Assembly: GCF_006228125.1 (NCBI RefSeq)
Contig: NZ_VDFY01000154.1
Coordinates: 1 to 64,000, forward strand
DNA from: Micromonospora orduensis
GTDB lineage: Bacteria > Actinomycetota > Actinomycetes > Mycobacteriales > Micromonosporaceae
Direction of reading: 5' to 3'
Length of the DNA stretch: 64,000 bases
The position numbers were made by a program, and so were the translations under genes. Shown piece after piece: positions 1-64,000 of this stretch (positions within the stretch are counted from its first letter, which is position 1; the number at the start of each line of letters is the position of its first letter). The notes beneath the pieces are model-generated. The model saw only the letters and a program-made list of their open reading frames with translations. It searched no databases and was not told the DNA's origin.

Positions 1-1
1 C

Positions 2-58
2 CGACTCAAAGACCGCGACCTCGGCCGCGTCCCACCGGCCACCAAGACAAACGACTAA
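2..58 (+). CDS. C-terminal end of an unidentified protein, possibly an IS21-type IstB
   Basis: An open frame enters from the left edge and ends with TAA at 56-58, giving the tail RLKDRDLGRVPPATKTND. The sequence resembles the basic C-terminal tails of actinobacterial IS-encoded proteins (IS21 IstB type), but 18 residues cannot settle the family. A transposon origin fits the inverted repeat just downstream and the IS1380-like fragment that follows. Partial because the window starts inside it. Confidence 0.4.
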   Translation, partial: RLKDRDLGRVPPATKTND

Positions 59-75
59 AGATCAACCAACCCGAG

Positions 76-99
76 GTGGTCCACTTTCAGCCGGACCAC
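76..99. repeat. Inverted repeat GTGGTCC/GGACCAC
   Basis: Perfect 7-bp arms separated by 10 bp, 18 bp after the stop of the left-edge gene. It could be a terminator stem or lie near the end of the insertion sequence to which that gene belonged. Confidence 0.4.
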
Positions 100-262
100 G
101 GTGGTCAGGGTTGAGGCGGCGTTGACAAGCCTCGGTCTTTCACGGCGGCCGTGATCTTGAGGGCTGAGACTGTTGGGTAGAGACAGCGAAGTGCCTACCA
201 CGTAAGGAAGACTGACCGGTGTCGAGTCGTTCAGAGTTCCACGCGCGGAAGGCTCTTCGTAG

Positions 263-824
263 GTGCAGAGTACCGATTGGTCCAGGGGATTGTCCGTCGA
301 GGTCGGCGGTCGTGGTGTGGTGTCGCATGCCGGGGTGGTGCTGCTGCGCACGTTGGCCGACCGGACCGGCCTGACCGGGGCGTTGTCGCAGGCGGTGGCG
401 CGTCGCGGGTTTCACACCAGGGCGGGACCGGGGCCACGTCCTGACCGATCTGGCGGTGATGATCGCCGAAGGCGGTGAAGCGATCGCCGACATCGACGTG
501 GTGCGGCATCAGGGTGAGGTGTTCGGGCAGGTCGCCTCGCCGGCGACGTGCTGGCGGGCCCTCGACGAGATCGGCGACGTGCAGATGCGGCGGATAACGC
601 GGGCGACGGTGCGGGCCCGGGTCTGGTCACTATTCGACCAGGTGCCGGCCGCTTGGGCCGCCGGCCGTGAGGTCGGTGCTGGTGTGGTGGTCCTGGACGT
701 CGACGCGACCCTGCTGCTGGCGCACAGCGAGAAAGACGGCGCGGACAAGACCTACAAGCACACCTTCGGGTTCCATCCATCCCAACGATGGTCCGTGCCG
801 CCGACTTCTCGGGTGGATTGCTAG
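263..824 (+). pseudogene. IS1380-type transposase remnant, frameshifted and truncated
   Basis: The first frame (from 263) reads LSVEVGGRGVVSHAGVVLL and the second (open through 456-824) reads HVLTDLAVMIAEGGEAIADI, then TYKHTFGFHP. Together they follow the N-terminal part of an IS1380-family transposase (family recognised from memory). The frames join at about 418-430, where a single-base indel would restore a continuous protein. Homology stops near 780, after which the frame soon terminates at 824, so the catalytic C-terminal half is missing. It cannot encode a working transposase. The adjacent left-edge fragment suggests repeated IS insertion and decay here. Confidence 0.75.
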
Positions 825-927
825 GGCACGTGGGCTGCGGGGTTGCCGAATGCCGGCAACGGCATCAGCGGGATGTCGGCCGAATGCTGACCTGGATACC
901 GGGCGGCGGCGCCGCGACGATGTGGAC

Positions 928-1854
928 ATGACAAGCGACATCGCCGTGTTCGCCGAGGACCTCACCAAGTTCTACGGCCAGCGTCGCGGCATCGAGGGCC
1001 TCGACCTGGAGGTTCGCGTCGGCGAGGTGATGGGCTTTCTGGGACCGAACGGTGCCGGAAAGACCACCACCATCCGGCTGCTGTTGGACTTCCTGCGCCC
1101 GACCCGTGGACACGCGAGCGTTCTCGGGCTCGACCCGCGGCGGGACAAGGCCGCGCTGCATCGTCAGATCGGCTACCTGCCCGGCGAGCTCGCGTTCCCC
1201 GGACGCGACAGGGCCGACGACCTGCTGCGCTTCTTCGCCAACGCACGGGGCGGCGTGGCCTGGTCCCAGGTGACCGGCCTGGCTGAGCGGCTCGACCTGG
1301 ACCTGTCCCGGTCCGTACGCACGATGAGCAAGGGCAACAAGCAGAAGGTCGGCCTCGTGCAGGCTTTCATGCACCGGCCGGCGCTGCTGGTCCTGGACGA
1401 GCCGACCAGTGGTCTGGATCCACTCATGCAGCAGGAGTTCCTGGCCATGGTCCGTGAAGCCAGCGCCGCTGGCCAGACCGTCTTCATGTCGTCGCACGTC
1501 CTGTCGGAGGTGCAGCAGGTCGCCGACCGGGTTGCCGTCGTTCGTGACAGCCGGTTGGCCGCGGTCGAACGAGTCGAGTCACTCGGGAAGCGGGCAGTTC
1601 GTGCCGTCGAGATCCACTTTGACGACCCGGTGGACCCAGCAGAGTTCAGCGCCCTGCCGGGGGTGAGTGACGTGGTCGTGTCCGGGCCGGTGCTGAAATG
1701 CACGATCGACGGCCGCATCGACCCGCTGATCAAAGCCGCCGCGCGCCATCAGGTGGTGGACATGCTGTCGGCCGAGCCCGACCTGGAAGAGACGTTCCTG
1801 TCGTTCTACTACCATGCGGAAGGGGCCGGCGATGCTTCCCGCGCTGGTGCGTAA
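928..1854 (+). CDS. ABC transporter ATP-binding protein (ABC-2 exporter type)
   Basis: A 308-residue ATPase that would energise the membrane protein encoded next. Walker A GPNGAGKTT lies at about residues 37-45, the signature region reads MSKGNKQKVGL, and Walker B LLVLDEPTSGLDPL follows, with the switch histidine in SSHVLSE. The C-terminal 80 residues form the regulatory tail common in DrrA/CcmA-like ATPases. The open frame extends upstream to 667, but that stretch shadows the transposase remnant, so ATG 928 (MTSDIAVFAEDLTKFYG) was chosen. It overlaps the permease start by 23 nt, indicating one operon. The substrate is unknown; drug or lipid export is usual for the family. Confidence 0.9.
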   Translation: MTSDIAVFAEDLTKFYGQRRGIEGLDLEVRVGEVMGFLGPNGAGKTTTIRLLLDFLRPTRGHASVLGLDPRRDKAALHRQIGYLPGELAFPGRDRADDLLRFFANARGGVAWSQVTGLAERLDLDLSRSVRTMSKGNKQKVGLVQAFMHRPALLVLDEPTSGLDPLMQQEFLAMVREASAAGQTVFMSSHVLSEVQQVADRVAVVRDSRLAAVERVESLGKRAVRAVEIHFDDPVDPAEFSALPGVSDVVVSGPVLKCTIDGRIDPLIKAAARHQVVDMLSAEPDLEETFLSFYYHAEGAGDASRAGA

Positions 1855-2620
1855 GACCTGGCGTGACGACCGCCTGGCGTTGATCGGTTGGGCCGGTGGC
1901 GTCGCCGCCTTCACTGCCATCTACACCTCGTTCTACAGCCAGTTCCAGGGTGCTGCGGAGCTGAAGCAGGACGCTCTGCCCCAGGGCATGCTGGATTTCC
2001 TCGGCATCGCCGACATGCTGTCGCCCGCTGGCTATCTGCAGGCGACCATCTTCAGCCTGGTCGGCCCACTGCTGGTCCTGATGTGCGCCATCACGCTGGC
2101 CGCCCGGACGATCGCTCGGCCGGAGGAGGACGGTGGGATGGAGCTGATGCTCGCCAACCCGATCTCGCGGGCCGCATTCGCCTGGCAACGGGTGGCCGCC
2201 GCCGGTGGCGCGCTGACCGGCATCGCTGCCGTCCCGTGGATCCTGCTGATGATCATTGTTCCCTGGGTCGGCATGGACATCCCCCTGTCCAACGTCGCTG
2301 CCGCGTCCGCCGGCCTGGTAGCCCTGGTGTGGTGCTTCGCCGGCATCGCCTTCCTCATCGGCGCCGCCACCGGAAAGCGCGCTGTGGTCCTCGCGGTCAC
2401 GGGTGGCCTCGCCGTGGCCACCTACATGGCCAACGCCATCGGCGGGATGGTCGACGGATGGCACTGGCTGCGCTGGCTGTCACCGTTTCACTACTTCATC
2501 GGCACGGACCCGCTGCACACCGGCTGGCACCCGGTCGAGCTTCTCACCCTCGTGCTCCTCGGTGCCGCAACCACGACCGCCGGAGTCATCGTGTTCGACC
2601 GCCGCGACATCGGTGTGTAA
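1832..2620 (+). CDS. ABC-2 type permease
   Basis: A 262-residue integral membrane partner of the preceding ATPase. After a short basic N-terminus (LVRKTWRDDR) there are about six hydrophobic segments: one near residues 16-36, a pair near 70-90, three in 120-205, and a final one near 230-250. The DDGGMELMLANPISR stretch before the second half is typical of ABC-2 exporters of this group. ATG 1832 was preferred to ATG 1814 because AGGGGCC sits at ribosome-binding distance and the family usually begins just before the first helix. The gene is translationally coupled to the ATPase. Confidence 0.85.
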   Translation: MLPALVRKTWRDDRLALIGWAGGVAAFTAIYTSFYSQFQGAAELKQDALPQGMLDFLGIADMLSPAGYLQATIFSLVGPLLVLMCAITLAARTIARPEEDGGMELMLANPISRAAFAWQRVAAAGGALTGIAAVPWILLMIIVPWVGMDIPLSNVAAASAGLVALVWCFAGIAFLIGAATGKRAVVLAVTGGLAVATYMANAIGGMVDGWHWLRWLSPFHYFIGTDPLHTGWHPVELLTLVLLGAATTTAGVIVFDRRDIGV

Positions 2621-2683
2621 ACCTGAGGCTGGTGGTCACCGTTCACCGGCGGCCACCAGCACGCCGCCGACAGGGAACAGCTC

Positions 2684-3727
2684 ATGAGCGAGGACACCTG
2701 GCTGGTCGCCGACTGCCAGAATCTGCTGTCCGTCCCGGCCAGTGCCCGGCGTCAGGCAGCGGTCAACCTGGGCGCCCGCGCGGCCGACGACGGGCTGAAG
2801 CTGCGTGAGCTTGTCACCAGCCTGCTGGACGCCACCACCGCCCATTGGAGCGCCACGTCGGTCGAGGGGACCGCCACCGCCGTGCACGCCCGCGCCGAAA
2901 CGCTGCTGGACGCCGCCCGTGTCCTGCTCACTGCCGCGGTCGACGGATACACCCGGCAGAACCGCGCCGAGCTGGACCGTCACGACACGGAACGTGTCGC
3001 GTTCATCAACGACCTGCTCACCGGTCGGGCCGACCCGGGCGGCCTAGCCGAGCGCGCACACCGATACGGCATCCGACTCTCGGCCACCCACACCGTCCTG
3101 ATCGCCCGTGCGGCCAACCTGACCCCCGGCATCACTTACCGCGTCGACGCAGCACTGGCCGCCAGGTTCGGCGAAGGGAACACCCTCACCACCCTGCGCG
3201 ACGGCGACGTGGTCTGCATCAGCGCTGGTGGCCTGCGGGGCATCGCGGCCGAACTCGCCCACCTACTCCTCACCGAACTCGGCGCCGGCACATGGCAGAT
3301 CGCCGTCGGCCGCACCCAACCCGGCGTGCACGGCCTGGCCACGTCCCTCGAAGAGGCCCGCCACACCCTCGATCACGCCGCTAAGCTCGGCTTCACCACG
3401 CCCGTACTCAATGCTGCCGATCTGCTGGTCTTCCCGGTGCTCCTGCGCGACCGCGACGCCATCACCGACCTGGTGACGACGGTCCTCGGCCCACTCACCA
3501 CGGCCCGTGGCGGCGTCGAACCGTACCTGGAGACCCTGTCCGTGCTCTTCGACAACCAGGGCAACCACACTGCGACCGCTCGGCAACTGCATCTGTCCGT
3601 CCGTGCGGTCACCTATCGCCTCGACCGCATTCGCGACCTCACCGGTTATCACCCAGGAGAGCCCACTCAACGCTTCACCCTTCAGGCAGCCGTGCTCGGT
3701 GCTCGGCTGCTCGGCTGGCCCAGCTAG
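2684..3727 (+). CDS. PucR-type helix-turn-helix transcriptional regulator
   Basis: A 347-residue cytosolic regulator. The C-terminal 60 residues are the PucR HTH (LFDNQGNHTATARQLHLSVR, then AVTYRLDRIRDLTG), and the middle part (about 120-270) fits the GGDEF-like module of CdaR/PucR proteins. The N-terminal ~100 residues are an all-helical region without a recognised ligand domain. AGGGAAC lies upstream of the ATG. It follows the ABC exporter by 63 bp on the same strand and may regulate it, which is inference. After the TAG stop the same frame stays open for another 33 codons; see findings. Confidence 0.85.
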   Translation: MSEDTWLVADCQNLLSVPASARRQAAVNLGARAADDGLKLRELVTSLLDATTAHWSATSVEGTATAVHARAETLLDAARVLLTAAVDGYTRQNRAELDRHDTERVAFINDLLTGRADPGGLAERAHRYGIRLSATHTVLIARAANLTPGITYRVDAALAARFGEGNTLTTLRDGDVVCISAGGLRGIAAELAHLLLTELGAGTWQIAVGRTQPGVHGLATSLEEARHTLDHAAKLGFTTPVLNAADLLVFPVLLRDRDAITDLVTTVLGPLTTARGGVEPYLETLSVLFDNQGNHTATARQLHLSVRAVTYRLDRIRDLTGYHPGEPTQRFTLQAAVLGARLLGWPS

Positions 3728-3874
3728 CCGACGGACGTCCAGATCACAGGCGAACCCTTCGGCAAGCCGGGCTCGGGCGAACCGTTGTACGAGCCAGAGG
3801 ACGTCGAGGACGCCGATCGCCGCGGGTGAACATCTGGGCACACCCGCTCGGGTGACGGGGCGAAAGCCTCAGCC

Positions 3875-4174
3875 CTACCGGCGGCCGCGCCGCTGCCCCA
3901 TGAGCCGCAGAGTGTTGCAGACATCGAAAACACCAGGTGTGTCCCAGGCGAGCTCGCCAGCGACCTGCCGCGCGTTCGTATCGTTCACCAGGCCCAGGAG
4001 GATGACGACCCGGTTCTGCACGGCGACACTGATCTGCTGCTGCCGGGTGGTCCAGTCGCCGCTCAAGCGTTGGGCGACCAGCGCTTCGATCCGCAGATCC
4101 TCATGGTCCGGTGGGGGCTGGTCCGAGTCGTCGGCGAACCAGTTCTCGCCTGGTGACGGCCAGTGCATGTACAC
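3875..4174 (-). CDS. BON domain protein
   Basis: A 99-residue soluble protein. The BON core runs from about residue 28 to 92, with the motifs ISVAVQNRVVILLGLV and AGELAWDTPGVFDVCNTLRL. BON domains are thought to bind phospholipid or other envelope and ligand surfaces, and single-domain versions often sit in stress loci. It is a paralogue of the protein at 47108-47383, which shares the VQN-VVIL and LAWDT-GV-DV-N-LR pattern. A clear AAGGAG ribosome-binding site precedes the ATG. No signal peptide is visible. Confidence 0.85.
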   Translation of the reverse strand: MYMHWPSPGENWFADDSDQPPPDHEDLRIEALVAQRLSGDWTTRQQQISVAVQNRVVILLGLVNDTNARQVAGELAWDTPGVFDVCNTLRLMGQRRGRR

Positions 4175-4250
4175 GGGACTCCTTGTGGTTAGTCGGCGGT
4201 GCGGAATCCGCGGTTGGTATCTCCATGTCCGCGTCGAGCCAACGCTGGTC

Positions 4251-4898
4251 TCATCGCTTGCTCACCGTTGAGGACTGCGACCAGGAACGGGCGGGTGCCG
4301 CAGCCGGGGAGGCCGCAGAACCTGAGAGCGTCCCCTCAGACAGCTGAACGAGGGCATCGTCACGGCTGTCGAAGATCGGGAACGCCGTCTCCAGGCGCAT
4401 GGTGTGCAGGACCGTGCGGATGAACCGCGACGGCGCGGCCAGGCACAGCGTGACGCCGCGGTCGCGGGCATCACAGTGGGCGCGGACGAGGAGCCCGAGA
4501 CCGGTGGAGTCGATGACGTGCACCCGGGTGAGGTCGACCACGACGTGTCCCCCCATGTCGGCCGCGTGGCGCAGGGCGGCGCGCAGGGTGTCACCGGTGT
4601 CGAGGTCGATGTCGCCAGTGGCGACGACGACGGTCACGTCGTCAAGGTGGTCGATGCCGAGGATGCCTCCCGGACCGTGGTTGTCGCACTGCGCGGTGCC
4701 TCCGCTGGCAGTTGGCAGCAGGCTGCAGTGCGGGCAGCGGTGCGGACCGGTGGCGAAGGGGGAGCCGCTCCAGCCCTGCTCGGACACCAACGTCCAGACG
4801 ACCTCGGCGTCGGGGAGCACGCACGCGCTGGCCCGGACGGAATCGCCGCAGGTGTCGCAGATCAGTGTCATCAGGTGGTCGTCCGGGACGACTGTCAT
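4251..4898 (-). CDS. STAS-domain protein with an N-terminal zinc-ribbon-like region
   Basis: 215 residues. The first ~65 carry two Cys pairs, CDTCGDS near residue 14 and HRCPHC near residue 55, spaced as in a zinc ribbon. Residues about 85-190 are a STAS domain of the anti-sigma-factor antagonist type: VVVATGDIDLDTGDTLRAAL, VVVDLTRVHVIDSTGLGLL (Ser of DSTG is the usual phosphorylation site) and RFIRTVLHTMRLETAFPIFD. It probably binds an HATPase-type anti-sigma factor such as the one at 39852. GGAAGGACACC precedes the start. The Cys-rich head on a STAS protein is unusual and could sense metal or redox state. Confidence 0.8.
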   Translation of the reverse strand: MTVVPDDHLMTLICDTCGDSVRASACVLPDAEVVWTLVSEQGWSGSPFATGPHRCPHCSLLPTASGGTAQCDNHGPGGILGIDHLDDVTVVVATGDIDLDTGDTLRAALRHAADMGGHVVVDLTRVHVIDSTGLGLLVRAHCDARDRGVTLCLAAPSRFIRTVLHTMRLETAFPIFDSRDDALVQLSEGTLSGSAASPAAAPARSWSQSSTVSKR

Positions 4899-5030
4899 TC
4901 TGGTGTCCTTCCGGGGGATTGGACTGATGCTCCGGAAGCCCGCGCTTCAGGATTCAGGCGCAAACGAAGCCGTCTGTCGTCGATGGCGGAGGCGAGAACC
5001 GTGCCCACGCCGATCTGACTACCGGGCTCG

Positions 5031-5468
5031 TCAGTGCGGGCCTTGCACCGACGCTCGGCCATGAGCGACCAGCGCCGACTGTGCCGAATCAGGCTGATGC
5101 CCCTCGGTCGGTGGGACGGGCGCGCACGACGGGGGAGTGGTGACGATCTGCAGGACCCGGTCGAGACGGGCGTTGTGCAGGATGCGCGCGATACGGGGAT
5201 TCGGGTCACGGACGGTGAGGACACCGTCGGCACGAGTCAACCGCCGGTGCACCTCGAGCAGCAGGCCGATCGCGGCGGCGTCAATGTGCCGGCACCTCGA
5301 CAGGTCGATGATGACCCGCCGGGGATGCAGGGTCAGCAGTTGGTCGAATACGGCTCCGGCCGCCGGCAGGCAGTCCCGGTCGAGTTCGGTGACGCCTACC
5401 TCGACCAGCGGTAGCGTGCACGGCGTAGGCGCCAGTGGCCCTGTCACAGGCGTGCCCTTCCCATTCAC
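5031..5468 (-). CDS. STAS-domain protein
   Basis: A 145-residue protein whose residues about 20-110 form a STAS fold: VEVGVTELDRDCLPAAGAVF, then RRVIIDLSRCRHIDAAAIGL, then RIARILHNARLDRVLQIV. The usual phosphorylatable Ser of D-S-T/S-G is replaced (HIDAAAIG), so if it is an anti-sigma-factor antagonist it would not be switched by Ser phosphorylation at that site. The last 30 residues are a Pro/Gln/Ser-rich tail. It lies 133 bp before the other STAS gene on the same strand; the pair may work in the same partner-switching pathway. Confidence 0.75.
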   Translation of the reverse strand: MNGKGTPVTGPLAPTPCTLPLVEVGVTELDRDCLPAAGAVFDQLLTLHPRRVIIDLSRCRHIDAAAIGLLLEVHRRLTRADGVLTVRDPNPRIARILHNARLDRVLQIVTTPPSCAPVPPTEGHQPDSAQSALVAHGRASVQGPH

Positions 5469-5524
5469 GGACCCAGTCGCCTACGACGGTGCCGTGCCCA
5501 CTTGGCGGTCACCGCGCGGATGTA

Positions 5525-5541
5525 TGACAGTTACGTGACAA
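5525..5541 (+). promoter_or_regulatory. Candidate OmpR-type direct-repeat operator
   Basis: TGACAGTTACGTGACAA contains two TGACA half-sites 11 bp apart, the spacing used by OmpR/PhoB-family regulators. It lies about 60-75 bp upstream of the response regulator gene. Near-copies occur at 8747-8763 and 41522-41538, supporting a real binding site. Autoregulation is inferred. Confidence 0.5.
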
Positions 5542-5601
5542 ATCCGTCGGCCGGTCGTCAGGGTTGGCTGGCAGGCCCCTGGTCTGGGGATGATGCCGGG
5601 T

Positions 5602-6291
5602 ATGACGGCCGTACTGGTGATCGAGGACGACGACCGTATCCGCCTGGCGCTGCTGCTCGCACTCGAGGACGAGGGCTACGAGGCCGTCGGTGCGGCCACC
5701 GCCGAGGAGGGCCTGCGCGCCCAACGCCGCGCCCCGGCCGACTACGTGCTGGTCGACCTGATGCTGCCCGGCCTGAACGGCTTCGAGTGCATCCGGCAGA
5801 TCCGCCGGGACGACGACGTGCCGATCGTGGTGGTCAGCGCCCGCGACGACACCCACGACATCGTGGCCGCCCTGGAGGCCGGCGCCGACGACTACGTCGT
5901 CAAGCCGGTGGCGATCAAGGAGCTGACCGCCCGACTGCGCGCCCTGCGCCGCCGTGCCCGGAGCACCGTCTCGGGGCAGGTGCCGGAGCCGGTGCCCGTG
6001 CTCGCCTTCGGTGACCTGGAGATCAGCCCCGACGCGGGAGAGGTCCGCTGCGGGGGCCAGCCCGTACCGGTCACCCGTACCGAGTTCCGGCTGCTCTGCG
6101 AGCTGGCCGAGCACGCCGGCCGGGTGCTGTCCCGCCAGCAGTTGCTCAGCCGTGTCTGGGGGTACGACAACGGTGATGAGCGGCTCGTCGATGTGCATGT
6201 CGGCCGGCTGCGGCAGAAGATCGAGCCGGATCCGGCGAACCCGAAGCATCTGGTGACCCTGCGGGGTCTGGGCTACAAGCTGCAGCGATGA
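5602..6291 (+). CDS. OmpR-family two-component response regulator
   Basis: 229 residues. The receiver domain has the acidic pair in VIEDDDRIRLAL, phosphoacceptor Asp in DYVLVDLMLPGLNG (about residue 52), the Ser of VVVSARDD and the Lys of DDYVVKP. A winged-helix DNA-binding domain follows (about 128-225: VTRTEFRLLCELAEHAGRVL, then VDVHVGRLRQKIE). ATG 5602 gives the family's usual start; ATG 5590 is in frame and possible. The stop overlaps the kinase start (ATGA), so the two are translationally coupled. The direct repeats at 5525 suggest autoregulation. The arrangement regulator-kinase-lipoprotein resembles mtrA-mtrB-lpqB. Confidence 0.93.
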   Translation: MTAVLVIEDDDRIRLALLLALEDEGYEAVGAATAEEGLRAQRRAPADYVLVDLMLPGLNGFECIRQIRRDDDVPIVVVSARDDTHDIVAALEAGADDYVVKPVAIKELTARLRALRRRARSTVSGQVPEPVPVLAFGDLEISPDAGEVRCGGQPVPVTRTEFRLLCELAEHAGRVLSRQQLLSRVWGYDNGDERLVDVHVGRLRQKIEPDPANPKHLVTLRGLGYKLQR

Positions 6292-7643
6292 GACGTCTCG
6301 GACTGCGCACCCGGGTCACTGCGGCGTTCGCCGTCGGCGCGCTCCTGCTCGCGGCGTCGATGGCTCTCGTCTCCTACGAGTTGACCCGCCGATCCCTGAT
6401 CGACGAGCGGGAACGCACCGCCCTGCGCGCCGCCTATTTCGACGCCACAGTCGTCCGCGCCGGCCTGGACACCGACACACCCGACGTGGTGGAGGTGCTC
6501 CGGTCGCTGGACACCGGCGGCAGCCGGCGGCCCGTGCTGCACCTGGACGGCGAGTGGTACGCCCGCACCGCCGACCCGGGCACCACCACCGCCATCCCGA
6601 CCGACCTGCGACAGGTCGTCGCCGCTGGTAAGCCGGCGGTGCAGCGTGTCCGCGTCAACGGCCAGACCGCCCTGGTGGTCGGGGTGCCCCTGTCCGCGAC
6701 GGCGACGTACTTCGAGGTCAACTCACTGCTCGAGTTGGAGCAGACGTTGCAGGTGCTGGCCCTCGCGTTGACCACCGTTGCGATCATGGTGGCCGGGTCC
6801 GGCGCCGCCCTCGGGTGGTACGCCACCCGGCACGGCCTGCGGCCGTTGACGGCGGTCGCCGACGCCGCCGAGAAGATCGCCGCCGGTGACTTCACCGCCC
6901 GCCTCGACCCGGCCACGGACCCCGACCTGACCCGGTTGTCGTCCTCGTTCAACCAGATGGTCGACCGGCTCGCCCACCGCATCGAACGCGATCGCCGCTT
7001 CGCCGCCGACGTGAGCCACGAGCTGCGCTCGCCGTTGCAGACCCTGGCTGCGGCGGCAAGCGTCCTGGCCCGCCGCCGACAACACCAGGACGAGCGAACC
7101 GCTCTCGCGGCCGGGCTCGTCGCCGACGAGATCGACCGTTTCCAGCGGCTGGTCAACGACCTGATCGACCTGGCGCGCAGCGACCAGCCCGCCGACCGCA
7201 CGCCGGTGGACGTGGCGGCGCTGGCCCGCGAGGCCTGCCACACCCTCGACCTGTCGGGCTCGATCGTCCACCTCGCACCGGCCACGCCCGCGACCTGGCG
7301 GGTCGATCGGCGACGCGTCGCGCAGGTGCTGGCGAATCTGCTCGACAACGCCGTGACCTACGGCGGTGGCCCGACGTCAGTCGTGCTCAGTCACGACGGC
7401 AGCGCTGGCGTGATCGAGGTCGACGACGAAGGCCCGGGGGTGCCTGTAGAGGACCGCGAGGTGATCTTTGAACGCTTTGTTCGCGGTCGAGCCGCCCACA
7501 CCCGTGGTGCCGGTGACGGCACCGGCCTCGGCCTTGCGCTGGTCGCGCAGCACGCCGCCGCGCACGGCGGTCACGTCACCGTCACCGACCGCCCCGGCGG
7601 CGGCGCCCGCTTCCGCGTCACCCTGATGGACTGCCTGACATGA
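6288..7643 (+). CDS. Sensor histidine kinase with HAMP domain
   Basis: 451 residues. A transmembrane helix at about 10-30 and another at about 158-180 flank an extracytoplasmic sensor region of ~125 residues. HAMP (about 180-235) is followed by HisKA with His244 in DVSHELRSPLQ, and an HATPase domain with the N-box ANLLDNAVTYG, G1 DDEGPGVPVEDREV and G2 GDGTGLGLALV. It should autophosphorylate His244 and pass phosphate to the adjacent regulator. It starts in the regulator's ATGA stop and overlaps the lipoprotein start in the same way, so all three form one operon. The signal is not evident; the lipoprotein is a candidate modulator by analogy with LpqB. Confidence 0.93.
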   Translation: MRRLGLRTRVTAAFAVGALLLAASMALVSYELTRRSLIDERERTALRAAYFDATVVRAGLDTDTPDVVEVLRSLDTGGSRRPVLHLDGEWYARTADPGTTTAIPTDLRQVVAAGKPAVQRVRVNGQTALVVGVPLSATATYFEVNSLLELEQTLQVLALALTTVAIMVAGSGAALGWYATRHGLRPLTAVADAAEKIAAGDFTARLDPATDPDLTRLSSSFNQMVDRLAHRIERDRRFAADVSHELRSPLQTLAAAASVLARRRQHQDERTALAAGLVADEIDRFQRLVNDLIDLARSDQPADRTPVDVAALAREACHTLDLSGSIVHLAPATPATWRVDRRRVAQVLANLLDNAVTYGGGPTSVVLSHDGSAGVIEVDDEGPGVPVEDREVIFERFVRGRAAHTRGAGDGTGLGLALVAQHAAAHGGHVTVTDRPGGGARFRVTLMDCLT

Positions 7644-8203
7644 ACCATCGTCATCTCGTCGCGGTGGCGTTCGTCGCGCTGCTGACCGGTTGTGGCATCC
7701 CCGCCGACGACGCGCCCCGTACCGTGCAACCCCCGCCGGGCCCGTTTCAGAGGTCGACCCCCGCCGATGCCACCGCGCCGGCCGGCCCCGCCACCGAGAC
7801 GCTCTGCATGGTCCGCGACAACCGGATCATCCCGGTGCCCCGACGCGCCGACCGCCCAGCCACGATCGAAGACCAGCTGCGGGATCTGCTCGGCGGACCC
7901 ACCACCGCGGAACGCGCCAAGGACCTCACCAGCGCGCTGCCGGGGGCAGTCAACGCCGCCGGTGTGACAGTGACTGGCACGCAGGCCCAGGTCGCGGTCG
8001 ACGAACCCGGCGACGATGCCGGCCGCAGCGACGAGGTCCTCGCCTTCGGGCAGATCGTGTGCACCCTCACCAGCCGCGACGACGTCACCTCCGTGACGTT
8101 CCTGCGCGACGGCAAGCCACTGGCCGTACCCCGCGCCGACGGCTCGCTGTCCGACCAGCCCCTCGTCCGCTCCGACTACACCCCGCTGATCAGCCCTCGT
8201 TGA
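7640..8203 (+). CDS. GerMN/LpqB-like lipoprotein of the two-component operon
   Basis: A 187-residue predicted lipoprotein: a short signal helix ends in the lipobox LLTGC (Cys at about residue 18), followed by GIPADDAP, which recalls the start of mature LpqB. A Pro-rich linker leads to a single GerMN-like domain (about 55-180: IEDQLRDLLGGPTTAERAKD, then VDEPGDDAGRSDEVLAFGQI). The GerMN fold is found in LpqB and in germination proteins; it is thought to bind a ligand or partner outside the membrane. Translational coupling to the kinase suggests it tunes kinase activity. Much shorter than LpqB, which carries a further C-terminal beta-propeller. Confidence 0.75.
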   Translation: MNHRHLVAVAFVALLTGCGIPADDAPRTVQPPPGPFQRSTPADATAPAGPATETLCMVRDNRIIPVPRRADRPATIEDQLRDLLGGPTTAERAKDLTSALPGAVNAAGVTVTGTQAQVAVDEPGDDAGRSDEVLAFGQIVCTLTSRDDVTSVTFLRDGKPLAVPRADGSLSDQPLVRSDYTPLISPR

Positions 8204-8204
8204 T

Positions 8205-8219
8205 CTGCGCTCCGCGCAG
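8205..8219. terminator. Short hairpin between convergent genes
   Basis: CTGCGC-TCC-GCGCAG, directly after the stop at 8201-8203 and before the end of the opposing lipoprotein gene at 8242. It may end transcription from both sides; there is no T-tract. Confidence 0.35.
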
Positions 8220-8241
8220 CAGCTTCACCACGCCGAGGTAC

Positions 8242-8673
8242 TCAGTCCCACACCGTCACCTCCTGCGCCACGAGCGCTCGTCCTCCTTCGAAAGCCCGGT
8301 ACGGTCCTGCAGATCCAAGGCGGTAGCGGTATGCGAGGGCGCGGTGGGAGAACGAGGCCACCGTGCCCCGCACGGTCACCAGTTGCGGCGTAGCCAGCTC
8401 GGACGGACGTTCCGACAACACGAGCAGGGTCCCGTCGGTCAGATCCGCGTCGCGTACGACGAACGCGGTTTCGGTGATGACCCGGTCGACGGTGGCGGTC
8501 ACGATGAGCCGATCGCCTATCTCGGCCCGCGCGACCGTGCCCGCCTGGGTCGCTGGCATGGGCTCGGGACTGGGTTGCGGAGCCGCGGGCCGGTGGGTGC
8601 ATCCCGTGGCGAGCAGAACCACCAGTGGGAGAATCGCCAGCACCGGATGCTTCCAGCCGTGCCACCTGTCCAT
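8242..8673 (-). CDS. Putative lipoprotein, unknown function
   Basis: 143 residues starting at ATG 8673, preceded by a strong GAGGAGGAAGG ribosome-binding site. A signal helix (WKHPVLAILPLVVLLATGC) ends in the lipobox ATGC. After a Pro/Ala linker the mature part is mostly beta-strand-like, with alternating short hydrophobic runs (RLIVTATVDRVITETAFVV, LATPQLVTVRGTVASFS) that suggest an OB-fold-like module; the domain is not recognised with certainty. The frame is open further upstream, but that region is intergenic and then antisense to the kinase, so the RBS decides the start. It faces the two-component operon and shares its upstream region with the Ser/Thr kinase, next to the repeats at 8747. 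Confidence 0.75.
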   Translation of the reverse strand: MDRWHGWKHPVLAILPLVVLLATGCTHRPAAPQPSPEPMPATQAGTVARAEIGDRLIVTATVDRVITETAFVVRDADLTDGTLLVLSERPSELATPQLVTVRGTVASFSHRALAYRYRLGSAGPYRAFEGGRALVAQEVTVWD

Positions 8674-8746
8674 CGCCTTCCTCCTCTCCCGTGCAGAGCG
8701 CACCTCTGAAATGCCCAGGAGATGTGGCGGTACGACCTCGGTCGTG

Positions 8747-8763
8747 TGACGGTCGTGTGACAA
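8747..8763 (+). promoter_or_regulatory. Candidate OmpR-type direct-repeat operator (second copy)
   Basis: TGACGGTCGTGTGACAA lies inside two adjacent copies of the 11-mer GGTCGTGTGAC (8740-8761). It matches the site before the response regulator at 13 of 17 positions. It sits between the divergent lipoprotein and kinase genes and could control either. Confidence 0.5.
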
Positions 8764-8797
8764 TCTCCGCCGCTGACGAGTAGCCCGCTGAACAGGC

Positions 8798-8823
8798 GTT
8801 TTGGCCCATGTCGGCTCGGGTAG
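8798..8823 (+). promoter_or_regulatory. Candidate SigB-type promoter
   Basis: GTTTT, 15 bp, then GGGTAG. This matches the GTTT...GGGTA pattern of actinobacterial SigB/SigF-group promoters. It lies 64 bp upstream of the Ser/Thr kinase start and points towards it. A sigma factor of that group is encoded at 16303. Confidence 0.5.
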
Positions 8824-8886
8824 GCCCGATCGTCGACGGGGACGTCGGCGCGACCGGACGGCCGGAATGTCACGGACCGCGAGCGT

Positions 8887-10719
8887 GTGCCGATGCCGGA
8901 CGACGACCGGGAAGACGGACACATGCGACTCCTGCAGCGGCGCTACCGGCTCGACGAACCGGTGGGTCAGGGCGGCATGGCAATGGTCTGGCGGGGTTTC
9001 GACCTGCGGCTCCAACGTACGGTCGCGGTGAAGATGCTCTCGCCCGAGTTGTTGGACGACCCGGCGGCGCGCGAGCGGCTGCGTGCGGAGGCGCTCGCCG
9101 CGGCGAGGCTCGACCATCCCCACGTCGCTGGTGTCTACGACTACGGGGAACAGCGGCAGGGCAGGAGACGTGCGCCGTTCCTCGTCATGGAGTTCGTCGA
9201 CGGTGAAACCCTCGCCGCCCACCTTCAGCGCAAAGGGCCGATGGTGTGGTCCGAGGCTGCCCGGACCGGTGCCGCCGTGGCGGATGCCCTCGCCGCCGCG
9301 CATGCGCACGGCCTCGTCCACCGGGACGTGAAGCCCGCCAACGTGATGCTCGGTTCGCGCGGGATCAAGGTCGTCGACCTGGGTATCGCGGCGGCGGTCG
9401 GCCAGGATCCGGCCGATCAGGCGGGGCTGATCTGGGGTACCCCTGCGTACCTTGCTCCAGAGCAGGCAGCCGGCGCAACGGCGGCGCCGGCCGGTGACGT
9501 CTTCGCTTTGGGACTGGTGCTGGCCGCCTGTGTCAGCGGCCGGAGCCCCGCCGAACTGCGGCGCGGCCGCGACGGCGTCGAGTTTCCGCCCCTGCCGGGT
9601 ATACCGGCCGAGGCGGCGGGCCTGCTGGGGCGTTGCCTGGCTACGGAGGCGGAGCACCGGCCGGCGGCCGCTGAGGTGGCCGATGGTCTGCGTGCCGCCG
9701 GCGGCACGCAGGTGGTGGTGCGGCCAGCGGACCCGTCAGCTGACCCGCCGGCGATCACCGAGTCGACCCGCCGGTTCACCGACGGTCCGAACGTGCCGGC
9801 TCCCGGCGGACGGACGCTGTCCGGAGCCGTCGGGGCGTCCGCGAGTGGGCGCCGGCTCCGTGCCGGGGTCGCCGTCGGCGTGCCGGCGATCCTGCTCGCT
9901 GTGGTGGTCGCCGGTCAACTGCCGGGCCTCACCGCGTTCCGCGACGCAGCCGACAGCGACAGCGCCGATGCGGATCCCGGACGGTGCGCCGCCCGATACA
10001 CCGCGCAGCATCTGCCGGACGGCACCTTCCAGGCCGATCTCACCGTCACCAACACCGGCACTCGGTGGCTGCGGGACTGGTCACTGGCCTTCATGCTGCC
10101 CTCCGGTCAGCGGCTCCTCACCGACGGAACCTCCTGGGATCAGGACCGCCGCCGAGTGACTCTCACTCCAGCCACCCAGTTGCCGCCCGGCGCCACACTG
10201 GCCGCGGCGCTGCGCGGCACGATCGAGGAGGGCAACCTCAAGGCTCCCGCCGCTTTCTCCGTCAACGGTCTTCCGTGCGACCAGGTGGTCAACCAGATCG
10301 CGTCGCCCGTCGTGGCAACCGACGCGCCCTCCGCGCCGGGCACCACGCCAGGGCGGGAAAGCCGACCGACCAGGGGCGCTGCCGTCACGCGATCGACCGC
10401 CGCGGCGGATTCGCCCACGGCCGAGGGAGAGGGCGATCCGCTTTCGCCGGCAGTGGACGCGAGTGATGCCCCGCCGTCGCCGGAGAGCCCGCCCGCGACG
10501 GCGCAACCCGGCGTCACGCGCACACCGTCGCCGTCGGGGGAACCGTCGTCGAGCGTCGAACCGTCGCCGAGCACCGTTTCGGCGTCCCCGCCGGCCGGTG
10601 ACGGGCCCACCGCCAGCCCTCGACCTGACGGCTCATCCAGCGCGTCGAGCACGGCCGCCGCGCCGGCGACCACGACGGACGGATCGCGGGGGAGTGACCT
10701 GCCCCCATCGCCGCACTAG
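8887..10719 (+). CDS. Membrane Ser/Thr protein kinase with a CBM2-like extracellular domain
   Basis: 610 residues. The kinase domain (about 15-285) has the Gly loop VGQGGMAMVWRG, Lys49 in VAVKML, Asp147 in HRDVKPANVML and DLG in place of DFG (VVDLGIA). One transmembrane helix lies at about 322-342. Outside, residues 367-464, bounded by Cys367 and Cys464, match the layout of a family 2 carbohydrate-binding module: LTVTNTGTRWLRDWSLAF, QLPPGATLAAALRG and a final FSVNGLPC. A Ser/Thr/Pro-rich tail of ~145 residues ends the protein. PknB-type kinases usually carry PASTA domains here; a CBM2-like domain suggests sensing of a polysaccharide or the cell wall. GTG 8887 was used; ATG 8893 or 8923 are alternatives. 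Confidence 0.88.
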   Translation: MPMPDDDREDGHMRLLQRRYRLDEPVGQGGMAMVWRGFDLRLQRTVAVKMLSPELLDDPAARERLRAEALAAARLDHPHVAGVYDYGEQRQGRRRAPFLVMEFVDGETLAAHLQRKGPMVWSEAARTGAAVADALAAAHAHGLVHRDVKPANVMLGSRGIKVVDLGIAAAVGQDPADQAGLIWGTPAYLAPEQAAGATAAPAGDVFALGLVLAACVSGRSPAELRRGRDGVEFPPLPGIPAEAAGLLGRCLATEAEHRPAAAEVADGLRAAGGTQVVVRPADPSADPPAITESTRRFTDGPNVPAPGGRTLSGAVGASASGRRLRAGVAVGVPAILLAVVVAGQLPGLTAFRDAADSDSADADPGRCAARYTAQHLPDGTFQADLTVTNTGTRWLRDWSLAFMLPSGQRLLTDGTSWDQDRRRVTLTPATQLPPGATLAAALRGTIEEGNLKAPAAFSVNGLPCDQVVNQIASPVVATDAPSAPGTTPGRESRPTRGAAVTRSTAAADSPTAEGEGDPLSPAVDASDAPPSPESPPATAQPGVTRTPSPSGEPSSSVEPSPSTVSASPPAGDGPTASPRPDGSSSASSTAAAPATTTDGSRGSDLPPSPH

Positions 10720-10748
10720 GATTTCGGCAATCGAGCCGAGGAGGCAGG

Positions 10749-11120
10749 ATGGCGGTCGATCCGAGCGGCGGCGACCTGCGGGACTTCCTGACGGAGGATC
10801 CTCAAGCGCCCGTGGTCATGCTCAATCTGCTGCGCTTCGCCGACGGGGGGCGGAACTCGTACGCGAGCTACGCCGCCGAGCTGCGGGAGACGTTCCTCCC
10901 CCGCTACGGCGGCGAGGTCATCTACGCCGGCGCGGGCGGTCGTGCGTTGGTGGCCGAGGACGGCCAGGCATGGGACGCCGTCCTGTTGGTCCGGTACCCC
11001 AGTCGGCAAGCGTTCTGCGCGATGGTCGCCGACCCGGCATACCAGCAGGTCACCCGATTGCGCACCGTGGCGCTGCAGGAGGCCGTGCTGCAGCCGACCG
11101 TGCCCTGGTCGCCAGGCTGA
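10749..11120 (+). CDS. DUF1330-type small protein
   Basis: 123 residues with a ferredoxin-like alpha/beta pattern of the DUF1330 (dimeric alpha/beta barrel) family: VVMLNLLRFADGG near residue 21, then YAAELRETFLPRYGGEVIYA, AVLLVRYPSRQAFCAMVADP, and YQQVTRLRTVALQEAVLQPT. Function of the family is unknown; similar folds bind small aromatic ligands or act in monooxygenases. GAGGAGGCAGG precedes the ATG. It follows the kinase by 29 bp and may be in its transcript. Confidence 0.75.
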   Translation: MAVDPSGGDLRDFLTEDPQAPVVMLNLLRFADGGRNSYASYAAELRETFLPRYGGEVIYAGAGGRALVAEDGQAWDAVLLVRYPSRQAFCAMVADPAYQQVTRLRTVALQEAVLQPTVPWSPG

Positions 11121-11213
11121 GAGAGCTCCCTCCGTTCTCTGCGGCACGGCCGCGGAGAAGACCGCCGTTCCTCGTGGCTTGCAGGACGACCCCGCAGGTG
11201 GCACCGGCCGTGC

Positions 11214-12407
11214 TCATCCCTGCAGGCGCCGCAGGACGTCGGGCAGGTGCTCGGGCAGCGCCACCGTGCGCAGGTCGGCCAACACGGCGTCCAGCAGGCG
11301 CGTGACGCGGGGTTGGTCACGGCCGGCCCGCCGGACATCGTCGATCGCCACCGCGAGGAAGCTGTCGAAGGTCTGCGGCGTCGCATGAGCCCGGAGGGTG
11401 CCATCGTCGTCCCGCACGAGCCAGGCGCGCTGGGGACGTCCGGCGAGACGGCGCAGCAGGTCGTGGGCCTCCTGAATGGCCCGGACGGCCGTCGTGGTGT
11501 CGTTGACGCCCGGGGAGAGGGCCCGTTCGGCGATGTCGGCGAGCTGGCGAAAGCCGAATCCGACGTCCTGGCCGGCGTTGCGTTCCACCGCCACTGTCAC
11601 GGCGGCCCGCACCCGCGCCTCCGGCACGGACGGCGGCACCGCGTCGATCGCGTGTACGGCCACGAGCGACTGCCCCGCGACGACGAAATCACCCGGTGCG
11701 GGCAGGACCGAGAAGGCGCAGCCGTGGGTCCGGGCGAGCCGCGCGAGTCTGCCCAGGTCGATGTTGTCGACCAGTCCGGGTTCCAGAGCCGTGATTACCC
11801 GCACGGGCGGCGGTAGGCGTTCCGGTGTCTCCACCGCCCCCGTCCGGGGAACGTGCTCGTCGATGCTGCGGCGCGTCTGCGCCCCGATGGCGGCGACGAT
11901 GTGTGACACCCGCATGATCGAGGTGACGTGGTGCAGGTAGTAGAGGAACAGGCCGCTGCTCATCAGCACGAGGATCATCGCGACGGCGAGGGACAGCTCC
12001 GGCAGGCGGGCGCTCGACCGGTCGGGCAGGGCGGCGAGCACCACCATGGAGAACAGCGCCGTCGCCAGGAAGGTCCCCAGGGCGACTTGGGTCACCCGGT
12101 CCTGCAGGAACGTCCGCAGCACCCGCGGCGAATACTGGCTGCTGGCCAGTTGCAGGGCGACCACCGTGATCGAGAAGACGAGCGCGGTGAACGAGATCAT
12201 CGCGGTGATGATCGACGACAACAGGGACCGGGCGCCGGCCAGCCCGCTGGGCAGGACGTTGCCGCCGGGCAGACCGACCTGCAGCTCCAGCACGGACAGA
12301 CCGATCGCCAGCAGGACGGCTCCCGCCGCGCACGCCGCGGGGACCGGCCAGAAGCTGGACCGGAGGGTCGCCAGCCGCGACCGCAGGGTGTGGCGGGAGT
12401 TGAACAT
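11214..12407 (-). CDS. DUF2254 membrane protein
   Basis: 397 residues. The N-terminal half has four hydrophobic segments, with the family-typical stretch MISFTALVFSITVVALQLAS followed by SQYSPRVLRTFLQDRVTQVA. The soluble C-terminal half carries conserved pieces such as GDFVVAGQSLVAVHA, FGFRQLADIAERALSPGVND and TTTAVRAIQEAHDLLRRLAG. DUF2254 proteins are uncharacterised inner-membrane proteins. The gene is divergent from the DUF421 gene across ~115 bp. It stands alone on its strand. Confidence 0.85.
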   Translation of the reverse strand: MFNSRHTLRSRLATLRSSFWPVPAACAAGAVLLAIGLSVLELQVGLPGGNVLPSGLAGARSLLSSIITAMISFTALVFSITVVALQLASSQYSPRVLRTFLQDRVTQVALGTFLATALFSMVVLAALPDRSSARLPELSLAVAMILVLMSSGLFLYYLHHVTSIMRVSHIVAAIGAQTRRSIDEHVPRTGAVETPERLPPPVRVITALEPGLVDNIDLGRLARLARTHGCAFSVLPAPGDFVVAGQSLVAVHAIDAVPPSVPEARVRAAVTVAVERNAGQDVGFGFRQLADIAERALSPGVNDTTTAVRAIQEAHDLLRRLAGRPQRAWLVRDDDGTLRAHATPQTFDSFLAVAIDDVRRAGRDQPRVTRLLDAVLADLRTVALPEHLPDVLRRLQG

Positions 12408-12490
12408 CTCATCACGCTATGCCCACTGCGTCCGCGCCCACACGTCATCGTCGACCTGTCGGTGAGGGCGAACGCGACCGTAAGCGGTGC

Positions 12491-12513
12491 GGTTGCGCCG
12501 CAAAACGGGGTAT
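12491..12513 (+). promoter_or_regulatory. Weak SigB-type promoter candidate
   Basis: GGTT, 13 bp, GGGTAT. The -35 match is partial. If used, transcription would begin within a few bases of ATG 12523, giving a leaderless or nearly leaderless mRNA for the DUF421 protein. Confidence 0.3.
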
Positions 12514-12522
12514 GTCCACAGC

Positions 12523-13032
12523 ATGTGGCTCAACGACCCCTCGGACCTGCTCCGTCTCACCTTGATCGCGGTGCTGACCTATCCGGCGTTGGTGGCGCTG
12601 CTGCGCGTCTCCGGCAAGCGGACCCTGTCGAAGCTGAACGCGTTCGACCTGGTGGTCACCGTCGCGCTGGGCTCGACTCTGGCGACGATCCTGCTCTCCC
12701 GCAGCGTCTCGCTCGTCGAAGGTCTGCTGGCGCTGGCACTGCTGGTGGCGCTCCAGTATGGGGCCGCATTTCTGGCCGTACGCTGGCCGCCGTCACAGCG
12801 GCTGCTGAAGTCCACGCCCACCCTGCTGCTGCGCGACGGCGTGCTGCGGCATGACGTCCTGCAGCGGGTGCGGATCTCCGACAGCGAGATCCGGCAGGCG
12901 GCACGCAGCCAGGGACACGGCGACCTGACCCGCCTGGCAGCGGTCATCCTGGAGACCGACGGCAGCATGAGTGTCATCGGGCGGGAGGCACGCGGCGACG
13001 GCAGCGCCCTGACCGACGTACCTGGGCTGTGA
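12523..13032 (+). CDS. DUF421 (YetF-type) membrane protein
   Basis: 169 residues. Three N-terminal hydrophobic segments (about 10-30, 36-55, 62-82) are followed by the soluble YetF/DUF421 domain: STPTLLLRDGVLRHDVLQRV, EIRQAARSQGHGDLTRLAAV and ILETDGSMSVI. The motif RVSGKRTLSKLNAFDLVVTV after the first helix is a family hallmark. YetF-type proteins are uncharacterised membrane proteins frequently found in spore-formers and actinobacteria. GTG 12487 is an alternative start; ATG 12523 places the first helix correctly. Transcribed divergently from the DUF2254 gene. Confidence 0.85.
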   Translation: MWLNDPSDLLRLTLIAVLTYPALVALLRVSGKRTLSKLNAFDLVVTVALGSTLATILLSRSVSLVEGLLALALLVALQYGAAFLAVRWPPSQRLLKSTPTLLLRDGVLRHDVLQRVRISDSEIRQAARSQGHGDLTRLAAVILETDGSMSVIGREARGDGSALTDVPGL

Positions 13033-13042
13033 GTCGCGGCAG

Positions 13043-13059
13043 CGAGACCGGCCGTCTCG
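13043..13059. terminator. Hairpin between convergent genes
   Basis: CGAGAC-CGGCC-GTCTCG, 11 bp after the DUF421 stop and before the end of the opposing channel-like gene. A short stem without T-tract. Confidence 0.35.
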
Positions 13060-13106
13060 TGCGCCGGCAAGCCGCGCGGGGCCAAGGGTGAGCCTGCCGG
13101 GAAGAC

Positions 13107-13808
13107 TCATTCGTCGGGTTGGCGATGTTCGTCCTCGGCACGCTCGCGGCTGAGGAAGAACGCGCCGACCGCGCCGGCGAGCGTGCCGAACACCGCGACC
13201 GAATACGCGGCCAGCACGAGTTCCAGGATCTGCGCGAATGTGTCGTCGGCACGTAGCGGCTCACCGGTGATGGTGGTGAGGGTCGCGTCGTGCAGGGCCT
13301 GAGCGAGACCGGGGTAGGAGCGGGTGAGCACGAGCAGCTGCCCGGCCGCCAGGATGACCGCGACGGTCACCGCGGCCAGCCAGGCCAACCGGTCGGTGAG
13401 CAGCCGGCCGGCGGAACGGGATCCGCGCACGGCGGCGGCGACGACGCCCCCACCCCGGGCTGCCCGCAGCGCGCTCGCCACACGCAGGAAGCGCAGGAAC
13501 GGAACAGCCAGGAAGATCAGTTGCCACCAGTTGCGCTTCCAGAATTCACCGGCGCAGTGGCGGGCGAGCCAGGCGCGGAGCGTGAACTCAGCGACGAAGA
13601 CCGCCCACAGGATCCAGCTGGTGACAGTGAGCACGGTGCTGAGCGGTTCGTCGTGGACGAAGGCCTGTGCGAGCACGAGCAGCAGGAAGAGCAGCCCCAG
13701 TACGCCCATCGGCTTGTCGAGCCGACGAGCGAGGCCGTTGAGCCGGGCGTCGTCCGCACGGCCGTGCTGGCGGGGGTCCTCGATCACCCTGTGGCAGCCT
13801 ACCGGCAT
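13107..13808 (-). CDS. Voltage-gated-channel-like membrane protein lacking a K+ filter
   Basis: About 233 residues if ATG 13808 is used; GTG 13787 or 13895 are other starts. The layout is that of a bacterial ion channel: paired helices (GVLGLLFLLLVLAQAFV and WILWAVFVAEFTLRAWLAR), a VP-F-LRFLRVASALRAAR segment resembling a voltage-sensor S4, then two pore-flanking helices. At the pore loop, where TVGYGD is expected, it reads DATLTTITGEPLRADDT. It keeps the TT-I-T lead but not GYG. The last ~25 residues are charged (SRERAEDEHRQPDE). It may conduct another ion or act as a sensor. Compare the intact channel at 49380. Confidence 0.7.
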   Translation of the reverse strand: MPVGCHRVIEDPRQHGRADDARLNGLARRLDKPMGVLGLLFLLLVLAQAFVHDEPLSTVLTVTSWILWAVFVAEFTLRAWLARHCAGEFWKRNWWQLIFLAVPFLRFLRVASALRAARGGGVVAAAVRGSRSAGRLLTDRLAWLAAVTVAVILAAGQLLVLTRSYPGLAQALHDATLTTITGEPLRADDTFAQILELVLAAYSVAVFGTLAGAVGAFFLSRERAEDEHRQPDE

Positions 13809-13919
13809 CCGGGCCCGGCACCGCCGCTCCCGGCGCAACGGGTCGACTTGACAACATCGGTGTGCGGCCGTCCCACCCGGGTACGCCGGAGGCACGCGGC
13901 GGCACAGTCGGGAGGTGCG

Positions 13920-14357
13920 ATGAGCGAGGGGACCGCACGATCAGACGGGCGGCGTACCAGCCCGACGGAGCGGTTGGCCGAGGACGTGGCCGACGTGGTC
14001 CGCGAGGAGGTACGGGCCGTGCGCACGCAGGTGGGCGAAGCCGCCCGCCCGGCCGGCCTGGGAATCGTGCTGCTGGCCGCCGCGGGCGGCTGCCTGGTGC
14101 TCGGCGCCGGAGCTGCGTCGACCACCGTGCTGCGTGTGCTGGAGACGATGCTCCCGCGCCGATTGGCCGCCGCCGGGCTCACCGCCGGCTACCTGGGCGC
14201 AGCCGTGCTGCTGGGCAGGGTGGGGCTGGCGCAGCTGCGAGCGGCCGGCGGGCCTTCGGCCCGACTCGCCGACGACGTGCGGGACATGGTGACGGAGACC
14301 GCCGGTCGGGTGCTGCCCGCCGGCGTCGACGCCGCCCGCGACGAACTGGACAGGTGA
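13920..14357 (+). CDS. Holin-X/DUF1469-type membrane protein
   Basis: 145 residues. A charged N-terminal helix (LAEDVADVVREEVRAVRTQV) is followed by two transmembrane hairpin helices (about 46-67 and 80-105) and an amphipathic C-terminal helix (SARLADDVRDMVTETAGRVL), the layout of the actinobacterial putative holin-X/DUF1469 family. Members are often in envelope-stress loci; the role is unknown. The frame is open far upstream but GGGAGGTGCG before ATG 13920 sets the start. A GGGTAC -10-like element lies at 13877-13882. The gene is followed 25 bp later by the ChaB-family gene. Confidence 0.8.
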   Translation: MSEGTARSDGRRTSPTERLAEDVADVVREEVRAVRTQVGEAARPAGLGIVLLAAAGGCLVLGAGAASTTVLRVLETMLPRRLAAAGLTAGYLGAAVLLGRVGLAQLRAAGGPSARLADDVRDMVTETAGRVLPAGVDAARDELDR

Positions 14358-14381
14358 CAGGGCCCGGGACGGGAGGACGTC

Positions 14382-14816
14382 GTGCCGGACAAGCACGAGC
14401 AGGCCGAGGAGATGCGCAACGACGTACCGTCGACCATCGCACGCTCCGACGACAAGGCGGTTCGCACGTACAAGAAGACGCTGGAGTCGGCCGAGGAGAG
14501 CTACGGCGACGGCGAGCGGGCGCACCGGGCCGCGTACGCGTCGTTGAAGCACACCCACGAGAAGGTCGGCGATCACTGGGAGCCCAAGGAGCACAAGGGC
14601 CCCTCGGACCCGCAGGCGGCGCAGGGCACCCCCGCCTCGCGCGACCGCGACCGGCCCACCGCCCAGGGGGTGGACGCCAATGCCGGCAAGGGCCATCTGG
14701 ACGACGTGGCCCGCAAGGTCGGCATCGAGGACCCGGAGAACATGAACAAGAGTGAGCTGGTAGAGGCGATCGAGAAGGCCAACGCCCGGGCTACCGCCCG
14801 TGCCCGCCGCAAGTGA
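14382..14816 (+). CDS. ChaB-family protein with a Rho-N/SAP-like tail
   Basis: 144 residues from GTG 14382. Residues about 8-65 match ChaB (MRNDVPSTIARSDDKAVRTY, AHRAAYASLKHTHEKVGDHW), named for a regulator near a cation antiporter. After a charged, Pro-rich linker, residues about 100-140 (HLDDVARKVGIEDPENMNKS, ELVEAIEKANA) form a Rho-N/SAP-like helical nucleic-acid-binding motif. The protein is soluble and highly charged. A cation/proton antiporter gene follows within 60 bp, in keeping with the ChaA-ChaB association. GGGAGGAC precedes the start. Confidence 0.85.
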   Translation: MPDKHEQAEEMRNDVPSTIARSDDKAVRTYKKTLESAEESYGDGERAHRAAYASLKHTHEKVGDHWEPKEHKGPSDPQAAQGTPASRDRDRPTAQGVDANAGKGHLDDVARKVGIEDPENMNKSELVEAIEKANARATARARRK

Positions 14817-14871
14817 GGCTTCGGCACCACCAGTCGGGTATGACCGGTGGCCCGGCGGGTAGCGGGCGGGC

Positions 14872-16086
14872 ATGAGTCGGCTGTTGCTCGCGTACGCCCT
14901 CATCGGGGGCCTCGGTGTCCTGCTGGCCTTCTGGTCGAGCGCCATCCGTCGGACCGTACTGTCCGAGCCGTTGCTGGCCCTGGGCCTGGGGGTGCTGGTG
15001 GGCCCGGCGCTCGGCCTGGTCGACCTCGCCGACCGGCTGGGCGCCGAGCTGATTCGTGAGGTGAGTCGCGTCCTGCTGGCGGTGTCCCTGATGGCCGTCG
15101 CGTTACGCTTCTCCCTCGCTGGCTACCGGGCGGTGCTGCGGCCGGTGCTCGTGCTTCTCTCCGCCGGCATGGTCGGGATGGCGGTGCTCAGCGCCGGGCT
15201 GTCCTGGCTGGTGCTCGGCGTGCCGCTGGGTCTGGCCGCCCTGCTCGGCAGCTGCCTGACCCCCACCGACCCGGTGCTGGCCTCGGGCATCGTCTCCGGC
15301 GGCCCGGCCGAGCGTCAGCTGCCCGAACGGCTGCGGCAGGTGATCAGCGGCGAGTCCGGCGGCAACGACGGGCTCGCGTTCCCCCTCGTCGTCCTCGCCC
15401 TGGCCGGCATCGGCGCGAAGCCCTGGGCCGACCAGGTGACGGCGGCGCTGTGGGGGGTGTTCGGGGCGGTGCTGGTGGGCCTCGTGCTCGGCTGGCTGGC
15501 CGGTCATGCGGTACGGGCGGCGAGCCGCCGGGAGACCCTCGACCACGGCTCGCTGCTGATCTTCGCGGTGCTGCTCGGCATCGCCGCGCTCGGGGTCGCA
15601 CGGGTACTCGACACCGACGGCATCCTCGCCGCGTTCGTCACCGGGCTGGCGTACAGCCGGGTCATCGGCGACCAGCCACGCATCGCCGAGCAGAAGCTGG
15701 ACGACTCACTTACCCGCTACCTGGTGCTGCCGCTGTTCTTCCTGCTCGGCGTCGAACTGCCCTGGCGTGACTGGCTGGACGCCGGCTGGCGGCTGCCGCT
15801 CTTTGCCGTCGCGGTGCTGTTGGTGCGGCGGCTGCCGGTGGTGCTGGCGCTCAAGAGACCACTCCGGTTGCCCTGGCGGGAGCTGGTATTCCTCGGCTGG
15901 TTCGGCCCGATCGGCGTGTCCGCGCTGTTCTACCTGGCCTTCAGCGCGGACGAAGGAGCGCAGGATCGACTGCTCTGGACGGCCGGCAGCCTCGTCGTCG
16001 CGCTCAGCGTAGTGGTACACGGTGTCACCGCGACGCCCGGTCGTCGCTGGTACGCCGCCGGCCACCCTGAGGTCTCGAAGCGGTAA
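14872..16086 (+). CDS. Cation/proton antiporter (CPA1/NhaP type)
   Basis: 404 residues with 11-12 hydrophobic helices. The ion-binding pair of helices carries LGSCLTPTDPVLASGIVSGG (T-D-P motif) and VISGESGGNDGLAFPLVVLA (E-S-G-NDG), the signature of NhaP/KefB-like antiporters. It exchanges Na+ or K+ for protons across the membrane. There is no C-terminal TrkA/RCK domain. A candidate -10 GGGTAT lies at 14836. It follows chaB closely and may share its transcript. A second antiporter of the same group is at 47528. Confidence 0.9.
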   Translation: MSRLLLAYALIGGLGVLLAFWSSAIRRTVLSEPLLALGLGVLVGPALGLVDLADRLGAELIREVSRVLLAVSLMAVALRFSLAGYRAVLRPVLVLLSAGMVGMAVLSAGLSWLVLGVPLGLAALLGSCLTPTDPVLASGIVSGGPAERQLPERLRQVISGESGGNDGLAFPLVVLALAGIGAKPWADQVTAALWGVFGAVLVGLVLGWLAGHAVRAASRRETLDHGSLLIFAVLLGIAALGVARVLDTDGILAAFVTGLAYSRVIGDQPRIAEQKLDDSLTRYLVLPLFFLLGVELPWRDWLDAGWRLPLFAVAVLLVRRLPVVLALKRPLRLPWRELVFLGWFGPIGVSALFYLAFSADEGAQDRLLWTAGSLVVALSVVVHGVTATPGRRWYAAGHPEVSKR

Positions 16087-16302
16087 CGGTCGGCGGATCG
16101 GGGTTTGGCGAAGGTCGCCCCGGAGAGTGATCAGGGCAGTTCGTGCTTCGAAGCCGCGGTGTCGACGAACGGCACCTGGACGACCGCGTCCGTCGGACGG
16201 CTCAGCGCGCACCTCCGGGGCCCGCCCCTGCCGTACGCGTATCGCGACGCGGCGTCGCCGGCTCCGTGACCATCTGCTCCGTCGCGCTCGTGGAGGACGA
16301 CC

Positions 16303-18438
16303 ATGACCATGTCCCTGCTGCGGTCCGACGCCACGGTCGTCGAGCTGTTCGCCGTGCTGCGTGACACCGGCGGTCCGGCCGCCCGACAGGCTCGGGACCG
16401 ACTGGTCGAGATGCACCATCGGCTCGCCGTTGGCCTGGCCCGCCGGTTCGCCCACCGAGGAGAGCCGCTCGACGACCTCGTCCAGGTCGCCTGCTTCGGT
16501 CTGGTCAAGGCGGTCGATGCGTACGACCCGCAGCGTGGAGTGCCGTTCGTCGGCTACGCCACCCCGACCATCCTGGGGGAGCTGAAGCGCCACTTCCGCG
16601 ACCACGGTTGGGGCGTCCGGGTGCCCCGCGGCCTGCAGGAGCGCTACCTGCTGGTGAACGCCGCCGAGGCCGAACTGACCCGCCGGTCCCAGCGCCCGCC
16701 CCGGGTCCCCGAGGTGGCCGCGCACCTCGGCATGCCAGTCGACGTAGTGGTGGAAGCCCTGTCCGCGGGGCGGGCGTACCGGAATGTTCCCCTGTACCGA
16801 CCGGGCGGCGAGGGCGACGAGCCGGCGGAGCGGGAGGACCTGCTGGCCGTGCGCGACCCCCAACTGGAGGGGCTCTGCGACCGCCTGGACCTCCTTGCGG
16901 CGCTGCGGCGGTTGCCGGAGCGTGAGCGAGAGATCGTGATCCGCTACTTCCACGGCAATCGGACCCAGGAGCAGATCGGCGAACTGCTCGGGATCTCGCA
17001 GATGCACGTGTCCCGCCTGCTCCGCCAGGCAATCGGGTCGCTCAGACGGGAGATGACCATCGAGGAGCCGGTCCCTGACGGCGCTGGCACCGCCCGGGCC
17101 CAGGTGGCGTTGCGCCGCGTCGGCGACAGCACCGTCGCTACCGTCATCGGAGTGCTCGACGACGAGGGCGTGGACCTGCTTCGGGACCGGTTGACCCGGG
17201 TGGCGGTGACCGAACGGCCCCGCGGCCTGGTGGCGAACCTGCGCCGAGCCTCGGTCGAATCGCCCCGACTGGCCCGGGCGATCCTGGAGCTTTGTCGCTC
17301 CTGCGCCCACGTCCGAGCGCGGCTCACGCTGGTCAATCTGCCGCCGAACGGAGTGAATCTGCTCCGCAGGGCGGGCCTGACCCGGCTGATCCCCTGCCTG
17401 CCGGCTCGGCGCGACGTCCCGCACGCCCTCCGGACTCAACCCGTCGCCGAGCCTGGCGACGTCCAAGCGGAGCGACCGTCGCGGCCAGAGCGATCGAAAG
17501 CGGCGGCGATAGGGTCGAGCTGGAACGACGGCGCATCGACGTTGGGGAGGGCATGTGACGCGACGGCGGCCGGCGGCCGACCCGCCACCGCCCTTGGTGG
17601 CGACCGTTCAGCGACTCCAGCGCGAGCTCGACGCGCTTCGCCGGGAGCGGCGCGCACACGCGGTGGTGGAGCAGGCCACCGGTCTGCTGATCGCCCGGCT
17701 GGGGTGCTCGCCGGAGGAGGCGTTCCGACACCTCACGCTGATTTCCCAGCACAGCAACATCCGGTTGGTGGAGGTGGCGGCCGGCCTGCTCGGCGCCGCC
17801 GCCCCGCCACCCCCGGCGGTGCCACCCACATCCGACCCGGAACCGTTCCGGCCGGAGCGTTACCTTCAACCGCTCCCGCCCGCAGTCCAGGCGCAGATCA
17901 GCGAACCGTCGCCCTTGACCGGCGAGGCCGCCGCCCGCTACCACCTGGCCCGAGCCGACATGGCGACTGCCGCCGATGCGAACGCGCTGGCCGAGGCGCT
18001 GGCAGAGGGCGTGCGTCACCTCGGGGCCGGCTCGACCCTGCTCGGCCTACTCGAACCGGACGGCGCGGTGCGCCTGGTCGGCTCGTACGGCCTGCCGGCC
18101 TCCGTGGCGAGTCTGTGGCAGCGCGCCCCCGGCACGGTGAACATGGCATTGCTGCACGCGGCCACGAACGGGATGCCGTTGTGGTTGACCCGGGACGAGG
18201 CCCGCCAGCGGGGCTACGACTTCATCGGCGGCGGCGCCGTGCGGGCCTGTCTCCCGCTGCGCCAGGCTGGTCGCACGGTCGGGGTGGCCGCGATCAGCTG
18301 GGAGACCCATCGCGACCTCGGCGACGCGGAACGGGCGTACGTGACTGCCCTGGCCGAGGCCGTCGGGCGGCGGTTGTCGGCGCTGTCCCGGGGGACCGCG
18401 GACGCGCCGGCCGCCCATTGGCTGGAGGCGGTGCTTGA
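16303..18438 (+). CDS. SigB/SigF-group RNA polymerase sigma factor with C-terminal STAS-like domain
   Basis: Region 2 (about 40-105) reads LDDLVQVACFGLVKAVDAYD and FVGYATPTILGELKRHFRDH. Region 3 follows (PPRVPEVAAHLGMPVDVVVE). Region 4 (about 205-250) reads LPEREREIVIRYFHGNRTQE and ISQMHVSRLLRQAIGSLR. Residues about 266-365 form a STAS-like domain (VALRRVGDSTVATVIGVLDD). Such sigma factors direct general or osmotic stress genes and are held by HATPase anti-sigma factors. The frame does not stop at the expected point: it runs 884 nt into the next gene and ends at 18438 (711 residues). The Arg/Gly/Ala-rich extension after about residue 420 does not look like real protein; a single-base indel would give TGA at 17556. 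Confidence 0.8.
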   Translation: MTMSLLRSDATVVELFAVLRDTGGPAARQARDRLVEMHHRLAVGLARRFAHRGEPLDDLVQVACFGLVKAVDAYDPQRGVPFVGYATPTILGELKRHFRDHGWGVRVPRGLQERYLLVNAAEAELTRRSQRPPRVPEVAAHLGMPVDVVVEALSAGRAYRNVPLYRPGGEGDEPAEREDLLAVRDPQLEGLCDRLDLLAALRRLPEREREIVIRYFHGNRTQEQIGELLGISQMHVSRLLRQAIGSLRREMTIEEPVPDGAGTARAQVALRRVGDSTVATVIGVLDDEGVDLLRDRLTRVAVTERPRGLVANLRRASVESPRLARAILELCRSCAHVRARLTLVNLPPNGVNLLRRAGLTRLIPCLPARRDVPHALRTQPVAEPGDVQAERPSRPERSKAAAIGSSWNDGASTLGRACDATAAGGRPATALGGDRSATPARARRASPGAARTRGGGAGHRSADRPAGVLAGGGVPTPHADFPAQQHPVGGGGGRPARRRRPATPGGATHIRPGTVPAGALPSTAPARSPGADQRTVALDRRGRRPLPPGPSRHGDCRRCERAGRGAGRGRASPRGRLDPARPTRTGRRGAPGRLVRPAGLRGESVAARPRHGEHGIAARGHERDAVVVDPGRGPPAGLRLHRRRRRAGLSPAAPGWSHGRGGRDQLGDPSRPRRRGTGVRDCPGRGRRAAVVGAVPGDRGRAGRPLAGGGA

Positions 18439-19135
18439 CGCGCTGCCCGGATCGGTGGCGCTGTGGTGCCCGGTACGCGATGACGACGGAACCGTCGTCG
18501 ACTTTCGTCTCGACCGGTGCGGCCCGGACGCGACCGACGGCGCGGACCGCGACCGAGCCGCCCTCACCGGTCTTCGGTTGCTCGAACTCCACCCGTCGGC
18601 GGCCGACGACGGCATCGTCGCCGGCTGCGCCCGCGCCATGCGCGACGGGCGTCCCTTCCACTGGGGCCCCGGGCAGGTGTGGCGGGCCGGCGGCGCCAGG
18701 CCGACGCGGGCGTTGCTCAGCCTGCGGGCCGTCCCGTTCGGCGACGGGCTGCTCGCCAACTGGCGCTACCACAACGAGCAGCGACGTGCCGCGGACCGGT
18801 CGGCGCGGCTGGAACGGGCCGGTAACGCCGGCTGGGTCGAGTGGGACCTCGCCGGCGGCGGGATCGCCTGGTCGTCGGGCGCCTACCGGGTCCTCGGCCG
18901 GGATCCGGCCGACGGGCCGTTGCCCCTGGGCGCCCTGCATCGCTGGGCCACGTCAACCGACGCGCCCCGGGTCCGGGAGGCGCTGCGGGCTTTGATCGAG
19001 CGGGCCGAGCCGGCCGAGCTGGAGTTCACCGTGCGTCGCCGCGGGGAGGCGTGGCCGGTCCGGCTCGTCGCCGAGCCTGTCGTGGATCGTGACGGCCGGG
19101 TGGCCGAGGTGCACGGCGCGGTGGCCCGCCGCTGA
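17555..19135 (+). CDS. ANTAR-GAF-PAS domain regulator
   Basis: 526 residues from GTG 17555, preceded by TTGGGGAGG. An N-terminal coiled region with an ANTAR domain (HAVVEQATGLLIARLGCSPE, EAFRHLTLISQHSNIRLVEV) suggests RNA-binding antitermination. Residues about 125-280 are a GAF domain (LLGLLEPDGAVRLVGSYGLP, RACLPLRQAGRTVGVAAISW). PAS-like segments fill the rest (AVLDALPGSVALWCPV; GNAGWVEWDLAGGGIAW with AYRVLGRDPADG). It is probably a cytosolic sensor acting with the sigma factor whose frame it overlaps. ANTAR is usually at the C-terminus; here it leads. Confidence 0.85.
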   Translation: MTRRRPAADPPPPLVATVQRLQRELDALRRERRAHAVVEQATGLLIARLGCSPEEAFRHLTLISQHSNIRLVEVAAGLLGAAAPPPPAVPPTSDPEPFRPERYLQPLPPAVQAQISEPSPLTGEAAARYHLARADMATAADANALAEALAEGVRHLGAGSTLLGLLEPDGAVRLVGSYGLPASVASLWQRAPGTVNMALLHAATNGMPLWLTRDEARQRGYDFIGGGAVRACLPLRQAGRTVGVAAISWETHRDLGDAERAYVTALAEAVGRRLSALSRGTADAPAAHWLEAVLDALPGSVALWCPVRDDDGTVVDFRLDRCGPDATDGADRDRAALTGLRLLELHPSAADDGIVAGCARAMRDGRPFHWGPGQVWRAGGARPTRALLSLRAVPFGDGLLANWRYHNEQRRAADRSARLERAGNAGWVEWDLAGGGIAWSSGAYRVLGRDPADGPLPLGALHRWATSTDAPRVREALRALIERAEPAELEFTVRRRGEAWPVRLVAEPVVDRDGRVAEVHGAVARR

Positions 19136-19404
19136 CGTCGCCCGGACTGGTTGGTTCGACCAGGTTCCGTCCCTCGTGGAGCTCGCTCATGCCGACCGCC
19201 CCCGACCTCCCGCGAGACGCGCCGTCCGGCGTGTCTTTCACCTAGCCTCCTAGGAAACCGTCCGGGACGTGACGCACATCTGCCCGGTGGACGAGCCGGC
19301 GGCCGCCCTGCCACCGTCCCGGGACCAGGCGAGAAATGAACCCATCGAGGTTTCCAGCGCGGTCCGGCCGGACACCGCCTCGACACAGGAGGAAAGGGGA
19401 GCGG

Positions 19405-21084
19405 ATGGACCTTCGGACGGCTCCGGGACCGGTCGACGTGGTGGGACCGGTACGCCGATCCGTACGCGGCTCGGCGTTGGCGCGGATGCTGCGCACGACC
19501 GATGCCAAGCAGATCGGCATTCTCTACCTGGCCACCGCGTTCGGCTTCTTCCTGGTGGGTGGGCTGCTGGCGCTGATCATGCGGGCCGAGCTGGCCCGGC
19601 CGGGCCTGCAGATGCTCTCGCCCGAGCAGTACAACCAGCTGTTCACCATGCACGGCACGATCATGCTGTTGCTGTTCGCCACCCCGATCGTGTTCGCCTT
19701 CGCGAACTACCTGGTGCCGTTGCAGATCGGCGCGCCGGATGTGGCGTTTCCCCGGCTCAACGCGTTCGCCTACTGGCTGTACCTGTTCGGGGGCCTGCTC
19801 GTGCTGGGTGGGTTCGTCACCCCCGGCGGCGCGGCCGACTTCGGTTGGACGGCCTACCAGCCGCTCGCCGGGCCGGCGCACTCGCCCGGGACGGGCACGA
19901 ACCTGTGGCTGGTCGGGCTGGTCGTATCCGGTCTGGGCACCATCCTCGGCGCGGTCAACCTGATCACCACCGTGCTGTGTCTGCGGGCGCCCGGCATGAC
20001 CATGTTCCGGATGCCGATCCTCACCTGGAACATCCTGGTCACCGCCATTCTGGTGATTCTGGTGTTCCCGCTGTTGGCCGCCGCGTTGCTCGCCGCCCTC
20101 GCCGACCGGCAGCTCGGCGCGCACGTGTACGACGCGGGCACCGGGGGGCCCATGTTGTGGCAGCACCTGTTCTGGTTCTTCGGGCACCCCGAGGTCTACA
20201 TCGTGGCGCTGCCGTTCTTCGGCATCATCACTGAGATCATTCCGGTCTTCTCCCGCAAGCCTGTCTTCGGCTACCGCGGGCTGATCGCCGCGACGTTGGG
20301 CATCGCGGCGCTGTCGATGAGTGTCTGGGCACACCACATGTTCGCCACCGGCCAGGTGCTGCTGCCGTTCTTCAGCTTCCTGAGTTACCTGATCGCGGTG
20401 CCGACCGGGATCAAGTTCTTCAACTGGATCGGGACGATGTGGAAGGGGCAGCTCACCTTCGAGACGCCGATGCTCTTCGCGCTCGGTTTCCTGGTCACGT
20501 TCCTGCTCGGCGGCCTGACCGGAGTACTGCTGGCGAGCCCGCCGGTCGACTTCCACGTGCACGATTCGTACTTCGTGGTGGCGCACTTCCACTACGTGCT
20601 CTTCGGCACCATCGTGTTCGCTGTCTTCGGGGGCGTCTACTTCTGGTTCCCGAAGATGTTCGGCCGGATGCTCGACGAGCGCCTGGGTAAGGTGCACTTC
20701 TGGCTGACCTTGATCGGTTTCCACACCACGTTCCTGGTGCAGCACTGGTTGGGCAACGAGGGCTTTCCGCGCCGCTACGCCGACTACCTGCCGCAGGACG
20801 GCTTCACGATGCTGAACACGGTCTCCAGCATCGGGTCGTTCGTGCTCGGCGTCTCGATGCTGCCGTTTCTGTGGAACGTCTGGCGCTCCTACCGGTTCGG
20901 CCCGGTGGTGCGCGAGCCCGACCCGTGGGGTCACGGCCTGTCACTGGAGTGGGTGACGTCGTCACCGCCGCCGCTGCGCAACTTCGACCGCCTGCCCCGC
21001 ATCCGCTCCGAGCGACCCGCGTACGACCTCCGCCAGAAACGCGCCGCGGCGGCGCTGCCCGGCCCGCGCTCCGCGACGGACTAA
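19405..21084 (+). CDS. ctaD: Cytochrome c oxidase subunit I
   Basis: 559 residues, 12 transmembrane helices. Haem a ligand His is in [12 protein letters not shown], CuB ligands in [11 protein letters not shown] and WAHHMFATG, haem a3/a ligands in [11 protein letters not shown]. The D-channel Asp ([10 protein letters not shown]) and the K-channel Lys (PTGIKFFNW) are present, so it should be a proton-pumping A-type oxidase subunit reducing O2 to water. The frame is open to 19336, but AGGAGGAAAGGGG before ATG 19405 fixes the start. No subunit II or III gene is next to it, so it may be a second copy that uses partners encoded elsewhere. The complex I-like operon follows 68 bp downstream. Confidence 0.95.
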
Positions 21085-21152
21085 CCGATACCGGGCGGAA
21101 AGACCGGCGGGCTGGCAGGGTGGAGGCACCGATTCGGGAAGGAACGGGGTAG

Positions 21153-21503
21153 ATGGGACGGTACGCGCCGGTGCTGGCCATGCTCGGGCTGGCCGCCGCC
21201 CTCGTGGGCACGCTGTACCTGGCACACCTGCGAACGGCGGTGGCCGCCGCGCCGTCGACCGTCGCCGCGTTCCGGTCCGGGCTGCCGGCCCGCGAGCACG
21301 CGGTCTCCCGGTTCCACGTCCGCTGGTACGCCGTGAGCCTGCTCTTCCTCGCCTTCGACGTGGAGATGCTGTTCATGTACCCGTGGGCGGTGGTGGTGGC
21401 CGACGTCGGCGCGCCCGCAGTCGCGGAGATGTTCGTCTTCCTCGGTCTGCTGATGGCCGGCGTCGTCTACGCCGGGCGGGAGGGCGCGTTGCGGTGGGCC
21501 TGA
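21153..21503 (+). CDS. nuoA: NADH-quinone oxidoreductase subunit A
   Basis: 116 residues, three transmembrane helices. The TM1-TM2 loop and helix carry EHAVSRFHVRWYAVSLLFLA and the acidic FDVEMLFMYPWAV, the NuoA hallmark. NuoA sits at the junction of the membrane arm and the quinone site. The loop Cys common in respiratory NuoA is absent (SGLPARE). GGAAGGAACGGGG precedes the ATG. First gene of a run of seven overlapping membrane-subunit genes; its stop overlaps the next start by 10 nt. Confidence 0.92.
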   Translation: MGRYAPVLAMLGLAAALVGTLYLAHLRTAVAAAPSTVAAFRSGLPAREHAVSRFHVRWYAVSLLFLAFDVEMLFMYPWAVVVADVGAPAVAEMFVFLGLLMAGVVYAGREGALRWA

Positions 21504-22603
21504 CCGGTGAGCTGCTGGCCCGCTGGGCGGCCCGCCGGCCGCACCTGCTGGTTGCCGCCGCCCCCGGCGCCTCCGCCGCCCGCCTGGCCGTGGAGGCCCA
21601 GGCGGACCGGGCCGGGTGGCCGCTCGCGGCTGCTCCGGCCGATGCCGACGTCCTGGTGGTCGCGGGCGATCCAGGACCCGAGCTGTCGGCGGCGATCGAA
21701 CGGGTGTGGGATCAGTTCCCGGGTCCCCGGGCGCGGGTTCGAGTCGTCGATCCGGCCGATGTGGCGTCCGGGCTGGCCGCCGCCGTCGCCCGGCTGACCG
21801 GGACCGCCGGCGAGCGGCCGGACCCGGGACCGGACGGGGCGCAGCTGGATGGCGGGTCGGGGCGGCACGGCCACGGCGACCACGGCGGGATGTCCATGCC
21901 GGGCGGGCTGATGATGGCCGAGCGGGCCGAGGACCGCGACGGGCTGAAACTGGACGCGCTGCACCTGGCGCTCGGTCCGGTGCTGGCGGACTGGCCGGCC
22001 GGTCTGGTCGTGGAGCTTGCGGTGCAGGGTGACGTGGTGCAGTCGGCGAGCGCCCGGGTGCTGCCCCCGGCCGACCCGGCGGCCGTGCGACCGTACCCGG
22101 ACGTGGACCATCCCGGGCTGCGGCGACGCAGGCAGGCCGTGGCCCATCTGGACTCCCTGAGCCGGCTCTGGGCGGTCGTGGGCTGGCCGGCCGGCGCGGC
22201 CACCGCGCGGCGGCTGCGCGACGCGCTTGTCGACGACGTGCCGCTCGCGGCGGCGTACGCCGGTTTCCGGCCGCTCGACCGGCGGGCCCGGCGCTCGCAC
22301 GCGCTGCGCCGCGCCACCGACGGCCTGGGCGTGCTGTCTGCGGTGACGGCGGTCCGCGCGGGCGTGGAGATCCCGGCGACGGCCTGCGGCGACGCGACCG
22401 CCCGGTGGCGGCGCCGGCTGGCCGAGACGGACCGGCTGCTGTCCGGCGGCGAGCCCGACACGTCGCCGGAGCCGGACGCCGTGGCGGTGCGGGAGCTGGC
22501 CGCCCACCTGATGGTCGGGCTCGACCTGGCCGCCGCCCGGGTGGTGCTGGCCTCGTTCGACCCCGACCCGGACGAGCTGGTGGCCGCGAGGATGCGATCG
22601 TGA
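21494..22603 (+). CDS. Cys-poor protein with NuoB-like and NuoD-like segments in a partial complex I operon
   Basis: 369 residues from GTG 21494. Residues about 35-100 read like NuoB: ADADVLVVAGDPG, then AIERVWDQFPGPRARVRVVD, parallel to the NuoB pattern of a VAG segment and VYDQMPEP. The cysteines that hold cluster N2 are missing; the only Cys is in PATACGDATA. A His/Met-rich stretch (RHGHGDHGGMSMPGG) follows at about 117-131. Then DRDGLKLDALHLALGPVLAD and WPAGLVVELAVQGDVVQ resemble part of NuoD/NuoC. The rest is helical and charged, without known motifs. It occupies the nuoB-nuoD position between nuoA and nuoH, and likely caps the membrane arm without electron transfer. Confidence 0.7.
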   Translation: MGLTGELLARWAARRPHLLVAAAPGASAARLAVEAQADRAGWPLAAAPADADVLVVAGDPGPELSAAIERVWDQFPGPRARVRVVDPADVASGLAAAVARLTGTAGERPDPGPDGAQLDGGSGRHGHGDHGGMSMPGGLMMAERAEDRDGLKLDALHLALGPVLADWPAGLVVELAVQGDVVQSASARVLPPADPAAVRPYPDVDHPGLRRRRQAVAHLDSLSRLWAVVGWPAGAATARRLRDALVDDVPLAAAYAGFRPLDRRARRSHALRRATDGLGVLSAVTAVRAGVEIPATACGDATARWRRRLAETDRLLSGGEPDTSPEPDAVAVRELAAHLMVGLDLAAARVVLASFDPDPDELVAARMRS

Positions 22604-23523
22604 CCACCGGTGCGTGGTGGGGCGTCCTGCCGGCCGCCGGTGTGCTGCTCGGCGTGGCGTTGGCCGCCGCGGCGCTGGCGGGCCTGCTCGACCCGGCCGG
22701 TGGTTCGACGCTCGCCCGGCGGGCCGGGCGGCCGGTGTGGGAGACCGCCCGGCTGCTCCGGCAGCGACGGCGTGGCGTGGTGGCGGCGGACACCCTGCTG
22801 TGGCGGCTCGGGTTGGCCGGGCCGCTGGTGGTGGCGCTGCTCATGGTCGTGGTGGTGCCGCTGGGCGACCGGGTGGCGGCCGACCTGCCGGTAGGGGTGG
22901 TCTGGTTCAACGCCATGGACGTGCTGCTCTGGGCGGCGGTGTGGCTCGCCGGCTGGGGAAGCAACAGCGCGTACGGCCTGGTCGGAGGCTACCGCTTCCT
23001 GGCACAGGCGCTCGGCTACGAGCTGCCGCTGATGTTCGCGCTGACCGCCCCGGCGGTGGCGGCCGGCAGCCTGCGGATCGCCGACGTGGTGGCGGCGCAG
23101 CGGGAGCTGTGGTTCGTGGTGTGGATGCCGGTGGCGTTCCTGGTCTTCCTCGGCGCGGTGCTCGCGTTCAGCATGTCCGGGCCGTTCGCCTACCCGGACG
23201 GGCGGGACGTGGCAGGCGGCGTGCTGACCGAGCCGTCCGGCGTGGACCGGCTGATCCTGCTCGCCGGCCGGTACGCGTTGCTGGCGGCGGGCGCGGCGAC
23301 GGCGGTGGCGCTGTTCCTCGGCGGCGGGTCGGGGCCGCTGCTGCCGGCGTGGCTGTGGAGCCTGGTGAAGACGCTGGCCGTGGTGGCCGCCCTGGTGGCG
23401 TTGCGTGGCCGGGTGCCGGTACTACGGGCGGACCGGGTGATGCGTGTGGCCTGGCTGGGGGCGTTGCCCGCCACGCTGGCGCAGGTGCTCGCGGTGGCCA
23501 TGCTCGCGGTGGGGAGGGGTTGA
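22600..23523 (+). CDS. nuoH: NADH-quinone oxidoreductase subunit H
   Basis: 307 residues with about eight membrane helices. Typical NuoH pieces are VGVVWFNAMDVLLWAAVWLA, AGWGSNSAYGLVGGYRFLAQ, and ALGYELPLMFALTAP with the conserved YE. The subunit lines the quinone-binding pocket and links it to the pump modules. GTG 22600 lies in the GTGA stop overlap with the preceding gene, so translation is coupled. The C-terminal part is shorter than in standard NuoH but ends normally before NuoJ. Confidence 0.92.
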   Translation: MTTGAWWGVLPAAGVLLGVALAAAALAGLLDPAGGSTLARRAGRPVWETARLLRQRRRGVVAADTLLWRLGLAGPLVVALLMVVVVPLGDRVAADLPVGVVWFNAMDVLLWAAVWLAGWGSNSAYGLVGGYRFLAQALGYELPLMFALTAPAVAAGSLRIADVVAAQRELWFVVWMPVAFLVFLGAVLAFSMSGPFAYPDGRDVAGGVLTEPSGVDRLILLAGRYALLAAGAATAVALFLGGGSGPLLPAWLWSLVKTLAVVAALVALRGRVPVLRADRVMRVAWLGALPATLAQVLAVAMLAVGRG

Positions 23524-23524
23524 G

Positions 23525-24046
23525 GTGGCTGTCGTCGCGTTCGTCGTGCTGGCGTTCGTCGCCGTGGCGTCCGGCGTGGCCGTGTTCACGGTGGACTCGA
23601 TGGCGCGGGCGACGTTCGCGCTGGCGCTGTCGTTCGTCGCGGTCGGCGGCGAGCTGCTCCTGCTCGACCTGGGCTACCTGGGGGTGGTGACCGTCCTGAT
23701 GATGGTCATGGAGATGGCGCTCATGGCGGTCTTCATGGTCATGTTCATGATGAATCCGGCCGGTCTCATGCCGATGTCGATGCTGCACAACCGCCGGGGC
23801 TCGCTTGCGGTCTCGGTCGGCGTCTTCGTCGTGCTGGCGGCCGGCTCGGTGTTCGTGCCGTGGCCCACCCGTCGCGGCGAGCCGCCCGCCGACCCGACCC
23901 GTGCCCTGGGCGAGGCGATCATGGGCTCGAAGATGCTGGTCATGATGGCGGTCTCCGCGGTGCTGTTCGCCACCATGGTCGCCGCGCTGGTGCTCGCCAC
24001 CGCCCGAGGCCGCTACGACCGCGCGGACTCCCCGGAGCGGCCGTGA
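23525..24046 (+). CDS. nuoJ: NADH-quinone oxidoreductase subunit J
   Basis: 173 residues, five membrane helices, very rich in Met (VTVLMMVMEMALMAVFMVMF, then MNPAGLMPMSML). NuoJ forms part of the proton path at the base of the membrane arm. The frame is open upstream inside nuoH; GTG 23525, 1 nt after the nuoH stop, is the probable start. The tyrosine-rich helix of classical NuoJ is replaced by a Met-rich one. It ends in the GTGA start of nuoK. Confidence 0.88.
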   Translation: MAVVAFVVLAFVAVASGVAVFTVDSMARATFALALSFVAVGGELLLLDLGYLGVVTVLMMVMEMALMAVFMVMFMMNPAGLMPMSMLHNRRGSLAVSVGVFVVLAAGSVFVPWPTRRGEPPADPTRALGEAIMGSKMLVMMAVSAVLFATMVAALVLATARGRYDRADSPERP

Positions 24047-24348
24047 CGCTGCCGATGTTCCTGCTGCTCGCCTCCGCGCTGTTCAGCGTCGGCCTGTACG
24101 GCGCGCTGAGCCAGCAGGCCGTCGTGATGGTGATGATGGGCCTCGAACTCATGATCAACGGGGTGACCGTGGCCGCCGCCGCGCTCTGGTGGTTCCTGGC
24201 CCCGCAGCAGCCCGACGGGCAGGTGCTCGTGCTGGTGGTGATCGCCGCGATGACCGTGGAGATGGCGATGGGCTTCGCGGTCGTGACCCTGTTGTTCCGG
24301 TCGAGCGACGCCGACATGACCGACATGGCGGGGGAGCTGCGGGGATGA
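24043..24348 (+). CDS. nuoK: NADH-quinone oxidoreductase subunit K
   Basis: 101 residues with three membrane helices. The two glutamates needed for proton translocation are present: one in MMGLELMINGVTV, the other in AAMTVEMAMGFAVV followed by TLLFR. This MrpC-like subunit lies between NuoJ and NuoN. Coupled to nuoJ by GTGA and to nuoL by ATGA. Confidence 0.92.
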   Translation: MTLPMFLLLASALFSVGLYGALSQQAVVMVMMGLELMINGVTVAAAALWWFLAPQQPDGQVLVLVVIAAMTVEMAMGFAVVTLLFRSSDADMTDMAGELRG

Positions 24349-26264
24349 ACGCCGCGTTGTGGGCACTGGTCGTCCTCCCGGCCGTCGCCGGGGGGACGCT
24401 GCTGCTGGGCGGGCGGCGGGTCGACCGGGCCGCCCCCGCGCTGGCGCTGACCGTGGCCGCGCTGGTGGCGGCCCTGGCCGTGGCGGTGGCGCTGGGCCGG
24501 CCGGGCGTCGACGCGCCGTTCCTGGCCGGCGGCCGGTGGGGCCTGGCCGTCGACGGGCTCGCCGCCCTCGTCGTACCGACGGTGGCCGCCGTGGCGCTGC
24601 TGGTGCTGGCGTACGCCGCCGCCGAGATCCACCGGGACCGCTCCCGGTTCCACGGGCTGATGCTGGTGTTCCTCGCCGCGGTGCTGCTCACCGCCACCGC
24701 GACGACGCTACCCGTGCTGCTGCTGGGCTGGGAGATCATGGGCGCGATGTCGTACGCGCTGATCGCGTACCACTGGCGGCGCGACGACGCGGTCGCGGCG
24801 GGTGCCACCGCGTTCCTCGCCACCCGCGCCGGCGACCTCGGGCTCTACCTGACCGCGGGTGCCGGACTGGCCGGCGGCACACTCGACCTGACCGGGCTCG
24901 CCGGGCTGCCTCCCGGGTGGCGGGACGTGGCCACCGTAGGCGTGTTGGCCGCCGGCTTCGGCAAGGCGGCCCAGTTGCCGTTCTCGTTCTGGCTGTCGCG
25001 GGCCATGCTCGGCCCGAGCCCGGTCAGCGCGCTGCTGCACTCCGCCGCCATGGTGGCGATGGGCGGCTACCTGCTCGTCCGCCTGCACCCGCTGCTCGTC
25101 GCGACCGGCTGGGCGGTGGACGTGGCCGCCTGGGGCGGAGCGCTCACCGCCCTGGCGCTCGGCGCGGTCGCGCTCGCCCAGACCGACCTGAAGCAACTGC
25201 TGGCCGCCTCCACCAGCGCCCAACTCGGGTACGTGGTGCTGGGCGCCGCCGTCGCCCCGGCCGGCGCCGTCGCGCACCTGATCGGCCACGCGGCCACCAA
25301 GGCGCTGCTGTTCCTCGCCGCCGGGGCGTGGCTGACCGCGCTCGGCACCCGGCGGCTGTCCGCGCTACGCGGCGCGGGCCGCCGCCACCCGCTGGTGGGG
25401 GTCGTGTTCGCGGTGGGCGCCCTGGCGCTGGCCGGGGTGCCGCCGCTGGCGTTGTGGGCCACCAAGGACGTGGTTCTCGCTGGCGCCCGCGAGCGGTCCC
25501 CGGCGCTGTACCTGGTCGGTCTGGCCGGCGCCCTGCTCGCGGCCCTCTACGCCGGCCGGGCGCTCGCCCTGGTCCTGCGTCCGGTCCCGTCCGGGGCCGA
25601 GTCCGGGTACGACACCGAGCGCGACGGCACCCGCGAGGTGACCGCCGGGCAGCGGGTCCCGCTGATGCCGTTGGCGGTAGGGGCGGCCGTGCTCGGCACC
25701 CTGGCGCTGCCGCCGCTGTCCCGGGTGGTGGCCGACGCCGTCGGGTCCGGTCCGGCACCGCCGACAGGCGGCGCTGAGCTGGTCCTGTCCGGCCTGCTCG
25801 CGGTCGCCGGCGTGACGCTGGCGGTCGCCGCGCCGGCCCGGCTGCCGGCCCCGACCTGGGCGCGAACCTGGCTGGGGCTCGACCCGGCGGCCCGGCTGCT
25901 GGTGGTCCGGCCGACCCTGGCGCTGGCCCGGGGGCTGGCCCGGTTCGACGACCGCGTGCTCGACCGGGCCGTGCACGCCGTCCCGCGCGCGGCCCTCGGC
26001 GCGGCCCGGGGGCTCGCCCGGTTCGACGACGCCGGACTCGACCGGGGAGTCACCGCCCTGCCGACAGTGACCCGGCGGGTCGCGGTCGCTCTGGCCCGGG
26101 TGGACGACCACGGGGTGGACGCCCTGGTGCGCCGGCTCGCCCGGGCGGCCCGCCGACTCGGTGTGCTGGCCCGCCGGCCGCAGACCGGCCTGATCCACCA
26201 GTACTACGTCCAGCTGGTCCTCGCGCTGGGTGCCGCCGTGCTGATCCTGCTGCTGGCGAGGTGA
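24345..26264 (+). CDS. nuoL: NADH-quinone oxidoreductase subunit L with a repeated C-terminal insertion
   Basis: 639 residues. A Mrp-type proton channel subunit with LGWEIMGAMSYALIAYHWRR, GFGKAAQLPFSFWLSRAMLG, PSPVSALLHSAAMVAMGGYL and the pump lysines (for example TDLKQLLAASTSAQLGYV and GHAATKALLF). After about residue 520, where NuoL normally has its lateral helix, there are three imperfect repeats built on LARGLARFDDRVLDRAV, ARGLARFDDAGLDRGV and ALARVDDHGVDALV, followed by a final helix (YYVQLVLALGAAVLILL). The repeats likely make an amphipathic brace unlike the standard one. Starts at ATG 24345 in the nuoK stop. Confidence 0.93.
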   Translation: MNAALWALVVLPAVAGGTLLLGGRRVDRAAPALALTVAALVAALAVAVALGRPGVDAPFLAGGRWGLAVDGLAALVVPTVAAVALLVLAYAAAEIHRDRSRFHGLMLVFLAAVLLTATATTLPVLLLGWEIMGAMSYALIAYHWRRDDAVAAGATAFLATRAGDLGLYLTAGAGLAGGTLDLTGLAGLPPGWRDVATVGVLAAGFGKAAQLPFSFWLSRAMLGPSPVSALLHSAAMVAMGGYLLVRLHPLLVATGWAVDVAAWGGALTALALGAVALAQTDLKQLLAASTSAQLGYVVLGAAVAPAGAVAHLIGHAATKALLFLAAGAWLTALGTRRLSALRGAGRRHPLVGVVFAVGALALAGVPPLALWATKDVVLAGARERSPALYLVGLAGALLAALYAGRALALVLRPVPSGAESGYDTERDGTREVTAGQRVPLMPLAVGAAVLGTLALPPLSRVVADAVGSGPAPPTGGAELVLSGLLAVAGVTLAVAAPARLPAPTWARTWLGLDPAARLLVVRPTLALARGLARFDDRVLDRAVHAVPRAALGAARGLARFDDAGLDRGVTALPTVTRRVAVALARVDDHGVDALVRRLARAARRLGVLARRPQTGLIHQYYVQLVLALGAAVLILLLAR

Positions 26265-26267
26265 CCC

Positions 26268-27749
26268 GTGCTGTCCCTGATCGTCTTCACACCGCTGGTG
26301 GCGGCCGTGCTCCTGCTGCCCTGGCGGGGCCTGCCGGCGCGGGCGGTGTCGTGGATCTGGATCGCGGTCACCGGCGTCGAGGTCGCGGCGGTGCTCGCCC
26401 TGTGGTGGGCGTACCCGGGGGAGGGGTTCGCGCACGAGGTGGACCGGCCGTGGATCCCGGGCGCCGGGGCCGGCTACCACGTCGGGGTGGACGGGCTGTC
26501 CCTGCCGCTGCTCGCCCTCACCACTGTCGTCTTCGCCGCCTGCGCGGTGTACTCGCTGCGTCGCCAGCGCCGGCCACGCCAGTTCGCCGCGCTCTTCCTC
26601 GCCCTGCAGACGAGCTGCCTGGGGCTGTTCGTCGCGCTCGACCTGATCCTGTTCTTCGTCTTCTTCGATCTGTCCATCGTGGGCATGTACGCGGTGATCG
26701 CCGGTTGGGGGCACGGCCCGCAGGCCCGCCGTTCGGCGCTGACGTTCTTCCTGTACACGTTCCTCGGCTCGCTGGCGCTGCTGCTGGGCTTCATCGGTCT
26801 CTCCGTCGCCGCCCGACCGCACACCTTCGACATGGTGGCCCTGACCCGGGACCCGCCGACCCAGGGCGTGGCCGGTGCGCTGGTGCTGCTGGCGGTCCTG
26901 CTCGGGCTGGCGATCAAGACGCCGACGTTCCCGTTCCACACCTGGCTGCCTCCGGCGCACACCGACGCCCCGGCCGCCGGTTCGGCCGTGCTGGCCGGGA
27001 TCCTGCTCAAGATGGGCACGTACGGGTTCGTGCGCATCGCCATGCCGATGCTGCCCGACGCCTGGCGGCGCTACGCCTGGGCGGTCGTCGTGGTCGGCGT
27101 GGTGAGCGTGCTCTACGGGGCGCTGGTGGCGCTCGCCCAGACCAACTTCAAGCGGATGGTCGCGTACACCTCGGTCAACCACATGGGGTACGTGGTGCTG
27201 GCTGTCGGCGCGGCCGGCCTGGTCGCCGGCTCGGACGCGCAGGCCCGCGCGGTCGCGGTGACCGGCGCGGTCACCCAGATGGTCAGCCACGGGCTCATCA
27301 CGTCCGCGTTGTTCCTGCTCGCTGGCGTCCTGTACGACCGTGGCGGCACCTACCAGATGGACGCCTACGGCGGGTTGGCCGGTGACACACCCCGGTTCGC
27401 CGCGCTGACCGCGGTGGCGGCGTTCGCCAGCCTCGGGCTGCCCGGCTTCTCCGGGTTCATCGCCGAATTCCAGATCTTCGCCGGCAGTCTGGGCTCCGCG
27501 CCGGTGGCGGTGGCGTTCGCGCTGCCCGGCGTCCTCATCACCGCGGCCCTGTTCCTGTGGGCGCTGCACCGGATCTTCCTCGGTCCGGCCCGGCACCGCC
27601 TGTCCGCGACGGCCGACGTGACCGCCGCCGAGATCGCGGCGGTGCTGCCGCTGCTGGCGCTCGCGCTGCTCCTCGGCGTCTTCCCCCGACTGTTGCTGGA
27701 CGTGGTGGAACCCGCCGCCCGGGCGGTCACCGACCTGGTGGCCCGGTGA
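26268..27749 (+). CDS. nuoM: NADH-quinone oxidoreductase subunit M
   Basis: 493 residues, 13-14 membrane helices, from GTG 26268. Typical NuoM sequence: LLALTTVVFAACAVYSLRRQ, IKTPTFPFHTWLPPAHTDAP, GSAVLAGILLKMGTYGFVRI and ALAQTNFKRMVAYTSVNHMG (broken-helix lysine). It is one of the three antiporter-like proton channels of complex I. It follows nuoL by 3 nt and ends in the GTGA start of nuoN. Confidence 0.94.
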   Translation: MLSLIVFTPLVAAVLLLPWRGLPARAVSWIWIAVTGVEVAAVLALWWAYPGEGFAHEVDRPWIPGAGAGYHVGVDGLSLPLLALTTVVFAACAVYSLRRQRRPRQFAALFLALQTSCLGLFVALDLILFFVFFDLSIVGMYAVIAGWGHGPQARRSALTFFLYTFLGSLALLLGFIGLSVAARPHTFDMVALTRDPPTQGVAGALVLLAVLLGLAIKTPTFPFHTWLPPAHTDAPAAGSAVLAGILLKMGTYGFVRIAMPMLPDAWRRYAWAVVVVGVVSVLYGALVALAQTNFKRMVAYTSVNHMGYVVLAVGAAGLVAGSDAQARAVAVTGAVTQMVSHGLITSALFLLAGVLYDRGGTYQMDAYGGLAGDTPRFAALTAVAAFASLGLPGFSGFIAEFQIFAGSLGSAPVAVAFALPGVLITAALFLWALHRIFLGPARHRLSATADVTAAEIAAVLPLLALALLLGVFPRLLLDVVEPAARAVTDLVAR

Positions 27750-29155
27750 ACGAGCGTCCGCTCGCCCTGTTGCCGGAGTTGCTCCTGCTCGTCGGCGCGG
27801 TCACCACGCTGCTCACCGGGGCGTTCCTGCCCCGGGGTCGACAGTGGGTGGCCCGGCTGATCGCCGTCGGGGCGCTGCTCGCGGCCGTCCTCGCCGCGCT
27901 GCCCGCCGTGGGCGAGCGGTCCACCGTGTACGCGCACAGCTACGCCCTCGATCCGGCGACGACGGCGGCCCGGTTGCTGATCCCGCTGGCCGGGCTGCTG
28001 GTGGTCGGGATCGCCGCCGGCCGGGTTGCCGGCAACCGGCGGGAGACCGAGTTCTACGTGCTGACGCTGCTCGCCGTGCTCGGCGCGGTGCTGCTCGCCG
28101 GGGCGTCGGACCTGCTGCTGCTGGCCGTGGCGTACCTGCTGTCGTCGGTGCCGCTGGCCGGGCTGGCCGGCTGGGGGCGGGACCGGCGAGGTGCCGAGGC
28201 GGCGCTCAAGGTCTACCTGATGGGCGCGCTGGCCGGGGTCGGCCTGCTGGCCGGCGCGGCGCTGCTGATCGCGCTCGGCGGCGGGGCGAGCGACTACGAC
28301 CGGCTGGCCGCCGGGCTGGCCGGGGCGCCGAGCCCCGCCGTCGCCGTCGGGGTGGTCGGGGTGCTGGCCGGCCTGCTGTTCAAGATCGGCGCGGTGCCCG
28401 GCCACTTCTGGGTACCCGACGCGGTGCAGGGCGCCTCGATCCCGGCCGGCGCGCTGCTGACCACCGTGCCGAAGCTCGGTGGCCTGCTGGCGGCGTACCG
28501 GCTGTTCGCCGTGGCGGTGCCCGCCGACGTGGTCGACTGGCCGCTGCTGGTCGCGGTGCTCGCGGCGGTCACCATGACGCTTGGCAACTTCGCCGCGTTC
28601 GGCCAGGCGGACCCGCGCCGGCTGCTCGCGTACTCCACCGTGGCGCAGGTGGGTTACCTGCTGATGGCCGTCGCGGTCGCCGGCCGCGCGGAGCGCGCTC
28701 TGCCGGCCCTGCTGGTCTACCTCGCCGGGTACGCGGTGACGAACCTGGGGGCGTTCGCGGTGCTGGCCGCCGAGCCGCACGACACCCTCGACGACTACCT
28801 CGGGCTGGCCCGCCGCCGGCCCTGGCTCGCCGCGGCGCTGGCGATCTGCCTGCTGGGGCTCGTGGGCACACCGCCCACGGCGGTCTTCGCCGGCAAGCTG
28901 ACGGTGTTCACGGTCGCCTGGGACGGCGGGCTGGCGTGGCTGGTCGTCGTCGCCGCGGTGAACACCGTGGCCAGTCTCTTCTACTACCTGCGCTGGCTGG
29001 TGCCCGCGTACACCCCGGTGGGTCGGTGCCCGGCTGCCCGCGACCGTGACCGGCCGCTGGCGGCGGTGAGTGTGGCGGCGGCCGGCGCGGCGCTGTTCGG
29101 CGCGGCGGTGACCGTGCCGCTGTACCCGCTGGTGGCGCAGACCCTCCAGCGTTGA
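27746..29155 (+). CDS. nuoN: NADH-quinone oxidoreductase subunit N
   Basis: 469 residues, about 14 membrane helices, from GTG 27746. Signature stretches include EAALKVYLMGALAGVGLLAG, LLFKIGAVPGHFWVPDAVQG, ASIPAGALLTTVPKLGGLLA and AFGQADPRRLLAYSTVAQVG. It is the third antiporter-like proton channel and closes the membrane-arm operon. No genes for NuoC, D, E, F, G or I are found before or after it in the window. Confidence 0.93.
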   Translation: MNERPLALLPELLLLVGAVTTLLTGAFLPRGRQWVARLIAVGALLAAVLAALPAVGERSTVYAHSYALDPATTAARLLIPLAGLLVVGIAAGRVAGNRRETEFYVLTLLAVLGAVLLAGASDLLLLAVAYLLSSVPLAGLAGWGRDRRGAEAALKVYLMGALAGVGLLAGAALLIALGGGASDYDRLAAGLAGAPSPAVAVGVVGVLAGLLFKIGAVPGHFWVPDAVQGASIPAGALLTTVPKLGGLLAAYRLFAVAVPADVVDWPLLVAVLAAVTMTLGNFAAFGQADPRRLLAYSTVAQVGYLLMAVAVAGRAERALPALLVYLAGYAVTNLGAFAVLAAEPHDTLDDYLGLARRRPWLAAALAICLLGLVGTPPTAVFAGKLTVFTVAWDGGLAWLVVVAAVNTVASLFYYLRWLVPAYTPVGRCPAARDRDRPLAAVSVAAAGAALFGAAVTVPLYPLVAQTLQR

Positions 29156-29210
29156 CCGCCGGGCGGCTCGGTTGACCCCGACCGGAGCGGGTCTTCACCG
29201 GTCGGGACGA

Positions 29211-29453
29211 GTGAGTGTTTCGGCGGCGGCCCGCCGGGTAGCCGGCGGCCTCGGGAAGGTGGTGGGTCGGGTGAATCTCGGCAAGATCGGTGACGTGATG
29301 GTGGGCACGGCGGGTGACGTCGCCGGCAGCGTGGTGGACCCGAAGGCGGGCCTCGGGAAACTGCGTTCGGCGATCACGCCGCGCGCGGTGGCCCTGCTCG
29401 GTGGCGGACTGCTCCTCGGTTACCTGGTGGCCCGGCCCCGGCGCCGGTCCTGA
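29211..29453 (+). CDS. Small hypothetical protein with a C-terminal membrane helix
   Basis: 80 residues if GTG 29211 is used (TTG 29172 would add 13). The N-terminal part is basic and Gly/Val-rich (LGKVVGRVNLGKIGDVMVG, then TAGDVAGSVVDPKAGLGKLR), ending in one hydrophobic helix (AVALLGGGLLLGYLVA) and an Arg-rich tail. Function unknown. It lies 55 bp after nuoN and could be the last gene of that operon. No convincing ribosome-binding site, so the gene is only probable. Confidence 0.5.
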   Translation: MSVSAAARRVAGGLGKVVGRVNLGKIGDVMVGTAGDVAGSVVDPKAGLGKLRSAITPRAVALLGGGLLLGYLVARPRRRS

Positions 29454-29526
29454 CGCCGGTCAGCCGCAAGCCGGCGGATCTGCAGGGCTGCGGGTGACGG
29501 CATCCGGAAACCCGTCGCCCTGGTCG

Positions 29527-29551
29527 GTTTGTGGGCCGGGTAGGCGGGTAG
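29527..29551 (+). promoter_or_regulatory. Candidate SigB-type promoter
   Basis: GTTT, 15 bp, GGGTAG, about 110 bp upstream of the ThDP-enzyme start. A second GGGTAG (29538-29543) lies 8 bp upstream within the spacer. Same layout as the sites at 8798 and 39408. Confidence 0.5.
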
Positions 29552-29663
29552 CCGCCGCCGTGTCCGTCCTGGTCCGTCGTGTCCCGTACGGCGGGTGAGC
29601 GCTGCCGTGCGGCGGCGGGAGCGGGAGGAGGACGGGACGAACCCCCGGGACGAGGAGGACGAC

Positions 29664-31430
29664 GTGCAGGAGATCGTGGGCGAGAGCCTGGCCCGACGCC
29701 TGGTGGAGTGGGGGGTCGACACCGTGTTCGGCCTGCCCGGCGACGGCATCAACGGCCTGATGGAGGGCTTCCGCCGGCAGCGGGAGAAGTTGCGGTTCGT
29801 GCTGGTGCACCACGAGGAGGCGGCGGCGTTCATGGCCACCGGCTACGCCAAGGCCACCGGCCGACTGGGGGTCTGCTGCGCCACCTCCGGCCCCGGAGCG
29901 ATTCATCTGCTCAACGGGCTCTACGACGCGAAGCTCGATCACGTGCCGGTGTTGGCGCTCACCGGAATGCAGGAGACCTCGGTGCTGGGCTCGCACTACC
30001 AGCAGGAGGTGCACACCACCCAGCTGTACCAGGACGTGGCGTCGTACAACCTCATGGTCACCAATCCGCAGCAGATGCCGGCGGTGGTGGACCTGGCGAT
30101 CCGCGACGCGTTGAGCAAGCGGACGGTGGCGCACCTGACGTTTCCCAACGACGTCCAGGTCGCGGCGGCCGACGAGGACCCGTACCGGCACGTCAGCCCG
30201 GGCAAGCCGCCGATGAGCGCGGCGGTGGTGTCGTATCCGCAGCTGCCGGCGGACCCGCGGGAGCTGGCGAAGGCGGCCGAGGTGCTCAGGGCCGGCCGGA
30301 AGGTCGCCATGCTGGTGGGTGTCGGTGCGCGTGGCGCTCGCGCGGAGGTCCTCGCGGTGGCCGAGGCACTGGCCAGCCCCATCGTCAAGACGCTGCCGGG
30401 CAAGCTGGTGGTGCCCGATGACCACCCGCTGACCACGGGCGGGCTCGGCCTGCTCGGCACCGCGCCGAGCGAGGAGCTGATGGAGGAGTGCGACACCCTG
30501 CTGATGGTGGGCACCTCCTTCCCGTACGCGAAGTACCTGCCCGGCCCGGGGCAGGCGAAGGTGGTGCAGATCGACGTCGATCCGAGCCTGATCGGGATGC
30601 GCCTGCCGGTCGACGCTCCCATCTGCGCGGACGCGCGCCTGGCGCTGCGGGACCTGCTGCCGATGCTCGACCACGGACCGGACCGCTCGTTCCTGGAGAA
30701 GTACCAGCGCAAGATGGGCGACTGGCGCGCGGAGATGACCAGCCTGGTGGACCCGCGGCGGTCGCCGATCGCGCCGCAGTACCTGATGGGCTGCATCGAC
30801 GAGGCCGCCGCCGCCGATGCCATCCTGACCTGCGACTCCGGCACGATCGCCACCTGGTCGGCCCGGCACTGGACGATTCGTGGCGATCGGGAGTTCTACC
30901 TGTCGGGCAACCTGGCGACGATGGCGCCCGGCCTGCCGTACGCGATCGCCATGCAGCACGCCTATCCGGGCCGGCAGGTGATCGCGTTCGTCGGCGACGG
31001 CGGCTTCGCGATGCTGATGGCCGAGTTCCTCACCGCGGTCCGGCACGACCTGCCGATCAAGGTGGTGATCAACAACAACAACTCGTACGGGCAGATCCTG
31101 TGGGAGCAGATCATCCTCGGCTACCCCGAGTACGCGGTGCGGCACCGCCAGCCGGAGGCGGACTTCTCGACGTGGGCGCGCGGCTGCGGCGCGTTCGGGG
31201 TCAAGGTGACCGACGCGAAGGCGCTGCCGGGCGCGATCCGGGAAGCGCTCGCGCACCCGGGCCCGGCGCTGGTGGACTGCGACGTCAACCCCAACGAACC
31301 GCCGATGCCCGGAAAGATCAAGTATGACCAGGCCAAGCACTTCACCGAGGCGTTCCTCCGCGGCCAACCGCACAAGGTCGCCACCCTCGCCACCGTCGCC
31401 CGCGACAAGTTCAACGAGCTGCGTCCATGA
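29664..31430 (+). CDS. ThDP-dependent enzyme, pyruvate oxidase/pyruvate:quinone oxidoreductase-like
   Basis: 588 residues from GTG 29664, preceded by CGAGGAGGAC (GTG 29595 is possible). Three domains of the acetolactate synthase/PoxB superfamily: the Pyr domain with catalytic Glu in VLVHHEEAAAFMATGYAKAT; a middle domain; and the PP domain with the ThDP motif GDGGFAMLMAEFLTAVRHD ending in NNNNSYGQI. Related enzymes decarboxylate pyruvate and pass electrons to quinone or O2. The start of the operon is marked by the promoter-like site at 29527, and ATGA coupling joins it to the FAD/Fe-S protein. Substrate not certain: acetolactate synthase, oxalyl-CoA decarboxylase and sulphoacetaldehyde enzymes share the fold. 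Confidence 0.85.
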   Translation: MQEIVGESLARRLVEWGVDTVFGLPGDGINGLMEGFRRQREKLRFVLVHHEEAAAFMATGYAKATGRLGVCCATSGPGAIHLLNGLYDAKLDHVPVLALTGMQETSVLGSHYQQEVHTTQLYQDVASYNLMVTNPQQMPAVVDLAIRDALSKRTVAHLTFPNDVQVAAADEDPYRHVSPGKPPMSAAVVSYPQLPADPRELAKAAEVLRAGRKVAMLVGVGARGARAEVLAVAEALASPIVKTLPGKLVVPDDHPLTTGGLGLLGTAPSEELMEECDTLLMVGTSFPYAKYLPGPGQAKVVQIDVDPSLIGMRLPVDAPICADARLALRDLLPMLDHGPDRSFLEKYQRKMGDWRAEMTSLVDPRRSPIAPQYLMGCIDEAAAADAILTCDSGTIATWSARHWTIRGDREFYLSGNLATMAPGLPYAIAMQHAYPGRQVIAFVGDGGFAMLMAEFLTAVRHDLPIKVVINNNNSYGQILWEQIILGYPEYAVRHRQPEADFSTWARGCGAFGVKVTDAKALPGAIREALAHPGPALVDCDVNPNEPPMPGKIKYDQAKHFTEAFLRGQPHKVATLATVARDKFNELRP

Positions 31431-34400
31431 ACGACGTATTCCTGCCCGAACCCGTCCTGCGCCCGCCCGAACCGATCGACGACCTCGACCTGAGCGCCCT
31501 CGCCGCCGACTTGCGCGACGAGGTCGACGGGGAGGTCCGCTTCGACGCCGGCTCCCGCGCCGCGTACTCCACCGACGCCTCCAACTACCGGCAGGTGCCG
31601 CTCGGGGTCGTGGTGCCCCGCACCGTGGAGGCGGCGGTCGCCGCCGTCGCGGTGTGCCGCCGCCACCAGGCGCCGCTGACCTCGCGCGGCGGCGGCACCA
31701 GCCTCGCCGGTGAGTGCACCAACACCGCCGTGGTGCTGGACTGGTCGAAGTACTGCCACCGGCTGATCGAGGTCGACGAACAGACGCGGACCTGCCTGGT
31801 CGAGCCGGGCATCGTGCTCGACGAACTCAACGCCGAGCTCAAGCCGACCGGGCTGGAGTACGGACCGCGTCCGGCCACCCACAACCACTGCACGCTGGGC
31901 GGCATGCTCGGCAACAACTCCTGCGGTGCCACCGCCCAGCGCACCGGCAAGGTGGTCGACAACGTCGTGGAGCTGGAGGTGCTGCTCTACGACGGCACCC
32001 GCATGTGGGTGGGGGAGACCACCGACGACGAGTACGACCGGATCCAGCGCGACGGTGGCCGCAAGGCGCACATCTACCGGCAGTTGCGGGCGCTGCGCGA
32101 CGAGTACCTGGCCGACATCCGCACCCGCTATCCGGACATCCCGCGTCGGGTCTCCGGCTACAACCTGGACAGCCTGCTGCCCGAGAAGACCTTCCACGTC
32201 GCCCAGGCCCTGGTCGGCTCCGAAGGGACACTGGTCACCATCCTGCGGGCGCGACTGAAGCTGGTGCCGATCGTCAAGGCACAGGCGATGGTCTTCCTCA
32301 GCTACCCGGACATCGCCTCCGCCGGAGACGACGTACCGCGGATCCTGGAACACCAGCCGATCGCGCTCGAAGGCATCGACGACAAGCTGGTCAGCTTCGA
32401 GCGGCGCAAGAGCCTGCACCCACACGCCCTGCGGGAGCTACCTCCCGGCGGCGCCTGGCTGATGGTCCAGCTCGGGGGCGAGACGCCGCAGGAGGCGCGG
32501 GCGGCGGCCGAGCGTCTCATCGCCTCGGTCCGTCGGGACGGCGGGCCGCGGGCGCACGAGTTCGCCGACCCCGCCGACGAGAAACGGATGTGGGGAGTCC
32601 GGGACTCCGCGCTCGGCGCCACCGCGCACGTGCCGGACGCGGACAACACCTGGCCCGGTTGGGAGGACTCCGCCGTCGCTCCGCGGCGGCTCGGCGACTA
32701 CCTGCGTGACCTGCAGCGACTCTACCGGGAGTACGGCTACGAGCAGGCGTCCCTGTATGGACACTTCGGGCAGGGGTGCGTGCACACCCGCATTCCGTTC
32801 CAGCTGCGTACCGCCGACGGGATCAGGGATTTCCGGTCCTTCATCGAGCGCGCCGCCGATCTGGTGGTCTCCTACGGCGGCTCGTTCTCCGGGGAACACG
32901 GCGACGGGCAGGCGCGGGGCGAACTGCTGCCCAAGATGTACGGCGATCGGCTGACCAGGGCGTTCGGCCAGTTCAAGGCGATCTTCGACCCGGACGATCG
33001 GATGAACCCGGGCAAGGTGGTGCCGCCGTACCGGCTGGACAGCCACCTGCGGCTCGGCGCCGACTACGACCACGGCGCGGTCGAGACCGCCTTCGCCTAC
33101 CCGGACGACGGCGGCAGCTTCGGCAACGCGGTGCTGCGCTGCGTGGGGGTCGGCAAGTGCCGCCGCCACGAGGGGGGAGTGATGTGCCCCTCCTACATGG
33201 TCACCCGCGAGGAGGAGCACTCCACCCGGGGCCGGTCCCGGCTGCTGTTCGAGATGCTCGACGGCACCGCCCGCGGCGGCACGATCGGCGACGGCTGGCG
33301 CTCGGAGGCGGTGCGGGACGCCCTCGACCTCTGCCTGGCCTGCAAGGGGTGCAAGGCCGACTGCCCGGTGAACGTGGACATGGCCACCTACAAGGCCGAG
33401 TTCCTGCACCACCACTACGCCCGCCGCCTGCGCCCCCGCGCCCACTACTCGATGGGCTGGCTGCCGCTGGTGGCCACCGTCGCCGCCCGGCTGCCACGTA
33501 CGGTCAACGCGCTGGCTCAGGCCCCCGGGCTGAACCGGCTCGCGAAGGCCGTCGGTGGCATCGACAAGCGCCGTGACATCCCGGCGTTCGCCCCAGAGTC
33601 GTTCCAACACTGGTTCGCCCACCGCACCCCCAGCGGCGACGGCTCGCGCGGGGAGGTGCTGCTCTGGCCGGACACGTTCACCAACCACTTCCACCCGGGG
33701 GTGGCGCGCGCCGCGGTGGAGGTCCTGGAGACCGCCGGCTGGCGGGTACGAGTGCCGGAACAGTCGGTGTGCTGCGGGCTGACCTGGATCTCCACGGGGC
33801 AACTCGGCGTCGCCAAGCGGGTGCTGCGTCGCAGCACCGACGTGCTGCGCCCGCACCTGCGCGCCGGCACGCGGATCGTGGGGTTGGAGCCGAGCTGCAC
33901 GGCGGTGTTCCGCAGCGACGCCCACGAGCTGTTCCCGGCCGACGACGACGTGACCCGGCTGCGGGAGCAGGCCGTCACCCTCGCCGAGCTGTTGCACGAC
34001 CACAGCCCGGGTTGGCAGCCGCCGCGGGTCGAGGCACACGCCCTGATCCAGACCCACTGCCACCACCACGCGATTCTCGGCACCGCCGCCGACCAGGCGC
34101 TGCTGTCCGCCGCCGGCGTGGACGCGGAGTTCCTGGATTCGGGCTGCTGCGGTCTGGCGGGAAACTTCGGCTTCGAGGAGGGGCACTTCGAGGTATCGGA
34201 GGCGTGCGCGGAGCGGGTGCTGCTGCCCGCCGTCCGGGACGCTGCCGAGACCGACGTGATCCTCGCCGACGGCTTCAGCTGCCGCACCCAGGTCGAGCAG
34301 AGCGCCTCCGGCGGGCGGTCGGCCATCCACCTGGCCGAACTGCTGCGCGCGGGCCTGCACGACGACACCGTGCCGCGCCGGCCGGAGCGGAACTGGGGTG

Positions 34401-34507
34401 ACCGGCCACACCCGCCATCGGTGCTCGCCCGCTGGACGGCGGCCGGGGTGGTCGGCGTCGCCGCGCTCGCCGGGCTGGGCACGCTGCTGCGGCGGTGGAC
34501 ACGGTGA
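31427..34507 (+). CDS. Fused FAD-binding and Fe-S oxidoreductase (D-lactate/glycolate dehydrogenase type) with C-terminal membrane anchor
   Basis: 1026 residues. Residues about 50-270 are an FAD-binding PCMH domain (PLTSRGGGTSLAGECTNTAV; THNHCTLGGMLGNNSCGAT); the FAD-oxidase C domain follows to about 540 (GHFGQGCVHTRIPF, GGSFSGEHGDGQARGELLPK). Two cluster-binding sequences come next (VGKCRRHEGGVMCPSY and CLACKGCKADCPVNVDM), then two CCG domains (SVCCGLTWISTG, SGCCGLAGNFGFEEGHFEVS). A final hydrophobic helix (AAGVVGVAALAGLGTLL) should anchor it. It probably oxidises a 2-hydroxy acid and feeds quinone. ATGA overlap with the ThDP enzyme and GTGA with the next gene place it in one operon. Confidence 0.9.
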   Translation: MNDVFLPEPVLRPPEPIDDLDLSALAADLRDEVDGEVRFDAGSRAAYSTDASNYRQVPLGVVVPRTVEAAVAAVAVCRRHQAPLTSRGGGTSLAGECTNTAVVLDWSKYCHRLIEVDEQTRTCLVEPGIVLDELNAELKPTGLEYGPRPATHNHCTLGGMLGNNSCGATAQRTGKVVDNVVELEVLLYDGTRMWVGETTDDEYDRIQRDGGRKAHIYRQLRALRDEYLADIRTRYPDIPRRVSGYNLDSLLPEKTFHVAQALVGSEGTLVTILRARLKLVPIVKAQAMVFLSYPDIASAGDDVPRILEHQPIALEGIDDKLVSFERRKSLHPHALRELPPGGAWLMVQLGGETPQEARAAAERLIASVRRDGGPRAHEFADPADEKRMWGVRDSALGATAHVPDADNTWPGWEDSAVAPRRLGDYLRDLQRLYREYGYEQASLYGHFGQGCVHTRIPFQLRTADGIRDFRSFIERAADLVVSYGGSFSGEHGDGQARGELLPKMYGDRLTRAFGQFKAIFDPDDRMNPGKVVPPYRLDSHLRLGADYDHGAVETAFAYPDDGGSFGNAVLRCVGVGKCRRHEGGVMCPSYMVTREEEHSTRGRSRLLFEMLDGTARGGTIGDGWRSEAVRDALDLCLACKGCKADCPVNVDMATYKAEFLHHHYARRLRPRAHYSMGWLPLVATVAARLPRTVNALAQAPGLNRLAKAVGGIDKRRDIPAFAPESFQHWFAHRTPSGDGSRGEVLLWPDTFTNHFHPGVARAAVEVLETAGWRVRVPEQSVCCGLTWISTGQLGVAKRVLRRSTDVLRPHLRAGTRIVGLEPSCTAVFRSDAHELFPADDDVTRLREQAVTLAELLHDHSPGWQPPRVEAHALIQTHCHHHAILGTAADQALLSAAGVDAEFLDSGCCGLAGNFGFEEGHFEVSEACAERVLLPAVRDAAETDVILADGFSCRTQVEQSASGGRSAIHLAELLRAGLHDDTVPRRPERNWGDRPHPPSVLARWTAAGVVGVAALAGLGTLLRRWTR

Positions 34508-35592
34508 GCCGCATCCGGCTCACCGCCGAGGCGTACCGGGTGCCCACCGACGCCCCCGAGGGGGACGGCACCCTGGCGTGGACCAGCACCACCCTGGTGC
34601 TGGTGCGCGCCGACGCCGACGGAGAGACCGGCATCGGCTGGACGTACGGGCCGGTGGCCGCCGTCGCGGTGGTGGCGGATCTGTTCGCTCCGGTGGTCGC
34701 TGACCTCGACCCGGACGACGTACCGGCGATGTGGACGAGCATGCGCCGCAGGCTGCGCAACGCCGGCCGGCCGGGTGTGGCCGGGCTCGCCCTGTCGGCC
34801 GCGGACTGCGCGCTGTGGGATCTCAAGGCCCGCCGGCACGGGCTGCCGCTGGCCCGGTTGCTCGGCACCGTCCGCCGGGATGTGCCGGTCTACGGCAGCG
34901 GCGGCTTCACCACGTACGACGACGAGCGTCAGCACCGGCAACTCGCCGGCTGGGTCCACGAGCAGGGCATACCCCGAGTGAAGATCAAGATCGGGGAGTC
35001 GTGCGGCACGGAGGTGCAGCGGGACCTTGCCCGGATGGCGGCGGCCCGGCGCGCCATCGGCGACGACGCCGAGCTCTTCGTCGACGCCAACGGCGCCTAC
35101 CAGCGCAAGCAGGCGATCCGGGTGGCACACGCCGCGGCCGAGTTGGACGTCCGCTGGTACGAGGAGCCGGTCAGCTCCGACGACCTCGCCGGCCTGGGGC
35201 TGGTCCGCGACCGCGTCCTGGCGGATGTGGCGGCGGGGGAGTACGGCTTCGACCTGACCTACTTCCACCGGATGGCGCCGTTCGTGGACTGCCTACAGAT
35301 CGACGTCACCCGCTGCGGCGGGATCAGTGAGTTCCTCCGTGCCGCCGCGGTCGCCGCCGCAGCCGGGCTCCAGGTGTCTGGACACTGCGCCCCGCACCAG
35401 CACCTGCCGGTCGCCGCCGGCATCGGGAACCTGCGACACCTGGAGTGGTTCCACGATCACGTCCGGATCGAGTCGATGCTCTTCGACGGCACGGAGCCGG
35501 CGATTGGCGGCGCGGCGCGGGTACCGCTGGACCGGCCGGGCAACGGTGTGGAGTTCCGCTCGGATCTCGCCCAGCAGTACCGGGTGGCCTGA
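34504..35592 (+). CDS. Enolase-superfamily (mandelate racemase type) enzyme
   Basis: 362 residues. After the capping domain the barrel carries the catalytic Lys pair in PRVKIKIGESCG, metal ligands in AELFVDANGAYQ and VRWYEEPVSSDD, a third acidic region in LADVAAGEYGFD, then IDVTRCGGISEF and the catalytic His in VSGHCAPHQHLPVA. This matches the MR subgroup, which dehydrates or racemises sugar acids. The substrate cannot be named. GTG 34504 sits in the GTGA stop overlap of the oxidoreductase. Co-transcription suggests a sugar-acid pathway delivering a hydroxy-acid or keto-acid to the neighbouring redox enzymes. Confidence 0.87.
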   Translation: MSRIRLTAEAYRVPTDAPEGDGTLAWTSTTLVLVRADADGETGIGWTYGPVAAVAVVADLFAPVVADLDPDDVPAMWTSMRRRLRNAGRPGVAGLALSAADCALWDLKARRHGLPLARLLGTVRRDVPVYGSGGFTTYDDERQHRQLAGWVHEQGIPRVKIKIGESCGTEVQRDLARMAAARRAIGDDAELFVDANGAYQRKQAIRVAHAAAELDVRWYEEPVSSDDLAGLGLVRDRVLADVAAGEYGFDLTYFHRMAPFVDCLQIDVTRCGGISEFLRAAAVAAAAGLQVSGHCAPHQHLPVAAGIGNLRHLEWFHDHVRIESMLFDGTEPAIGGAARVPLDRPGNGVEFRSDLAQQYRVA

Positions 35593-35593
35593 C

Positions 35594-35944
35594 ATGGCTG
35601 ACGGGATCGGGCGGCTGCCGCTGCGGGGCGCGGAGGTCGGGCTCCGGCTGGCCTGGGGCGGTCTGCTGCTGCTCGCGCCCGGTGGATCCCGTCACCACCA
35701 CCGCCGTGGTGACGCTCCGGGTGCTCGGTGCCCGGCACGTCGCCCAGACAGTGGTGACCCTCTGGCGGCCCACCCGGGGCGTGCTCGCCGGCGGGGCGGC
35801 GGTCGACGCCATCCACTGCGTCGCCGCGCTCGCCCTGGCCGCCGTCGACCGTCGGCAACGGCCCGCCGCCCTGACCGACGTCGCCGTCGCCGCCGCCTGG
35901 GCGGTGCTGGGGGCCGTCGTCGCACGAGATCGGGGGACCGATGA
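35594..35944 (+). pseudogene. Small membrane-protein gene broken by a frameshift
   Basis: ATG 35594, 1 bp after the preceding stop, opens MADGIGRLPLRGAEVGLRLA and a first hydrophobic helix. Past about 35683 the frame turns Arg-rich, while the +1 frame reads DPVTTTAVVTLRVLGARHVA, DAIHCVAALALAAVDRRQRP and TDVAVAAAWAVLGAVVA, clearly membrane-protein sequence. A short indel at about 35680 explains this. The intended stop (35942-35944) overlaps the next gene by ATGA. Either a real mutation or a sequencing error; the intact protein would be ~115 residues with three or four helices, function unknown. Confidence 0.65.
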
Positions 35945-36381
35945 GAACGCAGGAACTGCACCAACCGACCGGCCGCGTACTGGTCGTCGTGTGCGATCCG
36001 GGCGAGGAGCCGGTGGGCGTCATCGGTGCGGCGCTGCACCGGTACGACCTGCGCGCCGGCCGGGTGACCGCCGTCGGTGGCTTCCAGGAGGCGGAGGTCG
36101 GCTGGTTCGACCGGCAGGCGCGCGACTACCGCCGTATCCCGGTGCGGCAGCAGGTGGAGGTGCTGTCCCTGGTGGGTGATGTGGCCGCCCATCAGGACGA
36201 GCCCGTGCTGCACGTGCACGCGGTGCTCGGCCGCGAGGACGGCAGCACCGTCGGCGGGCACCTGCTGTCCGCCCGGGTGTGGCCGACGCTCGAGGTGATC
36301 GTCAGCGAGGTCGCGCCCGAACTGAGCAAGCGGGTGGATCCGGAGACCGGGCTGGCGCTGGTCGCCGGCCCCGGCCGGTAG
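35941..36381 (+). CDS. PPC/DUF296-domain protein
   Basis: 146 residues. Residues about 10-130 form the PPC domain (plants and prokaryotes conserved): RVLVVVCDPGEEPVGVIGAA, AGRVTAVGGFQEAEVGWFDR, LSLVGDVAAHQDEPVLHVHA and TVGGHLLSARVWPTLEVIVS. The bacterial stand-alone domain forms trimers; the His residues in HVHAVLG and GGHLL may bind metal. It lacks an AT-hook. Starts in the ATGA stop of the broken membrane gene. The last codons (VAGPGR-stop) are part of a 26-bp unit repeated twice more downstream. Confidence 0.85.
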   Translation: MRTQELHQPTGRVLVVVCDPGEEPVGVIGAALHRYDLRAGRVTAVGGFQEAEVGWFDRQARDYRRIPVRQQVEVLSLVGDVAAHQDEPVLHVHAVLGREDGSTVGGHLLSARVWPTLEVIVSEVAPELSKRVDPETGLALVAGPGR

Positions 36382-36431
36382 CGCTGGTCGCCGGCCCCGG
36401 CCGGTAGCGCTGGTCGCCGGCCCCGGCCGGT
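36355..36431. repeat. Three tandem copies of a 26-bp unit
   Basis: GCGCTGGTCGCCGGCCCCGG followed by CCGGTA, in copies starting at 36355, 36381 and 36407; the third differs in its last base. The first copy encodes the end of the PPC protein including its stop; the others duplicate it in the intergenic space before the SDR gene. The CCGGCCCCGGCCGG core is self-complementary, so each copy can also form a hairpin and may act as a terminator. Confidence 0.85.
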
Positions 36432-36462
36432 GGCCAGGAGGCACGAGGCGACGGGAGTCGAC

Positions 36463-37473
36463 ATGGCCAAGGGACGTGACGTGCGGGTGGCGGTGGTGAC
36501 CGGCGCGAGCGCCGGGGTCGGGCGGGCGACGGTTCGTCTGCTCGCCCAGCGGGGCATCGCCGTCGCGCTGTTGGCGCGGGGACGGGTCGGGTTGGACGCC
36601 GCCGCCGAGGAGGTCCGCAGCGCGGGCGGCCGACCGCTGCCGATCGAGGTCGACGTGGCCGACTACGAACAGGTGGTGGCCGCCGGTCGACGGATCGAGG
36701 CGGAACTGGGGCCGATCGACCTGTGGATCAACGACGCGTTCAGCTCCGTCTTCGCGCCGTTTGAGGAAACCCGCCCGGAAGAGTTCCGGCGGGCCATGGA
36801 GGTCACCTACCTGGGGTACGTGCACGGCACCCGTGTCGCCCTCTCCCACATGACCCCCCGCGACCGGGGCACCATCGTGCAGGTGGGCTCGGCGCTGGCG
36901 TACCGGGGTATCCCGCTGCAGGCGGCCTACTGCGGGGCGAAGCACGCGATCGTGGGATTCACCGAGTCGTTGCGCTGCGAACTGCTGCACGAACGCAGCG
37001 GGGTGCGGGTGACGATGGTGCAGCTTCCGGCGCTGAACACCCCGCAGTTCGACTGGTTGCTGTCCCGGCTGCCTCGGCACGCCGAACCGGTGCCACCGAT
37101 CTACCGGCCGGAGGTGGCGGCCCGAGCGATCGTCGGCGCCGCGGACCGACCCTACCGGCGGGAGTACTGGGTGGGCACCTCGACGGTGCTGACAATCCTC
37201 GGCAACCGGGTCGCGCCGGGGCTGCTCGACCGCTACCTGGCCCGCACGGGGTACCGGTCCCAGCAGACCGGCCGCCCCGCCGACCCGGATCGGCCGAACA
37301 ACCTGTGGCATCCGCTGGACGGGCCGGGCGGGCGCGACTACGGGGCACGGGGCGGCTTCGCCGGCCGCTCCCACGGGCACAGCCCGCAGGCATGGCTGTC
37401 GCGCCACCGTCGCCTCATCGCGGCCGGGTTGGCCGGGACGGCGGCGGGCCTGGTCGCCTGGCGTCGGCACTGA
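36463..37473 (+). CDS. Short-chain dehydrogenase/reductase
   Basis: 336 residues. The Rossmann fold shows VAVVTGASAGVGRATVRLLA (TGxxxGxG, NADP(H)-type with a following ALLARGR), the segment DVADYEQVVAAG, a Ser in IVQVGSALAYRG and catalytic YCGAKHA (Y-x-x-x-K). After about residue 250 a non-catalytic extension of ~85 residues is Pro/Arg/Gly-rich and ends in a hydrophobic stretch (LIAAGLAGTAAGLVAW), probably a membrane anchor. ATG 36463 fits the family start. Substrate unknown. The tandem repeat lies between it and the PPC gene. Confidence 0.88.
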   Translation: MAKGRDVRVAVVTGASAGVGRATVRLLAQRGIAVALLARGRVGLDAAAEEVRSAGGRPLPIEVDVADYEQVVAAGRRIEAELGPIDLWINDAFSSVFAPFEETRPEEFRRAMEVTYLGYVHGTRVALSHMTPRDRGTIVQVGSALAYRGIPLQAAYCGAKHAIVGFTESLRCELLHERSGVRVTMVQLPALNTPQFDWLLSRLPRHAEPVPPIYRPEVAARAIVGAADRPYRREYWVGTSTVLTILGNRVAPGLLDRYLARTGYRSQQTGRPADPDRPNNLWHPLDGPGGRDYGARGGFAGRSHGHSPQAWLSRHRRLIAAGLAGTAAGLVAWRRH

Positions 37474-37525
37474 ACCCGGCGTCCGGGCGTCGCGGCGCCA
37501 CCGGTCGCGCTCGACCGGCCGTTTG

Positions 37526-39277
37526 TCACCGGCAGGGGTCGACCTGGCCCAGCGTGACCGCCGTCTCCAGCATCAGCGCGTGCACGAAGCCCTGCGGCAG
37601 GTTGCCGCGCAACTGCCGCTGCCGGACGTCGTACTCCTCCGTGTACAACCCGGGTGGCCCACACGCGGCCCGGTTGCGTTCGAACCACCGGTTGGCGCCC
37701 ACCGCGTCCCCGGCCTGCCAGGCTGCCAGCGCCGCGATGAACCCACAGAGCAGGAAAGCGCCCTCCGCGTCGCCGAGCGGCCGCCGGTCGGGCCGGAAGC
37801 GGTAGAGGTACCCGTCCTCCGTCAGCTCGGCCAGGACGGCCTGCTGGGTGGATGCGGTACGCGGGTCGTCCGGAGCCAGGGCGCCCCGGATGCCGGGCAG
37901 CAGCAGTGCGGAGTCGACGCGCGGGTCGTCGTAGGCGCGCTGCCAGCGGCCTCCCGGACCGAGGCCGTGGGCGGAGGCGTCGGCGAGGATTCCGTCCGCC
38001 AGCGCGGACCAGCGTCCGACCAGGCCCCCCGAGCCGACACGCGCGGCGGCGCGTAACCCGGCGACACAGGTCAGCTTGGAATGCGTCCACTGCCGTGTGG
38101 GCAACTCCCAGATGCCGGAGTCCGGCTCCGACCAGCGCCGCTCGACCACCGCCGCGGCCAGTCGCATCGCGCGGTACGCGTCACTGTCGAGCCGGTCGAG
38201 CCGGTGCGCCGCCGCGAGCACCAGTAGGACCTCGCCGAAGGCGTCGAGCTGGAACTGCTCGCGTACCCAGTTGCCGGTACGGACCTTGGCGCCCGGGTAG
38301 CCGGGCAGGTCGTCGAGCCGCTGCTGGTGCGGCACCGGTTCGCCGCTCACGGTGTACGCCGGGGCCAAGGCGTCCGCGTCGGCCAGCACCCGCGCGGTCA
38401 GGAACGCGACCGCGTCGTCGAGCAGGTCGTACCGGCCGACCAGCGCAGCCGCCTGCCCGGCGAAGGACTGGTCGCGGATCCAGGCGTACCGGTAGTCGTA
38501 GTTGCGTCCGGCCAGCGCCCGCTCGGGCAGCGCCGTGGTACAGGCGGCCACCATGCCACCGCCCGGACGGGTCATGCCGCGCAGGACCGCGTACGCGAGG
38601 GTGGCGTCGCGGTGCGCAGGCCCGGTCAGCTCCGGCACCACCGAGCTCCAGTGCTGCTCGGTGGTCCGCCACAGTTCCCCTGGTTCCTCACCAGGCTGTT
38701 CCAGCGGCGCCGTCGACACCTCGAGCGTCAGGTCGTACGAGCCCCGGGCCGGAACGACCAGCTCGCCGGCGAGGGAGCCGTCGGCGGCGGAGCTCAAGCC
38801 CGAACCACCGTGCAACCGCAGGTACAGCGGCCCGGCGCGGGCTGTCCATCTGTCGGCGTGCCGGCTGACCTCGCGCACCGGGCGGCGGCCGAAGTCGCCG
38901 CGCGGGTCCAGCACCACACGCACCCGTGCCGGTCGCTCCGCCGCCCGTACCTGCCGCAACAGCACCAGCCGGTGCTCCTGACCCGGTGCGACGAGAGCCT
39001 CCCGGCACTCGATGATCCCGTCGGTGGTGACCCACCTGCTGCGCCAGATCAGCGACCCCGGCTCGTAGTGCCCGCCCCAGACGAAGCGGTCCGTCGCCGG
39101 CGTCACGAGGAAACGACCCGGACCGCCGAGCAGCGCCGAGAACAGCGGTGGGTCGCACCAGCCGGGCGCGCAGAGCCAGCCGACATCACCATCCGGGCCG
39201 ATGAGGGCACCTCGATGTCCGTCGGCGAGCAGCGCGTAGTCCCGCAGTACCGCCGGGGAACTCTCCGAGGCTGGCAT
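37526..39277 (-). CDS. Glycoside hydrolase family 15 protein (glucoamylase/trehalase-like)
   Basis: 583 residues from ATG 39277. The N-terminal beta-sandwich (about 1-230; LLADGHRGALIGPDGDVGWL, CDPPLFSALLGGPGRF) precedes the (alpha/alpha)6 barrel with GRNYDYRYAWIRDQSF, VRTGNWVREQFQLDAFGEVL (Glu region), and the end GNLPQGFVHALMLETAV. The general acid/base region falls near SGIWELPTRQWTHSKLTCVA. Actinobacterial GH15 proteins of this layout hydrolyse trehalose or alpha-glucans, linked to osmotic stress. No signal peptide, so cytosolic. Convergent with the SDR gene. On its strand a weak GTTTC...GGGAAT promoter-like pair lies upstream. Confidence 0.9.
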   Translation of the reverse strand: MPASESSPAVLRDYALLADGHRGALIGPDGDVGWLCAPGWCDPPLFSALLGGPGRFLVTPATDRFVWGGHYEPGSLIWRSRWVTTDGIIECREALVAPGQEHRLVLLRQVRAAERPARVRVVLDPRGDFGRRPVREVSRHADRWTARAGPLYLRLHGGSGLSSAADGSLAGELVVPARGSYDLTLEVSTAPLEQPGEEPGELWRTTEQHWSSVVPELTGPAHRDATLAYAVLRGMTRPGGGMVAACTTALPERALAGRNYDYRYAWIRDQSFAGQAAALVGRYDLLDDAVAFLTARVLADADALAPAYTVSGEPVPHQQRLDDLPGYPGAKVRTGNWVREQFQLDAFGEVLLVLAAAHRLDRLDSDAYRAMRLAAAVVERRWSEPDSGIWELPTRQWTHSKLTCVAGLRAAARVGSGGLVGRWSALADGILADASAHGLGPGGRWQRAYDDPRVDSALLLPGIRGALAPDDPRTASTQQAVLAELTEDGYLYRFRPDRRPLGDAEGAFLLCGFIAALAAWQAGDAVGANRWFERNRAACGPPGLYTEEYDVRQRQLRGNLPQGFVHALMLETAVTLGQVDPCR

Positions 39278-39407
39278 CGTTGGCCTCCGGTCAGGGGGTC
39301 GGGGCGTTGTCCCTGGCACCGCCCCGGTCGCCGGCCGGCGGCGGAGCGGAATTCCCCGGTGTCGGGGCCTTGAAACGGATCAACGGGTACGGCCGGATCA
39401 GATCACC

Positions 39408-39433
39408 GTTTTCCCGCACCTCGACCGGGGTAG
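39408..39433 (+). promoter_or_regulatory. Candidate SigB-type promoter before a decayed gene
   Basis: GTTTT, 15 bp, GGGTAG: the same bases and spacing as the site at 8798. It now points into the remnant at 39434, implying that the lost gene had been under stress control. Confidence 0.45.
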
Positions 39434-39754
39434 CGGTCTGAAGGGGACAGGAGACGGAAGCTCGACGCCAACCCGCTGCACGTCCCGCTCTCCGGTCCGC
39501 TCGCGCGGGCCGTCGCCCGCGGCTATCACCTGCTGTCGCTGCCGGCCAACCGAACGCGCACCGTGGCCGACTGGCTGTTCAGCGCGGCGGGCACCCGGCC
39601 GGCCGTGCAGCTCGGGCTGGTGCCCGGCGCGGCCGTTCCGCTGGACACCGCCGCCCCCGAACTCCACCTTCACGCAGGCGTTCAGCCTGGTGGGGTTGGT
39701 CAACTCGGCGCGGCTGCTGACCGGCGCCACCACCCGCACCTCGGCCAGTGCTGA
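39434..39754 (+). pseudogene. Remnants of an NAD(P)/FAD oxidoreductase C-terminus and of a second gene
   Basis: In frame with the stop at 39754, without any proper start, the DNA encodes NPLHVPLSGPLARAVARGYH and LLSLPANRTRTVADWLFSA, then VQLGLVPGAAVPLDTAAPEL. This reads like the C-terminal end of type II NADH dehydrogenase-like flavoproteins (recognised from memory). From about 39666 the frame that makes sense shifts to FTQAFSLVGLVNSARLLTGA, which recalls the end of a GH15-type enzyme. So two truncated genes appear joined. Neither can be functional. Confidence 0.5.
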
Positions 39755-39851
39755 CCGCCAGCGGATCGCCAACCCCTGCTCGGCACCGCGCCTCCGCCGG
39801 CGGGATGGGGACAGGTCATCCGCCGGGAGGTGACCCGGCCCGCTGGCCGCA

Positions 39852-40580
39852 TCACCCGTTGTCGATCACGGCCCAGACGGTCTTGCCGTCGCCGAAGGCG
39901 AAGAATCCCCAACGCGTGGTGAGGGCGGCGATGATCGGCAGGCCGCGACCACCCTCGGAGACCTGGCTGGCGGCTGTCGGAGCGGCGGCGTGAGGGGCGT
40001 CCGCCGCCCGGTCCCGGACGCTGATCCGCAGCGCTTTTTCCATAGCGGTGACGGTGATGTCGATGTCCGTGCGGGCGTGCAGCACGGCGTTGCTGATCAG
40101 CTCCGAGGTGACGACCATCGCTCGGTCGACGACGGTCTCCATGCCCCAGGTGCGGCAGTGCCGGGCGACGAGCTTGCGGGCGGCGGCGGGCGACTGCGGG
40201 TCGGCCGGCAGGCAGAGGTGGGCACGGCGAGGATCAGATGGTGTACGCCGGGATGGGTGATCGAGGAGCGCCGTGCCGAGGACCGGGTGCCGTCCCAGGG
40301 TGGCGCGAAGCAGTCGACCGGTGGGGGTCAGCGGATTTGCCGACAGGGTCAGGCGCGGTCCGCCCTCCTGGCTGGTGGCCCACCGTTCGAGAACCGTGAC
40401 GAGGGGGGCGACGTCGGACGTCGGGAGGCCGTTGAGGTCCACCTCGAGGGTCAGCGGGGCGTCGAGGCGTCCGTGGAGCAGCACGGTGGAGAGGTGTGAC
40501 TCGGCCTCAGGGGTGGGGCTACCGGTCACGCTGATGCGGGTGCTGCCGCCGGTGAAGTCGCGAAGAATCGCCCATGTCAT
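39852..40580 (-). CDS. STAS-like/HATPase anti-sigma regulatory protein
   Basis: 242 residues. The N-terminal ~95 residues resemble a STAS domain (ISVTGSPTPEAESHLSTVLL; LTLEVDLNGLPTSDVAPLVT). Residues about 125-240 are a GHKL ATPase of the RsbW/SpoIIAB type (AARKLVARHCRTWGMETVVD; VVTSELISNAVLHARTDIDI with the N-box Asn; ISVRDRA; SEGGRGLPIIAALTTRWGF). Such proteins bind and hold sigma factors by a kinase switch; the SigB-type factor at 16303 is a candidate partner. ATG 40580 was chosen over GTG 40589. It lies 19 bp after the STAS gene on the same strand. Confidence 0.85.
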   Translation of the reverse strand: MTWAILRDFTGGSTRISVTGSPTPEAESHLSTVLLHGRLDAPLTLEVDLNGLPTSDVAPLVTVLERWATSQEGGPRLTLSANPLTPTGRLLRATLGRHPVLGTALLDHPSRRTPSDPRRAHLCLPADPQSPAAARKLVARHCRTWGMETVVDRAMVVTSELISNAVLHARTDIDITVTAMEKALRISVRDRAADAPHAAAPTAASQVSEGGRGLPIIAALTTRWGFFAFGDGKTVWAVIDNG

Positions 40581-40599
40581 TCGTCCCACTGCGCGTTCG

Positions 40600-40965
40600 T
40601 CAGCCGTTCGAAGAGCCGTAGATCGTGCCGGTCGGTCGGGTGGAGGGACGGTGGAGCGTCTCCGCCACCCCGGTGACCCGCAGCACCTCGGAGACGATTC
40701 CCCTGGCGTTGCGCAGGATGAGCACGCGCCCCTGATGAGCGGCGAAACGGTGGACGTCCACCAGCTCCTTCACCGCGCCGGAATCGATCAGGGTGGTGGC
40801 CTGCAGGTCGACGATGAGCCACTGCGTGCTGGTCGCCGTGAGCGTGCTGTCGACGGCCTCGCGCAGCTGGCCGGAGAAGGCCATGTCCAGTTCTCCGGAG
40901 AGGAAGAGGATCCTCGGCGCGGGACCATCACCCGAGATTCGGATGCTGAACACTAGGCCGTCCAC
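40600..40965 (-). CDS. Anti-sigma factor antagonist (STAS domain)
   Basis: 121 residues, a single STAS domain: ILFLSGELDMAFSGQLREAV, LIVDLQATTLIDSGAVKELV (Ser of IDSG would be phosphorylated), and VLILRNARGIVSEVLRVTGV. It should release a sigma factor by binding the partner HATPase protein encoded next in the same operon. A perfect palindrome at 40983-41006 lies 18 bp upstream of its start and may be an operator. Confidence 0.87.
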   Translation of the reverse strand: MDGLVFSIRISGDGPAPRILFLSGELDMAFSGQLREAVDSTLTATSTQWLIVDLQATTLIDSGAVKELVDVHRFAAHQGRVLILRNARGIVSEVLRVTGVAETLHRPSTRPTGTIYGSSNG

Positions 40966-40982
40966 CCCCTGACCTGACGCCT

Positions 40983-41006
40983 GATACCTGCATGGTTGCA
41001 GGTATC
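40983..41006. promoter_or_regulatory. Perfect palindrome upstream of the STAS-HATPase operon
   Basis: GATACCTGCA-TGGT-TGCAGGTATC: 10-bp arms with a 4-bp centre. Its position next to the start of the minus-strand STAS gene fits a repressor operator; it could also end transcription of the fragment upstream. The AT-rich arms without a following T-run favour an operator. Confidence 0.45.
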
Positions 41007-41061
41007 GTCATCGTGGACAGGATACTCGTCGCGGTGGTTTGCCTGCTCGGAGGGATCCTGC

Positions 41062-41478
41062 CTACGCCAGCACCGCCTGCGGATCACCGGCGGCGTCCCG
41101 GGCGGCCATCGCCTCCTGCCGGCGCGGTTCCTCCCGCAGGATCGCGGCGTGCAGCCAGATGTCCGGGATGGCGAAACCATCCACCAGCGTCCGCAGGTGC
41201 GGGCGCAGCTCTTTGAGTAGGCCGTTCACCACGGCGGTGATCGCCTTGGATCGGGTCGGGGTGAGCCGGCCGTGCTCCAGGAACCACCCCTTGTGGGCCT
41301 CGATGACGCTTAGCGCGTACAGGTCACAGACCCGGGACGGCAGCTCCCGGACCGCCAGATCGGCGGTGTCGGCGATGCCGGCGACGAACCGCCGAAAAAG
41401 GGCTGTGGTAAGAGGCGTGCGACTGCTATTCGCTGGCGGTCGCTCGTCTCCGGCCCGCCTGCATCGGTGAGCCGTCAT
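41062..41478 (-). pseudogene. C-terminal fragment of an acyl-CoA oxidase/dehydrogenase
   Basis: The 138-codon frame has an Arg-rich, non-homologous start, then DLYALSVIEAHKGWFLEHGR, LTPTRSKAITAVVNGLLKEL and RPHLRTLVDGFAIPDIWLHA, as in the C-terminal domain of actinobacterial acyl-CoA oxidases of ~640 residues (recognised from memory). The FAD-binding and catalytic domains are absent. The region is surrounded by other remnants. Probably not functional. Confidence 0.6.
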
Positions 41479-41521
41479 GCTTTCAGCTGGCGGAATGCTG
41501 GAGTCGGCCGGTGCCGGAATA

Positions 41522-41538
41522 TGACAGCTTCATGACAG
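41522..41538 (+). promoter_or_regulatory. Candidate OmpR-type direct-repeat operator (third copy)
   Basis: TGACAGCTTCATGACAG, part of two ATGACAG copies 11 bp apart, followed by TTCTCCGTC. Similar in order and flank to the site at 8747. The nearest intact plus-strand gene is the betaine importer at 41898. The 41479-41897 stretch has no gene; it also holds TGTG-CATTTA-CACA (41725-41738), a CRP-like dyad, and is relatively AT-rich. Confidence 0.4.
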
Positions 41539-41897
41539 TTCTCCGTCAGTCCCGTCAAATTCTGGATCCAGCCAGGAATGAGATCCTGACCCGGCCGATG
41601 AGATGCCGGCGAGCAGGACAATCGGCGCAGCGCGCACCGAATCCCACCGGTACTGCGAGGTCGGCGGGCGGGTGGGCGGCGTTAGTGGGCGGCGTATTCC
41701 GCACCGGTGCGACCGAGATTTCTGTGTGCATTTACACAACCTGCGGCTCCTGCTGGATGTATTGCGATGGCGTCGGTAGGTTTCGCTGCCGGACCCACGT
41801 GGCCCGCTGAATGTGATCGATGCTGATATCGACGATGAGACGCGAAGACGGCACCGATGGCGCGGTACGCCAGCCGGTTTCCGTCGAAAGGGGGATC

Positions 41898-43145
41898 GTG
41901 TCCGCACTCACAGTGCAGTCGCTCTACAAAATATTCGGCCGTCGAGCCGACGAGGCGGTACGACGGCTGGCGGACGGCCGGCCCCGGGCCGAGGCCCTGG
42001 CCGGGCTGCCGGCCACGGCCGCCGTGATCGACGCGAGCTTCGAGGTACGCCCCGGGGAGATCTTCGTCGTCATGGGCCTCTCCGGTTCCGGGAAGTCGAC
42101 CCTGATCCGGATGCTCAACGGTCTGCTGCGCCCCACCCGGGGCAGTGTGCGGGTCGACGGGGTCGAGCTGACCACGCTGAAGCCGGCAGCGCTCCGCAAG
42201 CTGCGCCGCGAAAAAATCAGCATGGTCTTCCAGCACTTCGCGCTCATGCCACACCGGACGGTGGTGGAGAACGCCGGGTACGCGCTGGAGGTCGCCGGGC
42301 TGCCCAGGGCCGACCGCCGTGAGCGGGCCATGGACGCGCTGCGCATGGTGGGTCTGACCGAGTGGGCGGACAACCTGCCGCACGACCTCTCCGGTGGCAT
42401 GCGGCAGCGCGTCGGGCTGGCCCGCGCGCTCGCGGCCGGCACCGAGATCCTGCTGATGGACGAGGCGTTCTCGGCACTGGACCCGCTGATCCGCCGGGAA
42501 ATCCAGGACCAACTCCTGGAACTACAGGCCGAGCTGGGCAAGACGATCATCTTCATCACCCACGACCTGAACGAGGCCATGCGGCTGGGCGACCGGATCG
42601 CGGTGATGCGGGACGGACGGATAGTCCAGATCGGCACCGCCGAGGAGATCCTCACCGACCCGGCCAACGACTACGTGGCGCAGTTCGTCGCCGACGTCGA
42701 CCGGACCCGGATCCTCACCGCCGCGTCGGTGATGGAAAAGCCCCAGCAGGTGCTGGACGTCAACGCCGGTCCCAGGGTCGCCGCGAAGGCGCTGCGGGAG
42801 AGTCAGACCTCGGTGGTCTACGTGACCGGACCGATGAAGAAGTTCCTCGGCACGGTCACCGAGGACGAGGTGCTGCGCGCCCTCCGCGAGGGCCGCCCTC
42901 ACCTCGATGGTTACGTATCGACCGAGCGGGTCCGCACGGTCACCGCGGACACGTCGGTGGCCGACCTCTTCGCCGACTGCGCGCAGAGCCAGCACCCGGT
43001 GGCCGTCCTCGACGGGCACGACCGGCTGATCGGGGTGATTCCCCGAATCACCCTGCTCAGCGCGCTCGCCGCCGCGACTCCGGACGAGCCGGCGCCGGAC
43101 CAGGACCAGGCGGAACTGGTCGCGAGGAAGGGAGAGCCGGCGTGA
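41898..43145 (+). CDS. proV: Glycine betaine/proline ABC importer, ATP-binding protein with CBS domains
   Basis: 415 residues from GTG 41898 (GAAAGGGGG upstream). The N-terminal ALTVQSLYKIFGRRADEAVR is typical of ProV/OpuAA. Walker A is MGLSGSGKSTLI, the Q-loop MVFQHFALMPHRTV, signature DLSGGMRQRVGLA, Walker B ILLMDEAFSALDPLI and switch His in ITHDLNEA. The C-terminal ~120 residues form a CBS pair (ALRESQTSVVYVTGPMKKFL; FADCAQSQHPVAVLDGHDRL), which in OpuA senses ionic strength. It drives uptake of compatible solutes in osmotic stress. GTGA coupling to the permease. Confidence 0.93.
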   Translation: MSALTVQSLYKIFGRRADEAVRRLADGRPRAEALAGLPATAAVIDASFEVRPGEIFVVMGLSGSGKSTLIRMLNGLLRPTRGSVRVDGVELTTLKPAALRKLRREKISMVFQHFALMPHRTVVENAGYALEVAGLPRADRRERAMDALRMVGLTEWADNLPHDLSGGMRQRVGLARALAAGTEILLMDEAFSALDPLIRREIQDQLLELQAELGKTIIFITHDLNEAMRLGDRIAVMRDGRIVQIGTAEEILTDPANDYVAQFVADVDRTRILTAASVMEKPQQVLDVNAGPRVAAKALRESQTSVVYVTGPMKKFLGTVTEDEVLRALREGRPHLDGYVSTERVRTVTADTSVADLFADCAQSQHPVAVLDGHDRLIGVIPRITLLSALAAATPDEPAPDQDQAELVARKGEPA

Positions 43146-44035
43146 GTCTGACCCGGTCACCGCTGGACAGCTGGCTGCCCCGGGTGCCGCTGGGCGCCTG
43201 GACCGAGGCCGCCGTCGACTGGGCCACCGCCACCCTCGGCCCGTTCTTCGACGGCGTCGCCGCCGTGGTCGAGGCGCTGGTGCGACCGCTCGACGACCTG
43301 CTCAACGGCGTACCGGCGGTGGTGGTCGTGCTGCTGCTCGCGGGACTCGGCTGGTGGCTGCGCGGATGGAAGTTCGCCCTCGGCACGGCGGTCGGCCTCG
43401 GCCTGGTGGCCGGGATGCCGTACTGGGAGGAGACCATGAGCACCCTCGCGCAGGTGCTCGTGGCCAGCACCCTGGCGTTGCTGATGGCGATCCCGTTGGG
43501 CGTGCTCGTCGCCGAGAACAAGAGGGCCTCCGCCGTGGCCCGGCCGGTGCTGGACCTGATGCAGACCATGCCGGCGTTCGTCTACCTCATTCCGGCGATC
43601 TTCTTCTTCGGTATCGGCACCGTGCCGGGTGTGCTGGCCACCCTGGTCTTCAGCATGCCACCGGGTGTCCGCCTGACCGAGCTGGGTCTGCGCCAGGTCG
43701 ACAAGGAGATCGTCCAGGCCGCCGAGTCGTTCGGCGCGCCACCGTGGATGGTGCTGCTGCGGACCAAGCTGCCGCTGGCCCTGCCCACGATCATGACCGG
43801 AGTCAACCAGGTCATCATGCTGGCCCTGTCCATGGTGGTGATCGCCGGCATGGTGGGCGCCGGCGGTCTCGGCGACGTGATCATGTTCGCGTTGTCCCAG
43901 GTCGAGGTGGGCAGCGGCTTCGAAGGTGGGATCGCGGTCGTGATCCTCGCCGTGGTGCTCGACCGCCTCACCGATTCGGCGGGCGACCGCTTCCCGTCCG
44001 CGCGGGCGCAGCGCCTCGCGCGAGAGGCCGCCTGA
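43142..44035 (+). CDS. proW: Glycine betaine/proline ABC importer, permease
   Basis: 297 residues from GTG 43142. After an amphipathic N-terminus there are six or seven helices. The ATPase-coupling loop reads ELGLRQVDKEIVQAAESFGA, followed by PPWMVLLRTKLPLALPTIMT and GVNQVIMLALSMVVIAGMVG, all characteristic of ProW/OpuAB. It forms the membrane channel for the ATPase encoded just before. The binding-protein gene follows after 78 bp. Confidence 0.93.
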   Translation: MSLTRSPLDSWLPRVPLGAWTEAAVDWATATLGPFFDGVAAVVEALVRPLDDLLNGVPAVVVVLLLAGLGWWLRGWKFALGTAVGLGLVAGMPYWEETMSTLAQVLVASTLALLMAIPLGVLVAENKRASAVARPVLDLMQTMPAFVYLIPAIFFFGIGTVPGVLATLVFSMPPGVRLTELGLRQVDKEIVQAAESFGAPPWMVLLRTKLPLALPTIMTGVNQVIMLALSMVVIAGMVGAGGLGDVIMFALSQVEVGSGFEGGIAVVILAVVLDRLTDSAGDRFPSARAQRLAREAA

Positions 44036-44113
44036 CCGGCGCTCTTCGCCGGCACTCTCATCCCGCGTCCGCGGGACCCGTCGGCATACCGAAGCAAGGA
44101 AAGGACAATCCTT

Positions 44114-44998
44114 TTGTTCACGACACTGAAGCGGGCCCTCGCGCTCACCGTCACCGCCACCCTGGCGCTGGGTGGCGCCGCCGCCTGCGGCGAGCAGGAC
44201 GACACGTCCGACAAGGGCAAGAAGATCACCATCGGCTACATGGCCTGGGACGAGGCCATCGCGGCGTCACACCTGTGGCAGGACATCCTGCAGGACAAGG
44301 GCTACCAGGTCGAGCTCAAGAACCTGGAGGCCGGTCTCGTGTACGGCGGGCTCGCCAACGGTGACATCGATCTGTTCCTGGACAGTTGGTTGCCTCAGAC
44401 GCACGCCTCCTATCTGGAGAAGTACGGCGACAAGCTGGAGAAGCTCGGCGTCTGGTACGACGACGCCAGCCTGAGCATCGCGGTGCCGACGTATGTCGAA
44501 GGCGTCGACTCGCTGGCCGACCTGGCCGACAAGGCCGGCACCTTCGACGGGCAGCTGACCGGCATCGAGCCCGGCGCCGGCTTGACCAAGGCCACCCAGG
44601 AGAAGGTCATCCCGGAATACGGCCTGGACGGCACGGTGAAGCTGAAGACCTCCTCCACCCCGGCAATGCTGGCCGCGCTGGACGGCGCGATCGCCGACAA
44701 GAAGCCGATCGTGGTCACCCTCTGGCATCCGCACTGGGCCTACGCCAAGTACGACCTGAAGGACCTCGCCGACCCCAAGGGCACCCTGGGCCAGGCCGAG
44801 CAGATCAACACTCTCGCCCGTACCGGCTTCAGCGCGGACTTCCCCGACGTCACCGCCATGCTGAAGAAGTTCACGATGGACGGTGAGCAGCTCGCGTCCC
44901 TTGAGGACCTGATGTTCAACACCCACAAGGGCGACGAGGAGAAGGCCGTCGATGAGTGGTTGAAGGCCAATCCTGACTACCTGAACACCCTCTCCTGA
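44114..44998 (+). CDS. proX: Glycine betaine/proline ABC importer, substrate-binding lipoprotein
   Basis: 294 residues from TTG 44114 with GGAAAGGA upstream. The signal sequence ends in GGAAAC (lipobox Cys at about 25). The OpuAC domain follows: KITIGYMAWDEAIAASHLWQ, GDIDLFLDSWLPQTH with the aromatic residues that cage quaternary amines, then LTGIEPGAGLTKATQEKVIP and VVTLWHPHWAYAKYDLKDL. It captures betaine-like solutes outside the cell. A strong terminator follows the stop. Confidence 0.94.
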   Translation: MFTTLKRALALTVTATLALGGAAACGEQDDTSDKGKKITIGYMAWDEAIAASHLWQDILQDKGYQVELKNLEAGLVYGGLANGDIDLFLDSWLPQTHASYLEKYGDKLEKLGVWYDDASLSIAVPTYVEGVDSLADLADKAGTFDGQLTGIEPGAGLTKATQEKVIPEYGLDGTVKLKTSSTPAMLAALDGAIADKKPIVVTLWHPHWAYAKYDLKDLADPKGTLGQAEQINTLARTGFSADFPDVTAMLKKFTMDGEQLASLEDLMFNTHKGDEEKAVDEWLKANPDYLNTLS

Positions 44999-45010
44999 GC
45001 ATCGGACACC

Positions 45011-45043
45011 TGATGGGCCCCGCCGGTTCGGCGGGGTCCATCA
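45011..45043 (+). terminator. Terminator hairpin after the betaine importer
   Basis: TGATGGGCCCCGCCG-GTT-CGGCGGGGTCCATCA: a 15-bp stem with one mismatch and a 3-base loop, 13 bp after the proX stop. It lies between convergent genes and may serve both. Confidence 0.8.
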
Positions 45044-45098
45044 CCGTTTCCGGCGGTGCCGCCGTCGCCCACGCGGTCCCGGCGCCAGCGGCACCGGT

Positions 45099-46403
45099 TC
45101 AGAGGTGACGCTGCCGCCACCGGCTGGCCTCCGCCTCGAGGGCTTCCTGCTCGCCGTCCTCCGACGCGTGCACCCGCAGCCGGACCGCCCGCCCGGTGTG
45201 CAGTTCGAGCGCCACCAGCGTCAGCGTGATCACAGTGAGCAGGGCGAGCGCGGCGAGGGCCGGGACCTGGTTCGCGGCCGGGGCCAGGACGATCACCAGG
45301 ACGGCCGCCGCCACCTTGGGCGGCCGGATCCGCCGGAAGGTGCGCAGTGTGACAGCGATCGACGCGACGAGATAGAGCGCCACTCCGCCGTAGAGGACGT
45401 AGATGTCGGCTGGGCCGAGGGTGTCGCGCCCAGCCGGCACGTTGGGAGACGAGATGTTGAGCAGGAGCCGTTTCAGGCCGAGCGAGAAGAGCAGGATGCC
45501 GATGACGAGAGGCAGGTGCAAGTAGGTGTAGACATCCCGCACGAGCCTGCTGCGGGAGGCGTCCCGAGTGCCGTGCAGCGCCTGCTCGACGGCGGGTGCC
45601 AGCACGTCGAAGTGCGTCCACCAGAGGGTGGCGATTACGGTGATGCCGAGGACGGCGGCCACCACGACCGGCCAGGTGATCGGCAGGCTGGGACCGATGC
45701 CTGGCCCCAGGCCCAGCGCCAGCACCGACTCGCCGAGCGCGATCAACAGAATTAGGCCGTGGCGCTCTGCCAGGTGGCCTGCGGATACCAACGTCCACCG
45801 GGTCACCGCGATCAGGGCGCCGGCGACGTACTCCACGGTCAGCGCCGCGGACCACAGCGCGATCCGGATCAGCTCGACGCCGGTGCCGTGCGTGAGCCGC
45901 TGCGGGACGAACGCCGCCGTCATGATCAGGGTCACGCTGACCAGCACGGGAAGACAGAGCAGCAGCAGCGGTGGTGGGTTCGTCGCGGCGACGCGCCCGG
46001 CGATCGGCCAAAAGGCGGTCACCTGCAGCATCCGGACCAGGAGGTAGGAGAACGCGAAGACCGCAGGGCCGAAGAGCCCGCCCGGTGCGTCCGCGAACGC
46101 CTGCGGCACCGTCAGGGCGAGCAGAAACACACCGATCATGGTGGCGAACCCGACCACCGGGACGATCCCGAAGTCGGCGCGGACGAGATTGCCGAGAAAG
46201 GTGAAGCTCGTCCAGCACCACCACAGCAGGCCCATCATCACCAGGCCACTGAGCAGCGTCAACGCGTTCAGGTGCTTCGCCGCCAGCGTGGTGACGTTCA
46301 GGAACGCGAAGACGAAGACCAGGTCGTAGAAGAGTTCCAATCTGGTGGCCCGGGAACCGGGAGCTCCCGGCCGAATCCATCGTCTTCCGCCCGCCCCACC
46401 CAC
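45099..46403 (-). CDS. Low temperature requirement protein A (LtrA) family membrane protein
   Basis: 434 residues with about 10-12 helices. The start of the family is clear: SRATRLELFYDLVFVFAFLN after a short basic leader, then LVMMGLLWWCWTSFTFLGNL and AERHGLILLIALGESVLALG with the conserved H-G-L/E-S pattern. LtrA was named for cold growth in Listeria; biochemical role unknown. The last ~30 residues are charged (RVHASEDGEQEALEAEASRW). GTG 46403 is the start used. It stands alone, convergent with the betaine operon. Confidence 0.87.
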   Translation of the reverse strand: MGGAGGRRWIRPGAPGSRATRLELFYDLVFVFAFLNVTTLAAKHLNALTLLSGLVMMGLLWWCWTSFTFLGNLVRADFGIVPVVGFATMIGVFLLALTVPQAFADAPGGLFGPAVFAFSYLLVRMLQVTAFWPIAGRVAATNPPPLLLLCLPVLVSVTLIMTAAFVPQRLTHGTGVELIRIALWSAALTVEYVAGALIAVTRWTLVSAGHLAERHGLILLIALGESVLALGLGPGIGPSLPITWPVVVAAVLGITVIATLWWTHFDVLAPAVEQALHGTRDASRSRLVRDVYTYLHLPLVIGILLFSLGLKRLLLNISSPNVPAGRDTLGPADIYVLYGGVALYLVASIAVTLRTFRRIRPPKVAAAVLVIVLAPAANQVPALAALALLTVITLTLVALELHTGRAVRLRVHASEDGEQEALEAEASRWRQRHL

Positions 46404-46523
46404 AGGGGCAGTCTCCCAGCCGTACGGCGGGCCGGGGCCGCATCACGCAAGCCTTCCGTCGCCCGTGTGGGCCAGCGACCCACCAGGAGTGTCACACCCT
46501 CGGGGGCAAACCGTCACCGCATT

Positions 46524-46553
46524 GTCTTATTGCCCGCGTCCTGGCCTGGGTAG
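46524..46553 (+). promoter_or_regulatory. Weak SigB-type promoter candidate
   Basis: GTCTTA, 18 bp, GGGTAG, 36 bp before the PRC-barrel gene. The -10 is good; the -35 and the spacing are not ideal. Confidence 0.25.
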
Positions 46554-46589
46554 CGCAAAGGGTAACGGACGCTACGCAAGGAGGACCTC

Positions 46590-47015
46590 ATGTCCCGCAA
46601 CCGGACGGCCGAACTGGTGAAGCTCGGCGACTCTCGGCAGACGATCGCGACGGCCGAGCAGGACGTGCGTGGCCGGCACGTCGTCGACGCCGAGGGGGAG
46701 GAGTTGGGCAAGGTCGATGACCTGCTGATCGACAGCGAGGAGCGCAGGGTGCGGTTCCTGGTGGTCGAGCACGGCGGAATCCTCGGCATCGGCGCCACCG
46801 CGACCTTCATCCCCGTGGACGCGGTCGCGGATATCGCCGATGACACCGTGCGGATCGACCTGACCCGCGCCAAGGTCGAGCAGGCGCCGGCGTACGACCC
46901 GGAACTCGTCGACGACACCGGGTACTACGAGGATCTGTACTGGTACTACGGCTATGCGCCGTTCTTCGGTCCCAGCGTGGCCCCGCCGTACCCCGTGCCG
47001 CCGTCCCAGCGCTGA
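46590..47015 (+). CDS. PRC-barrel domain protein
   Basis: 141 residues. The PRC-barrel covers about 22-95: DVRGRHVVDAEGEELGKVDD, LLIDSEERRVRFLVVEHGGI and LGIGATATFIPVDAVADIAD. The C-terminal 40 residues are rich in Tyr, Pro and Trp (EDLYWYYGYAPFFGPS). PRC-barrels act in RNA processing and photosystem assembly; small stand-alone ones are common in stress loci. AAGGAGGACCTC precedes the ATG. A BON protein gene follows in the same direction after 92 bp. Confidence 0.88.
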   Translation: MSRNRTAELVKLGDSRQTIATAEQDVRGRHVVDAEGEELGKVDDLLIDSEERRVRFLVVEHGGILGIGATATFIPVDAVADIADDTVRIDLTRAKVEQAPAYDPELVDDTGYYEDLYWYYGYAPFFGPSVAPPYPVPPSQR

Positions 47016-47107
47016 ACCAGCGCTTACCCGATCACGCCGATCGTCGAGCATCAGCGGCCGGAGCGTGAGTCGGCCGCATCGCCCGGCCCATTCGAGGAGT
47101 TTCCTTC

Positions 47108-47383
47108 ATGACCTATCCCTGGTTCTTCCCCGACGACAGTCCACCGCGGTACCAGACGGTGTTCGGCTCGGACGACACCCGGTTGGCCTGGCAACTGCTC
47201 GACCGGATGCACCAGAATCCGCTGCTGCGCCGCGAAAGCATCTGCATCGAGGTGCAGAACCACGTGGTGATTCTGGAGGGGTCGGTGAGCAGAGCGGAGG
47301 CAGTAGTCGAAGCAAGCCGGCTCGCCTGGGACACCCGGGGGGTGTACGACGTCAACAACCGCCTACGCCGGTTGGACGGGTGA
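47108..47383 (+). CDS. BON domain protein (second copy)
   Basis: 91 residues with the BON core at about 30-88: ICIEVQNHVVILEGSVSRAE, then ASRLAWDTRGVYDVNNRLRR. A paralogue of the protein at 3875-4174. The N-terminal FPDDSPPRYQTVFGSDDTRL region is a short flexible leader, no signal peptide. GAGGAG lies upstream. With the PRC-barrel gene it probably belongs to one stress transcript. Confidence 0.85.
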   Translation: MTYPWFFPDDSPPRYQTVFGSDDTRLAWQLLDRMHQNPLLRRESICIEVQNHVVILEGSVSRAEAVVEASRLAWDTRGVYDVNNRLRRLDG

Positions 47384-47527
47384 ACGCCCGCCCTGCCGGC
47401 GCCGAACTTCACCGCAGCGGGCATCCGGCAGCAACCCGGGACGGTTCAGCGGCGACGTTATGATCATCGAGGTTCATCGGAAGCCGTCGAGGTCCGGTGG
47501 CGTGATGTCGACGCACATTCCTGGAGC

Positions 47528-48769
47528 GTGACGGTGCTGTTGTTGTCGTTCGCCGCGGTCCTGCTGGTGGCGGTGCTGCTCTCCGCGCTGGCGCACCGCA
47601 CCGTCCTCTCCACCGCCGCGCTGTTTCTCGTCGCGGGGTTCATCCTCGGCGAGGACACCACCGGGCTGCTGCATCTGCGCGCCGATTCCCCCATCGTGGC
47701 GCAACTCGCCGAGCTTGCCCTGTTCGCCGTGCTGTTCACCGATGGGATGCGGGTCGGCTGGGCGGACCTGCGCTCGGCGTGGCGGCTGCCAGGCCGAGCG
47801 CTGGGCTGGGGCCTTCCGCTGACCCTGCTGATCACCGCCGTGCTGGCCCACTATGTGGCTGGCCTGGACTGGCCGGAGGCGCTGCTGATCGGCGCGGTCC
47901 TGGCTCCCACCGACCCGGTGTTCGCGGCCGCGTTGGTCGGCAATGACAAGGTGCCGGCACGCCTGCGGCATCTGCTGAATGTGGAGTCGGGCGTGAACGA
48001 CGGGCTGGCCCTGCCGTTCGTCGTGCTGCTCCTCGCTGTCACCGCCGGCGCGGACGACCTGCACATGGGTGAGCTCTTCAGTGAACTCGCAGTCGGTCTG
48101 CTCATCGGTGTGCTGGTGCCGCTGCTGGCGATCGGGTTGGAGCGCACCCGCTTCTTCGCGGCGTCAGCGGCGTACGAGCCGCTCAACGGTGTGGCGATCG
48201 GGCTGCTGGTGCTGGCGCTGGGTACGGTGACCCACGGCAATCTGTTCCTCGCCGCGTTCGCCGCTGGCATCACTGTGGCCACGTTCGGTCCGCGCGAGCG
48301 GGCTTCCTTCGAACATTTCGGGGAGAACATCGCCGAGTTGTTGAAACTCGCCGCGTTGTTGGTCTTCGGCGCGCTGATCTCGGTGCGGTTCCTGGGCGAG
48401 ATCTCCTGGACCGGATGGGCCTTCGCGGTGCTGGCGATCTTCGTGGCCCGTCCGGTCGCGCTGTGGATATCGTTCCTGCGCTCCGGGCTCGGCCCCAGAG
48501 AGCAGGCTGCCGCGATGTGGTTCGGGCCGAAGGGCTTCGCCTCGGTCGTCTACGGACTGCTGGTCCTGGAGTCCGGCATCGCCGCCGGGGACGAGGTGTT
48601 TCACCTCGTCGCTCTGACAATCGTCATTTCCATCCTGTTGCACTCCTCGACCGACGTCGTGATCGCACGGGCGTTCGACGAGTCGCAGGAGGCGCCCGCC
48701 TGGTTCGGTGTTCTTCGCCGCACCCGTCGGGAGCGCCGAGCAGCCGACCCGGGGGAGTCAGCGGAGTGA
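47528..48769 (+). CDS. Cation/proton antiporter (NhaP type)
   Basis: 413 residues from GTG 47528, 12 helices. Ion-binding helices carry LIGAVLAPTDPVFAAALVGN and LLNVESGVNDGLALPFVVLL, the NhaP/CPA1 signature, and FLAAFAAGITVATFGPRERA and AAMWFGPKGFASVVYGLLVL further on. Exchanges Na+ or K+ for H+. The short C-terminal tail (RRTRRERRAADPGESAE) has no regulatory domain. It is distinct from the antiporter at 14872 but of the same family. The MarR gene lies convergent 51 bp after. Confidence 0.9.
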   Translation: MTVLLLSFAAVLLVAVLLSALAHRTVLSTAALFLVAGFILGEDTTGLLHLRADSPIVAQLAELALFAVLFTDGMRVGWADLRSAWRLPGRALGWGLPLTLLITAVLAHYVAGLDWPEALLIGAVLAPTDPVFAAALVGNDKVPARLRHLLNVESGVNDGLALPFVVLLLAVTAGADDLHMGELFSELAVGLLIGVLVPLLAIGLERTRFFAASAAYEPLNGVAIGLLVLALGTVTHGNLFLAAFAAGITVATFGPRERASFEHFGENIAELLKLAALLVFGALISVRFLGEISWTGWAFAVLAIFVARPVALWISFLRSGLGPREQAAAMWFGPKGFASVVYGLLVLESGIAAGDEVFHLVALTIVISILLHSSTDVVIARAFDESQEAPAWFGVLRRTRRERRAADPGESAE

Positions 48770-48820
48770 CGCCACGTCAGTTCCCGTTCGTCGCCTCGGT
48801 GAGAGCGCTTGCAGGGGCCG

Positions 48821-49357
48821 TCAGGGGCTGGCGCTGGACTGCTCCCAGCGTCGCCACCAGGACTCCTCGGTCGGTTCTTCGGCGGCGACTACCAGGGCGT
48901 TGATCAGATCTGTGGGTGTCTGCGGGCGTTCGACGTCGGCTGCCTTGAGGAGCCGCCGGATCTCGGCGGTCCGGTGCCGCATCACGTCGCCCACGAGCGT
49001 CTTGCCGGCCTCGGTGAGGGTCAACCAGGCGACCCGCCGGTCGTCATGCCGATGGCGCCGGGCCACCAGTGCCCGGTGTACCAGGCGGTTGCACGTCCGT
49101 GTCGCGGTCGACGGGTGCACTCCCAGCGAGGACGCCAGATCCACGGTGCGCAGCGGGGCGGAGGACGCCAGGATGACCAGTGTCCGGTACTGCGACAGGG
49201 TCACCTCGGCGTTCAGTGAGCCCAGCGCCCGAGCGGTGATCCCCACCAGGGTGCGACTCAGCGCGGACAAGCCGTCAACCAGCCGATCGTGCTCCGCGGT
49301 CGACGGAGGACCGCCCTCCACGTACAGTTCCACCCAGAAATGATTGCACGGATGCAC
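48821..49357 (-). CDS. MarR-family transcriptional regulator
   Basis: About 178 residues if GTG 49357 is used; GTG 49333 would drop eight. Winged-helix features: EVTLSQYRTLVILASSAPLR, TVDLASSLGVHPSTATRTCN (recognition helix), RLVHRALVARRHRHDDRRVA (wing) and WLTLTEAGKTLV. It resembles MarR regulators that respond to phenolic or oxidant ligands. It is divergent from the K+ channel gene, with starts almost abutting. The direct repeats GCACGGAT/GCACGCAT at 49346-49361 could be its operator. Confidence 0.82.
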   Translation of the reverse strand: MHPCNHFWVELYVEGGPPSTAEHDRLVDGLSALSRTLVGITARALGSLNAEVTLSQYRTLVILASSAPLRTVDLASSLGVHPSTATRTCNRLVHRALVARRHRHDDRRVAWLTLTEAGKTLVGDVMRHRTAEIRRLLKAADVERPQTPTDLINALVVAAEEPTEESWWRRWEQSSASP

Positions 49358-49379
49358 GCATAATCGTCGGGTGGACCGG

Positions 49380-50171
49380 ATGCAGGTGACAACTGAAACG
49401 GGGCCTGCCGACCGGGCCGCCAGGTGGGAGCGGCTCACCGCGCTGCCTCTGACTGTCCTGTCGGTCATGTTCCTGGTCGTCTACGCGGCACCGATCCTGT
49501 GGCCCGGCCTTGCAGACTCCTGGCAACGGGTGTGCGAGGCGACCGCCGTCTTCATCTGGCTGACGTTCTGGATCGACTTCGCGGCACGGCTGATCCTGGC
49601 TGGCCGTCGGCGCCGGTTCCTACGGAATCACCTGTTCGACCTCGCCGTCCTGGTCCTGCCCGTGCTTCGTCCGCTGCGTGCCCTGCGGTTGATCACCGTG
49701 GTGCTGAGCCTCAGCCGGAAGGCCGAATCCTGGGCTCGTGGCCGGCTCGCCGTCTACGTGGGCGCCACCACCATGTTGCTCGTGTTCGTCTCCGCGCTGG
49801 CGGTGCTGGACGCCGAACGGTCCGCGTCCGGCAGCAACATCGCCTCGTTCGACGACGCGCTGTGGTGGGCGACCGTGACGATCACCACCGTCGGCTACGG
49901 CGATCACTATCCGGTCACCGGTACGGGCCGATTCGTCGCGTTGGGGCTCATGATCGGCGGTATCGGCCTGATCGGCTTCGTCACCGGCTCGCTGGCCACC
50001 TGGATCGTCGAACGGGTCTCCGCACAGGAAACGGCCGCCACGGCCACCGTTGAGGACATCGCGGCACTGCGCGCGGAGATCGCGGCCCTGCGTCGGCAGC
50101 TCGATCCGTCGACCTCGACAACAGGCGACGACCCCCACCGGTGGAGCCATGCGACCCCTTCCGTCGACTGA
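49380..50171 (+). CDS. Voltage-gated-type potassium channel
   Basis: 263 residues from ATG 49380 (GTG 49371 or 49344 possible). Helices at about 22-40, 52-72, and 83-102 lead to an S4-like LRPLRALRLITVVLSLSRKA, an S5, a pore loop with the intact filter TITTVGYGDHYPVT, and S6 (VALGLMIGGIGLIGFVTGSL). A C-terminal coiled coil (TVEDIAALRAEIAALRRQLD) probably holds the tetramer. Contrast with the channel-like protein at 13107, which lacks the filter. The end overlaps the next gene by 23 nt. Confidence 0.92.
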   Translation: MQVTTETGPADRAARWERLTALPLTVLSVMFLVVYAAPILWPGLADSWQRVCEATAVFIWLTFWIDFAARLILAGRRRRFLRNHLFDLAVLVLPVLRPLRALRLITVVLSLSRKAESWARGRLAVYVGATTMLLVFVSALAVLDAERSASGSNIASFDDALWWATVTITTVGYGDHYPVTGTGRFVALGLMIGGIGLIGFVTGSLATWIVERVSAQETAATATVEDIAALRAEIAALRRQLDPSTSTTGDDPHRWSHATPSVD

Positions 50172-51285
50172 CCGCAGCGTGGACAAGCCGCCGGCCGCCG
50201 GGTCCACCATCGCGAACGGTTCGCTGTTGGGGAGGTGGACCCGCTGGCTCGGGTTACGGCTGGCCTTCGGGTTCATCGCGGTGGTCCTGCTCGTTGATGC
50301 AGCGGCGGGCACCCACGCCGTACTCATCGGCTTTCTGGCGCTCGCTCCGCTGTTCGCCGCTGCCGTCGAAACCCCGCGCCGTACAGCTGTGGTGTCGGCC
50401 ACCGCCACCACGGCGGCGGTGGTGGCCGGGCTGCCCAGCGGGATGCTGGGCAGCCTCGATCACCTGTTGCGGGTGGCGGTCGTCATCGCGGTCAGCCTGA
50501 TGGCGGTGTATGTCGCCCAGGCCCGCACCGGACGGGAGGAGCGGCTGCGTCGGATGGCCGAGATCGTGCGGATCACCCAGGCCGCGATTCTGCGGGAGCC
50601 GCCCGGGCACGCGCCCGGGGTCGAGCTGGCCGCCCGGTACGTCTCGGCTTACGAGCAGGCCGGCGTGGGTGGCGACCTGTACGAGGTGGTGGTCGTCGAT
50701 CCGCGAGGACTGCGGATCATTGTCGGTGACGTCTGCGGCAAGGGGCTCGACGCGGTGCGGCTGGCCTCGGCGGTGGCAGGGGCGTTCCGACAGTCGGCGA
50801 TCATCCGCTCGGACCTGACGCAGGTGGCTCGCGATCTGGACGACCTCGTCGGTCGTGAGCCGACTCCCGCTACCGGCGCGACGTTCGTCACCGCCGTTCT
50901 GGTCGAGTTACGTGGCGACGAGATCCGTTCAGTCAACTGCGGCCATCCCGCGCCGATCCTCCGGCATCGCTCCGGGAACCTTGAGGAACTCGAGGTGTCG
51001 TCACCGGATCGGCCTCTAGGGTTGGGTGGCCCACGGTCGGCGGAGGTCACCCACCGTTGGGAGGTCGGTGACCGGCTGCTGTTGCACACCGACGGCCTGA
51101 TCGAGGCGCGGGACGACAACGGGCGCTTCTTCCCGATGTCCGCGTTGCGGGAGTGCCTCTCCAGATCCTCGGTGGACGACTCCCTCGCGGCCGTCTGGGG
51201 GAGCGTGCACCGGCACGTGGGCGGCGAACCACACGACGACATCGCGCTTCTGCTGGCCGAGCGCCGGCCGTCGGCGGCCGGCTAG
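50149..51285 (+). CDS. SpoIIE-type PP2C phosphatase with membrane domain
   Basis: 378 residues from ATG 50149 (GGTGGAGCC upstream). The N-terminal ~130 residues have four or five hydrophobic helices (LAFGFIAVVLLVDAAAGTHA). Residues about 165-375 are the phosphatase: GVGGDLYEVVVVDPRGLRII, VGDVCGKGLDAVRLASAVAG, VNCGHPAPILRHRSGN, LLLHTDGLIEARDDNGRFFP and GGEPHDDIALLL with the metal-binding Asp residues. Such enzymes dephosphorylate STAS proteins and so activate a stress sigma factor; the STAS protein encoded next is the likely substrate. Confidence 0.9.
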   Translation: MRPLPSTDRSVDKPPAAGSTIANGSLLGRWTRWLGLRLAFGFIAVVLLVDAAAGTHAVLIGFLALAPLFAAAVETPRRTAVVSATATTAAVVAGLPSGMLGSLDHLLRVAVVIAVSLMAVYVAQARTGREERLRRMAEIVRITQAAILREPPGHAPGVELAARYVSAYEQAGVGGDLYEVVVVDPRGLRIIVGDVCGKGLDAVRLASAVAGAFRQSAIIRSDLTQVARDLDDLVGREPTPATGATFVTAVLVELRGDEIRSVNCGHPAPILRHRSGNLEELEVSSPDRPLGLGGPRSAEVTHRWEVGDRLLLHTDGLIEARDDNGRFFPMSALRECLSRSSVDDSLAAVWGSVHRHVGGEPHDDIALLLAERRPSAAG

Positions 51286-51415
51286 CCACACCTGAGCCGG
51301 GGCACTACGCGATCGTGGCGAGGGTTCTTGGCGCCGGGTACGCTGACCGGCGACAGTTCATTGCATCCATGCATGCTTCAGGGGTTTGCCGAGCGTCGAT
51401 CAGAAGGGAGTGGGC

Positions 51416-51754
51416 GTGGACTTGTCCATCGACACGACCCGAGTCGGTCCCGTGGTTCGGATCCGGCTGCACGGAGAGATCGACGTGGCGACAACGGGCC
51501 TCGTGCACGACGCGGTAATCGCGGCCTTGACGTCCGATTCGGTGCGACAGGTCCTCCTTGACTTCGCCGGCCTGACCTTCATCGACTCCTCCGGCATGGG
51601 AACCCTGGTGGCCTGCCAGCGGGCCGTCGCGGTGCGGGGCGGCGCCTTGCGGTTGGAGAACCTCGCGCCCTTCGTTCGACGGCAACTCTTCGCCGCGGGC
51701 CTCCTCGGGCTGTTGGGCGGAGAGGACGACGCGCACGCCGTTTCGCCGAACTGA
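51416..51754 (+). CDS. Anti-sigma factor antagonist (STAS domain)
   Basis: 112 residues from GTG 51416, with GAAGGGAG in front (ATG 51386 is another possible start). STAS features: VVRIRLHGEIDVATTGLVHD, QVLLDFAGLTFIDSSGMGTL (Ser of DSSG as phosphosite) and VRGGALRLENLAPFVRRQL. It follows the SpoIIE phosphatase and is probably its substrate in partner switching with an HATPase anti-sigma factor such as that at 39852. The 130 bp before it contain no other gene. Confidence 0.88.
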   Translation: MDLSIDTTRVGPVVRIRLHGEIDVATTGLVHDAVIAALTSDSVRQVLLDFAGLTFIDSSGMGTLVACQRAVAVRGGALRLENLAPFVRRQLFAAGLLGLLGGEDDAHAVSPN

Positions 51755-51787
51755 CCCCTCGCTGACCCCACAGATCGGATCTCGCTC

Positions 51788-53338
51788 GTGACTCCGCCCC
51801 CGGATGCCGCGTTGCCCCGTCGCGGTGCCGCAGCCGAACGCCTGCGGCGCGTGGTCGCTCGGGGGTTGATGCTCGTGCGCTCGCGGTGGGGCAGGCGGGT
51901 CCTGACCGCGGTGGCGCTGGTCGCCGTCACCGCGACGGGCATCACGGTCGGCACCTTGCTGGCTGCCAGGGGGTCCAGTGACGTCGGACCGTTCCGGGTC
52001 GCCTTTCAGCTCACCCCGTCCACGGACGGCGGCACGGAGATCGCCATCCCACCGCTCGGATCGCTCTTCCTCGACAGTCACGACGGTCCCCTGCGACTGA
52101 CCGCCCGTCTTGACTCACTCGACCAACACCGCACCGAGGCCCTGCTCGACGACCCCACCGGCCTCGCCCAGGCCGGCGACGCGGCGCCCCGCGACCTCCG
52201 CGACGCTGTGGTCCGCCTCGGACTTCGGACGCTCGGGGTGTCGGTCCTCGCGTCCATGCTGCTCGCCGGGCTGACATTCCGGTCGGTGGGCCGCGTCGCC
52301 TGGTCCGGTGGTCTCGCCCTGCTCGTCACCGGCGGCACCCTGGGCGCCGCCGCCCTGACGGTACGACCACAGGCGTTGGCCGAGCCCCGCTACGAGGGCC
52401 TGCTGGTCAACGCCCCAGCCTTGATCGGGGACGCCCAACGGATCGCGGACGACTACACCCGCTACGCCGAGCAGTTGCAACGTCTGGTCGGGAACGTCGG
52501 CAAGCTCTACACCACCGTGTCGACCCTGCCCATCTACGAAGCGGCGCCGGGCACCACCCGGATCCTGCACGTCTCGGATCTGCACCTCAACCCCGCCGCC
52601 TGGCCGGTCATCCGAACTGTGGTCGAGCAGTACGACATCGACCTGGTGATCGACACCGGAGACATCACCGACTGGGGCAGCGAGCCCGAGACCTCGTACG
52701 TCTCCATGATCGGCCAACTCGCGGTGCCCTACGTCTACATCCGCGGCAACCACGACTCGCCTCGCACCGCGGCGGCGGTTGCCAGCCAGGCGAACGCGGT
52801 GGTGCTGAACGACTCCGCCACGACGATCGCGGGAGTGACGATCGCCGGTATCGGGGACCCCCGGTTCACGCCCGACAAGCAAGAAGTAGAGACAAGACCT
52901 TGGGAGGAACCCACGGCGACGGTCGAGGGTACGGGTGGACAGCTCGCCAGGACTATCCGCTCCCTCGACGTGCCGGTGGACATCGCGCTGGTGCACGACC
53001 CGGCATCCGCACCAGGGCTCAATGGGACCGTGCCACTCGTCCTGGCCGGCCACACACACCAGCGAGCGGTGACGACGCTTCCGCCCACGGGCGCGGTCGG
53101 CACCCGGCTGGCGGTGCAGGGTTCCACGGGCGGGGCAGGACTGCGAGGGCTCGAAGGCGACGAACCCACGCCGCTGGCCATGTCGGTGCTCTACCTCGGC
53201 GCGAACCGCCGACTCCAGGCCTACGACGACATCCGCGTCGGCGGCACCGGAACGGCGCAGGTCAGCCTCAACCGCAAGGTGGTCGACGCAGCGCTGGTGG
53301 ATGCCGCGGCGCCGTCCGCCACCCCGGCCGCCCGCTAG
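51788..53338 (+). CDS. Membrane-bound metallophosphoesterase
   Basis: 516 residues from GTG 51788. Two N-terminal transmembrane helices (about 37-60 and 145-190 as a hairpin) with a ~90-residue outside loop. The calcineurin-like domain begins at about 255: RILHVSDLHLNPAAWPVIRT (D-x-H), LVIDTGDITDWGSEPE (GD), YIRGNHDSPRTA (GNHD), ALVHDPASA and VLAGHTHQRAV (GHxH). All metal ligands are present. The substrate is unknown; lipid or nucleotide phosphoesters are usual. It lies 33 bp after the STAS gene. Confidence 0.9.
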   Translation: MTPPPDAALPRRGAAAERLRRVVARGLMLVRSRWGRRVLTAVALVAVTATGITVGTLLAARGSSDVGPFRVAFQLTPSTDGGTEIAIPPLGSLFLDSHDGPLRLTARLDSLDQHRTEALLDDPTGLAQAGDAAPRDLRDAVVRLGLRTLGVSVLASMLLAGLTFRSVGRVAWSGGLALLVTGGTLGAAALTVRPQALAEPRYEGLLVNAPALIGDAQRIADDYTRYAEQLQRLVGNVGKLYTTVSTLPIYEAAPGTTRILHVSDLHLNPAAWPVIRTVVEQYDIDLVIDTGDITDWGSEPETSYVSMIGQLAVPYVYIRGNHDSPRTAAAVASQANAVVLNDSATTIAGVTIAGIGDPRFTPDKQEVETRPWEEPTATVEGTGGQLARTIRSLDVPVDIALVHDPASAPGLNGTVPLVLAGHTHQRAVTTLPPTGAVGTRLAVQGSTGGAGLRGLEGDEPTPLAMSVLYLGANRRLQAYDDIRVGGTGTAQVSLNRKVVDAALVDAAAPSATPAAR

Positions 53339-53478
53339 GGGTGACCGCGCGGGCCGCCCCTTGGGCCCATGGCCTGCACGCCCGTTGCCGACAGCCCAGG
53401 CTGATAGGTTGATCTCAGGTGTGCCGGGAAGCCTGGTCGGCGTTGCGATGATGGCTGACCAGAACAGGAGAAGGCTGA

Positions 53479-54768
53479 ATGAGCACCCTGGCCTGGATCG
53501 CCGTGGCCGTCTTCGTCGCCGCCTACGTCCTGATCGCCACCGAGAAGATCAATCGGGTGACGGTGGCCCTGGGTGGTGCATCGATCATGCTGGCGATCGG
53601 GGCGACCGACGCCGAGCATGCGTTCTTCTCCGAAGAGGCGGGGATCGACTGGAACGTCATCTTCCTGTTGCTGGGGATGATGCTGATCGTCGGCGTGCTG
53701 AAACGCACCGGCCTGTTCGAGTACCTGGCGATCTGGAGCGCCAAGAAGGCTCGGGGTCGCCCGTTCCCGATCATGGTGATCCTGGTGGTGGTGACCGCCG
53801 TGGTGTCGGCGGCGCTGGACAACGTCACCACAGTGCTGCTGGTAGCGCCGGTGACGCTGCTGGTCTGCGAGCGGCTCGACGTGCCGCCGATCCCATTTTT
53901 GATCGCAGAGGTTATGGCGTCCAACATCGGTGGCGCGGCAACCCTGGTAGGCGACCCACCGAACATCATCATCGCCAGCCGGTCGGGGTTGAGTTTCACC
54001 GATTTCCTGAACGTCATGGCTCCGCTGGTGCTGATCGTGCTCGTCGTGTTCGTCGGCCTGTGTCGGATCATGTTCCGCACGGCGTTCCGCTACGACGCCG
54101 AGCGCGCCGCGCGGGTGATGGCGCTGCGGGAGGCGGACGCGATCCGCGACCGTCGCCTCGTCGTGACCAGCCTGGTGGTCCTCGGCGCGGTGCTGCTCGC
54201 GTTCGGCCTGCACACCTTCCTGCGTCTGGAGCCGTCGGTGGTGGCCATACTCGGCGGCCTGCTGCTGCTGGCGTTGTCCCGACTGGACGCGGAGGACGTG
54301 GCCAAGGACGTCGAATGGCCGACGCTGGTGTTCTTCGCTGGCCTGTTCATCATGGTCGGCGCCCTGGTCGCCACCGGGGTGATCGACAGCATCGCCCGGT
54401 CGGCGATCGGGGCCGTCGAGGGCAAGCTGTGGCCGGCCACCATGTTGCTGTTGTGGGCGTCGGCAGGGTTGTCGGCGATCGTGGACAACATCCCGTACGT
54501 GGCGACGATGAGCCCGATTGTGAGCGAATTGGTGAACGCCGAAGGCGGGCTCGGTAAGGCTCAGGTGCTGTGGTGGGCGCTCGCTATCGGGGCTGACTTC
54601 GGCGGCAACGCCACTGCCGTCGGCGCCTCGGCGAACGTGGTGGTGCTCGGTATCGCCGAGCGCGCCGGGCACAAGATCACGTTCTGGGGGTTCACCAAGT
54701 ACGGGCTGATCGTCACCGTGATCTCGGTGGCGGTCGCGGTGCCGTACCTGTGGCTGCGATTCTTCTGA
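53479..54768 (+). CDS. ArsB/NhaD-family permease
   Basis: 429 residues, about 11 helices. Signature sequences: AALDNVTTVLLVAPVTLLVC (LDNVTTV), MASNIGGAATLVGDPPNIII, SAIVDNIPYVATMSPIVSEL and GADFGGNATAVGASANVVVL, which together define the ion transporter superfamily ArsB/NhaD group. It could exchange Na+/H+ or export arsenite; the GDPPN and DNIPY motifs do not separate the two. AGGAGAAGG precedes the ATG. The CBS gene is convergent, 4 nt away. The arsenic genes 2-10 kb downstream have no other ArsB. Confidence 0.88.
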   Translation: MSTLAWIAVAVFVAAYVLIATEKINRVTVALGGASIMLAIGATDAEHAFFSEEAGIDWNVIFLLLGMMLIVGVLKRTGLFEYLAIWSAKKARGRPFPIMVILVVVTAVVSAALDNVTTVLLVAPVTLLVCERLDVPPIPFLIAEVMASNIGGAATLVGDPPNIIIASRSGLSFTDFLNVMAPLVLIVLVVFVGLCRIMFRTAFRYDAERAARVMALREADAIRDRRLVVTSLVVLGAVLLAFGLHTFLRLEPSVVAILGGLLLLALSRLDAEDVAKDVEWPTLVFFAGLFIMVGALVATGVIDSIARSAIGAVEGKLWPATMLLLWASAGLSAIVDNIPYVATMSPIVSELVNAEGGLGKAQVLWWALAIGADFGGNATAVGASANVVVLGIAERAGHKITFWGFTKYGLIVTVISVAVAVPYLWLRFF

Positions 54769-54771
54769 CGC

Positions 54772-55218
54772 TCAGGTGCCGAGCATCCGGTCGAGCAACC
54801 CGTCCAGGGTGATCGCGCCGGTCATCACCTGGTCGCGGTCAACGACAGCGACCAGCGGCACATTCGATCGGGCCATCACCGAGGCGACCTCGAGCAGGGT
54901 GGCGTCGGCGCTGACCGCAGGCAGGCCCGGACGGTTGCGGGGCAGCAGGTCCGCGACGGTGCGGTCGCCGATACCCTCCAGGATCACGTCGGCGGCGGCC
55001 TCGTCGATCACCCGGGCCAGCGCCGGATCGTCCTGGCAGTAGGACGGCAGCGCCATCCGCAGCACCTGCGTGCCAGCCAGCACCGTCGACGGACGGCCCA
55101 TGGTGTCCACCACGATCAGGCCGGGCAGGTCCTGCGCCGCCAGAATCCGCGCGGCCTCCCTGGCCGGCATGTCCTCGGTAACGGTGTCCATCGAGATCGC
55201 CACATCGCTCGCGCGCAT
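54772..55218 (-). CDS. CBS-domain protein
   Basis: 148 residues comprising two CBS motifs: ASDVAISMDTVTEDMPAREA with LPGLIVVDTMGRPSTVLAGT (first), and RTVADLLPRNRPGLPAVSAD with SNVPLVAVVDRDQVMTGAIT (second). CBS pairs bind adenine nucleotides and regulate partners. The gene is convergent with the ArsB/NhaD permease (4 nt between stops) and upstream of nhaA on the same strand by order of transcription reversed, so it may regulate either transporter. Confidence 0.85.
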   Translation of the reverse strand: MRASDVAISMDTVTEDMPAREAARILAAQDLPGLIVVDTMGRPSTVLAGTQVLRMALPSYCQDDPALARVIDEAAADVILEGIGDRTVADLLPRNRPGLPAVSADATLLEVASVMARSNVPLVAVVDRDQVMTGAITLDGLLDRMLGT

Positions 55219-55290
55219 GCACCGACGATACGCCCGGGACAGCGCGTTGACCGTGCTGATGCCGCCTGGCAGCTCCCGCTCGCAGTGGAC

Positions 55291-56574
55291 CTATTTCTGG
55301 TAGACATCGGGAACGTCGTCATGGTCCCGGTCGACCCGCTCGGCCTCGTAGATCTGCCGGTACACGCGATTACGCGCCCGCAAGATGATCATGGCGAGCG
55401 CGGCGGCGATCAGGGAGCCTGCCAGCACGGCGATCTTGACCCGGTCGTCGGCGTCGCTGTCGATACCGAAGGCGAGTTCGCCGATCAGCAACGAGACGGT
55501 GAAACCGATGCCGGCCAGCACGGCCAGCCCGGTCACGTCGATCCAGGCCAGCCCTGAGTCCAGCCGGGCCCGGGTGAATCGGGCGACGAGCCAGGTTGCC
55601 AGGAGGATGCCGATCGGCTTGCCGACGACCAGGCCGAGCATGATGCCCACAGCGATTGGGTCGGTGAGCGCCTGCGCCAGGCCGTCGAGCCCGCCGATGG
55701 CCACTCCGGCGGACATCAGCGCGAACACCGGCACCGCGACGCCGGCGGAGATTGGCCGGAATCGGTGCTCGAAGTGCTCGGCCAGGCCCAGCCCTGGGCC
55801 GGTGCCCCTGGAGCGCAGCACCGGGACGGCGAAGGCGAGCAGCACCCCGGCGACGGTGGCGTGCACGCCGGAGGCGTGCACGAGCGCCCAGGTTGCGAAC
55901 GCCAGCGGCAGGAGCAGCCACCATGAGCGCACCCGACGTTGCACCAGCAGCGCGAACAGGCCCAGCGGCACCGCCGCGGCCAGCAGCGGCAGCAGCGACA
56001 GGTGGGCGGTGTAGAAGACCGCGATGATGACGATCGCCAGCAGGTCGTCCACCACTGCCAGGGTCAGCAGGAAGGTGCGCAGCGCGGTCGGCAGATGCCG
56101 GCCGATCACCGCCAGTACGGCGAGGGCGAACGCGATGTCGGTGGCGGTCGGTACTGCCCAGCCCTTCAGTGCGCCACCTGAGTTCACCACCACGTACAGC
56201 AGAGCCGGCACGAGTACGCCGCCGATCGCGGCGGCGACCGGGACTGCGGCTCGGCGGGGATCACGCAGGTCGCCGGCGACGAACTCGCGTTTGAGTTCGA
56301 GGCCGGCAACGAAGAAGAAGATCGCCAATAGCCCGTCGGCCGCCCAGGTGGCAAGCGAGAGGTCAAGGTGCAGCGAGTGAGGCCCGATGGTAAGCGCCGT
56401 CATCGCCTCGTAGCGGTGCGCCCACGGGGAGTTCGCCCAGATCAGCGCCACAGCGGCACCGATCAGCAGCAGCGCGCCGCCGATCGTCTCCTTGCGCAGC
56501 ACCTCGGCGATGCGACTCGCCTCGGCCCAGGAACCGCGGCCGAGGACACGAGGGGGTGACTGCGGGTTGGACAT
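55291..56574 (-). CDS. nhaA: Na+/H+ antiporter NhaA
   Basis: 427 residues from ATG 56574 (GAAAGGTG upstream). Recognisable NhaA sequence: [60 protein letters not shown], and the ion-binding Asp pair in [18 protein letters not shown]. It extrudes two protons' worth of charge per Na+ and protects against salt and alkaline pH. The hydrophilic tail ([17 protein letters not shown]) is short. An upstream in-frame ATG at 56661 exists, but has no RBS. The 235 bp between its start and the trxB stub hold no gene. Confidence 0.95.
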
Positions 56575-56809
56575 CACAAGCGAGCACCTTTCGGAAGACG
56601 GGTCGGAGCCATTGCCGACCAGACTTCCCGGCGCACCGGAACCCATCGTACCGGCAGCCACGGCCGGAACGTCCGCTGCCAGCTACGACCGGCGGTGCCC
56701 CTCTTCCCTGCGCCTCAGCATACGCAGGCACCGGTTCCCTGCACCCAGGACCACGGCCACCACGAAGGTTGGTGTGAAACCCCACGGAGACGGAGTCGGT
56801 GGCGCGCCG

Positions 56810-57421
<612 letters not shown>

Positions 57422-57422
<1 letters not shown>

Positions 57423-57607
57423 CAGGAGCCTTTCTTGCTGCACGGGTTGCGGGGCCGGTTGACCGGCGCCTCGTCGGAGGTCGCGGGCAGGCGTGGGTCG
57501 GGGCGGCTGTTGCGGTCGAGCTCGCGGTAGCGGCCGGCGGCACGCGGTGGGTTGACCAGGCTGCGGTGCGGCCTTCGCGCTCCACCGTGCTCCGGTTTGA
57601 CTGTCAT
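57422..57607 (-). CDS. Possible 61-residue protein between aquaporin and arsC
   Basis: The frame begins with ATG in the aquaporin stop (ATGA) and its TGA overlaps the ArsC start (TGATG). The product is basic (about 12 Arg, 3 Lys), with PEHGGARRPHRSLVNPP and NRPRNPCSKKGS, and has no recognised domain. The double coupling argues for translation; the composition is also what a random GC-rich frame would give. Without it there would be a 180-bp gap inside the operon. Confidence 0.4.
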
Positions 57608-58365
57608 GCGCGGTGGTCCAGCGCCGGATCGCTGTCGGCGGGGACGACCACCTGGTCGGCGGCCTGCCCGGCGTCGGGGTAGAGCGCGGCCAGGAGACCA
57701 ACGCCGACGGCGAGTCCGACGAGCTGGGCGATGACGAACCCGGGAACCGAGGTGGGGGCGATGCCGGCGAAGGTGTCGGTGAACGCGCGGCCGATCGTCA
57801 CGGCGGGGTTGGCGAACGAGGTCGACGAGGTGAACCAGTAGGCGGCGCCGATGTAAGCGCCGACGGCCGCGGGTGCGACCAGGGCGCGGCCAGAGCGGGC
57901 GAGGGCGAAGATCAGCAGGATCAGGCCGGCGGTGGCGACGACCTCACCGAGCCGCAGGTGCCCGGCGGCGCGGTCCTTGCCGGAGAAGTCGACGGCGGCG
58001 AGGTCGAACATCAGGTTCGCCAGCACCGACCCGGCGATCGCGCCCAGCACCTGCGCTGCGACGTATCCGCCGAGGTCGCGGGCGGTGAGGCCGGTGCCGG
58101 CGCGGCGGCCGAGGAACCAGTCGGCGGCGGACACGACGGGGTTGAAGTGCGCGCCGGAGACCGGCCCGAAGATCAGGATCAGCGCGGCGAGAGCGAAGGC
58201 GGTGGCGATCGAGTTCTGCAGCAGCTGCAGGCCGACGTCGGTCGGGGAGAGGGTGGCGGCCATGATGCCGGAGCCGACCACGGCGGTGACCAGCAGGGCG
58301 GTGCCGGTGAACTCGGACAGCAGGCGCCGCCACAGGGTGGGGGTCATCGGTCTGTTCTCTCCCAT
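57604..58365 (-). CDS. Aquaporin-family channel, probably for arsenite
   Basis: 253 residues, six helices with two half-helix loops. The NPA boxes are SGAHFNPVVSAADWF (NPV) and TSFANPAVTIGRAF (NPA). The first is degenerate in the manner of AqpS-like arsenite channels. In Sinorhizobium such a channel lets As(III), formed inside by ArsC, leave passively; the gene order here (regulator, reductase, channel, reductase) supports that job. Starts 33 bp after arsC2. No ArsB or Acr3 gene is in this operon. Confidence 0.85.
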   Translation of the reverse strand: MGENRPMTPTLWRRLLSEFTGTALLVTAVVGSGIMAATLSPTDVGLQLLQNSIATAFALAALILIFGPVSGAHFNPVVSAADWFLGRRAGTGLTARDLGGYVAAQVLGAIAGSVLANLMFDLAAVDFSGKDRAAGHLRLGEVVATAGLILLIFALARSGRALVAPAAVGAYIGAAYWFTSSTSFANPAVTIGRAFTDTFAGIAPTSVPGFVIAQLVGLAVGVGLLAALYPDAGQAADQVVVPADSDPALDHRA

Positions 58366-58398
58366 GGTGTTGCTGTCCTGAAGGCTCGGGCAGGGTGG

Positions 58399-59061
58399 TT
58401 ATCGGGTGGTGTGCACGTGCAGATCGTCGAGGAGCCGGCGGACCCGGCGTTCGACCTCGTCGCGGATGGGCCGCACGCCGGTGGTGTCGAGGCCGGCGGG
58501 GTCGTCGAGGTCCCAGTTCTCGTAGCGGGTGCCGGGAAAGACCGGGCAGGCGTCACCGCAGCCCATGGTGACCACGACGTCGGCGGCGCGGACGACCTCG
58601 TCGGTCCAGGGCTTGGGGAACTCCTCGCCGATGTCGATGCCGCGTTCGGCCATGGCGGCGATGGCGGCGGGGTTGAGCTCGATGCCTGGTTCGCTGCCGC
58701 CGGACCAGGCGACGGCCCGGTCGCCGGCGAGGTGGGTGAAGAAGCCGAGGGCCATCTGGGAGCGGCCGGCGTTGTGGGTGCACAGGAACAGCACCACGGG
58801 GCGGCCGTCGCGGTGGTGGCCCTCGACGCGGGCCAGGGCCTGCAGGCGCTGACGGGCGAAGCGTTCGGCGAGCAGTGGCAGGTAGTGCGGGATGGTGCTG
58901 GCGGTAGCGAACTGGTCGTAGCTGGAATGCAGAAACGTCTCGATGGTCTCGGCGCCGTAGACGCCGGTGAACGCCTCGGCGAGGCGGATCGCCGCGGTGC
59001 GCAGGGCGACCTGCTGGTCGATGGACACCTGGTCGTAAGGGTGAGGGCTGGTGTCAGTCAT
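58399..59061 (-). CDS. arsC2: Arsenate reductase with N-terminal helical domain
   Basis: 220 residues. The first ~75 form a three-helix bundle (VALRTAAIRLAEAFTGVYGA, TASTIPHYLPLLAERFARQR) common in actinobacterial ArsC proteins; the phosphatase-like domain follows with FLCTHNAGRSQMALGF (C-x5-R) and [20 protein letters not shown]. It overlaps the end of the ArsR-ArsC fusion by 8 nt. The helical part may bind the mycothiol/mycoredoxin system or dimerise; this is inference. Confidence 0.9.
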   Translation of the reverse strand: MTDTSPHPYDQVSIDQQVALRTAAIRLAEAFTGVYGAETIETFLHSSYDQFATASTIPHYLPLLAERFARQRLQALARVEGHHRDGRPVVLFLCTHNAGRSQMALGFFTHLAGDRAVAWSGGSEPGIELNPAAIAAMAERGIDIGEEFPKPWTDEVVRAADVVVTMGCGDACPVFPGTRYENWDLDDPAGLDTTGVRPIRDEVERRVRRLLDDLHVHTTR

Positions 59062-59749
59062 GACGGTCTCCGGGGGCGGTGGTGACGGCGTGGGCGACCC
59101 GGTCGACGCGGGCGGCGAGGTCGGCGAACGCGGCCTCGAACGCCTCGTCGGTGTCGACGCGGACCGGGTCGGGAACCGACCAGTGCAGGCGGGGGCGCAC
59201 GGGCCCGGTGAGGTCTTCGTGGGCGTTGTCGCACACGGCGATGAGAAGGTCGTCGTCGCGGACGACGTCGGTGACGTGGGCGGTGGCGGTGGGGTCCAGG
59301 CGCAGCCCGTGCCGGCCGGCGACGGCCACCGCGCGGGGGTGCACCCGGGAGGCCGGATGCGTGCCGGCCGACGCTGCCGGGGCGTGGGTGCGCTCGTGCC
59401 AGAGCGCGGCGGCGAGCTGCGAGCGGGCGGAGTTGCGGGTGCAGACGAACACCACCCGGCCGACGCCGGTCAGCGGCGGCGGGGTCAGCGCGGCGAGGGC
59501 GTCCGGCCGCAGCCGCAAGTAGGTGCGGCGCTTGTCGCCCTCGGAGCGACCCTTGACCACCAGGCCGGCCTCGGTGAGGACCTTGACGTGGTGGGCGACG
59601 AGGTTGGTGGGCAGGTCCAGGGTATGGGCGATCTCGCCGGGGGACGCGTCGCCGAGGGTGAGCGCGTCCACGATCGCCAGCCGCGCCGGGTCGCCGAGCG
59701 CAGCGTGGATGCGCGCCCGCCCAGCCAAAGAATCACGCTCAATGTTCAT
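59054..59749 (-). CDS. ArsR-ArsC fusion: arsenic-responsive regulator joined to a phosphatase-type domain
   Basis: 231 residues from ATG 59749. Residues about 8-90 are an ArsR winged helix (RARIHAALGDPARLAIVDAL, SPGEIAHTLDLPTNLVAHHV, SEGDKRRTYLRLRPDAL). Residues about 100-225 are an LMW-phosphatase/ArsC domain with FVCTRNSARSQLAAALWHER (C-x5-R) and DLLIAVCDNAHEDL. The second Cys pair of true ArsC (CGDAC) is missing, so the domain may sense rather than reduce. The start codon lies within a perfect palindrome (59739-59752), suggesting autorepression and a leaderless mRNA. Leads the minus-strand operon. Confidence 0.88.
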   Translation of the reverse strand: MNIERDSLAGRARIHAALGDPARLAIVDALTLGDASPGEIAHTLDLPTNLVAHHVKVLTEAGLVVKGRSEGDKRRTYLRLRPDALAALTPPPLTGVGRVVFVCTRNSARSQLAAALWHERTHAPAASAGTHPASRVHPRAVAVAGRHGLRLDPTATAHVTDVVRDDDLLIAVCDNAHEDLTGPVRPRLHWSVPDPVRVDTDEAFEAAFADLAARVDRVAHAVTTAPGDRHD

Positions 59750-59752
59750 TGA
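59739..59752. promoter_or_regulatory. Palindromic operator over the ArsR-ArsC start codon
   Basis: TCAATG-TT-CATTGA, a perfect 14-bp dyad containing the ATG (59747-59749). ArsR-type operators are usually longer dyads of this kind near the promoter. Confidence 0.45.
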
Positions 59753-59863
59753 CTCAACCATAGCTGAGCTAATTGGGGTTGGCAAAACGTCCCCGAGACG
59801 CGGCCGCCCGAGAGTCGGGTGCGCGGCATCGGCCGACCGGAGCGTTCCGAACTTCCCCGCCCG

Positions 59864-59890
59864 AACCCGCCCGCCAAAGGCGGGCGGGTT
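59864..59890 (-). terminator. Terminator hairpin after the second arsR
   Basis: AACCCGCCCGCC-AAA-GGCGGGCGGGTT: a perfect 12-bp stem with a 3-base loop. It lies 1 bp beyond the stop of the minus-strand ArsR gene and separates it from the ArsR-ArsC operon. Confidence 0.8.
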
Positions 59891-59891
59891 G

Positions 59892-60266
59892 CTACGAGCC
59901 GGCGGGCTCGACGGCGAGCAGGGACGCCAACTGGCGAAGGACGCCGGGCCGGGCGCGGTAGTAGACCCAGGTGCCGCGCCGTTCGGCGTCGACCAGGCCG
60001 GCCTCGCGAAGCGTCCGGAGGTGGTGGGAGATCGTCGGACCGGTCAGGTCGAACGCCGGCGTGAGGTCGCAGACGCACGCCTCCCCGCCCTCGGCGGAGG
60101 CGATCATCGACATCAGCTGCAGGCGCACCGGATCGCCGAGCGCCTTGAACGCCGCCGCGAGAGCAGCCGCCGCCTGCGCGGGCACCCGCCGCTGGGTCAA
60201 CGGCGCGCAGCAGGAGGTCGCCGCGTTCAGGTCGATGGCCACGAGCGGCGCCGGCTGCTTAGACAT
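59892..60266 (-). CDS. arsR: ArsR/SmtB-family repressor
   Basis: 124 residues. Winged helix: AAFKALGDPVRLQLMSMIAS, CDLTPAFDLTGPTISHHLRT (recognition helix), LREAGLVDAERRGTWVYYRA. Candidate As(III) ligands are the pair in AATSCCAPL near residue 19 and EACVCDL near 63; such Cys sets are used by actinobacterial (Corynebacterium-type) ArsR. Its own gene and the plus-strand arsN-arsO-MFS genes diverge from a shared 90-bp region holding TTGACAGGC repeats. Confidence 0.93.
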   Translation of the reverse strand: MSKQPAPLVAIDLNAATSCCAPLTQRRVPAQAAAALAAAFKALGDPVRLQLMSMIASAEGGEACVCDLTPAFDLTGPTISHHLRTLREAGLVDAERRGTWVYYRARPGVLRQLASLLAVEPAGS

Positions 60267-60270
60267 GCCT

Positions 60271-60319
60271 CTAGGTTGACAGGCTTCTAATCAGCGTGCA
60301 ACTCTCTGATTTGACAGGC
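60271..60319. promoter_or_regulatory. ArsR operator region with repeated TTGACAGGC
   Basis: TTGACAGGC occurs at 60276-60284 and 60311-60319, and CTGATTTGACAG at 60306-60317; an inverted partial copy (CTGATTAGAAG on the minus strand) lies at 60284-60294. A near-identical CTGATTCGACAG is found again before the flavoprotein gene. Confidence 0.6.
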
Positions 60320-60353
60320 GTCGAGACAGGCTGCGGTGAGGTGGAGGATCACG

Positions 60354-60887
60354 ATGACTGCCGGGACTGACCGCCCGACGACCTCGGTAGGCAGGGCGGG
60401 TGTCGCGATTCGACCCATGGCCGCGACGGACGCCGGCGACGTCCTGGCGATCTACCAGGCGGGTCTGGACGCAGGCAACGCCAGTTTCGAGACGACGGCG
60501 CCGGCCTGGGCGCACTTCGACGCCGCGCGGCTGCCCGCGCACCGCTTGGTGGCCGTGGCCGGCGGTGTCGTCGTCGGCTGGGTCGCGGCGTCGCCGACCT
60601 CCACCCGGGCGGTCTACGCCGGGGTCATCGAACACTCCGTCTACGTGCACCCCGCCGCTCAGGGTCGCGGTGCCGGCCGGCTGCTGCTCGACGCGCTCGT
60701 CGCCTCCACCGAGGCCGCCGGGATCTGGACCATCCAGTCCGGCGTCTTCCCGGAGAACACCGCCAGCCTGGCCCTGCACGAGCGAGCCGGCTTCCGGGTC
60801 GTCGGCGTCCGCGAACGCGTCGGCCGCCACCACGGCCGGTGGCGCGACGTGGTCCTGATCGAGCGCCGCAGCCCCGCCATCGTCTGA
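60354..60887 (+). CDS. arsN: ArsN-type GNAT acetyltransferase
   Basis: 177 residues from ATG 60354 with GTGGAGGATC upstream. GNAT fold of the phosphinothricin/ArsN1 type: VAIRPMAATDAGDVLAIYQA, LVAVAGGVVVGWVAASPTST, YVHPAAQGRGAGRLLLDALV (acetyl-CoA loop) and NTASLALHERAGFRVVGVRE. ArsN1 enzymes acetylate trivalent organoarsenical antibiotics such as arsinothricin; plain phosphinothricin acetyltransferases look alike. The arsenic context favours ArsN1. Divergent from arsR. Confidence 0.83.
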   Translation: MTAGTDRPTTSVGRAGVAIRPMAATDAGDVLAIYQAGLDAGNASFETTAPAWAHFDAARLPAHRLVAVAGGVVVGWVAASPTSTRAVYAGVIEHSVYVHPAAQGRGAGRLLLDALVASTEAAGIWTIQSGVFPENTASLALHERAGFRVVGVRERVGRHHGRWRDVVLIERRSPAIV

Positions 60888-60928
60888 CCCGTTCCTGGCC
60901 CCGGACACCCGGGGCCCCGTCCACCTAT

Positions 60929-60940
60929 CTGATTCGACAG
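60929..60940 (+). promoter_or_regulatory. Second ArsR-type operator half-site
   Basis: CTGATTCGACAG, 11 of 12 identical with the copy at 60306, 25 bp before the flavoprotein start. It would allow ArsR to control the second half of the plus-strand operon separately. Confidence 0.5.
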
Positions 60941-60964
60941 TTATCAACACAGAGGAGATGCCTG

Positions 60965-62383
60965 ATGAGCGCCCTGGACACCCTTCCGGTCGTGGTGATC
61001 GGCGCCGGCCCCGTCGGTCTGGCCGCCGCCGCCCACCTACACGAGCGCGGCCTGCCCTTCCTCGTTCTCGAAGCCGGCGACACCGCCGGCGCGGCGGTGC
61101 GCCAGTGGGGCCACGTGCACATCTTCTCCCCGTGGCGGTACGACATCGACCCCGCCGCCCGGCGCCTCCTCGACGACGCCGGCTGGATCGCCCCCGACCT
61201 CGAGGCCCTGCCCACCGGCGCCGAACTGGCCACCGACTACCTCCAGCCATTGGCCGAGCTACCGGCGCTCAAGCCCCACCTGCGCTACGGCACCCGGGTC
61301 CAGGCCATCAGCCGGCTCGGCCTGGACCGGCTACGCACCACCGGCCGCGACACCACCCCGTTCCTCATCCGCCTCACCGACGGCCAGGAAGTGCTCGCCC
61401 GCGCGGTCATCGACGCCTCCGGCACCTGGCACACCCCCAACGTCCTCGGCGCCTCCGGCCTGCCCGCCCGCGGCGAGACCGACGCGACGGCGTACCTGGA
61501 GCACGCCCTTCCCGACGTGCTCGGCGCCGACCGCGACCGGTTCGCCGGCCGCCACACCCTCGTCGTCGGCGCCGGCCACTCCGCCGCCAACACCCTGCTC
61601 TCCCTGGCAGACCTCGCCGCCGAGCACCCGGGCACCGAGGTGACCTGGGCGATCCGTACCACCTCACCGGCGCGCACCTACGGGGGCGGCGACGCCGACG
61701 CCCTTCCCGCCCGCGGGGCGCTGGGCTCCCGGCTGCGCGCCCACGTCGACGCCAGCCGGATCCGGTTGCTCACCGGCTTCTCCGTCCACGCCCTCACCCC
61801 CACCGACGACCGCGTGACCGTCGTGGTGCGGCACGGTGACGGCAGCGAGGAATCGGTCACCGTGGACCGCATCGTCGCCGCCACCGGCTTCCGCCCCGAC
61901 CACACCATCGCCACCGAACTGCGCCTGGACCTCGACCCGGTCATGGGCGCCACCCGCGCCCTCGCCCCGCTCATCGACCCCAACGAGCACTCCTGCGGCA
62001 CCGTGCCCCCGCACGGCGTCGACGAACTCGCCCACCCCGAGGTCGGCTACTACGCCGTCGGCATGAAGTCCTACGGCCGGGCGCCGACGTTCCTCATGGC
62101 CACCGGCTACGAGCAGGTCCGCTCCGTCGTCGCCGCCCTCGCCGGCGACTGGACCGCCGCCCGCGACGTCCAGCTCGACCTACCCGAGACCGGGGTGTGC
62201 AACAGCAACCCCGACGACTCCGCCACCGGCGACAGCTGCTGCGGACCCGCACCGGCCACCGAACCGACGGGACGCGGACTGGCCACCGGCATCACCGGCG
62301 GGCTGCTCACCGCGCCGCTGAACCTCGTCACCCTCGACGCCGCACCCGCCGACACGCAGGCCGGCGGCTGTTGCGGCAGCTGA
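60965..62383 (+). CDS. ArsO-like FAD-dependent oxidoreductase with Cys-rich tail
   Basis: 472 residues from ATG 60965 (GAGGAGATG upstream). FAD-binding VVVIGAGPVGLAAAAHLHER at the start, a second Rossmann motif HTLVVGAGHSAANTLLSLAD near residue 200 and the VIDASGTWHTPNVLG region make it a flavin monooxygenase-like protein. Conserved EHSCGTVPPHGVDEL and GMKSYGRAPTFLMATGYEQV follow. The last 60 residues add SATGDSCCGPAP and AGGCCGS, thiol pairs that could bind As(III). Related proteins occur in ars operons and have been called ArsO; the reaction is not established. TGATG coupling to the MFS gene. Confidence 0.83.
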   Translation: MSALDTLPVVVIGAGPVGLAAAAHLHERGLPFLVLEAGDTAGAAVRQWGHVHIFSPWRYDIDPAARRLLDDAGWIAPDLEALPTGAELATDYLQPLAELPALKPHLRYGTRVQAISRLGLDRLRTTGRDTTPFLIRLTDGQEVLARAVIDASGTWHTPNVLGASGLPARGETDATAYLEHALPDVLGADRDRFAGRHTLVVGAGHSAANTLLSLADLAAEHPGTEVTWAIRTTSPARTYGGGDADALPARGALGSRLRAHVDASRIRLLTGFSVHALTPTDDRVTVVVRHGDGSEESVTVDRIVAATGFRPDHTIATELRLDLDPVMGATRALAPLIDPNEHSCGTVPPHGVDELAHPEVGYYAVGMKSYGRAPTFLMATGYEQVRSVVAALAGDWTAARDVQLDLPETGVCNSNPDDSATGDSCCGPAPATEPTGRGLATGITGGLLTAPLNLVTLDAAPADTQAGGCCGS

Positions 62384-63660
62384 TGCCCACCACCACGACG
62401 GTGCCCGCCGACCCCACGGTCGGCGGGCACCACGGTTGGCGGATCCTCGCCGCCCTCGCCGTCACCTCCACCATCGGCTACGGCACCCTCTACTACGCCT
62501 ACCCGGTCCTGCTGACGCCGATGGCCACCAGCATCGGCGCGTCCACCACCGCCGTCACCGGCGCGCTCACCGCCTCCGTCCTCACCGGCGCCCTCATGGC
62601 CATCCCCGTCGGCCGGTGGCTCGACCACCACGGCGGTCGCGCGCTCATGACCGCCGGCTCGATCACCGCCACCGCGCTGCTGATCGCCTGGTCCCAGGTG
62701 CAGACCATCGGCCAGCTCTACGCCGTCATGATCGGCATCGGCGCCTGCGGCGCGATGGTGCTCTATGAACCCGCCTTCGCCGTCATCGTCTCCTGGTTCA
62801 CCCCCGACCGGCGCGCCACCGCCCTTCTTGCGGTCACGATCGTGGCCGGGTTCGCCAGCACCATCTTCATGCCGCTGACCGGCCTGCTGACCGAGCACTT
62901 CGGCTGGCGCGGCGCGCTGCTCGCCCTCGCCGCCGTCCACGGCGTGGTGACCATCCCGCTGCACGCGACGGCCGTCCGCCAGCCCCGACCGGCAGGTACA
63001 GCACCAGCCGACCCGGTCCGACGCGCGCACCCCGGACGACGGTCGGTCGCTCACGCCGCGATGCGCGACATCCGCTTCTGGATCCTCACCGCGACCTTCA
63101 CCGCCCACGGCCTCGCCACCAGCACCATGACCGTGCACCTCATCGGCTACCTGATCAGCCGCGGGCACCCCGCCACCTTCGCCGCCACCGCCACCGGCCT
63201 GCTCGGCGTCCTGTCCGTCACCGGCAGGCTCGTCCTCACCGCCGCCCGCCGACGCCTCCCCGTCACCACCATCGTGGGCGCCGTCTACGCCACCCAGGCC
63301 GCCGCCGTGTTCGCCATGCCCCTGCTCGCCGCCACCCGCACCGGCGCGATCATCAGCGTGATCGGCTTCGGACTCGGCTTCGGCATCACCAGCCTCGCCA
63401 CCCCCGCCCTGCTCACCGACCGGTACGGCACCACCGCCTACGCCACCATCGCCGGACGCCTCGCCGCCCCCGTCACCATCGCCAAAGCCACCGGCCCCCT
63501 CGCCGCCGCCGCGCTTCTACACGCCAGCGCCGGCTACGCACCCCTGCTCGTCGGCCTCGCCACCTGCTGCGCGCTCGCCGCCATCGGCGTCACCACCCGA
63601 ACGAAGCTCTCCGCACCGAAGCCCTCCAACAGACACTCATCACGTACTGTGCGAATGTGA
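62383..63660 (+). CDS. MFS transporter of the arsenic locus
   Basis: 425 residues, 12 helices. The loop after helix 2 has MAIPVGRWLDHHGGRALMTA (MFS motif A-like G-x-x-x-D). SWFTPDRRATALLAVTIVAG and FSTIFMPLTGLLTEHFGWR-type sequence are typical of small-solute exporters; the central loop and the C-terminal tail are basic. Coupled to the ArsO-like gene, so it should export the product, perhaps an oxidised or organic arsenical. Substrate is inferred only from context. Confidence 0.85.
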   Translation: MPTTTTVPADPTVGGHHGWRILAALAVTSTIGYGTLYYAYPVLLTPMATSIGASTTAVTGALTASVLTGALMAIPVGRWLDHHGGRALMTAGSITATALLIAWSQVQTIGQLYAVMIGIGACGAMVLYEPAFAVIVSWFTPDRRATALLAVTIVAGFASTIFMPLTGLLTEHFGWRGALLALAAVHGVVTIPLHATAVRQPRPAGTAPADPVRRAHPGRRSVAHAAMRDIRFWILTATFTAHGLATSTMTVHLIGYLISRGHPATFAATATGLLGVLSVTGRLVLTAARRRLPVTTIVGAVYATQAAAVFAMPLLAATRTGAIISVIGFGLGFGITSLATPALLTDRYGTTAYATIAGRLAAPVTIAKATGPLAAAALLHASAGYAPLLVGLATCCALAAIGVTTRTKLSAPKPSNRHSSRTVRM

Positions 63661-63734
63661 TCGTTCGGTCATGACACGACCTATCCGACCGAAGGAACAT
63701 CGTCATCTGCTCGGCCGGTGACGGCCTCCACCAG

Positions 63735-63935
63735 GTGGGTAGCCGAGGTGACCTACCCTTGCCGGTGAATGCCCGGCAGGTGTGCCGCATCGAGCCCGGT
63801 CAACCCGTGCTGCTCGCCGCCATCGTCACGCACGACCTGCTCGTCGTGCATCCCGTCAGCACCGTCGTACGCCTGCTCGCCGACCTCGAGGCCGCTCCGA
63901 CGGCGGATCTCCCCGCCCCGACATCCAATATGTGC
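63735..63935 (+). pseudogene. AbrB/SpoVT-like protein remnant
   Basis: From GTG 63735 the frame reads VGSRGDLPLPVNARQVCRIE and PGQPVLLAAIVTHDLLVVHP, then STVVRLLADLEAAP. This fits the small actinobacterial AbrB/MazE-like family (LPLP..., PGQPVLLA, LLVVHP). The usual first half of the protein is missing and the frame runs on to the window end without a stop, into the tail of an opposing gene. Probably a truncated copy. Confidence 0.4.
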
Positions 63936-63961
63936 GTTAGGTCACGGTCAATACCTGAAGG

Positions 63962-64000
63962 TCATTCGTTGGCGGCCCGGGCCTCGGGCTTGATCCAGTC
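63962..64000 (-). CDS. C-terminal end of an unidentified protein
   Basis: On the minus strand the right edge reads DWIKPEARAANE and then TGA at 63962-63964. Only 12 residues are visible. It could be the end of a transposase or another gene; no call is possible. Confidence 0.3.
   Translation of the reverse strand, partial: DWIKPEARAANE

Follow-up and report, generated by a model that had tools for sequence, protein, structure and literature searches.

A redox-dead relative of the complex I membrane arm in Micromonospora orduensis and its possible role in copper handling

The 64,000-nucleotide stretch of Micromonospora orduensis DNA analysed here (the window) contained an intact operon, nuoA-X-nuoHJKLMN, at positions 21153 to 29155. 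Through its sequence, its AlphaFold2 model and a comparison with the PDB, we found that X is a NuoB-NuoD fusion which has lost its redox residues. We give slightly better than an even chance to the reading that the operon belongs to a separate clade of redox-dead complex I derivatives that handle soft metal, moving Cu(I), perhaps also Ag(I), by proton motive force. A soft-metal function of the family is likely; Cu(I) is most likely the metal handled and Ag(I) is a second possibility. The family is probably a proton-linked copper-moving device and not a part of respiration.

Operon structure and the fused protein X

The original prediction had described nuoA, one Cys-poor protein and nuoHJKLMN as a tightly overlapping operon, and the genes lie in this way, in one direction, with gene ends that overlap or adjoin:

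21153..21503, + strand, NuoA homologue (Pfam PF00507, E 2e-25)
21494..22603, + strand, X, fused redox-dead NuoB-NuoD with a His/Met-rich linker (NCBIfam, AlphaFold2, PDB comparison)
22600..23523, + strand, NuoH homologue (NCBIfam NuoH, E 1e-37, below cut-off)
23525..24046, + strand, NuoJ homologue with a methionine signature (Pfam PF00499)
24043..24348, + strand, NuoK homologue (Pfam PF00420)
24345..26264, + strand, NuoL homologue, channel residues kept (Pfam PF00361)
26268..27749, + strand, NuoM homologue, channel residues kept (TIGR01972, above cut-off)
27746..29155, + strand, NuoN homologue (Pfam PF00361)

No Fe-S family was matched by Pfam in NuoA, X, NuoJ, K, L, M and N, nor by NCBIfam among the matches listed for the eight proteins (the best 25 for NuoL, M and N). 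NuoA, H, K and L contain no Cys, NuoJ none as aligned, X one, and NuoM and NuoN two each. The NADH module (NuoE, F and G) was absent from the eight genes of the operon and from the scanned neighbours; it was found on contig C269 of the same genome. A full nuo operon elsewhere in the genome had been considered beforehand, and this contig indeed carries a complete ordinary set, with subunits B to J detected by Pfam and A, K, L, M and N by similarity. The dN/dS values across the operon genes were 0.20-0.49 against up to four relatives (one of them, L044, contributed NuoA and X only), indicating purifying selection. With the genes intact, these values rule out decay of the operon, which had been named as a possible objection.

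The protein X is composed of two domains and a linker:

21494..21808, + strand, NuoB-like domain, residues 1-105, no conserved Cys
21809..21916, + strand, His/Met-rich linker, residues 106-141, low confidence in the model, candidate metal binder from its sequence
21917..22585, + strand, NuoD-like domain, residues 142-364, quinone motif GPxHPxxHG replaced

Residues 33-81 gave an NCBIfam NuoB match (E 2e-4, below cut-off). The predicted structure, made for X alone and not for the whole complex, had a pLDDT of 88.5 and matched the NuoD fold (Z 19.5) and the NuoB fold (Z 10.2) in the PDB; X is thus not an unrelated protein. The pLDDT fell below 50 at residues 114-117 and 119-133 of the linker. None of the conserved Cys of NuoB type was found in X, the best Cys column being 18/43, which rules X out as an ordinary NuoB. 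The motif GPxHPxxHG, which we take to be the quinone-site motif of NuoD, is kept in E. coli NuoD and in the ordinary NuoD of the same genome, but replaced in 98/98 X. The earlier claim of a membrane arm without any redox subunit therefore holds in part: no working redox subunit and no Fe-S family is present, but NuoB and NuoD are there as a dead fusion. Likewise, "Cys-poor" was a correct description of X, which is more than that.

At the place of the linker, nine of the 18 plasmid X examined contain the motif CPMHP..CPxC, one to five times; CusB also has CPMHP domains. Heavy-metal-binding domains and a significant NuoD match occur in one protein in Thioclava (five stretches), Nitratireductor (two) and Rubrobacter (two). 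The His/Met-rich linker is not universal, because 12/98 X have fewer than six His and no HMBD motif.

Channel residues and methionines of the membrane subunits

At the positions that we took to be those of the proton channels, the residues of NuoL and NuoM and the lysines of NuoN are kept in nearly all aligned rows. NuoM has Asp at the position of E. coli E144, and NuoN has Leu in place of E. coli E133. In NuoK, E35 and E73 (E. coli E36 and E72) are kept in 85/85 and 78/85 family members, the counterpart of E73 being present in 31/31 ordinary NuoK. The proton channels are not untouched, since E73 of NuoK is incompletely kept and E133 of NuoN is lost. In NuoA, D69 and E71 correspond to E. coli D79 and E81 and were found in 83/86 and 86/86 family members. 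The quinone and E-channel residues of NuoH are altered.

NuoJ, NuoK, NuoA and NuoH carry additional methionines. Ten positions of NuoJ are Met in 93/93 family members and in 0/31 ordinary NuoJ, and the protein has a Met-rich stretch:

23699..23788, + strand, Met-rich stretch of NuoJ, residues 59-88 (M59, M60, M64, M67, M71, M75, M76, M84, M86 and H88)

H88 is likewise invariant in the family (93/93 vs 0/20 ordinary NuoJ). NuoK has extra M29, M31, M70 and M74 in 82-85 of 85 family members vs 0/31 ordinary NuoK. NuoA has extra H55, M72, M75 and M93, each in 86/86 members; M72 and M75 were found in 0/4 ordinary NuoA. In NuoH, M145 and M176 are family-specific. Methionine in a membrane helix may instead aid packing.

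Distribution and neighbouring genes of the family

The order nuoA-X-nuoHJKLMN on one strand, which the original prediction had suggested looking for in other genomes, was found in all 80 named loci for the genes detected, and all eight genes were found in 71. The 36 NuoM of the operon type formed one clade with support 100/97 in a tree holding no Salinispora sequence. The family spans Actinomycetota and Proteobacteria, the proteobacterial breadth being based on plasmid records; about 35 plasmid records carry X, and neighbourhoods were read in 25. Plasmids of M. intracellulare carry copies, and so do plasmids of M. avium from sputum. Plasmid matches in Komagataeibacter and Klebsiella were ordinary full-type nuo operons and were used only as ordinary controls. 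Similarity matches were also seen in Azospirillum and haloarchaea.

Metal-resistance genes, mostly of copper type, lie beside the operon in 18 of the 25 plasmid records read. They flank 35/80 named loci vs 0/27 control stretches (Fisher P 3e-6, with loci that are not independent and metal markers picked after the plasmid neighbours had been seen); core metal markers are absent from the flanks of the other 45/80, and the median flank was about 9.5 kb upstream and only about 3.3 kb downstream. Nine DUF305 genes were observed near the loci vs 0.20 expected from a genome-wide total of 133 (sum of per-genome counts). A Cu/Ag-type motif was found in 21 of 29 neighbouring P-type ATPases. This metal link, the main feature of the family, was absent from the original prediction. 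No metal marker was found within the 64 kb window or in the flanks of the nearest relatives (L044-L048); despite lacking copper genes nearby, the window copy would presumably have the same function.

Proposed mechanism, alternatives and known systems

Our proposal for the mechanism is tentative, and we put it a little below an even chance: a new class of metal transporter in which a complex I arm without redox function draws on the proton motive force for carrying Cu(I) or Ag(I) along a methionine path in NuoA, J, K and H, fed by a metal-binding NuoB-NuoD relic. X, at the place of the quinone module, would take up metal from the cytoplasm, with the linker as candidate binder; the methionine-lined path would carry it across the membrane, and inward proton flow through the retained NuoL, M and N channels would drive its export. 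The device might be compared to complex I in reverse, metal movement replacing quinone reduction. Besides the features of X, the membrane subunits and the neighbouring genes given above, the Marinobacter genes expressed together with copper genes (PMC8233155) and a carrier strain from copper-rich mine fluids (PMC6676996) speak for a copper function.

The original prediction had offered three ideas, of which the Mrp-like antiporter comes closest. It is highly improbable that the arm pumps protons with the help of a dehydrogenase or oxidase encoded next to it. CtaD (oxidase subunit I) does lie directly upstream of the operon in the window, with a TPP enzyme and FAD/Fe-S genes downstream, and a Rhodococcus plasmid has ctaD about 6 kb upstream of its copy; however, in a similarity search of the 80 named loci, with flanks of the lengths given above, CtaD was found in none, the TPP enzyme in three loci and the FAD/Fe-S protein in four, which speaks against them as conserved partners. 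With both the cysteines for Fe-S clusters and the quinone motif of NuoD lost, another electron donor is unlikely. The loss of these sites also argues against pumping driven by copper redox, in which Cu(I) oxidation at X would replace NADH oxidation and the arm would pump protons out. The copper neighbourhood, the joint expression with copper genes described for Marinobacter (PMC8233155), the kept channel residues and the metal domains of some X would fit this scheme, but an electron acceptor is not evident and the His/Met and CPMHP sites seem to resemble binding sites rather than redox centres; we consider it unlikely.

The "marine adaptation" reading (Penn and Jensen 2012) would make the operon an antiporter that exchanges Na+ or K+ for H+ under salt or pH stress. 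It would agree with membrane subunits related to Mrp, with the marine strains among the carriers (PMC3314556, PMC6676996), with a Na+/H+ exchanger gene 5 kb upstream of the operon in the window and with potassium-channel genes close upstream in three plasmid copies. It leaves the Met signature, the HMBD domains and the copper genes unexplained, and rhizosphere and mine strains (PMC6676996) and the M. avium plasmids carry the operon too. The genome also has two further antiporter-type genes on contig C258, putatively Mrp, and this reading seems improbable to us. Finally, metal bound to X might gate proton flow as a sensor or valve without crossing the membrane. X has metal-binding features and sits on the channel arm, but the invariant methionines of the membrane subunits NuoJ and NuoK would be left unexplained, and we hold this quite unlikely.

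Respiratory complex I shares with the operon NuoA, H, J, K, L, M and N, the NuoB and NuoD folds (in X) and most channel residues. Unlike it, the operon is without Fe-S clusters, NADH module and quinone motif, and has Met-rich NuoA, J and K and a candidate metal-binding linker. The operon has antiporter-like membrane subunits in common with Mrp antiporters and energy-converting hydrogenases, which move ions without NADH. Mrp is a set of MrpA-G without NuoH, NuoB or NuoD, whereas the operon has NuoH, NuoA and NuoB/D relics; energy-converting hydrogenases keep a NiFe large subunit, an Fe-S small subunit and Fe-S clusters, whereas X has a single Cys and no Fe-S match. The Cu(I) transporters CusA and Ctr have a Met-lined path in folds unrelated to complex I.

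The order nuoA-hypothetical-nuoHJKLMN was described for marine actinomycetes as nuoAHJKLMN (PMC6676996), and partial NDH-1 operon 2 of Salinispora was read as a marine or osmotic adaptation (PMC3314556, PMC6676996). Judged by its description, this operon has the same gene order and very probably belongs to the same family; X is left hypothetical there, and the description contains no copper link or Met signature. One carrier strain came from copper-rich mine fluids (PMC6676996). In Marinobacter atlanticus a nuoADHJKL cassette in a copper cluster is expressed with copper-resistance genes (PMC8233155), and copper redox was proposed as an energy source (Eddie et al. 2021). As described, it resembles the family in having complex I-like genes amid copper-resistance genes, but it concerns one organism, is given without nuoMN and is possibly driven by copper redox. 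Partial Nuo sets were reported on plasmids, the word copper being absent from the main text as available (PMC12361115). In the accessible parts of these papers and of PMC6002675 and PMC4018334, a copper tie of such genes appears in PMC8233155 only. The arrangement of the operon, as a "partial NDH-1" of marine adaptation, has been known since 2012, and the copper link in one Marinobacter since 2021. In the literature on partial nuo operons and on nuo genes with copper, taken without most subscription journals, we found no account of what X is, of the Met signature or of how widespread the family is.

If our reading is right, complex I machinery has been reused with metal replacing the redox input, and a set of "marine adaptation" genes would be recast as a widespread, sometimes plasmid-borne copper-handling system, including plasmids of M. 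avium and M. intracellulare. It would, to our knowledge, be the first complex I relative to couple proton flow to metal transport and not to electron transfer. The NuoJ Met signature offers annotators a simple sequence test and is a clear target for mutagenesis. The finding would also be relevant to the coupling between the quinone site of complex I and its distant proton channels, since this family has kept the channels but lost the quinone chemistry.

The operon and its surroundings

The eight genes were placed as in the original prediction: all are co-directional, with ends overlapping or adjoining. Their corrected starts are as follows.

start 21153, + strand, NuoA
start 21494, + strand, X (second gene product)
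start 22600, + strand, NuoH
start 23525, + strand, NuoJ
start 24043, + strand, NuoK
start 24345, + strand, NuoL
start 26268, + strand, NuoM
start 27746, + strand, NuoN

NuoA, NuoJ, NuoK and the three antiporter-like subunits were matched by Pfam, NuoH was matched below the NCBIfam cut-off, and NCBIfam revealed a weak NuoB stretch inside X. Decay, named in the original prediction as refuting, is contradicted by purifying selection on the operon (dN/dS 0.20-0.49). This copy keeps both the invariant Met residues and the His/Met linker.

Just upstream lies a lone CtaD gene (actinobacterial aa3-type cytochrome oxidase subunit I, 19336-21084); on Rhodococcus plasmid pRB29, ctaD (L198 1522-3288) precedes the same operon by about 6 kb. 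At 16303-19135, an ORF for a sigma-70-type factor (regions 2, 3 and 4) is followed by an ANTAR/GAF regulator, which suggests a stress-response region. A pyruvate-oxidase-like TPP enzyme gene overlaps an FAD/Fe-S dehydrogenase gene at 29595-34507, and relatives of both adjoin the operon in Pseudosporangium (L046).

The 6.9 Mb genome was checked for an ordinary nuo operon, and one is present on contig C269, with B to J found by Pfam and A, K, L, M and N by similarity; antiporter-type genes are also found on C258. Genes for H, J, K and L on C137 (L043) and for M and N on C35 (L040) may be one partial nuo operon divided between two contigs. A separate NuoD-like gene is located on C279 (L039 4365-5903; PF00346, E 9e-72), and no complex I membrane subunits were found by similarity within the 15 kb taken.

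Protein X and the membrane subunits

The structure of X was predicted by AlphaFold2 from 44 sequences (mean pLDDT 88.5). In the predicted structure, residues 142-364 aligned with mycobacterial complex I chain D, taken here to be NuoD (Z 19.5, rmsd 2.7, 212 residues, 15% identity), and their best Foldseek match was to a complex I chain (E 1.7e-4). Residues 1-105 modelled alone gave a pLDDT of 92.6; the 50 best rows were all complex I or its relatives NDH, MBH and MBS (top alignment Z 10.2, rmsd 2.9, 105 residues; best Foldseek E 1.2e-4), and the matched chains are presumably NuoB homologues, judging from the chain letter. The two domains are separated by a His/Met-rich linker. Fe-S Cys showed no conservation in X, and 98/98 X proteins have other residues in place of the NuoD quinone motif.

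In X from Thioclava, Nitratireductor and Rubrobacter plasmids, the linker region contains heavy-metal-binding domains (best PF19335 E 1e-75), and the same protein also matches NuoD significantly (E 7e-13 to 2e-10). X of Halomonas matches NuoD (E 3e-7) and lacks PF19335 domains; X of Acuticoccus and M. avium matched no Pfam family. Of the 18 plasmid copies examined, 9 carry the heavy-metal-binding motif, and 12 of the 98 X proteins have neither this motif nor six His.

In E. coli numbering, the NuoL residues E144, D178, K229, H254 and K399 and the NuoM residues K234, K265 and E407 are kept in every family row aligned; most rows have Asp at NuoM E144. The lysines of NuoN are conserved, K217 of M. 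avium being the one exception, and NuoN E133 is lost. Acuticoccus, Halomonas and Roseivivax have Glu at NuoA D79, and several quinone or E-channel residues of NuoH are changed compared with E. coli. NuoK keeps E36 in 85/85 and E72 in 78/85.

Met occupies NuoJ positions 26, 59, 60, 64, 67, 71, 75, 76, 84 and 86 in 93/93 family proteins (79 from named loci and 14 from plasmids) against 0/31 ordinary NuoJ, of which 28 come from actinobacterial genomes in the same set and three from Proteobacteria. NuoK M29, M31, M70 and M74 are found in 82-85 of 85 family members and 0/31 ordinary proteins, NuoA M72, M75 and H55 in 86/86 and 0/4, and NuoH M145 in 82/86 and 0/5. These family-specific Met residues would form the lining of a soft-metal path.

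Relatives and published record

Within the host's family, 9 of 121 genomes, the window's genome counted, were found to carry X. From the 281 stretches given by the named genome collection, the best 80 were retained; these include Streptomyces, Actinomadura, Nonomuraea, Nocardiopsis, Pseudonocardia, Arthrobacter, Micromonospora and others. A phylum scan listed 119 of 396 genomes, an unusable figure, as most matches are short, near profile positions 41-82, and taken to be true NuoB; some of the longer ones may have arisen by chance from His-rich sequence.

The search for gene order proposed in the original prediction showed the genes found running A-X-H-J-K-L-M-N on one strand in 80/80 named loci, with all eight found in 71. 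Among incomplete loci, L044, L069, L076, L085, L088 and L120 are cut off at or close to the end of a contig, the start is missing from L100, and L045 yielded no separate match for NuoA. In L089 (Streptomyces sp. 8K308) no NuoM or NuoN match follows NuoL, though the contig runs on, and this operon is possibly shortened. In a tree of 46 proteins, in which the tool flagged long outgroup branches, the 36 NuoM of the operon's type form one group (support 100/97) apart from ordinary NuoM, spanning Actinomycetota and Proteobacteria.

Insertion-broken copies, with a shortened X followed by a transposase gene, were found in Pseudarthrobacter (IS3, L162 11438-13258) and Martelella (ISL3, L209 9962-12245). 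Three plasmid copies have a potassium-channel family gene a short distance upstream (L209 8129-8545, L162 9972-10850, L158 11503-11907), and a DUF6629 gene recurs upstream in four Rhodobacterales plasmids (L202, L203, L204, L206).

In Salinispora, a "second partial NDH-1 operon" of seven genes was described as a marine adaptation (Penn and Jensen 2012, PMC3314556), and the same seven genes were reported in PMC6002675 and PMC4018334. The order nuoA-hypothetical-nuoHJKLMN is stated in PMC6676996, with carriers including rhizosphere and mine strains. For Marinobacter atlanticus, a co-expressed nuoADHJKL cassette within a copper cluster was reported, with copper redox proposed as energy source (Eddie et al. 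2021, PMC8233155). The accessible parts of the literature on partial nuo operons and on nuo with copper gave no identification of X, the Met signature or the breadth.

Metal-resistance neighbours and proposed transport

The flanking ORFs of the 80 loci were clustered without preselected families. Heavy-metal P-type ATPases (22 loci) and DUF305 (20) came top, followed by MFS transporters (17), sortilin-like lipoproteins (12), ABC-transporter ATPases (12), HMA chaperones (10), NlpC/P60 (9) and BlaI/CopY-type repressors (9). In a census, a marker (P-type ATPase, CsoR, multicopper oxidase, DUF305 or HMA gene) was found in the flanks of 35/80 loci against 0/27 control stretches from 27 of the loci's own genomes (Fisher P 3e-6), with markers picked after the plasmid neighbours were seen, related strains recurring and some loci sharing one genome. 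Nine DUF305 genes were observed in the flanks of 40 loci, with 0.20 expected from whole genomes. The CPC plus MxxSS motif of Cu/Ag pumps is carried by 21 of 29 P-type ATPases adjoining the operon, some of the remainder being cut by contig ends.

Among some 35 plasmid records carrying X, 25 were read; copper or heavy-metal genes are annotated near the operon in 18 of these, L201 being scored on DUF305 alone. Six have no annotated metal genes nearby (L161, L162, L169, L200, L202 and L198, the last with only BlaI and M56 genes), and L208 is annotated almost wholly as hypothetical proteins.

A Na+/H+ or K+/H+ antiporter for salt or pH is one rival explanation, and a Na+/H+ exchanger gene (PF00999, 14872-16086) upstream of the operon fits it. 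None of the census markers occurs within the window's 64 kb, and the three CsoR-type regulators of this genome are all on other contigs; the metal reading for this copy therefore depends on the family. For the family, redox ligands and the quinone motif are lost, the channels are mostly kept, X has acquired metal-binding features and the A/J/K hub has acquired Met, so that proton-driven soft-metal transport is the simplest reading of the sequences. The metal may be moved outward at the expense of the proton motive force, a direction preferred because export fits the resistance setting.
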